28,299 nt of DNA. Source: an uncultured Ruminococcus sp. Lineage in GTDB: Bacteria > Bacillota > Clostridia > Oscillospirales > Ruminococcaceae. This document shows, piece after piece, positions 1 to 28,299 of this stretch (positions within the stretch are counted from its first letter, which is position 1; each line of letters starts with the position of its first letter). Both the position numbers and the translations under genes were made by a program. The stretch covers positions 1 through 28,299 of the forward strand of contig CAMCOJ010000001.1 of NCBI GenBank assembly GCA_945876405.1. The letters run 5' to 3'. The notes below the pieces were generated by a model that was not told the origin of the DNA, ran no database searches, and saw only the letters and a program-made list of their open reading frames with translations.

Positions 1-1460
1 TAGGTCCAAGCGGAAGATTTCCTTACAAGGGAAGCGAAGCTCTTGTAATTTCAGAACGTTCGGATGCATGGAACGGAGCACAGCTTCCTCTAAGTACAAC
101 AACATTTGTTCCTGGCAGTGAATATTCGTTTAGTGCATGCTATGCTGAACTCGACGGTCCTGATGCATGCGAATTCAAGATGACCCTTCAGTATGACCTC
201 AACGGTGAAACAAACTATGACATGGTCGCTCAGACAAGTGCAAACAACGGCGAATATGTTCAGCTTGCAAACACAAACTACAGGATTCCTGAAGGTGCTT
301 CAAACCTTACACTTGTATTTGAAACAACAGAGGAAACATGTAACTTCTATATCGATGAAGTTATTATTGCGACGGCAGGAACAAAGATCGACGGACCGGT
401 ATCTGTTGTAGTTCCTACTACAAAGATAAAGGGAGACCTTGACTTCGACAGCAGAATCTCAGTAGCTGACCTTGTTCTCCTTAAGAGCGGTCTTGTTGAA
501 GGCTTCAAAAACAAGACTGCACAGACAAACGGAGACGTTGACCAGAGCACGGCTACAGATGCAGCAGACGCTCTCTACCTGCAGCAGTATCTCCTCGGTG
601 CTATCAGCGAATTCCCGGACAATACTCCTCCGGAGCCTGAAAAGAAACCTATGCGTACAATTTCAGAATACACACCTACAGTAAAGGTTTCAGAATTTGA
701 AACAGCTGATTCAAAGCAGGAAAAAGCAGGTGTTCAGTACGGTACAGTTAAGGCAGGCACATACTACTCAACAACATGTAACCGCAACAAACCATATAAC
801 ATTCTTCTCCCTGCAAACTACTCAACTGACAAACAGTACCCTGTGCTCTATGTAATGCACGGATACTGGGAAAACCAGGACAGAATGATTATCAAGGGCA
901 ACGGCACAATGTACACACGTCAGATTATCGGAAACGCTATTGCTGACGGAAGTGCAGAAGATATGATTGTTGTATTCCCTTACATCTACTCCAGTGCTAC
1001 ACAGGAAAACTGTTCAGCAATGGACAATGCAAACAATGTAGCATACGACAACTTCATCAACGATCTCACAAAGGATCTCATGCCTCACATTGAAAAGACA
1101 TACAGCGTAAAGACAGGCAGAGAAAACACTGCCATCACAGGTTTCTCAATGGGCGGACGTGAATCCCTCCTCATCGGAATGAAGCGCCCTGACCTCTTCG
1201 GTTATGTCGGTGCTATCTGCCCGGCACCAGGCGTTACAGGCGCATTCAAGTGGAACTCAGAAGAAGAAGCACCATCACTTCTCTTCATCACAGCCGGAAG
1301 CAATGACACAGTTGTTTACTCAAACCCTGAAAACTACCACAACAACTTCACAAAGAACGGTGTGCCTCATATCTGGCATTACGTAAACGGCGGATACCAC
1401 GGTGACAACAGTATCCACGCACATATCTACAACTTTGTAAGAGCAGTATTCAAGGCATAA
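1..1460 (+). CDS. Cellulosomal CBM22-dockerin-CE1 esterase, 5' truncated by the window
   Basis: The reading frame is open from the first bases (codons start at position 3), so the ATG at 180 lies inside a domain and is not the start. Order seen: the C-terminal part of a CBM22 xylan-binding module (to about 400, ending NFYIDEVII), a dockerin (about 430-600: GDLDFDSRISVADLV, then a weaker second loop GDVDQSTATDAADAL), a Pro/Glu linker, then a CE1 feruloyl/acetyl-xylan esterase domain (about 650-1460). The nucleophile elbow GFSMGG has its Ser codon at 1146-1148, with an oxyanion-type MHGYWEN upstream and a late GGYHGD that probably holds the catalytic His. Known for the family: CE1 enzymes release ferulate or acetate from xylan, and the dockerin docks the enzyme on a scaffoldin outside the cell. 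CBM22-Doc-CE1 matches the C-terminal half of C. thermocellum XynY, so a GH10 xylanase upstream is inferred. Confidence 0.9.
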   Translation, partial: GPSGRFPYKGSEALVISERSDAWNGAQLPLSTTTFVPGSEYSFSACYAELDGPDACEFKMTLQYDLNGETNYDMVAQTSANNGEYVQLANTNYRIPEGASNLTLVFETTEETCNFYIDEVIIATAGTKIDGPVSVVVPTTKIKGDLDFDSRISVADLVLLKSGLVEGFKNKTAQTNGDVDQSTATDAADALYLQQYLLGAISEFPDNTPPEPEKKPMRTISEYTPTVKVSEFETADSKQEKAGVQYGTVKAGTYYSTTCNRNKPYNILLPANYSTDKQYPVLYVMHGYWENQDRMIIKGNGTMYTRQIIGNAIADGSAEDMIVVFPYIYSSATQENCSAMDNANNVAYDNFINDLTKDLMPHIEKTYSVKTGRENTAITGFSMGGRESLLIGMKRPDLFGYVGAICPAPGVTGAFKWNSEEEAPSLLFITAGSNDTVVYSNPENYHNNFTKNGVPHIWHYVNGGYHGDNSIHAHIYNFVRAVFKA

Positions 1461-1473
1461 TTTTTTCCCACAG

Positions 1474-1523
1474 ACCCCCATACAGCGGAGTAAGATTTGC
1501 TGTACGGGGGTCGTTTTGTTGTT
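1474..1523 (+). terminator. Rho-independent terminator of the esterase gene
   Basis: Two 14-base arms (1474-1487 and 1500-1513) pair with one mismatch around a 12-base loop. The arms contain GACCCCC and GGGGGTC, and a T-rich run (ttttgttg) follows. It starts 13 bases after the stop codon. Confidence 0.85.
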
Positions 1524-1618
1524 TCAAAAGTTATTTTATAAGAAAAAACTGTTAAAAGCTGTTTTCAGGACGATTATTTATCGGTTTTACCGTATATTTA
1601 TCAGATTACAGTATTTTC

Positions 1619-1648
1619 TTGACAATAATATTAGTAGTGTGATATAAT
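1619..1648 (+). promoter_or_regulatory. Sigma-A type promoter of the LRR-dockerin gene
   Basis: TTGACA at 1619-1624 and TATAAT at 1643-1648 are both perfect consensus hexamers, separated by 18 bp. The gene's GGAGG ribosome binding site follows at 1676-1680, giving a short leader. Confidence 0.85.
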
Positions 1649-1685
1649 TATTGGTATATTTTATCAAAATTTATTGGAGGATTAT

Positions 1686-3434
1686 ATGAAAAACGTTACA
1701 AAAAAAACTATTTCCGCTATCCTGGCACTCTGCCTCACAGGCGGACTTCTAAGTACAAACGAATTTAATCCCGTGTCTGATTCAAACATTATTTCCGCTG
1801 AAACATTCAGCAATGATGACTTCAGCTATACTGTTTCCGATAAGACAGGTGTTACTATTACAAAGTTTATCAACGAAACAAAAACAGATGTTACTGTTCC
1901 TGATGAAATAGGGGGCGTTCCGGTTACAGTAATTGACAGCGAAGCTTTTGCAAAATCACAGGTTATAAATGTTACACTCGGAAACAATATCACCTCCATA
2001 AATTCCTATGCTTTCTCAGGCTGCACTTCACTTACGGAGATTAATATTCCGGATTCCGTGACCGATATTGGTGATTACGCTTTCCGCGAATGCAGCTCAC
2101 TTAAATCATTTACTTCTGGCGCCAATCTGGTTTCTATTGGTAATTTTGCTTTCATTAACGCAAGACTTCTTGAAACTGTTGTTTTTTATGATTCCCTGAA
2201 AAAAATCGGAAACAGTGCTTTTGGCAGCTGTATCAGCATTACTTCTGTTAATATCCCGGACTCTGTTACTTCAATAGGTACTTCCGCTTTCGGCAACTGT
2301 TCATCACTAAAAAAAGTAAATATGGGTAAATCGGTTTCCCATCTCGGATACTATGCTTTCAAGGACTGTATAAATCTTGATAAACTAACACTCAGTCCTT
2401 CATTAAAAAAGATTTCATATGAAGCATTCAGGGGCTGTTCTTCTCTTACTGATATTACTTTACCTGATTCCGTGACTGATATTGACTCCTATGCTTTCAG
2501 TAACTGTATCTCACTCAAATCATTTACTGCCGACACTAATCTGGTTTCCATAGGTGAATATGCTTTTTCCAGCTCTGCCATTGAAACTGTTATCTTTAAT
2601 GACTCGCTTAAGGAAATAGGGGATTGTGCTTTTGAAAACTGTAAAAATATTACTTCTGTTAATATTCCGGACTCTGTAACTTTAATAGGCAGCTCAGCTT
2701 TTTCCCGCTGTTCATCGCTAAAAGAAGTAACCATGGGCAAATCTGCCATTTCTATGGAGAGTTTCTCTTTCAGTGAGTGTGTAAACCTTGATAAAGTAAC
2801 TCTCAGCCCTTTTCTGAAATCTATTCCTCGTGCAGCATTCTGGGGCTGTACTTCTCTCACGGAAATAACTGTTCCGGATTCCGTTACCTCTATTGACTAC
2901 TGGGCTTTCGAGGACTGTATAAACTTAAAAAAGGTCGTAATAGGCAGAAACACCTCAACAATTCAGGATAATGAATTCTGCGATGCTAAGGATGTTACTC
3001 TTTATGTTTATCAGGACAGTGCAGCACATAAATATGCTGTCAAAAATAATATCAGCTACGTAATAATTGACGAAACAACTGAACCGCCAGTAACAACACC
3101 TATAGTTACGACCACTCCATTTGTATCTGAAACTACTGTTCCCGGAACAACTGTAACATCAGAATCGGCTGCTGCAAATACTTCATCAGTTTCATATCCA
3201 CCGGCTGTCTCTGTTTCCATACCAGCCAGAACAACAACGGCTTACATTGTTTCCGACCCTATGGAGTGTGACATAAATGACGATGAGGTTGTCACTACTG
3301 CAGACCTTATTAAAATAATGCAGGTCATTCTCAGCCAGATACCTGCATCTGAGTGTCCTTCAGCTGACATAAACAAAGACGGATATGTAAACATCCTTGA
3401 CTTTGTCGCTGTCAGAAAAATATTTCTTGGATAA
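1686..3434 (+). CDS. Secreted BspA-type leucine-rich-repeat protein with C-terminal dockerin
   Basis: The start chosen is ATG at 1686, five bases after GGAGG; an in-frame TTG at 1674 overlaps that site. The 582-residue protein has a signal peptide (MKNVTKK, then a hydrophobic stretch), about fifteen LRR_5/BspA-like units of roughly 23 residues (about residues 60-440, e.g. LTEINIPDSVTDIGDYAF), a Thr/Pro/Val/Ser-rich linker and a dockerin in the last 55 residues, with two clear calcium loops (DINDDEVVTTADL and DINKDGYVNILDF). Family knowledge: BspA-like repeats mediate binding to proteins or surfaces, and dockerins attach to cohesins. Inferred role: a non-catalytic adhesion or structural subunit of the cellulosome or cell surface. 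It is flanked by its own promoter and terminator, so it is monocistronic. The ligand cannot be told from sequence. Confidence 0.9.
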   Translation: MKNVTKKTISAILALCLTGGLLSTNEFNPVSDSNIISAETFSNDDFSYTVSDKTGVTITKFINETKTDVTVPDEIGGVPVTVIDSEAFAKSQVINVTLGNNITSINSYAFSGCTSLTEINIPDSVTDIGDYAFRECSSLKSFTSGANLVSIGNFAFINARLLETVVFYDSLKKIGNSAFGSCISITSVNIPDSVTSIGTSAFGNCSSLKKVNMGKSVSHLGYYAFKDCINLDKLTLSPSLKKISYEAFRGCSSLTDITLPDSVTDIDSYAFSNCISLKSFTADTNLVSIGEYAFSSSAIETVIFNDSLKEIGDCAFENCKNITSVNIPDSVTLIGSSAFSRCSSLKEVTMGKSAISMESFSFSECVNLDKVTLSPFLKSIPRAAFWGCTSLTEITVPDSVTSIDYWAFEDCINLKKVVIGRNTSTIQDNEFCDAKDVTLYVYQDSAAHKYAVKNNISYVIIDETTEPPVTTPIVTTTPFVSETTVPGTTVTSESAAANTSSVSYPPAVSVSIPARTTTAYIVSDPMECDINDDEVVTTADLIKIMQVILSQIPASECPSADINKDGYVNILDFVAVRKIFLG

Positions 3435-3447
3435 AACCATATAACTT

Positions 3448-3484
3448 AAAAAGCTTCCTGTGAGAAATCAGGAAGCTTTTTTTT
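3448..3484 (+). terminator. Rho-independent terminator of the LRR-dockerin gene
   Basis: A perfect 12-13 bp stem (AAAAGCTTCCTG paired with CAGGAAGCTTTT) encloses an 8-base loop and is followed by a T run. The A-rich left flank makes it usable on the minus strand for the convergent kinase-partner gene, whose stop is at 3493. Confidence 0.9.
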
Positions 3485-3492
3485 ATAATCAT

Positions 3493-3930
3493 TTATTGTT
3501 TCAGACTGCCGTATTTTCTGGGATAACCGTGTTTCTCCCTGTAATCATCTATCTTTTCCCTGCTTGTATATCTGGAACGGGGATGGCGGCTCCAGAACCA
3601 TGAGGCATCAATTTTCTTTTCCGACATCCATATGCAGTCATTTACATTCATTCCGTATGTGCGCTTAAGCAGCTCCCACTGATCATAAACACGGAGTCCG
3701 TAACTCATTAGAAGTGAATCTATATTGTATCTGTTCGGAGGGCATACTCTGTCATCAACCATAATCAGATAGATTTTCTCCGAGTCAAGCCTGTCCAGGG
3801 CATTGGTATTTATAGCATTTTTAGCAAATATATCACTGTCATCATCTATAATGAAGCGGTATTCATTATTGTCACGTATAAGCCTTCCGAAATAGGTATC
3901 TACATTATAAACATAAAGCGTTTCACGCAT
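3493..3930 (-). CDS. Small partner protein of a HipA/CtkA-like kinase (hypothetical)
   Basis: 145 residues, starting at ATG 3930 after a strong AAGGAGGG site with a 6-base gap. Its first 8 bases overlap the end of the kinase gene, so the two are translationally coupled. No signal peptide or membrane segment is visible. The middle part, NRYNIDSLLMSYGL...LLKRTYGMNVNDCIWM, resembles from memory the non-kinase region found beside the kinase core in some HipA/CtkA-like proteins. That comparison is my inference and unverified. The end is Arg/Lys-rich (WSRHPRSRYTSREK). It may be the missing recognition or regulatory part of a split kinase, or an antidote. No helix-turn-helix of the HipB type is seen. 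Confidence 0.75.
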   Translation of the reverse strand: MRETLYVYNVDTYFGRLIRDNNEYRFIIDDDSDIFAKNAINTNALDRLDSEKIYLIMVDDRVCPPNRYNIDSLLMSYGLRVYDQWELLKRTYGMNVNDCIWMSEKKIDASWFWSRHPRSRYTSREKIDDYREKHGYPRKYGSLKQ

Positions 3931-4969
3931 TGATAACCCTCCTTAGTTTTTCGTAATTTCTTTCAAGCATCCTGTATTCATTTTCATACTGCGGCAGCAT
4001 TACTGTTTTCAGATTTTCAAACTCATGAATCATCTTACGTACATTCTCATCAGAACAATACCAGTTTTTAATATTACGTTCAACAGCAACATGATTACCG
4101 GCTGAAATGCTGGTAACTGCTCCTGTGCCAAGACATCTGCCGTTATCAAATAACGGATAAACAGAATTATTACATACAGCAAGATTTCTGTAATGACGGT
4201 CTTCCTGGGCAAAAAGATAATCAAGTATCAGATACCGTGTGAAGACATCAGGATTATTTACCCGGTTTAATATCCCGCTTAACGTTGTGTTTTCCTGAAT
4301 CATACACTTGTAAAACGTTTTGAAACTGTCAAATTCTTCGTCATACTCAAAAACTGACAACACGCACGGTCTACCAGTGTATATACCGGTATATGCTCTG
4401 ACAACAGGAACACCAAGTGTATCCCCTGCTGTTTTGTAAAGTACTTCATATTCTATATCCTTACTTCCCGTCATTATCGGAAATTTAATCAGACCGTTTA
4501 TCTCAGGGTTACTCTTCAGATACCCGTAAAACTTTTCCTGCTGTCCGGCTGAACTTCCAGATAAATCTTCCGCATCTTCTGTAAATACAAATGTATCATT
4601 TTCAAAAAGAAACGATAAATCAGCAGTCTGTGCTCCGAACATCTGTATTTTATTATTTTCATCAATATACCAGTTTACAGGTTTGCTGTTCCTGATTTTT
4701 TCCGCAGATACTATTCGTATCTCACGGTCTCCGTTTGTCACTACATAACTGCCGTTATACTTTCCAAGAAGAATATACCGTATCTCTGAAGTATCGAAAA
4801 TCGTCATCGTATATCCGTCAACTTTAGGAACCAGGTTATGCCATTCCTCAGCAGGAACAGTGTTCAGACCTGCTTCACTGAACTTTCCGTTATCTGTATT
4901 AAATAAAGTAAGACTATACGGTTTCATACTCTGATATATTGTATTTACAACTATAAGCAATCCTGCCAC
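3923..4969 (-). CDS. HipA/CtkA-like serine/threonine kinase
   Basis: 348 residues if read from GTG at 4969. A TTG at 4960 has a better distance to the AAGGGGG run, and an ATG at 4927 (MKPYSLTLF) is also possible, so the start is uncertain. The C-terminal half shows the HipA-family catalytic core: LDYLFAQEDRHYRN (Asp257, Arg258, His259, Asn262) followed by the metal-binding PLFDNGRCLG (Asp275). Family knowledge: HipA/CtkA kinases phosphorylate Ser/Thr of targets such as aminoacyl-tRNA synthetases and often act as growth-inhibiting toxins. The first 110 residues are not recognised. It is the first gene of a two-gene unit with a consensus promoter. The substrate is unknown and a toxin role is inferred only from the family. 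Confidence 0.75.
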   Translation of the reverse strand: MAGLLIVVNTIYQSMKPYSLTLFNTDNGKFSEAGLNTVPAEEWHNLVPKVDGYTMTIFDTSEIRYILLGKYNGSYVVTNGDREIRIVSAEKIRNSKPVNWYIDENNKIQMFGAQTADLSFLFENDTFVFTEDAEDLSGSSAGQQEKFYGYLKSNPEINGLIKFPIMTGSKDIEYEVLYKTAGDTLGVPVVRAYTGIYTGRPCVLSVFEYDEEFDSFKTFYKCMIQENTTLSGILNRVNNPDVFTRYLILDYLFAQEDRHYRNLAVCNNSVYPLFDNGRCLGTGAVTSISAGNHVAVERNIKNWYCSDENVRKMIHEFENLKTVMLPQYENEYRMLERNYEKLRRVINA

Positions 4970-4998
4970 CCCCTTATTGTTCTGTTTTACCTGTTTCT

Positions 4999-5027
4999 AT
5001 TATAACAGATATAATCCTGGTACTCAA
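4999..5027 (-). promoter_or_regulatory. Promoter of the HipA-like kinase unit
   Basis: On the minus strand, TTGAGT (5022-5027) and TATAAT (4999-5004) are 17 bp apart, about 30 bp before the GTG start. Confidence 0.75.
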
Positions 5028-5066
5028 CTGTATAAGATGTGTTTTAAGAATTTTTTTGCAGTCGTT

Positions 5067-5124
5067 AATTTTCAAAGTAAAAGCAGCAAGAATATTTTCC
5101 CATGCTGCGTTTACTTTGAAAATT
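5067..5124. repeat. Long inverted repeat between divergent kinase and pyk promoters
   Basis: Arms 5067-5087 and 5104-5124 are 21 bases each and pair at 20 positions, around a 16-base loop. No T run follows, so it is not a standard terminator. It sits between two divergent promoters, about 40 bp upstream of each -35 box. It could be a regulator site, a structured RNA or the remnant of a small mobile element. Confidence 0.7.
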
Positions 5125-5164
5125 TGCGATTCTGATTCCCCGGAGGTTTTTTACTAACAAAATA

Positions 5165-5193
5165 TTGACCTTAGAGCCAATATGGAATATAAT
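5165..5193 (+). promoter_or_regulatory. Promoter of pyruvate kinase
   Basis: TTGACC (5165-5170) and TATAAT (5188-5193) are 17 bp apart. The ribosome binding site GGAGG (5228-5232) lies 9 bases before the ATG at 5242. Confidence 0.85.
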
Positions 5194-5241
5194 AGATATG
5201 GACATAATAAAATATAAAAGGAAAAACGGAGGAATAAAAAA

Positions 5242-6675
5242 ATGCGTAAAACGAAAATTGTCTGCACAGTCGGACCAGCAACTGATGATGACTCCATAAT
5301 GAGAGAACTTATGAAAGCCGGCATGAACGTTGCCCGCTTCAACTTCTCACACGGTGACTATGAGATTCACAGAAAAAGATATGAACAGGTATGCAGAATC
5401 CGCGAGGAGCTTGACCTTCCTGTAGCAACCATGCTTGACACAAAGGGACCTGAGATACGTCTTCGCAAATTTGTGGATGACAAGCCTGTTGAGATTAAGG
5501 ACGGTGACACATATACACTTACAACACGTGATGTGCCGTGTACAGACAAGGTTGGCAGTATAACCTTCCCGAAGCTCCCTCAGGATGTTTCCATAGGAAA
5601 CAGAATACTTATCAATGACGGTGTGGTTGAACTTGTAGCCGAGAAAATAACAGCTACAGATATAGAATGCCGCATAATCCACGGAGGCGTTCTCTCAAAC
5701 AACAAGGGAATAAATGTTCCGGGCGTTAAACTCTCCATGCCTTTCATCAGCGAAGCAGACATGAACGACCTCGAGTTCGGGGCAAAAATGAAATATGACT
5801 TTATAGCAGCAAGTTTCGTAAGATCCTCCGCAGACATAAATTATCTCAGAAAATACACACAGAGTTTAGGCTGGTTTGACGTACGAATCATAGCCAAGAT
5901 TGAAAACCTCGAAGGTGTGGACAATATAGATGAAATACTTGAAGTTGCAGACGGAATAATGGTAGCCCGCGGTGACATGGGCGTTGAAATTCCGTTTGAA
6001 CAGATTCCGGCCATTCAGAAAACTCTTATTCACAAGGGATACAATGCCGGCAAGCAGGTAATAACTGCAACACAGATGCTCGAATCAATGATTTCAAACC
6101 CTCGTCCTACCCGTGCTGAAATAACCGACGTTGCAAATGCAATCTATGACGGTACAAGTGCAATCATGCTCTCAGGTGAAACAGCTGCAGGCAAATATCC
6201 TGTTGAATCAGTTCAGACCATGGCTCTTATTGCTGAAACTACTGAAAAGAACATAAACTACCGCTCACGTTTCAAGAACAGACCGCCTCAGGATATGACT
6301 GATATTCATAACTCCATTGCCAATGCCATAGCCCATGCAACGGTAACAACCGCACACGATCTTAATGCAAGTGCGATAATTACTGTTACAAAAGGCGGTG
6401 CAACAGCAAGACTCATATCCAAGTACAGACCTGATGTTCCGATAATCAGCTGTACAACGGACGAAGGAATAAGAAGACGTACAAATATGTCATGGGGTGT
6501 TATTCCTCTGGTTATTGACGAGAAGACTAATTCGGACGATCTTTTCATGGAAGCTGTAAATGCGGCAAAGCAGGCGGGATATGTAAGAGACGGAGACACT
6601 GTTGTTCTGACAGCAGGTGTGCCCCTTGGCGTTTCCGGTACAACAAATCTCATGCGTGTTGAAGTGATAAGGTAA
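5242..6675 (+). CDS. pyk: Pyruvate kinase
   Basis: 477 residues, the usual length for the short bacterial form without the extra C-terminal PEP-utiliser-like domain seen in Bacillus. It catalyses the last glycolytic step, phosphoenolpyruvate + ADP to pyruvate + ATP, in the cytoplasm. Visible signatures: KTKIVCTVGPA at the N-terminus; active-site R32, N34 and S36 in ARFNFSHG; MLDTKGPEIR; the catalytic lysine K219 in IIAKIENLEG; the metal ligands in ADGIMVARGDMGVE; TATQMLESM; and MLSGETAAGKYP. The C-terminal allosteric domain (about 345-477) is complete. The gene stands alone between its own promoter and terminator. Confidence 0.98.
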   Translation: MRKTKIVCTVGPATDDDSIMRELMKAGMNVARFNFSHGDYEIHRKRYEQVCRIREELDLPVATMLDTKGPEIRLRKFVDDKPVEIKDGDTYTLTTRDVPCTDKVGSITFPKLPQDVSIGNRILINDGVVELVAEKITATDIECRIIHGGVLSNNKGINVPGVKLSMPFISEADMNDLEFGAKMKYDFIAASFVRSSADINYLRKYTQSLGWFDVRIIAKIENLEGVDNIDEILEVADGIMVARGDMGVEIPFEQIPAIQKTLIHKGYNAGKQVITATQMLESMISNPRPTRAEITDVANAIYDGTSAIMLSGETAAGKYPVESVQTMALIAETTEKNINYRSRFKNRPPQDMTDIHNSIANAIAHATVTTAHDLNASAIITVTKGGATARLISKYRPDVPIISCTTDEGIRRRTNMSWGVIPLVIDEKTNSDDLFMEAVNAAKQAGYVRDGDTVVLTAGVPLGVSGTTNLMRVEVIR

Positions 6676-6691
6676 TCTTTTATATAAAATT

Positions 6692-6742
6692 AAAGCCATT
6701 TCATACATTCAGATTTTGTATGAAATGGCTTTGTTTTATTTT
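6692..6742. terminator. Bidirectional terminator between pyk and the GH16 gene
   Basis: A perfect 15-bp stem (6692-6706 with 6718-6732) surrounds an 11-base loop. A T-rich tail (gttttatttt) follows on the plus strand, and a weaker one (aattttat) on the minus strand. It sits between two convergent genes and can serve both. Confidence 0.85.
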
Positions 6743-6760
6743 GAGAATCTTAAAAGAAGG

Positions 6761-8230
6761 TTATTCTGCTTCCACTACTTCGCAGTCACCGGTAAAATCT
6801 TCGATCTGTTCAATGCGTACATTACGGAAGGACATGTCTGCAAGAGGCATTCTCTTACCCATATTGAATTCGAGGCGGCCGTTCGGATCGTCCTTTCTTG
6901 TCATTTCGAATTCGTATGTGAATGTCTGCCATTCAGGTGTCATACGGATAAATCTCTCAGGGAGATAACGTACCCAGCCTGCTGTAGGAGCGGAAATACA
7001 CATGAATATCTTCTTGTCTACAGAAGACTTTGCATCAAATGACACTCTGTACTTGTTTCCCTTATGGAGAGGAATCTCAGCCTGTATAATCTGAACAGAG
7101 TATTCTTCCGTTCCCTTTGCTGTCTCACTTACTTCAAGAACTCCGTCCTTAATCTGAGCTGTTCCGTCACCGTCAGCAAAAAGAAGGAATCTCCAGTTTT
7201 CTTCATCATCAAGTGCTTCCGCATCAGCAAAGTCACCGTTGTAGATAAGATTGCCGTCTTCAAGAGGTTCTCTGAAATGAGGTTCCGGCTTTGTTACATT
7301 TGTGTCATACTCTGGTTTCTGATATACACGAACATAATCCACAAGGAACTCAGCATTTTCAAAGTCAGTTGTTTCATCAGGATTACCCGGCCATGTGCCG
7401 CCCACTGCAAGGTTAAGCTGAACGAAGAATGTCTGGTTAAACGGTGCCGGATACGGCTTGTCATCTTCACCGTCAACTGCTGTAAACCAGTCGTTTACCG
7501 TATGATAAAGATTGCCGTCAATATACCAGCGCATTTCGCCCGGTTCCCACTCAACCGAATACTCATGGAAATCAGATGCAAATGTGTCGCCGCCTTCGAG
7601 AACATATGTTCCCTGCTGTTCAGCATGAGGTTCACCGTAGTGAACAGTTCCGTATGCTGTGTCTGTCTGGTTCCCGAGTACTTCCATGATGTCTATCTCG
7701 CCGCACTTAGGCCACTGACCATAGAACTGCTCGTCAGTCGGCATCATCCAGATAGCCGGCCAGAGTCCCTGTCCCTCAGGTACCTTTGCACTTGCAACTA
7801 CCTTGCCGTACATAAAGTCCTTAAGGTTCTGTCCCTTGATCTTGCCTGAAGTATAGTAGTCGTTTCCGTTTTCATCCTTTGTCTTGATGGCCTTAAGATG
7901 AAGTTTGCCGTCTTTTGTGAATACATTTTCCTCTGAAGTGGTGTATTCCTGAAGTTCCGAGTTTGTCCAGCCAGGTTCATGCGGGTCATATGTCCAGCAT
8001 GTTGTATCGAGTTTGTCACCGCTGAATTCATCGTTCCAGAGAAGAGTATAGCCTTCGAGTTCAGGGACTTCTGTGTTTTCTTCAGCTGCAGAGTTTTCCG
8101 CAGCTGTATCTGCCTGTGAATTTTCTGCAGATGATGAATTATCGGTTTTCTTATCAGTGCATCCTGAAAGCATGGTGAGTATGAGGGCGCTGCAGAGGCT
8201 GAGTGAGAGTATTTTTCTGAGATTGCTCAT
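6761..8230 (-). CDS. GH16 beta-glucanase lipoprotein with C-terminal CBM4/9-like module
   Basis: 489 residues; ATG at 8230 after AGGAGG with an 8-base gap. A lipoprotein signal (LTMLSGC, lipidated Cys24) is followed by a Ser/Ala/Glu-rich linker. The GH16 domain spans about residues 58-305 and carries the laminarinase-type motif EIDIME (nucleophile Glu178, Asp180, acid/base Glu183), preceded by WPAIWM. Residues about 325-480 look like a carbohydrate-binding jelly roll of the CBM4/9 type (NLIYNGDFADAE..., YRVSFDAKSS). Family knowledge: this GH16 subtype hydrolyses beta-1,3 or mixed beta-1,3/1,4-glucans. It has no dockerin, so it should be membrane-anchored rather than part of the cellulosome. 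It has its own promoter and is not obviously part of the adjacent glycan operon, though read-through from wzt is possible. Confidence 0.93.
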   Translation of the reverse strand: MSNLRKILSLSLCSALILTMLSGCTDKKTDNSSSAENSQADTAAENSAAEENTEVPELEGYTLLWNDEFSGDKLDTTCWTYDPHEPGWTNSELQEYTTSEENVFTKDGKLHLKAIKTKDENGNDYYTSGKIKGQNLKDFMYGKVVASAKVPEGQGLWPAIWMMPTDEQFYGQWPKCGEIDIMEVLGNQTDTAYGTVHYGEPHAEQQGTYVLEGGDTFASDFHEYSVEWEPGEMRWYIDGNLYHTVNDWFTAVDGEDDKPYPAPFNQTFFVQLNLAVGGTWPGNPDETTDFENAEFLVDYVRVYQKPEYDTNVTKPEPHFREPLEDGNLIYNGDFADAEALDDEENWRFLLFADGDGTAQIKDGVLEVSETAKGTEEYSVQIIQAEIPLHKGNKYRVSFDAKSSVDKKIFMCISAPTAGWVRYLPERFIRMTPEWQTFTYEFEMTRKDDPNGRLEFNMGKRMPLADMSFRNVRIEQIEDFTGDCEVVEAE

Positions 8231-8286
8231 TTGTTATTCCTCCTGTTTATATTGACAATAAAAATTTGCACAGTTTTATTATTATC

Positions 8287-8315
8287 ATTATACAGTTAAT
8301 TATATAGATTGTATA
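8287..8315 (-). promoter_or_regulatory. Probable promoter of the GH16 gene
   Basis: On the minus strand, TATAAT at 8287-8292 is preceded by TATACA at 8310-8315 (four of six matches to the -35 consensus) with a 17-bp spacer, giving a leader of about 50 nt. Confidence 0.6.
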
Positions 8316-8377
8316 GCAAAATCATTATCTTTGTAACAGAATATTAATAGAATTCCACATATAAATCCTTAGCAGCA

Positions 8378-8394
8378 GTCGCCTGCACCTTCGC
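8378..8394 (-). repeat. GC-rich intergenic repeat, copy A
   Basis: On the plus strand this reads gtcgcctgcaccttcgc, one base shorter than gtcgccctgcaccttcgc at 12546-12563. It lies one base beyond the wzt stop codon. It is GC-rich compared with the AT-rich spacer next to it. Confidence 0.6.
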
Positions 8395-8395
8395 T

Positions 8396-9133
8396 TTACT
8401 TTCCGTTGAGGAATTCGGCGTAGCGGTCGCAGATTTCCTTTGTTTCTCCGAAAGCAATCTGCTGGCCTTTGTCGAGCCATAGAACTTTGGTGGCCATTCT
8501 TCTTATCTGGTCAAGGGAGTGAGATACAAGAAGGGTGGTGGCACCGCCCCCGATAATTTCAAGCATCTTTGCTTCACTCTTTTTTCTGAATGCTCCGTCA
8601 CCAACGGACAGAACCTCGTCGAGAATAAGAATCTCAGGATGTACAAGGCATGCTATTGAAAATGCAAGCCTCGACTTCATTCCGGATGAAAGATGAGAGA
8701 AAAGCCTGTCCTCAAATTCCCTGAGCTCAGCAAATTCTATTATGCTGTCATAGGTACGGTTCATAAATTCTCTTGTATATCCCAGCATAGCACCACGGAG
8801 AAATGTATTTTCCCTTACTGTAAGGTCGCCGTCAAATCCCGTTCCCAGTTCGAGAAGAGAGGCTATATTGCCCTTTACAGCCATAGTTCCTGTTGTAGGA
8901 CGCATTATTCCGGATATAACCTTGAGGAGGGTTGATTTTCCGGCTCCGTTTGAACCTACTATGCCAAGGAGTTCACCTTCCTCAAGACTGAAGGAAACAT
9001 TTTTTACAGCAGTAAATTCCTTTGGCTTGTACTGTCGCTTTATTTTCTGAATGACAACATCCTTAAGACCGACAGTGGAAAAATCTCCGGTTATGTATGA
9101 CACTGAAACATCATTAAGTTCAATTTTACTCAT
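8396..9133 (-). CDS. wzt: Polysaccharide ABC exporter, ATP-binding protein (Wzt type)
   Basis: 245 residues from ATG 9133, which follows AAGGAGG with a short gap; the longer frame to 9217 has no support and overlaps wzm. Motifs: Walker A GSNGAGKST (60-68), signature LSSGM (148-152), Walker B ILILDE (168-173) and switch His205. It powers Wzm to move a finished undecaprenyl-linked glycan across the membrane. Unlike E. coli O9a or O8 Wzt it ends after the nucleotide-binding domain and has no C-terminal carbohydrate-recognition domain, so export should not depend on end-cap recognition by Wzt itself. It lies 10 bases after wzm and is the last gene of the glycan locus. Confidence 0.92.
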   Translation of the reverse strand: MSKIELNDVSVSYITGDFSTVGLKDVVIQKIKRQYKPKEFTAVKNVSFSLEEGELLGIVGSNGAGKSTLLKVISGIMRPTTGTMAVKGNIASLLELGTGFDGDLTVRENTFLRGAMLGYTREFMNRTYDSIIEFAELREFEDRLFSHLSSGMKSRLAFSIACLVHPEILILDEVLSVGDGAFRKKSEAKMLEIIGGGATTLLVSHSLDQIRRMATKVLWLDKGQQIAFGETKEICDRYAEFLNGK

Positions 9134-9143
9134 AAGCTCCTCC

Positions 9144-9932
9144 TTACATGTAGTACATAAACTTGTAGTTGTACTTCTTATAAATAAGCGCCCCGGCCAG
9201 AAGTGCAATCGCAGCATAGAGGAGACAGAGCAGATGAGTTTTCCAGCCCGGAATATATCCGTATATTACAACATCTCTGAAATAAGTAATGTACACATAC
9301 ACCGGATTCAGATAGAAAAGTTTCTGTATGTGCTCCGGATAATCACCTGTGTAGTAGAAAATAGCGGAAAGATACATAAGCATCATTGTAAAGATATCAT
9401 AGAGATACTGAATATCCTTGAAAAGTACAAACAGTGCCGAGAGAATAAGACCACAGCCTATATTAAAGACAATCAGACATGCTATCGGATAGATAAGTGT
9501 AATAAAATTAATTGAAAAATGTATTCCGTCAAAAAGTGCAAAAACAAAGAATATCAGAAGCGTCAGACCGAAGTTAATAAGTGATGCCACATTTTTTGAA
9601 AGCAGGAACATATACTTCGGAAGATTGATCTTAGTGATAATATTAGAATTCTGCATGAGTGAATTCATTCCGCCGTATGTGGAATCCCTGAAAAATGAAA
9701 ACGTCAGGTTACCCGCAAAAAGATATATGGTATAGTGGGGAACATTTCTTCCGAAAAAATTTGTAAATACCACACTCATTACCAGGAGCTGCATAAGAGG
9801 TGATACAAGACTCCAGAGCATTCCAAGCGCCGTTCTCTTGTATTTTTTCTTAAAGTCTCTCTTTACGAGTTCTTCAAACAGGAACTGATGTTTTTTTATC
9901 TTCATCACCTGTTCTTTAATTACATTTACCAT
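9144..9932 (-). CDS. wzm: Polysaccharide ABC exporter, permease (Wzm type)
   Basis: 262 residues, ABC-2 type permease; ATG at 9932 after AAAGGA. It starts with the amphipathic cytoplasmic stretch typical of the family (LVKRDFKKKYKRTALGMLWSLVSPLMQLLVMSVVF in outline, residues about 21-55). About six hydrophobic segments follow, including INFGLTLLIFFVFALF, LIYPIACLIVFNIG and LLCLLYAAIALLAGALIY. It pairs with the ATPase directly downstream to form the channel for the lipid-linked polysaccharide. The absence of a Wzx flippase or Wzy polymerase in this locus agrees with ABC-dependent export. Confidence 0.93.
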   Translation of the reverse strand: MVNVIKEQVMKIKKHQFLFEELVKRDFKKKYKRTALGMLWSLVSPLMQLLVMSVVFTNFFGRNVPHYTIYLFAGNLTFSFFRDSTYGGMNSLMQNSNIITKINLPKYMFLLSKNVASLINFGLTLLIFFVFALFDGIHFSINFITLIYPIACLIVFNIGCGLILSALFVLFKDIQYLYDIFTMMLMYLSAIFYYTGDYPEHIQKLFYLNPVYVYITYFRDVVIYGYIPGWKTHLLCLLYAAIALLAGALIYKKYNYKFMYYM

Positions 9933-9979
9933 GCTTTTTTCCTTTCTGTTCTTCCCGTACCACGGGCAGAGAACGGTTG

Positions 9980-12418
9980 TTATTCGTTCTCTGTCATGAC
10001 GGGAATAATTTTTTCTGCAGTGACCCCGCTGAATTTATTTCGGACAGCTACTTTCACAAAAAGTTCTCTGTCTTTGTAGTCCCCCTCCGGAACAATAAAG
10101 GTTATACTGGAATATTCAGTATGAGGGTGAATATCAACCGCTCCGGAACACAGAACATTCCCCTTTCCGTCTGTTATATCTGCTGAAATCCGGGCAGTCA
10201 TTATATTCATCGCACAGTTTGGAGCGCGCGAAATGCCGAAACACAGCTTACTGAGGCATCCGGGACTTACCCTGAATGAAGCAGGACATCCAAGAACCGG
10301 TTCCCGGTCCTTTCCGTCGTAAAAATACACGGCAAAGTCCGGATGCTGATGATATTCCGCCTCATAGTCCCTTCTGAATTTTTCTCTCTTAACCCTGCTC
10401 TTTTCATACTTTTCAAGATAATCAAGAGCGATTTTTTTCTTCCTTTTATTTGTTCTTATAATGCCTTCCGCATCAGTAAAACCTTCCGGAAATCTGAGGA
10501 AAGATCCTGTTCCATAGTAGTTTTCCTTATAAAAATTCTCAAAAACATAGTCACTCTGATTTACTCCGAAGTTTTCACCGCCTATATTCGGCCAGGAAAG
10601 TGTTACAAACGGAACCGCCTCATATTCATCGGGATGTCTGACCGCACAGTAATTAAAATATGTGCTCCATTCATCATATCCGAGTGTGACTATATCCGGG
10701 TATTCATCTATAAGCTCGCAGTACCACTTTCTGTTGATCACCTGCGGCTGATGTGCGGAGTACTGAAGCGTCGGATATCCGCCTGCCTTAAGGAATTTCA
10801 GTGTTCTCATATGGGAGTAGTCATACGAGAACATTGATGTTATTCTGTATTTCCAGGTCGAAATATCAGAAAAATAATATCCTCTGTACTTTCCGTCCTT
10901 AAAAAACACCTCTTCACTTACATAATCAAGAGGACGATAGTCATCATCTGACATGATGAATTCATCATCAAGAATTTCAAGTCTCATGGCAAGGCATCTC
11001 AGGTAGAAGTTTCTTGTGGAATGGTCTGCAGGAAGTGCATTTCCGGCAAGAAGTTCATCGTCAGTTACCACCGTAAGCTTCAGACGGCCTCTGTAGTTTT
11101 CTTTCATATACACTGCCATATCATCAGGACAGCAAACCACAAGCTCCTCAATAAAAGGCATGAACTCCTCTACAAAAGGCAGTGTTGCAAGAAGAGGTGC
11201 AGGTCTTGCAGAGAGATATACTATCTGCTTAATCCTGCCGTGCTCCGTTTCTGCCGGCTTTCTGCTGCTGTTTACAAGAGAAATAACATTTTTCACTGTA
11301 TCGCTCCAGAGCGGTGGTCTGTATTCTTCTGCAATCTGCTTTTTCTTTAATCTGTACTTCTCTTCAGAGTTTATATACTCTTCAATTATACCGGCAAAAG
11401 CATCAGGATCATCAGGCGGAAAATACTCACAGAATTTCTGCCCTACCTCTCTCATGACCGGAATATCCGAACAGACAACCGGCACGCCCTTAATCAAAGC
11501 TTCTATGGTCGGCAGTCCGTAGCCTTCCGTGTATGAAGGAAAGGCTATCATAAAGGCCATACTGTAAAGTTCTGACAGAGTTGCGTCACTGACGTTTGAG
11601 AACATATATATTCCGTTGTCAAACTTAGGGTTTGACTTTATCCTGTCTGTAAGCTCCTCCATCTGCCAGCCTGTTCTTCCCACAAATACGACATCCGTAT
11701 CAAGTGCTGAAAGTCTCTTCTCATATGCTTCAACAATGAGTTTATGATTTTTTCGGGGCTCGATTGTTCCGACACTCAGGATAAATCTTCTTCCCTGAAG
11801 CTTTCTGATTATTTTCTCATCAGCCTCTTCGCCGTCTGATTTGTTTCCTACTGAAAAATCAGCACCGAGATTAATTACATGAACAGGTTTCGGGCGTATT
11901 CCCGTCTCTTCAAAAAGCTTTAGTACGTCCTGCTTTACTGCATCGGTATTTACTATTATGTCATCAGTATATGTCAGATGTGCCGTTATAAACTCCATAA
12001 ATTTCATAAGCGTCACAGATGCCATATACTGCGGGTATCTTAACGGTATCAGATCATAGATCTGAGTAATTATTCTTATATTTTTATTTTTGAGCTGCGG
12101 CAGAAGAAAACTTCTGTTCGGAAGCGTATGCCAGCAGCTGTTTATCTCCAGAAATACAGAATTTTTCTCAAACTGTTCTACTGTTATCAGTTTGTCTGTA
12201 TAACATGATTTTCTGTCCTCAGTCATATTTTCAAAGCAATTCACAAGTACTGCACTGTCAATTACTCTGTAAGCATGATCCGATGGATTATATGACAAAA
12301 GGATAAAATCAGTCTTTTCTTTTTCAAGTCTTAATATTATTTCACTTACAACCCTTGATATCCCTGTAAACTGAGTCAGCATAGGTATATTGGTTATATC
12401 AATATAAATCTTTTTCAT
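9980..12418 (-). CDS. Large fusion: GT4 glycosyltransferase, Stealth-like domain and C-terminal beta-rich tail
   Basis: 812 residues, about twice the usual GT4 length; ATG at 12418. Residues 1-385 are a GT4 (GT-B) enzyme: N-terminal TGISRVVSEI, SVGTIEPRKNH (215-225) and the E-x7-E motif in YTEGYGLPTIEAL (296-308). Residues about 395-650 form a second unit with RNFYLRCLAMR, DDEFIMSDDDYRPL (acidic triplet near 491-493), DGKYRGYYF and a later SAHQPQVINRKW. These resemble from memory the conserved regions of Stealth sugar-1-phosphate transferases. Residues about 700-812 look like a beta-sandwich, unidentified. If the Stealth assignment holds, the protein adds both a hexose and a phosphodiester-linked sugar. 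It lies 47 bp upstream of wzm and 166 bp after the previous gene. The GT4 part is certain; the rest is inference. Confidence 0.85.
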   Translation of the reverse strand: MKKIYIDITNIPMLTQFTGISRVVSEIILRLEKEKTDFILLSYNPSDHAYRVIDSAVLVNCFENMTEDRKSCYTDKLITVEQFEKNSVFLEINSCWHTLPNRSFLLPQLKNKNIRIITQIYDLIPLRYPQYMASVTLMKFMEFITAHLTYTDDIIVNTDAVKQDVLKLFEETGIRPKPVHVINLGADFSVGNKSDGEEADEKIIRKLQGRRFILSVGTIEPRKNHKLIVEAYEKRLSALDTDVVFVGRTGWQMEELTDRIKSNPKFDNGIYMFSNVSDATLSELYSMAFMIAFPSYTEGYGLPTIEALIKGVPVVCSDIPVMREVGQKFCEYFPPDDPDAFAGIIEEYINSEEKYRLKKKQIAEEYRPPLWSDTVKNVISLVNSSRKPAETEHGRIKQIVYLSARPAPLLATLPFVEEFMPFIEELVVCCPDDMAVYMKENYRGRLKLTVVTDDELLAGNALPADHSTRNFYLRCLAMRLEILDDEFIMSDDDYRPLDYVSEEVFFKDGKYRGYYFSDISTWKYRITSMFSYDYSHMRTLKFLKAGGYPTLQYSAHQPQVINRKWYCELIDEYPDIVTLGYDEWSTYFNYCAVRHPDEYEAVPFVTLSWPNIGGENFGVNQSDYVFENFYKENYYGTGSFLRFPEGFTDAEGIIRTNKRKKKIALDYLEKYEKSRVKREKFRRDYEAEYHQHPDFAVYFYDGKDREPVLGCPASFRVSPGCLSKLCFGISRAPNCAMNIMTARISADITDGKGNVLCSGAVDIHPHTEYSSITFIVPEGDYKDRELFVKVAVRNKFSGVTAEKIIPVMTENE

Positions 12419-12531
12419 TCAGGATCATCCCTGCCCCTCTGATTTAAATTATACCCTTTTGTTGTCTTTCCCTATATTTTGTATTGGCTTTTGTTTAGTT
12501 TCAAGATATAAATTTGCTGAAATTCTTTTAT

Positions 12532-12563
12532 TGCAGGGCTTTGCGGTCGCCCTGCACCTTCGC
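12532..12563. repeat. GC-rich intergenic repeat, copy B, with hairpin
   Basis: Within the 166-bp gap between two minus-strand genes. Arms TGCAGGGC (12532-12539) and GCCCTGCA (12549-12556) pair perfectly over 8 bp around a 9-base loop. The right part (gtcgccctgcaccttcgc, 12546-12563) repeats copy A. No T run follows on either strand, so a terminator is unlikely. The rest of the gap is AT-rich and holds a possible -10 box TATAAT (minus, 12448-12453) without a good -35. Confidence 0.6.
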
Positions 12564-12584
12564 CGGCTTAACCCTTAGCTTTAA

Positions 12585-14042
12585 TTATAAATTTCTGACA
12601 AAGGGATTGTATTTTATTCTGATTCCTTTATTTATTCTGTCCTGAGAACTGCAGGCGTATTCAATAAGTTTTTTCATAAATGCTGTACGGCCTCCGAGTT
12701 TCTCTTCGTTTTCCCAGAATTCGTAGTCTTTGTCCGATGGAAGTATGCCGAAAAAGGTAATGAATGCCGTTTCTATAAATTCTCTCACTGAACAGCCGGA
12801 ATTGATAAGTGCTGTTATATCGGCTGTTTCCGCCGGCCTTTCTGCATATGAGTGAAGGGCATTTCTGCTGAATTCCATAGCTTTTCCGGCATTCTTCATA
12901 TTGTTTTCCGTTATGTCGTAAATTTTATCGTATGAGTCCCCGCCGTTTCCTTCTGAACGGGGCGGAAAGTCTTCCATAAACTTCCTGAGATATTTCTGAA
13001 AATCATCCTTTATCTTTTCATATCTGAAATCTTCAAGTCTTCTGCGCTGAGCTTCCGTAATCATGCTGCGCATTTCTGCGTTGTTTACAACCTCATCTAT
13101 TACTTTTGAAAGGAACACAGGATTCTTGCTGTCAACTACAACTCCGGAGCCGCCTATAGTCTCCGGTACAGCACAGGCATTGTATGCAATAACCGGCACG
13201 TCAAATGTCATAGCCTCAAGAAGCGGCACACAGAAGCCCTCATGTTCACTCATACACAAAAACACATGAGCAGTTTTGTATATGGCAAGTATCTCGGCAA
13301 ATGTAATATGTCCCGGGAATATAACGTCACTTACGCCAAGTTCCTCCGTATATGATATAAGATCAGGATAATACATACCGTTAGCGTCATGGCTTCCCAC
13401 AAGAATCAGTCTTGATGAAGGATTAACGTTTTCCTTATAGTATGCAAATGTGCGTATAATATCCTCCTGTTTTTTGTTCGGCGCAATTCTTCCGACAAAT
13501 ATGATATTTGTTATACCGTCAGAAAGCTTCTGAACCATGTCCGGGTCAGGTTCCTGCTTATAGTCATCAAAAGGAACAATAACCGGAATAACATCTATCA
13601 GTGATTCATTATATCCCATCTTTACCATATCGCTTTTATTAAATTCGGAGTCAGCAATATATGAATCAAATTTTCCCTTCATATGGTTCTTCATATCCTC
13701 AATACCGATACGGCAGTTCTCAGATGAAGAAATATTGTCAATTCCGAAAAATTCATAAGGGGTTATGTTATGATACACCATAATCTTACGGCAGTTAAGC
13801 TCCGTAACCATGTGATTTACAGGTGAACCATTTCCCATATGGTAAATTACAATGTCATCTTCATTTACCTTCGGCATATTATCCAGAAGATATGCCCCCG
13901 GCTCAGTAACCTTTGCAGCTATTCCCGCCGCATATATCTCTGTTTCTATCCCCATATCCTCAATAACATGTTTCTTTGCTACTACATCATTTCCAATTGC
14001 ATCCCCAAAGTTAAGTGATGCAACAATCTGATAGATTTTCAC
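12585..14042 (-). CDS. GT4 glycosyltransferase with a C-terminal DUF4214-like module
   Basis: 485 residues; GTG start at 14042, nine bases after AGGAGG and overlapping the upstream stop (GTGA). Residues 1-350 are a GT4 enzyme: an N-terminal Rossmann start (MKIYQIVASLNFGDAIG), NIIFVGRIAPNKKQEDII, and the sugar-nucleotide E-x7-E motif in SEHEGFCVPLLEAM. A charged, Gly-rich linker (about 360-420) leads to residues about 420-475 (VREFIETAFITFFGILPS...FWENEEKLGGRTAFMKKLI), which have the pattern of a DUF4214 helical module, also found in the M14 peptidase of this locus. Inferred role: cytoplasmic addition of a sugar (GDP-linked mannose or rhamnose is plausible) to the growing chain. The function of the tail is unknown; it may be a contact or docking element. 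Confidence 0.88.
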   Translation of the reverse strand: MKIYQIVASLNFGDAIGNDVVAKKHVIEDMGIETEIYAAGIAAKVTEPGAYLLDNMPKVNEDDIVIYHMGNGSPVNHMVTELNCRKIMVYHNITPYEFFGIDNISSSENCRIGIEDMKNHMKGKFDSYIADSEFNKSDMVKMGYNESLIDVIPVIVPFDDYKQEPDPDMVQKLSDGITNIIFVGRIAPNKKQEDIIRTFAYYKENVNPSSRLILVGSHDANGMYYPDLISYTEELGVSDVIFPGHITFAEILAIYKTAHVFLCMSEHEGFCVPLLEAMTFDVPVIAYNACAVPETIGGSGVVVDSKNPVFLSKVIDEVVNNAEMRSMITEAQRRRLEDFRYEKIKDDFQKYLRKFMEDFPPRSEGNGGDSYDKIYDITENNMKNAGKAMEFSRNALHSYAERPAETADITALINSGCSVREFIETAFITFFGILPSDKDYEFWENEEKLGGRTAFMKKLIEYACSSQDRINKGIRIKYNPFVRNL

Positions 14043-14560
14043 TTGTTATCGCCTCCTGATATGAGATTTTCCAGTTTCCCGGACAGTTCATCTATGCGTT
14101 CATTCAGGGCGATAATTTCCTTCTGCTGAATTTCAATACGTCCCGAAAGTTCCATCTCCTTTTTCTGAAACTGCATTTTAAGAATCTCTTCCCTGTTCAC
14201 ATAGTTTCTTATATGAAGTGCCACCCTTGAAAATGACATATTTACAGAATTCTGAGCTGCTACAACAGGCAGAAACAGAAAAGCACATATCTTTCTTATT
14301 ATTTTCTTGAAGAAAAATACAACCGGAGCAATTCCCCTCTTGTATGAAGTAAGCTCCTGATAGTATGAAATCTGATTTGATGCTGCAAGCACCGAGATAT
14401 CATTCAGAAATGATCTTCTGTCAAAATTCGTCTCAGCTGCACCGTATTTTCTGTCCCAGAACTCATTGAATGTTATTAAATCACAGGTCTCACCTGAATT
14501 TGAAGTTTCCTCATACACCTTATCAAGGAACCGCTGAATATCAGCATTGTTTTTTTTCAT
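14039..14560 (-). CDS. Small membrane-associated coiled-coil protein of the glycan locus (hypothetical)
   Basis: 173 residues; ATG at 14560 with AGAGAGG about 12 bases upstream. It overlaps the GT gene downstream by 4 bases, so they are coupled. Seen: a polar N-terminus; a hydrophobic amphipathic stretch near residues 80-105 (APVVFFFKKIIRKICAFLFLPVV) followed by AAQNSVNMSFSR; and a heptad-rich C-terminal coiled coil (about 120-168, IQQKEIIALNERIDELSGKL). The middle part resembles the N-terminal extension that precedes SAM-dependent methyltransferase domains in some O-antigen loci, but no methyltransferase domain follows. Inferred: a membrane-tethered scaffold or length ruler that organises the glycosyltransferases. 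No assigned function. Confidence 0.7.
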   Translation of the reverse strand: MKKNNADIQRFLDKVYEETSNSGETCDLITFNEFWDRKYGAAETNFDRRSFLNDISVLAASNQISYYQELTSYKRGIAPVVFFFKKIIRKICAFLFLPVVAAQNSVNMSFSRVALHIRNYVNREEILKMQFQKKEMELSGRIEIQQKEIIALNERIDELSGKLENLISGGDNK

Positions 14561-14619
14561 AAATTAACAAAACCTCTCTGAACTATACTTAGATATATTA
14601 TTTACAGATTACAAAAATT

Positions 14620-14752
14620 TATAGTGAACGTCAAAATAAATTTGACTTTCACTATAATTATTTTATTAATATTGCCTTGCACATCCGTTCCCTGCGGTCA
14701 CTCCGTGCATATCGGCACCGGTGAACGAAAAAATATTTTTTCGTTCACTATA
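14620..14752. mobile_element. Small palindromic element (MITE-like), TA-flanked
   Basis: A 133-bp gap element between the peptidase gene and the coiled-coil gene. Its two ends are an 11-base inverted repeat (TATAGTGAACG at 14620-14630; its complement at 14742-14752). If TA is taken as a target duplication the ends are TAGTGAACG, as in elements moved by IS630/mariner transposases. Each end also forms its own hairpin: 14619-14657 (one internal mismatch) and 14721-14748 (a perfect 28-base palindrome, GTGAACGAAAAA plus its complement). The inner part carries a GC-rich stretch (about 14690-14720) similar to copies A and B. The first 49 bases (14619-14667) recur identically at 28247-28295. No ORF is present. 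Confidence 0.7.
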
Positions 14753-14780
14753 TTTCTGTTCTTCCGAAGATGAATATCCG

Positions 14781-17702
14781 TCAGTTTCTGACAGTAACCT
14801 CTCCGCCCGAAATGCTGTATTCTTCACACATAGCCCTGAATTCATCTGAATGTGCAAGTCTGCTGAGTATCCATGACCTTGTGTAACCTTCTCCGAGTGA
14901 GGAAAGATTCTGTGAAATCTCTTCATCAGAAGGACGGCGTCTGCAGAACGCCTCATATGCAATTCCTATAAATTCCTCATCGGAATATCCATGATTCATG
15001 AATTCAGTACTTTCGGTAAAAAGCCGGATTTCATCCGCCGGAGTACTTTTTCCGTTATTTATTCTCTCAATCCAGAACTTCCATCCGTTTTCATCAGGTT
15101 CTCTGCTCAGAATTGTGTTATAGAGATGTCTGACATACTCTGCAGCATTATTTTTATGCTGAATTTCCTTTGCGTTGTAAAGCGGCATGCTCAGAAGATA
15201 AGGAATGACGTTTCTGTGTCTTTCGTATATGTCCGAAAACTGTGAAAGCGGAAGCGGAGAATCACCTGAACCTATCTCAAGGGTAGCCGCTCTTAATCCC
15301 TTTCCTGCGACCCAGTTGCTGCATCCGCCGCCCCTGTCATCACTGTTTATAAGATAGTAACCTGTGAGCGAACCAAGATCCGAAGCCATTTTATTACATA
15401 CGCTTCTGAATTTTCCGGTCTGATGGTATGCCCAGTAAACGCATGAGCCTGATGAATGGTAGCTCACAACAGCCTGAACATCACTGAGTGATTCAACAAG
15501 TCCTGTCAGTGCCTTAACTTCATTTTCCGAAGCAGCTGAAGCTCCTGCATATCCCGAACAGCTTGGTCTTTTTATCTCATTCTGTCCTGCCCAGTCAGAG
15601 TCAAAGTTTCTGTTAAGGTCAACTCCCAGTGCATTGCACTTCCACGACCTGAGGTATGAGTCGAAACTGCGGGATGTAACACCTTCTCTCAGATCCTTAT
15701 TGTAAATATTTCTTATACGTGCCTTAACTGAAGGATTGTTTATTCCGTTTATACCATACTGTGAAAGAGTTATTCCGTCAGGGTTAAGCATAGGAATGAT
15801 ATGTATGCAGTAACTGTCAAGCAGCTCACTGTAGGATTTTCCGGCATAGGAACCGCTCCAGTAATTCTTAAGGAATCTTTCTGCATTTGCCATAAGAACC
15901 TGACTTGTCATATACTCCCTTGCATGACAGCCTGCCTGAATGACGATCTGCCTTTTGGCATCAGAAGAACCTATCATCATATCATAAATCTGACGTCCGT
16001 CAGCTGTAGAGCCGATAACGCTTACACTGACAAGCGATGAATACTGCTGCTGAAGACCTGTGATATCTTCAACCATGCTGTTATATGAATAGAGAGTATC
16101 TGATGTGTCAACAAATGTTTTAAGATCACTCCAGTCGGTACGAAGTGAACCCTCATTGTCGAAAAAGCAGTGAATGTCCCCTAACATCTGGACACCGGTC
16201 GCCATGAGACCGGTCTCAGGACTGATATAGCACTTAAAGCCTCCGTCGTTTCTCGACCAGCCGCCGACCTTTATCTCACCACGTTCGATTCCGAAGTCAG
16301 CGCACATGCGTGTAAATTCTTCGGAAAGTCCGAATTTTCTCAAAACAGATTCGCGGGTATGTCCCTTTCCGAGTGTTTCAGATATAAATTCACTTACTTC
16401 AGCATCACTGGCTTCTGTATCTTTCAGAAGGCTAAAAAGCATTCTGACATATTCCTCATCAGAAGAATTACGGGACTTATACTCCGGACTGAAAACAATC
16501 GACTTCACAACATCAGAGGCTGTCATCCTACCGGAATTAATGTGTCCGGTCCAGGTATTAAGCCCGTTTACATCAGCTCTCCTGCCAAGACAGATATTGT
16601 ATATCCTCTGGACAAATTCTGTTACACCGGCATTCATATCCCTGTTTTCATTTACAGTGATGACTCCGCTGTTTATTTCCCAGAGGCTGCATTTGCTTCT
16701 GAATTCCTCAGACATTACAAATCCTCTGAGAACAAATCTGCTGCTCATACCGTATCTCAGATATCTGCTCCAATGTTCAAGTCCTGACTCCGGAACTTCG
16801 TCTCTTACAAGAACCGTTGTGTACATATCAGAAACATATTCCCTTATACCTTCTTCATCGAAAGGGTAGGTTTTCCTTGTGTAGTAGTCCTCCAGAAGTT
16901 CTGATGCACTTATGTTTTTATCCTGAAGTTTCCATACAAGCATTTCCTGCTCATACTCACCTTCAGTAAGGAAACCGGCAAATTTTTTCAGATCATCATG
17001 CACGTATCTGCCGCTTCGTTCAATGCCGTATCTGCTGCACAGTTCAGTAAAGCTTCTGCTGCTCTCAAGCACTCTCTGAATCTCAGTTCTTGAGTATCCT
17101 GCGGCCAGTCTCCCTGTCATCTGTGCGGCAGCTTCATCACTGTACTCGCTGTCGGTCATAAGAATCCATACCATCTGAACGAATTCTTCATCGGTTTTTT
17201 CCTTTTTACTATATTCATTACTTGAAACAATACATCTTACAACATCCGCTGCTGTCATTCTTCCTGAATCAAGGTGTCCCTTCCATGTTGCAAGACCGCC
17301 TTCATCTGCCTCTCTTTCAAGGGCAATGCGATAGATTCGCTTTATAAACTCCTCTTCAGTAAATTTCTCTTCTTCAGAAGGATGAGCTTCAGTCTCGCCT
17401 TCATCTGTATTTTCATCATTTACAGATTCATCATTGTTTTCCGGTTCAGATTCTTCAGTACTTTCCGTAATTTCACCAGGCTGTTTATCAGGCTCTGTCT
17501 GAACTGTTTCTTCTTCCGAACCGTTCCCTGTTTCATCAGAACCTCCGTTCTGTCCTTCAGAGGCCCCATCTTTTTCTTCAGATACAGCCTCTGTCTGTGA
17601 AACTTCAGTTTCAGCTGGGCTGTCGTTTTCAGCGGCAAACACTGCATTGCCATATGAGGCTGTTACAAGCAGTGCTGTAATAAATGCTATCGTTTTTTTC
17701 AT
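14781..17702 (-). CDS. Secreted M14 metallocarboxypeptidase with multiple DUF4214-like modules
   Basis: 973 residues; ATG at 17702 overlaps the upstream stop by 4 bases (ATGA). Signal peptide (1-23), then a highly acidic Glu/Ser/Thr linker (25-112). DUF4214-like helical units are at about 115-226, 287-346 (shorter, degenerate), 360-478 and 851-966. Residues 488-522 (YISPETGLMATGVQML, FFDNEGSLRTDW) resemble one cell-wall-binding repeat. The M14 peptidase domain spans about 535-845: zinc ligands His593 and Glu596 (CHAREYM) and His749 (VVSYHSSG), substrate-binding DLNRNF (695-700), catalytic Glu809 (ATLEIGSG). All catalytic residues are present, so it should be active outside the cell on peptides, perhaps peptidoglycan stems or substrate proteins. 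Its place inside a glycan operon suggests a surface role tied to that polymer; the substrate is unknown. Confidence 0.9.
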   Translation of the reverse strand: MKKTIAFITALLVTASYGNAVFAAENDSPAETEVSQTEAVSEEKDGASEGQNGGSDETGNGSEEETVQTEPDKQPGEITESTEESEPENNDESVNDENTDEGETEAHPSEEEKFTEEEFIKRIYRIALEREADEGGLATWKGHLDSGRMTAADVVRCIVSSNEYSKKEKTDEEFVQMVWILMTDSEYSDEAAAQMTGRLAAGYSRTEIQRVLESSRSFTELCSRYGIERSGRYVHDDLKKFAGFLTEGEYEQEMLVWKLQDKNISASELLEDYYTRKTYPFDEEGIREYVSDMYTTVLVRDEVPESGLEHWSRYLRYGMSSRFVLRGFVMSEEFRSKCSLWEINSGVITVNENRDMNAGVTEFVQRIYNICLGRRADVNGLNTWTGHINSGRMTASDVVKSIVFSPEYKSRNSSDEEYVRMLFSLLKDTEASDAEVSEFISETLGKGHTRESVLRKFGLSEEFTRMCADFGIERGEIKVGGWSRNDGGFKCYISPETGLMATGVQMLGDIHCFFDNEGSLRTDWSDLKTFVDTSDTLYSYNSMVEDITGLQQQYSSLVSVSVIGSTADGRQIYDMMIGSSDAKRQIVIQAGCHAREYMTSQVLMANAERFLKNYWSGSYAGKSYSELLDSYCIHIIPMLNPDGITLSQYGINGINNPSVKARIRNIYNKDLREGVTSRSFDSYLRSWKCNALGVDLNRNFDSDWAGQNEIKRPSCSGYAGASAASENEVKALTGLVESLSDVQAVVSYHSSGSCVYWAYHQTGKFRSVCNKMASDLGSLTGYYLINSDDRGGGCSNWVAGKGLRAATLEIGSGDSPLPLSQFSDIYERHRNVIPYLLSMPLYNAKEIQHKNNAAEYVRHLYNTILSREPDENGWKFWIERINNGKSTPADEIRLFTESTEFMNHGYSDEEFIGIAYEAFCRRRPSDEEISQNLSSLGEGYTRSWILSRLAHSDEFRAMCEEYSISGGEVTVRN

Positions 17703-18643
17703 GATTTCTCCTTTAGTCTCCAGTATTCCATAATATCGTCTATCGTACTGTCAATAGGTATCTCAGGACACCATCCGGTATCTTCCTTTATTCTCGTTAT
17801 ATCAGCAGCAATTGAAGGGACATCACTCGGTCTCATCCGCGAGCTGTCCTGTACAACCTCTATGCTTACTGATGATTTTTTCAGTATTCTGTCAAGCATG
17901 CTGCGTATGCTTTCCGCTCTGCCGCTGCCAACGTTATACGTCTGCCCCGGTTTTCCGTCCTTCATAAGAGCAGAGTACGCTCTTACAATATCACGTACAT
18001 CGGTAAAGTCACGTTCAGCTTCAAGGTTACCGACACTGAGAACCGGTTCCTTCTTTCCGAGTTCAGCCATAACAACCTGTCTGCAAAAGTCTGAAATAAC
18101 AAATATATCCGACTGTCCCGGTCCTATATGGTTAAATGCACGAACCATGATTACATTCATTCCGTATGCTCTGGCATATATCTCTCCGAGCATTCCCTGA
18201 CAGGCCTTTGTAGCCGCATAAATATTTCCAGCACGAAGAAGGGTATCTTCCTTTACCGGTATCTCCTCCGGCTTAAGATAACCGTACTCTTCACCTGAAC
18301 CTACAAGAAGAACTTCAGGGGAGTAACCTGAATTTCTTACAGCTTCAAGAACGTTAATCGTTCCCTTTATATTTATATCAGCGGTAAGCTGAGGTTTGTC
18401 CCATGACAGCTTTACCGAACTCTGCGCTGCCAGATGATAAATCTGATCCGGCTTTATTTTTTCAAGAAGTTCAGCCACAGCCTCCGCATCAAGAATATCG
18501 AGATTATATATTTCAGCATCCGGAGTTTCAAGGCTCTCATGTGCAAGCTTTGTCGCATACACGCTGAAACCACATTCACAGGCAAGATGCCTTATAAGAT
18601 GGCCGCCTACAAATCCGGCCGCACCGATAACAAGTGCTTTCAT
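17699..18643 (-). CDS. rmd: NAD(P)-dependent GDP-4-keto-6-deoxy-D-mannose reductase (Rmd type)
   Basis: 314 residues from ATG 18643, one base after the upstream stop; the upstream extension to 18667 runs into the previous gene. Extended SDR fold: GAAGFVG (7-13) for NAD(P), GSGEEYG (Ser116), catalytic Tyr142 and Lys146 (YAATK), and RAFNHIGPGQ, which is characteristic of Rmd and close relatives. It would reduce the Gmd product to GDP-D-rhamnose. GDP-L-fucose synthase (Fcl) looks different at the N-terminus (GHxGMVGSA), which is absent here. The presence of gmd and manC in the same operon supports the assignment. A reductase making GDP-6-deoxy-talose, or a UDP/dTDP-sugar epimerase, cannot be fully excluded. 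Confidence 0.82.
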   Translation of the reverse strand: MKALVIGAAGFVGGHLIRHLACECGFSVYATKLAHESLETPDAEIYNLDILDAEAVAELLEKIKPDQIYHLAAQSSVKLSWDKPQLTADINIKGTINVLEAVRNSGYSPEVLLVGSGEEYGYLKPEEIPVKEDTLLRAGNIYAATKACQGMLGEIYARAYGMNVIMVRAFNHIGPGQSDIFVISDFCRQVVMAELGKKEPVLSVGNLEAERDFTDVRDIVRAYSALMKDGKPGQTYNVGSGRAESIRSMLDRILKKSSVSIEVVQDSSRMRPSDVPSIAADITRIKEDTGWCPEIPIDSTIDDIMEYWRLKEKS

Positions 18644-18644
18644 T

Positions 18645-19769
18645 TTACTTTCCCGCCTTTCCTGCAAGTTCCTCGTATATATTGCTTATCTTATCATTAA
18701 CTATGTTCATTTCGTACTTTTCTCTTACGAGAGAATATGCGTTTTTACCATACTGTTCACGCAGTTCATTATCGTGAACAAGATTTTCAATTGCCTCAGC
18801 AAGCTTTTCCTCATCTCCCGGCGGAACCGTTATTCCGCTGTATCCGTCAGGACTTACATAGGGCACACCTGTAGGAAGATCCGTGTTTATAACCGGTTTT
18901 CCGTATACCATAGCCTCCATCTGCACTATACCGAATGCCTCACTGCTTGCCACAGAGGGCAGAACAAATATGTCACAGTCGCTGAATGCTGCTTTCAGGT
19001 CTCTGTCCGAAAGCACTCCCATAAAGTGAATTCTTTCCTCAGTTCCCGCCTTTTTAACTTCCTTCAGAAGTTCATCACGAAGCACACCGTCTCCGGCAAT
19101 GAAAAGCTCGCAGTCTGTTGTGCGGTTCATTGCTCTGATAAGTACATCTATGCCCTTGTAGTATACAAGGCGTCCGGTAAAAAGTATTTTTTTACTGCTT
19201 CTGCAGCTGAGCTTATCTGTGAGAAAAGGATATTTTTCGGCTTTTTCATATGCCCCGGTATCTATTCCGTAAGGCACTATCCTGCATTTTTCAGCATACG
19301 GCTTAAGATAACAGGAACCTTTGATATGTCCCTCTGTAGCCACAAAGATGCAGTCCGCTCTCTTCAGAAAAGCATTCATAACCGGCCTGTAGAAAGTCAT
19401 AAGTTTCTTCTGCTTGACTATATCGCTGTGCCAGCTTACAACCACCTTACCCTTGTATCCGGACAAAAGACAAGCCAGATCACCGAGAGGAAAGGGCAGA
19501 TGAACATGTACTATATCCGCTGCCCGGGCCATCTTTCTGAAATGGAACAGAAACGGAATTGATACCGGCATTGAAAAGTATGTTCCTATACTTCCCGAAC
19601 GCCTGACTTTTATACCGTTTACCACCTCGTCCGCCGTCCTGCCCTTTGGCTGACAAACAAGAACTTCTATGTCATAACGATCTGAAAGGCCCTCTGAAAT
19701 ATCCTGAATAACACGCTCTATACCGCCTATATGCGGACTGTAAAGTTTATTTACCTGAAGTATCTTCAT
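18645..19769 (-). CDS. GT4 glycosyltransferase (WbpZ/WbdC-like)
   Basis: 374 residues; its ATG at 19769 overlaps the stop of the upstream gene (ATGA), so they are translationally coupled. GT-B fold with the N-terminal acceptor-domain signature YSPHIGGIERVIQDIS, VVVSWHSDIVKQ, KILFTGRLVYYKGIDVLI and the E-x7-E motif in SEAFGIVQMEAM. The stretch KPVINTDLPTGVPYVSPDG followed by GITVPPGDEEKL is typical, from memory, of WbpZ-type mannosyl/rhamnosyltransferases of ABC-exported homopolymers. Inferred role: adds a GDP-derived mannose or D-rhamnose as an adaptor or chain residue in the cytoplasm. The exact linkage cannot be read from sequence. Confidence 0.9.
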   Translation of the reverse strand: MKILQVNKLYSPHIGGIERVIQDISEGLSDRYDIEVLVCQPKGRTADEVVNGIKVRRSGSIGTYFSMPVSIPFLFHFRKMARAADIVHVHLPFPLGDLACLLSGYKGKVVVSWHSDIVKQKKLMTFYRPVMNAFLKRADCIFVATEGHIKGSCYLKPYAEKCRIVPYGIDTGAYEKAEKYPFLTDKLSCRSSKKILFTGRLVYYKGIDVLIRAMNRTTDCELFIAGDGVLRDELLKEVKKAGTEERIHFMGVLSDRDLKAAFSDCDIFVLPSVASSEAFGIVQMEAMVYGKPVINTDLPTGVPYVSPDGYSGITVPPGDEEKLAEAIENLVHDNELREQYGKNAYSLVREKYEMNIVNDKISNIYEELAGKAGK

Positions 19770-20914
19770 CCCAGTACTTCCTCATATATTCCGTGAAGCT
19801 TTTCAGAAAATCTGTTCCATGTAAACTCCGCCGCTCTTTCCATACCGCTCCTGCTCAGATTTTCTCTGAGAGTCTCGTCAGAGTAGATTTTATACATACC
19901 TTCCGCAATGGACAAAGGAGAATATGCATCAACTATAACGGCACAGTCGCCCACTACTTCCGGAAGAGAAGCTTCACCGCTTGAAACCACAGGTACTCCG
20001 CATGCCATAGCCTCAAGGGGCGGCATACCGAAGCCCTCATATATGGAAGGAAACACAAAGGCACATGCACCGTTCATAAGAGGACAGATATCCTCATCAG
20101 GAATATACTTTGTAAACTGAACACTTTCCTCAAGTCCCAACTCCTGAACCTTGCTGTAAATACCGCTGTTAAGCCAGCCCTTTCCGCCTGCCATAACAAG
20201 TTTCGGAACATCGCCGTATCTGTCCTTAAGAATTCTGTATGCTTCTATAAGACGTTCGAGATTCTTTCGCGGTTCGATGGTTCCCAGATACAGAAAGTAC
20301 TCCCCTTCTATCCCGAGGGATTTTTTTGTCTTTTCTATACGCTCACTGTCAGCTATATGATAGAATTTTTCTGTGTTTACACCACAGTATACGACTTTTA
20401 TCTTATCAGCAAACTGAGGATAGTATTTGATTATCTCACTTTTGCTGAATTCTGAATCCGTTATTATTACATCTGCACGCTTCATGGACTTCTTCATGCC
20501 GGTAAGGAGGAGCTGCTTCGTTCTGAAACGGACAGTTTCCGGATATGCCCGGATTACCATGTCGTGAATGGTTACAACTTTTTTTCCGTGTACAAAAGGC
20601 GGTACTATATAATTGAAAAAGTGCGTAAGCTCTGCTTTTTTTCCAAAAAACACGCTGTACGGCACCGGTATGATATTCATTATGCTTCTGTATAAAAATC
20701 CGGAAAAATGTGATTCATTAATGGAACAGTTCTCCTGCATATATGCAGCGAGTCTCTTCCTCTTAACCTCATGATTCTTTCGTGAAAAATAGTCAAATGT
20801 ATAGCGGTCCTCCGGGTGAGAACGTATCATCTCACCCACAAGACCCGCCTGACAATAGCCTATTCCTGACATATTTTCACTGATAAGCGGCAGTACATCA
20901 AATGAAATATTCAT
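19766..20914 (-). CDS. GT4 glycosyltransferase (WbpY/WbdB-like)
   Basis: 382 residues; ATG at 20914, one base after the gmd stop, with an AGGA site inside the last gmd codons. GT4 features: SGIGYCQAGL near the N-terminus, TIHDMVIRAYPE, a hinge followed by YLGTIEPRKNLERLI, and EGFGMPPLEAMACGVPVV with the E-x7-E motif. The TIEPRKN segment is also present in the 812-residue fusion, and both resemble the mannosyl/rhamnosyltransferases of A-band-like loci. Inferred to add GDP-D-rhamnose or GDP-mannose to the lipid-linked chain. No membrane segment is evident. Confidence 0.9.
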   Translation of the reverse strand: MNISFDVLPLISENMSGIGYCQAGLVGEMIRSHPEDRYTFDYFSRKNHEVKRKRLAAYMQENCSINESHFSGFLYRSIMNIIPVPYSVFFGKKAELTHFFNYIVPPFVHGKKVVTIHDMVIRAYPETVRFRTKQLLLTGMKKSMKRADVIITDSEFSKSEIIKYYPQFADKIKVVYCGVNTEKFYHIADSERIEKTKKSLGIEGEYFLYLGTIEPRKNLERLIEAYRILKDRYGDVPKLVMAGGKGWLNSGIYSKVQELGLEESVQFTKYIPDEDICPLMNGACAFVFPSIYEGFGMPPLEAMACGVPVVSSGEASLPEVVGDCAVIVDAYSPLSIAEGMYKIYSDETLRENLSRSGMERAAEFTWNRFSEKLHGIYEEVLG

Positions 20915-20915
20915 A

Positions 20916-21956
<1,041 letters not shown>

Positions 21957-21972
21957 TTACTCCTCTTCTTTA

Positions 21973-23052
21973 TTAGATAAGATCTCTTCTGTTGCATGTT
22001 TTCAGGGTTTCAATAACCTTTTTAACCTGCTGTGTATGATCCTTTGAACAGATAAGCATTGCGTCATCTGTATCCACTATAATTATATCCTCTACGCCAA
22101 GTGCTGCGATGAGTTTTTTGTTACCGCAGATAATGCTTCTGTTTGTGTCTATGCTTATTACATCACCTGACACATAGTTTCCGCATTCATCTGTTTTGTT
22201 TATCTTTTCAAGGGCAAGCCAGCTTCCCACATCGTCCCATCCGAAGCTGCCGGAAAGCGTGTAGATATTCTCTGCCTTTTCCATAATTCCGAAGTCAATT
22301 GATTCTGATCTGAAGTTTTCAAAGCACTCTGCAAGCGTTTCCCTGAAGCTCCCTGTAAGTGCTGTTTCTCTCATCCGGAGATAGCCCTCATACATATCAG
22401 GAAGGAACTTCTTAAAGTTATTCATGATGGACGATACCTTCCATACGAACATGCCGCTGTTCCAGAGATAACGTCCGGAGTTGAGGTATTCCTTTGCTGT
22501 TTCACGGCATGGTTTTTCAACGAATTTGTCTACCTTGTAAACACCTGCCATATCCTCGTCAGCCGCACTGCAGAACTTGATATATCCGTAGCCAGTTTCA
22601 GGATATGTTGGAGTGATACCGACTGTAACAAGATTTTCGCCCTTCTTTGCAACCTTTACAGCATGACGCATGGTATCAGTGTAGAGCTCATCGTATTTTA
22701 TAAGGTGGTCTGAAGGAAGAACCATCATAACCGCATCTTCATTGTACTTTTTGCTTATTACTGCTGCAGCAAGAGCGATACATGGTGCTGTATTTCTTGC
22801 AACAGGTTCCGCGAGTATATTTTCCGAAGGAATATCCGGCAGCTGCTCATTTATAAGCGGAACGTAATTCTCGTTTGTTACTATAAATATGTCTTCTGTA
22901 TCGACTATCGGAAGAAGTCTCTTTATAGTTTTCTGAATCATCGTCTCTCCGTCCGAAGTAAGCGAAAGAAACTGCTTTGGATATGAACTGCGGCTTTTCG
23001 GCCAGAATCTTTCACCCTTGCCGCCTGCCATAATTACTGCTGTAATTTTCAT
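21973..23052 (-). CDS. manC: Mannose-1-phosphate guanylyltransferase
   Basis: 359 residues; ATG at 23052, with the AAAGGA site lying over the end of the upstream gene. It makes GDP-D-mannose from mannose-1-phosphate and GTP. Signatures: nucleotide-binding GGKGERFWPKSR followed by YPKQF, EPVARNTAPCIALAA, VLPSDHLI, the FVEKP sugar-binding motif and FGWDDVGSW. It is the single-domain form: the C-terminal phosphomannose isomerase (cupin) domain of bifunctional ManC/AlgA is absent, so mannose-6-phosphate must come from genes elsewhere. No phosphomannomutase gene is found in the window. Confidence 0.96.
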   Translation of the reverse strand: MKITAVIMAGGKGERFWPKSRSSYPKQFLSLTSDGETMIQKTIKRLLPIVDTEDIFIVTNENYVPLINEQLPDIPSENILAEPVARNTAPCIALAAAVISKKYNEDAVMMVLPSDHLIKYDELYTDTMRHAVKVAKKGENLVTVGITPTYPETGYGYIKFCSAADEDMAGVYKVDKFVEKPCRETAKEYLNSGRYLWNSGMFVWKVSSIMNNFKKFLPDMYEGYLRMRETALTGSFRETLAECFENFRSESIDFGIMEKAENIYTLSGSFGWDDVGSWLALEKINKTDECGNYVSGDVISIDTNRSIICGNKKLIAALGVEDIIIVDTDDAMLICSKDHTQQVKKVIETLKTCNRRDLI

Positions 23053-23060
23053 AGATTAAA

Positions 23061-24422
23061 TTATTCCTTTCCGTTTTTGCTGGCTATAATATTTTCCGAT
23101 TCATTTGTTTTGCCCGGAAAAATCATGGTCTTTATGGTCATGAGTATTATCTTAAAGTCAAGCAGAAGACTGTATTTTTCTATGTACATAAGGTCCATAC
23201 GGAGCTTGTCATAAGGTGTGGTATCATACTTTCCCATAATCTGTGCATAGCCTGTAAGTCCTGCTTTAACCGTAAGTCTGAAACTGAACTCTGCCATGTC
23301 CTTTTCATATTCGGCAGCAATAGCCGGTCTCTCCGGTCTCGGTCCGACAAAGGACATGTCGCCTTTTATTATATTGAATATCTGAGGGAGCTCATCAAGA
23401 CGGCATTTGCGGATAAATGCACCTACCTTCGTGATTCGGCTGTCTCCGTCCCTTGCAAGGACAGCTTTTCCGTCCTTTTCGGCATCGACAGTCATGCTCC
23501 TGAACTTCAGAACATTGAATCTCTTTCCGTGTGTGGTAAGTCTCTCCTGCCTGTAAATGACCGGGCCTCCGTCTTCAATCTTTATTGCCAGTGCCACAAC
23601 GACCATCGGTACAATAAGAAACGGCAGAAGAAAAACTGCAAATCCAAAATCAAATATACGCTTGGCAGCTCTTACCTCTATGGAAAGACCGTCATTTCTG
23701 CAAAGAAGAAGAGGCGAGTCAAAAAGATTTATCTCCTGAGCACCCCGGACTATTATGTCGGATATCTTAGGTGCCATGTACACCCTGAGCTGTCTGTCGA
23801 AACAGAACTTAAGGATATCGTTTCTTACACGGTCAGGAACATCGTACAGAATCACACCGCCGTAGCCGAGTATCTTTTCCTTTATAACATCTATATCCTC
23901 ATCAGCCTTAACTGACTCGGATATTATGTACTTGTCCGCACGCTGACTCATCTTTACAACAAGACTTTCGGCATTTCTGCTCCCGTATACTATTATCATC
24001 TTCCTTGGCGGGAACAGCTTTGCATAGACAAATGCATATACAAGCGTCCAGACCAGTACTATGATAATATCTATAACAGTCAGAAAAATCATCGGCATAA
24101 AATGCATAAAATCACGCCCGATAACACTTATCTGACAATAAGTTATTACATTTATAACAAACACTGATATAAGCTGGGAGTAAAATGCCTCTGATTTTCT
24201 AAGATATCCTACCTTGTAGCTTCCGTAAACCTTGTTGAAAATAACAGTTATGACTATATAAATTCCGATAACCATCCAGTTTCCCTTACGGTAAAAAGGA
24301 AGCACTATCTGCTGCGAATAACAGAGATACCATACCACAGCAAATGCCAGGCCAAGCAAAGAAGTATTTATAACTGCTGACAGCCAGTTAAGCGTTCTTT
24401 TATACTGTTCAAATTTTTTCAT
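23061..24422 (-). CDS. Polyprenyl-phosphate sugar phosphotransferase (initiating enzyme, WbaP/WcaJ type)
   Basis: About 453 residues from ATG 24422; an in-frame TTG at 24434 lies only three bases from GAGG and is the alternative. Four N-terminal membrane segments (for example NTSLLGLAFAVVWYLCY and IFLTVIDIIIVLVWTLVY) lead to a cytoplasmic Rossmann-like part (IIVYGSRNAESLV), a re-entrant hydrophobic helix (KRIFDFGFAVFLLPFLIVPM) and the catalytic phosphoglycosyltransferase domain with KFRSM, RKCRLDELPQ and GDMSFVGPRPERP. Family knowledge: it transfers a sugar-1-phosphate from a UDP-sugar to undecaprenyl phosphate, starting the glycan on the inner face of the membrane. The particular sugar cannot be told. 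It is the first gene of the large minus-strand operon. Confidence 0.93.
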   Translation of the reverse strand: MKKFEQYKRTLNWLSAVINTSLLGLAFAVVWYLCYSQQIVLPFYRKGNWMVIGIYIVITVIFNKVYGSYKVGYLRKSEAFYSQLISVFVINVITYCQISVIGRDFMHFMPMIFLTVIDIIIVLVWTLVYAFVYAKLFPPRKMIIVYGSRNAESLVVKMSQRADKYIISESVKADEDIDVIKEKILGYGGVILYDVPDRVRNDILKFCFDRQLRVYMAPKISDIIVRGAQEINLFDSPLLLCRNDGLSIEVRAAKRIFDFGFAVFLLPFLIVPMVVVALAIKIEDGGPVIYRQERLTTHGKRFNVLKFRSMTVDAEKDGKAVLARDGDSRITKVGAFIRKCRLDELPQIFNIIKGDMSFVGPRPERPAIAAEYEKDMAEFSFRLTVKAGLTGYAQIMGKYDTTPYDKLRMDLMYIEKYSLLLDFKIILMTIKTMIFPGKTNESENIIASKNGKE

Positions 24423-24467
24423 AAGTTTTATCAAAATCCTCTGTTTCGGTTACAAAACAAATAAACA

Positions 24468-24484
24468 AGCCGGATTTGCCGGCA
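24468..24484 (-). promoter_or_regulatory. Short leader hairpin followed by a U-rich run before the glycan operon
   Basis: On the minus strand GCCGG and CCGGC (24479-24483, 24469-24473) form a 5-bp GC stem with a 5-base loop, roughly 10 nt after the predicted transcription start, followed by a T/G-rich stretch (ttgtttatttgttttg). It looks like a weak intrinsic terminator in the leader and may act as an attenuator. Inference only. Confidence 0.4.
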
Positions 24485-24497
24485 CACACATATTTAT

Positions 24498-24525
24498 ATT
24501 ATAACCATAAATTCGGAAAAGTCAA
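24498..24525 (-). promoter_or_regulatory. Promoter of the glycan operon
   Basis: On the minus strand TTGACT (24520-24525) and TATAAT (24498-24503) are 16 bp apart, about 75 bp before the ATG of the initiating phosphotransferase. It is the only good promoter I see for the run of minus-strand genes down to wzt. Confidence 0.8.
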
Positions 24526-24636
24526 TATAAATTACGATATTTTTTTGTAGAAAAATACACTTTAAATGGTAAAATCAGAGTTTATCTCATTATTTACCGC
24601 AAGAATTTGTGAAAATAAATTTTTTTCAAAAATCAC

Positions 24637-24665
24637 TTGCAAAGCACTGAAAAATGTGATATAAT
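24637..24665 (+). promoter_or_regulatory. Promoter of tRNA-Leu
   Basis: TTGCAA (24637-24642) and TATAAT (24660-24665) with a 17-bp spacer, 27 bp before the mature tRNA 5' end. Confidence 0.8.
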
Positions 24666-24692
24666 TTAAAAGATGTTTCATACATCGTTTAT

Positions 24693-24776
24693 GCGGATAT
24701 GGCGAAACTGGCAGACGCGCTAGCTTCAGGTGCTAGTCGGGGCAACCCGGTGCAGGTTCAAGTCCTGTTATCCGCA
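24693..24776 (+). tRNA. tRNA-Leu (anticodon CAG)
   Basis: 84-nt class II tRNA. Acceptor arms GCGGATA and TATCCGC pair, with discriminator A at 24776. The anticodon stem CTAGC/GCTAG encloses loop TTCAGGT, giving anticodon CAG (24727-24729), which reads CUG leucine. The long variable arm (TCGGGGCAACCCGG) fits Leu, and the T arm is GCAGG-TTCAAGT-CCTGT. The 3' CCA is not encoded, so it must be added after transcription. Confidence 0.96.
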
Positions 24777-24796
24777 TTATTTTTTTATCTTTTGCA

Positions 24797-24838
24797 AACA
24801 GAAAGGACTGCTAAGGCAGTCCTTTCTGTTATTTTAAC
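24797..24838. terminator. Terminator after tRNA-Leu, shared with the convergent AAA-nuclease gene
   Basis: A perfect 15-bp stem (24797-24811 with 24816-24830) with loop TAAG and a following attttaac tail. The right arm overlaps the stop codon (24829-24831) of the minus-strand gene, so it lies at the meeting point of two convergent units. Confidence 0.8.
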
Positions 24839-26394
24839 ACTGTTTCAATTCTGCATTTATGTTTTTTGGTTTTTTCATCGTAATTAATCCCTGCAAGCAG
24901 GATTTCACCGCTTATTGCCTTCAGTTTTTCCGTATACTTTCTTTGCTTTATCTGAGCTATAGCTCCCTCAGCAGTTTTATTGTATTTCAGCTCGGCAACA
25001 ATTGCAGGTGAATTTACCCCTCTTCGCGGAATAAATACAAGATCTGCATATCCTTCACCTGAGGGGAACTCCCTGATTATTTCGTAATGTTTTCTTGCTG
25101 AATAATACGCAAGTGAAAGAGTTACGGACAGTGAAAGCTCATTGTTATATGCTATCACAGAAGTATTCTGACGGTGTACCTCTTCTATAATTTCGGCTAC
25201 TCTGTCTTCATCACGGTTCAGCGTCGCCTTCAGAAGTTCATCTGACTTACGGATGGCATTCATTACCTCTTCCCATCCGCCATCCTTTATACAGTTGATA
25301 AATTCCTGCTGTACTTCCTTGTTTGGTATCCAGGCTTCCTCTGTAGCTTTGCTGTAAGTAAGATATCCAAGGTGTATAAGCAGTGTAAGTACATCATCTG
25401 CCGAGCTGAATGTAACCATATCATTCTGGAATGTTTCAGCATTTACTTTGACTCTTTCCCCTGCAATCATCTTTATCACTGACTGGCGCAGACCGTCTAT
25501 ATCTGCCTGTATAAATACTTTCAGCGCCTCAAAACTTTCTGTTTTTGTCCAGTAGTTGCTGAATATTTTTCTCGTACATGCCAGCACTACAGACTGCGGG
25601 TTATAAATCGGTTCATCATCAACAAGATATCCGTTGTACCATTCTTTCATCTCATCAAATGAAAGTCCGTACCTGTCGCAGAGTTCCTCTGTTTCCTTCT
25701 CCGTAAATCCCATAAATGATGAATACGGTGCCGCATCATTTATCGAAAACTCGTGATACATATTCAACTCCGAATGCTCACCATACTTCTTTACAGGGAA
25801 AATACCTGTTGCATAGTCAAGGGCTACGTATTCCTTCTCCTTAAGTAAATCACGAAGAAAATCAAGATAATAATTCTGACCTTCCGTATCATGCTGGAAC
25901 ACTCTGAACACGCAGTCCCATTCGTCAATTACGAATACAAACGGTATCCCCTCTTCTGCGTATATTTCCCCGAATATTTCGTCCAGAGAATAATCATCAG
26001 TAAAATCCATTTCTCCGTAAGCTTTCAAAAGATCCCGCCTTAAAGATTTTTCAAGTTTTTCTGTCATCTCCCTGCCGCCTGATGATTTTGAAGCAAATCC
26101 CCTCACATCAAATCTCATGACATTGTACCTGTTCAGATGCTTTTCATAATCCGGTGTTTCAGAAACTGCAAGATTCCTGAAAAGTTCCCTCGAATCGCAT
26201 CCTCTGCTGTAATATGCCACAAGCATATTGGCCGCCATTGACTTTCCGAATCTTCTTGGTCTGCTTACGCAGATGTGCTTACCGGTTGTACGCAGATTTT
26301 TATTTGTTATTTCTATCATTAACGACTTGTCAATATATATTTCTGAATTTATGGCTTCAAAGAACAAATCATTTCCCGGATTAAGGTATATGCC
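24823..26394 (-). repeat. Direct repeat, copy 1 (with 26433-28004)
   Basis: About 1.57 kb recurs 1610 bp further on. Reading the two copies base by base I see no difference between 24908 and 26196. There are single changes at 24850, 24858, 24907, 26197, 26233 and 26269, and an unrelated stretch at about 26282-26361; identity resumes in the codons for the first dozen residues. Confidence 0.9.
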
Positions 26395-26397
26395 CAC
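24829..26397 (-). CDS. AAA-ATPase / PD-(D/E)XK nuclease-fold protein, tandem copy 1
   Basis: 522 residues; GTG start at 26397 after AGGAGG with an 8-base gap. The N-terminal AAA-ATPase-like domain has Walker A-type RPRRFGKS (Lys52) and Walker B VFVIDEWD (Asp158, Glu159). The C-terminal PD-(D/E)XK module (DUF1703/PDDEXK_9 type) has Asp452 in GYADLVF, and Glu469 and Lys471 in AELKYN, so the nuclease-type residues are intact. Members of this family are common in multiple copies in Firmicutes and Bacteroidetes; their role is not established, and defence or mobile-element functions are only guesses. It follows copy 2 by 41 bp and is probably co-transcribed with it. Residues about 13-39 differ strongly from copy 2; the rest is almost identical. 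Confidence 0.9.
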   Translation of the reverse strand: MGIYLNPGNDLFFEAINSEIYIDKSLMIEITNKNLRTTGKHICVSRPRRFGKSMAANMLVAYYSRGCDSRELFRNLAVSETPDYEKHLNRYNVMRFDVRGFASKSSGGREMTEKLEKSLRRDLLKAYGEMDFTDDYSLDEIFGEIYAEEGIPFVFVIDEWDCVFRVFQHDTEGQNYYLDFLRDLLKEKEYVALDYATGIFPVKKYGEHSELNMYHEFSINDAAPYSSFMGFTEKETEELCDRYGLSFDEMKEWYNGYLVDDEPIYNPQSVVLACTRKIFSNYWTKTESFEALKVFIQADIDGLRQSVIKMIAGERVKVNAETFQNDMVTFSSADDVLTLLIHLGYLTYSKATEEAWIPNKEVQQEFINCIKDGGWEEVMNAIRKSDELLKATLNRDEDRVAEIIEEVHRQNTSVIAYNNELSLSVTLSLAYYSARKHYEIIREFPSGEGYADLVFIPRRGVNSPAIVAELKYNKTAEGAIAQIKQRKYTEKLKAISGEILLAGINYDEKTKKHKCRIETVLK

Positions 26398-26432
26398 AGT
26401 CTCACCTCCTGTAAAATATTATCTTTCAAAAG

Positions 26433-28004
26433 TTTCTGTTATTTTAACACTGTTTCAATCCTGCATTCATGTTTTTTGGTTTTTTCATCGTAATTAATCC
26501 CTGCAAGCAGGATTTCGCCGCTTATTGCCTTCAGTTTTTCCGTATACTTTCTTTGCTTTATCTGAGCTATAGCTCCCTCAGCAGTTTTATTGTATTTCAG
26601 CTCGGCAACAATTGCAGGTGAATTTACCCCTCTTCGCGGAATAAATACAAGATCTGCATATCCTTCACCTGAGGGGAACTCCCTGATTATTTCGTAATGT
26701 TTTCTTGCTGAATAATACGCAAGTGAAAGAGTTACGGACAGTGAAAGCTCATTGTTATATGCTATCACAGAAGTATTCTGACGGTGTACCTCTTCTATAA
26801 TTTCGGCTACTCTGTCTTCATCACGGTTCAGCGTCGCCTTCAGAAGTTCATCTGACTTACGGATGGCATTCATTACCTCTTCCCATCCGCCATCCTTTAT
26901 ACAGTTGATAAATTCCTGCTGTACTTCCTTGTTTGGTATCCAGGCTTCCTCTGTAGCTTTGCTGTAAGTAAGATATCCAAGGTGTATAAGCAGTGTAAGT
27001 ACATCATCTGCCGAGCTGAATGTAACCATATCATTCTGGAATGTTTCAGCATTTACTTTGACTCTTTCCCCTGCAATCATCTTTATCACTGACTGGCGCA
27101 GACCGTCTATATCTGCCTGTATAAATACTTTCAGCGCCTCAAAACTTTCTGTTTTTGTCCAGTAGTTGCTGAATATTTTTCTCGTACATGCCAGCACTAC
27201 AGACTGCGGGTTATAAATCGGTTCATCATCAACAAGATATCCGTTGTACCATTCTTTCATCTCATCAAATGAAAGTCCGTACCTGTCGCAGAGTTCCTCT
27301 GTTTCCTTCTCCGTAAATCCCATAAATGATGAATACGGTGCCGCATCATTTATCGAAAACTCGTGATACATATTCAACTCCGAATGCTCACCATACTTCT
27401 TTACAGGGAAAATACCTGTTGCATAGTCAAGGGCTACGTATTCCTTCTCCTTAAGTAAATCACGAAGAAAATCAAGATAATAATTCTGACCTTCCGTATC
27501 ATGCTGGAACACTCTGAACACGCAGTCCCATTCGTCAATTACGAATACAAACGGTATCCCCTCTTCTGCGTATATTTCCCCGAATATTTCGTCCAGAGAA
27601 TAATCATCAGTAAAATCCATTTCTCCGTAAGCTTTCAAAAGATCCCGCCTTAAAGATTTTTCAAGTTTTTCTGTCATCTCCCTGCCGCCTGATGATTTTG
27701 AAGCAAATCCCCTCACATCAAATCTCATGACATTGTACCTGTTCAGATGCTTTTCATAATCCGGTGTTTCAGAAACTGCAAGATTCCTGAAAAGTTCCCT
27801 CGAATCACATCCTCTGCTGTAATATGCCACAAGCATATTGGCTGCCATTGACTTTCCGAATCTTCTTGGTCTGCTTACACAGATGTGCTTATCTGATGTA
27901 TCAATTACAGAGTTGGTTTCACTAATAAGCATGGTTTTGTCTACATATATCCTGGATTTTACCGCCTGTCTGAACAAATCATTTCCCGGATTAAGGTATA
28001 TACC
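26433..28004 (-). repeat. Direct repeat, copy 2 (with 24823-26394)
   Basis: The partner of the repeat at 24823-26394. The left boundary is shared from TTTCTGTTATTTTAACAC onwards, and the right boundary is at the start codon. The upstream sequences of the two genes (promoter and ribosome binding site) are unrelated, so the duplicated unit is essentially the coding region plus a few bases. Confidence 0.9.
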
Positions 28005-28007
28005 CAT
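26439..28007 (-). CDS. AAA-ATPase / PD-(D/E)XK nuclease-fold protein, tandem copy 2
   Basis: 522 residues; ATG at 28007, about 11 bases after AAGGAGG. It has the same domain order and catalytic residues as copy 1 (Lys52, Asp158/Glu159, Asp452, Glu469, Lys471). Residues about 13-39 are different (RQAVKSRIYVDKTMLISETN here, FEAINSEIYIDKSLMIEITN in copy 1), and one further change near the end is Glu for Lys. It has its own consensus promoter and is the first gene of the pair. The near-identity over about 1.3 kb means recent duplication or gene conversion, while the divergent N-terminal block predates or escaped it. The biological role is unknown. Confidence 0.9.
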   Translation of the reverse strand: MGIYLNPGNDLFRQAVKSRIYVDKTMLISETNSVIDTSDKHICVSRPRRFGKSMAANMLVAYYSRGCDSRELFRNLAVSETPDYEKHLNRYNVMRFDVRGFASKSSGGREMTEKLEKSLRRDLLKAYGEMDFTDDYSLDEIFGEIYAEEGIPFVFVIDEWDCVFRVFQHDTEGQNYYLDFLRDLLKEKEYVALDYATGIFPVKKYGEHSELNMYHEFSINDAAPYSSFMGFTEKETEELCDRYGLSFDEMKEWYNGYLVDDEPIYNPQSVVLACTRKIFSNYWTKTESFEALKVFIQADIDGLRQSVIKMIAGERVKVNAETFQNDMVTFSSADDVLTLLIHLGYLTYSKATEEAWIPNKEVQQEFINCIKDGGWEEVMNAIRKSDELLKATLNRDEDRVAEIIEEVHRQNTSVIAYNNELSLSVTLSLAYYSARKHYEIIREFPSGEGYADLVFIPRRGVNSPAIVAELKYNKTAEGAIAQIKQRKYTEKLKAISGEILLAGINYDEKTKKHECRIETVLK

Positions 28008-28050
28008 TGTCGTTCGTGCCTCCTTTTCAGGTCATTTATAACTTAGCTTA

Positions 28051-28079
28051 AGTATACCACAATCTAAAAGTATATGCAA
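28051..28079 (-). promoter_or_regulatory. Promoter of the tandem AAA-nuclease genes
   Basis: On the minus strand TTGCAT (28074-28079) and TATACT (28051-28056) are 17 bp apart, about 44 bp before the ATG of copy 2. Confidence 0.75.
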
Positions 28080-28120
28080 CCAAATTTGTAAAAAGCACAG
28101 TGACAGGCATAAATAAAGTC

Positions 28121-28182
28121 TGACACAAAGATAAAAGCACTCTACTAATTGCAGCCAGCAGAGTGCTTTTATCTTTGTGTCA
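28121..28182. terminator. Strong 23-bp inverted repeat, probable bidirectional terminator
   Basis: Arms 28121-28143 and 28160-28182 are perfect complements over 23 bp, with a 16-base loop. The core AAGCACTCT/AGAGTGCTT is flanked by A-rich and T-rich arms as in bidirectional terminators. It would end a minus-strand gene lying beyond the window. There is no gene between 28008 and the window end. Confidence 0.65.
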
Positions 28183-28246
28183 TATGACAACATTCTCTTC
28201 GTGATTATTATATCACTTTATATGTCAAGTCGATTTATGTTATATA

Positions 28247-28299
28247 TTATAGTGAACGTCAAAATAAATTTGACTTTCACTATAATTATTTTATTTATA
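28247..28299. mobile_element. Left end of a second copy of the palindromic element, cut by the window
   Basis: 49 bases (28247-28295) are identical to 14619-14667, covering the terminal palindrome (TATAGTGAACGTCAAA and its near-complement) and the AT-rich bases after it. The rest of the element would lie beyond the window. Confidence 0.75.

Follow-up and report, generated by a model that had tools for sequence, protein, structure and literature searches.

A locus of twelve minus-strand genes in the genome of an uncultured Ruminococcus sp. probably produces GDP-D-rhamnose and assembles a polyprenyl-linked surface glycan of Gram-positive type that is exported by an ABC transporter, with a secreted M14/DUF4214 peptidase at the glycan layer. 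The nearest described kind of system is the Gram-positive S-layer-glycan (slg) cluster, from which the locus is set apart by a GT4/Stealth-fold fusion and by the co-encoded DUF4214 peptidase. The evidence computed here comprises gene content, enzyme families, the placement of the reductase, gene colinearity and the fold of the fusion domain.

The window, i.e. the whole 28,299-nucleotide stretch that was analyzed, is one contig of a 2.54-Mb assembly (434 contigs, 88% complete). Open reading frames and profile searches placed the twelve genes at 8396 to 24434, from the PGT gene (24434) to the Wzt gene (8396), with operon-like gaps of −4 to 47 bp except for two wider ones (220 and 166 bp). The first-pass annotation had described ManC, Gmd, an Rmd-type reductase, an initiating transferase, several GT4 enzymes and Wzm/Wzt, and all of them were found where it had put them, so the locus as earlier observed is confirmed. 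The arrangement is not due to chance, since PGT-ManC-Gmd-GT4a-GT4b-Rmd, a core of six genes, is kept colinear in 10 of the 11 genomes of the genus (all that carry Rmd) and in G029, which belongs to another genus. The first-pass annotation lacked the M14/DUF4214 gene, a gene for a 173-aa protein and the second domain encoded at 9980-12418.

Neighboring genes mostly lie 1-47 bp apart or share a 4-bp overlap. A promoter-like site, recognized by consensus only, precedes the first gene (24498-24525, minus strand; TTGACT-16-TATAAT, 11/12), and such matches in the window are not clearly above those in shuffles (53 vs. 40.6, sd 7.3). Its edge coincides with 24525, the locus end given earlier. The 220-bp gap that follows the M14 gene contains a 13-pair hairpin (14720-14749), and an Rfam scan at the gathering threshold returned nothing except one tRNA. 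The same window encodes dockerin modules (180-1460 and 1674-3434) and a GH16 enzyme (6761-8230), which would fit a fiber degrader; nothing found in the analysis bears on the suggested attachment to plant fiber.

The predicted GDP-D-rhamnose branch

The branch leading from mannose-1-phosphate to GDP-D-rhamnose had been described as complete, and all three of its enzymes were recovered. ManC (21973-23052), a mannose-1-phosphate guanylyltransferase without an isomerase domain, matched PF00483 and PF22640 and stayed just below the cut-off of the bifunctional GMP_PMI model TIGR01479 (367.3 vs. 372.95 bits). Gmd (20916-21950), a GDP-mannose 4,6-dehydratase, passed the curated cut-off of NCBIfam TIGR01472 (483.9 vs. 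415 bits). The third enzyme, encoded at 17699-18643, was assigned as the GDP-4-keto-6-deoxy-D-mannose reductase Rmd by structure matches, motifs and a tree. At the level of predicted enzymes, a GDP-D-rhamnose pathway at this locus is well supported.

The best match of the reductase among solved structures was the RMD of Aneurinibacillus thermoaerophilus (2pk3, 288.6 bits), followed by the RMD of Pseudomonas aeruginosa (6x3b, 178 bits). In a tree of 43 rows, which held no talose-forming reference, it fell in a clade with 2pk3 (83/92, not starred), and Fcl (100/99) and Gmd (100/100) stood apart; 6x3b sat on a long branch and was placed without resolution. The reductase motif SGEEYG occupies the position where all five Fcl rows show SSCIYP, in which the cysteine is the epimerase residue, and the motif NHIGPGQ is kept as in 2pk3 and 6x3b. 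The possibility that the enzyme is an Fcl or a non-GDP epimerase was rejected on structure matches, motifs and tree, which place it with the characterized RMD; grouping with Fcl was the outcome that the first-pass annotation had named as refuting its reading, and it did not occur. LegB (NCBIfam, 139.5 bits vs. 475) and dTDP-glucose dehydratase (133.2 vs. 365.1) were rejected as identities, both being far under their cut-offs. The predicted product is GDP-D-rhamnose, although C4 stereochemistry (rhamnose or 6-deoxy-talose) is not readable from sequence.

All 11 chromosomal loci fetched from outside the genus have Gmd directly adjoining Rmd; four of these loci are closely related to one another, two reductases are identical, and G029, with the full cassette, was counted apart. 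The pairing is not universal, since no separate gmd is annotated beside the Rmd-like gene of four Pseudomonas plasmids; on a Rhizobium rhizoryzae plasmid gmd is annotated next to the Rmd-like gene. Among Gram-positives, Aneurinibacillus is known to make GDP-D-rhamnose by way of GMD and RMD, and its RMD function was shown in vitro according to the available part of PMC9415975.

Rmd (E<=1e-40) was present in 9 of 10 genus relatives as well as in this genome (10/11), and the first sample gave 1 of 26 other genomes of the family and 0 of 24 of the order. In larger samples, Rmd was found in 24 of 197 family genomes (E<=1e-80) and in 6 of 390 others from the class (E<=1e-60). Rmd is thus uncommon across the class, in line with the rarity that the first-pass annotation proposed for D-rhamnose in Gram-positive surface polymers, though less so in the family and in the genus.

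A constant core and a variable block

The core begins with PGT (23061-24434), a polyprenyl-phosphate hexose-1-phosphate transferase of WbaP/WcaJ type (PF02397, 214 bits; TIGR03025, 311 bits, cut-off 295.55), and contains the conserved glycosyltransferases GT4a (19766-20914; PF00534, 125 bits) and GT4b (18645-19769; PF00534, 134.7 bits). At the other end of the locus lie the ABC exporter permease Wzm (9144-9932; PF01061, 49.8 bits) and the 244-aa ATPase Wzt (8396-9130), for which PF00005 (90.4 bits) was the sole family over cut-off and PF14524 (Wzt_C) gave no match. The earlier description of ABC export without Wzx/Wzy agrees with this, as neither family turned up in the Pfam scan of 20 window proteins; a ligase or attachment enzyme was likewise not seen in the window.

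Three genes lie in the block between the M14 gene and the exporter. The 173-aa protein (14039-14560) could be aligned with 7 others and has, as judged by eye, a basic/hydrophobic segment and a coiled-coil-like tail; it matched no Pfam family (E<=0.001) and no PHROG, and may possibly be a membrane scaffold or ruler. Its gene overlaps by 4 bp that of GT4_tail (12585-14042; PF00534, 96.1 bits), a GT4 with a C-terminal tail of ~110 aa. This tail had no Pfam match and resembles DUF4214 weakly in a single comparison (hhalign probability 65.5%, E 5.8e-5); with this weak likeness alone, GT4_tail was rejected as a DUF4214 carrier.

The third gene (9980-12418) encodes a fusion of an N-terminal GT4, a second domain (residues ~392-650) and a C-terminal beta-strand region. 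The second domain has the catalytic-domain fold of Stealth/GlcNAc-1-phosphotransferases, with Stealth/GNPT chains ahead by ~4 Z units. Unlike in the Stealth sugar-1-phosphate transferases CpsY and GNPTAB, it sits behind a GT4, scores 21.4 bits against PF11380 (Stealth; gathering score 39.4) and shows neither CR1 (IDVVYTF or similar) nor CR4 (CLND/CIND), as defined in the available part of PMC10668966, in any of 30 aligned rows. A sequence search against solved structures gave no relevant match to the domain. The fold makes a phosphodiester-containing glycan plausible and suggests a sugar-1-phosphate linkage.

GT4_tail, the fusion and Wzm follow the core in six genus genomes (G000, G007, G006, G009, G003 and, inverted, G002), and Wzt is like that of the window in all of these except G009, whose contig stops. 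G001 and G010 have a Wzm of ~30% identity and a 400-aa Wzt carrying Wzt_C (PF14524), and the contigs of G005 and G008 stop too soon to show which block follows. In G004, the only genus genome without an Rmd match, the locus may be merely split, since Gmd and M14/DUF4214 lie on separate contigs, that of the latter being only 4.3 kb long. Such a fixed core, followed by an exporter/GT block that is swapped between genomes, would fit a conserved adaptor and a variable repeat.

Directly behind rmd, and overlapping its end by 4 bp, lies a gene for a zinc carboxypeptidase (14781-17702; M14, PF00246, 129.9 bits) with six DUF4214 stretches (PF13946, 191.2 bits vs. gathering cut-off 23.2) and an N-terminus that, judged by eye from the translation, is signal-peptide-like. 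No other DUF4214 gene was found in this genome. The same gene directly follows rmd in 6 of the 10 Rmd-bearing genus loci, with the 4-bp overlap in 5 of the 6; the G007 copy is longer and adds a C39-type peptidase. Both domains are present in 10 of 41 database matches, and for 8 of the 10 the longest contig is equal in length to an Rmd-bearing one. The DUF4214 array has a phycobilisome-linker-like fold (the first 32 Foldseek rows were all phycobilisome entries, two of them at E<=0.001), which suggests protein-protein rather than glycan contact.

Known glycan systems and alternative readings

In the reading we favor, PGT would put hexose-1-phosphate on the lipid carrier, and ManC, Gmd and Rmd would convert mannose-1-phosphate via GDP-D-mannose and GDP-4-keto-6-deoxy-mannose to GDP-D-rhamnose. 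GT4a and GT4b would then lengthen the primer with GDP-sugar-derived residues (D-mannose/D-rhamnose), and the strain-variable module, i.e. GT4_tail, the 173-aa protein that partners it and the fusion of GT4 and Stealth-fold domain, would add an outer repeat, probably with a sugar-1-phosphate (phosphodiester) link. The chain would be exported by Wzm/Wzt, and the secreted M14/DUF4214 peptidase would act at, or dock in, the glycan layer. In this scheme the sugar order, the phosphodiester, the location of the chain and the role of the peptidase are what we infer.

The first-pass annotation held that the locus reproduces the logic of the P. aeruginosa A-band (common polysaccharide antigen). The GDP-D-rhamnose pathway, several glycosyltransferases and Wzm/Wzt are indeed shared, but as a label A-band is too narrow. 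In the A-band, three D-rhamnosyltransferases make a D-rhamnose homopolymer; on an A-band-like reading of this locus the four GT4 enzymes would all be D-rhamnosyltransferases, the product a plain, phosphate-free D-rhamnan and the second domain of the fusion an ordinary GT-A transferase, which its score below the Pfam cut-off, the missing PDB match and the missing CR1/CR4 motifs would permit. We regard this as rather unlikely, because A-band synthesis is reportedly initiated by WbpL (Rocchetta 1998), a WecA-type transferase, whereas the PGT of this locus is of WbaP type, because the C-terminal substrate domain Wzt_C of the A-band Wzt is missing from the window Wzt, and because of the lead of the Stealth/GNPT chains in the fold comparison. 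The A-band also uses the LPS core as acceptor, which a Gram-positive does not have, and differs from the locus in the Stealth-fold domain and the M14/DUF4214 protein. An slg-type Gram-positive cluster is the better comparison. Like this locus, the slg clusters of Geobacillus stearothermophilus, Paenibacillus alvei and Aneurinibacillus thermoaerophilus are Gram-positive and combine WbaP-type initiation with Wzm/Wzt and, as far as the available part of PMC2943079 describes them (mainly for the first two species), they share adaptor and repeat assembly, tight packing and overlapping start/stop codons. The Aneurinibacillus system has the GMD/RMD route to GDP-D-rhamnose in common as well (PMC9415975, available part). 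In contrast, slg clusters were found by rmlABCD while the sugar genes here are ManC-Gmd-Rmd, and the fusion and the M14/DUF4214 peptidase are features of this locus unlike theirs.

This likeness also argues for O-glycosylation, in which the exported chain would be moved to an S-layer or secreted protein, possibly to the M14/DUF4214 protein itself. The PGT and exporter types are those of the slg arrangement, DUF4214 probably serves for surface anchoring in segmented filamentous bacteria according to the available part of PMC12780176, and a secreted-protein gene stands behind rmd in the six genus loci mentioned above. Even so we give O-glycosylation a low probability, as neither an S-layer protein nor an O-oligosaccharyltransferase was seen among the 20 window proteins scanned, and as another gene follows rmd in 3 of the 10 genus loci and the contig ends there in one; according to PMC2943079, in its available part, the S-layer gene lies far away in some slg systems. 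With regard to the sugar itself, none of the motifs tested encodes C4 stereochemistry, and one table in the available part of PMC12608077 annotates the rmd of Pseudomonas syringae as "GDP-6-deoxy-D-talose 4-dehydrogenase", so that the reductase might yield GDP-6-deoxy-D-talose or another GDP-6-deoxyhexose instead of D-rhamnose. This appears improbable, since its closest solved relative, in the same clade, is the RMD of A. thermoaerophilus, the strain for which RMD function was shown in vitro.

DUF4214, B-lectins and the ruminococcal surface

A wider reading, which we consider doubtful, is that DUF4214 is a docking module tying secreted peptidases to GDP-6-deoxyhexose glycans or their carrier proteins, and that the D-rhamnose layer is recognized by B_lectin proteins in the same Clostridia family and is a candidate receptor for the albusin B-type bacteriocins (lectin-peptidases) of ruminococci. 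Different phyla may then have fused or paired DUF4214 with M14, M10 serralysin, S8 or a separate trypsin-like protease. Six Pseudomonas plasmid records, several of them close relatives, carry an Rmd-like gene. All four that were fetched contain DUF4214 genes, of which the nearest lies 0.6-6.6 kb away from the Rmd-like gene, and on two of the four the same stretch also encodes a trypsin-like protease; for the remaining two, a DUF4214 relative is listed on the same record. For the plasmid of strain CC1524, the available part of PMC12608077 reports LPS genes, type I secretion components and a copy named gmd. On the R. rhizoryzae plasmid, chosen non-blind since its record stood in both the Rmd and the DUF4214 list, an M10-DUF4214 protein lies ~17 kb from gmd and the Rmd-like gene, with manC between, and in Pseudosulfitobacter an S8-DUF4214 protein is encoded next to gmd, though the locus contains a GDP-L-fucose synthase too. 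The Azospirillum and Priestia records with an Rmd-like gene (one each) have no DUF4214 annotated.

The plasmid reductases are 37-39% identical to that of the window; those of Pseudomonas form their own clade (100/99), and that of R. rhizoryzae sits misplaced next to RmlD at the end of a long branch, so some of them may not be RMDs. This, the non-blind pick of H36 and the GDP-L-fucose synthase of Pseudosulfitobacter keep the docking reading low. Twelve DUF4214 plasmid places were inspected: H36, also in the Rmd list, and 11 hand-picked for variety from 60 listed of 101 records. Among the 11, ManC/Gmd/Rmd was annotated within 15 kb in 3 (H46, H60 and H70) and in none of the other 8, a glycosyltransferase lay within 15 kb in 5 (H38, H42, H46, H63 and H70), and neither was present in 5 (H47, H49, H54, H85 and H87). 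Outside the genus, DUF4214 was found in 0 of 7 Rmd-bearing genomes and in 0 of 13 stretches (11 Rmd loci, some cut by contig ends, and two G029 flanks); among four other DUF4214-bearing genomes of the class, Gmd was absent in G117 and G287 and present in G316 and G384. As a general rule, DUF4214 as an obligate partner of D-rhamnose was rejected on these counts. The available parts of the literature on DUF4214 hold no link to D-rhamnose. That DUF4214 and peptidase genes occur close to Rmd-like ones on plasmids of Pseudomonas and Rhizobium is a lead, not proof.

Lectin-like bacteriocins of Pseudomonas carrying B-lectin domains bind D-rhamnose (PMC6240691, available part), and albusin B of R. albus 7, a B-lectin joined to an M15 peptidase, kills R. 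flavefaciens; the contribution of its domains had not been studied as of 2019, according to the available part of PMC6465234. B_lectin matches occurred in 5 of 197 family genomes, two of them over cut-off, and no control genome gave a match; for the same reason 0 of 11 genomes in the genus of the window does not show absence. The two proteins scanned with Pfam stayed below the cut-off (31.9 and 23.1 vs. 32.4 bits), and in one of the five genomes a below-cut-off B_lectin match is joined to an M23 peptidase. Rmd was present in 4 of the 5 B_lectin genomes vs. 24 of 197 overall (hypergeometric 8e-4) and, counted by genus, in 3 of 4 vs. 14 of 125 (4e-3), in a small, post hoc test in which two of the five genomes share a genus. 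A toxin/immunity split, with lectin carriers lacking D-rhamnose, was rejected on these 4 of 5 genomes. The co-occurrence of B_lectin and Rmd in the family is likewise a lead and not proof.

No description of D-rhamnose on Ruminococcus stood among the matches listed in the open literature, and a genus-wide D-rhamnose cassette would give rumen ruminococci a defined, testable surface sugar. The occurrence of DUF4214 alongside peptidases at some GDP-6-deoxyhexose loci would be a first functional handle on this domain of unknown function. The D-rhamnose glycan, if true, makes the question of the albusin B target directly testable.

Length variants and the small protein of the glycan locus

The predicted secreted zinc carboxypeptidase with DUF4214 domains (M14/DUF4214 protein) comprises 973 aa in the window and lacks the C39-type peptidase tail that is present in the 1218-aa copy of the genus relative G007 (L055:11526-15182). 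A 13-pair hairpin lies inside the 220-bp gap 3' of the window gene. The 173-aa protein (14039-14560) carries a conserved segment of the RK...P....QN..N type followed by a coiled-coil-like tail, and its gene overlaps the next glycosyltransferase gene by 4 bp. Small proteins resembling it are encoded ahead of the GT4_tail gene (a GT4 gene with a weakly DUF4214-like C-terminal tail) in 7 other loci of the genus, although those of the relatives G001 and G010, counted among the 7, gave no BLASTP match.

DUF4214 and B_lectin proteins in relatives

Two genomes of one genus within the class, G316 and G384, showed 131 and 110 first-look DUF4214 candidates, respectively, 14 of which were scored, and one Gmd each. 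In family relatives, B_lectin was combined with an M23 peptidase domain (L108:874-1944) or with dockerin and DUF4329 (L105:927-2051); both B_lectin matches fall below the Pfam cut-off, one narrowly and one by a wide margin.

Genes flanking the locus

By domain matches, the genes at 24829-26397 and 26439-28007 form a tandem AAA-ATPase_like/PDDEXK_9 pair, identical at 504 of 522 residues. Four tandem relatives of these genes were observed within the glycan locus of G010, with Rmd on one side and Wzm on the other. The two overlapping genes at 3493-4969 match no Pfam family, the larger weakly matching a PHROG of unknown function, and both are retained in G007.
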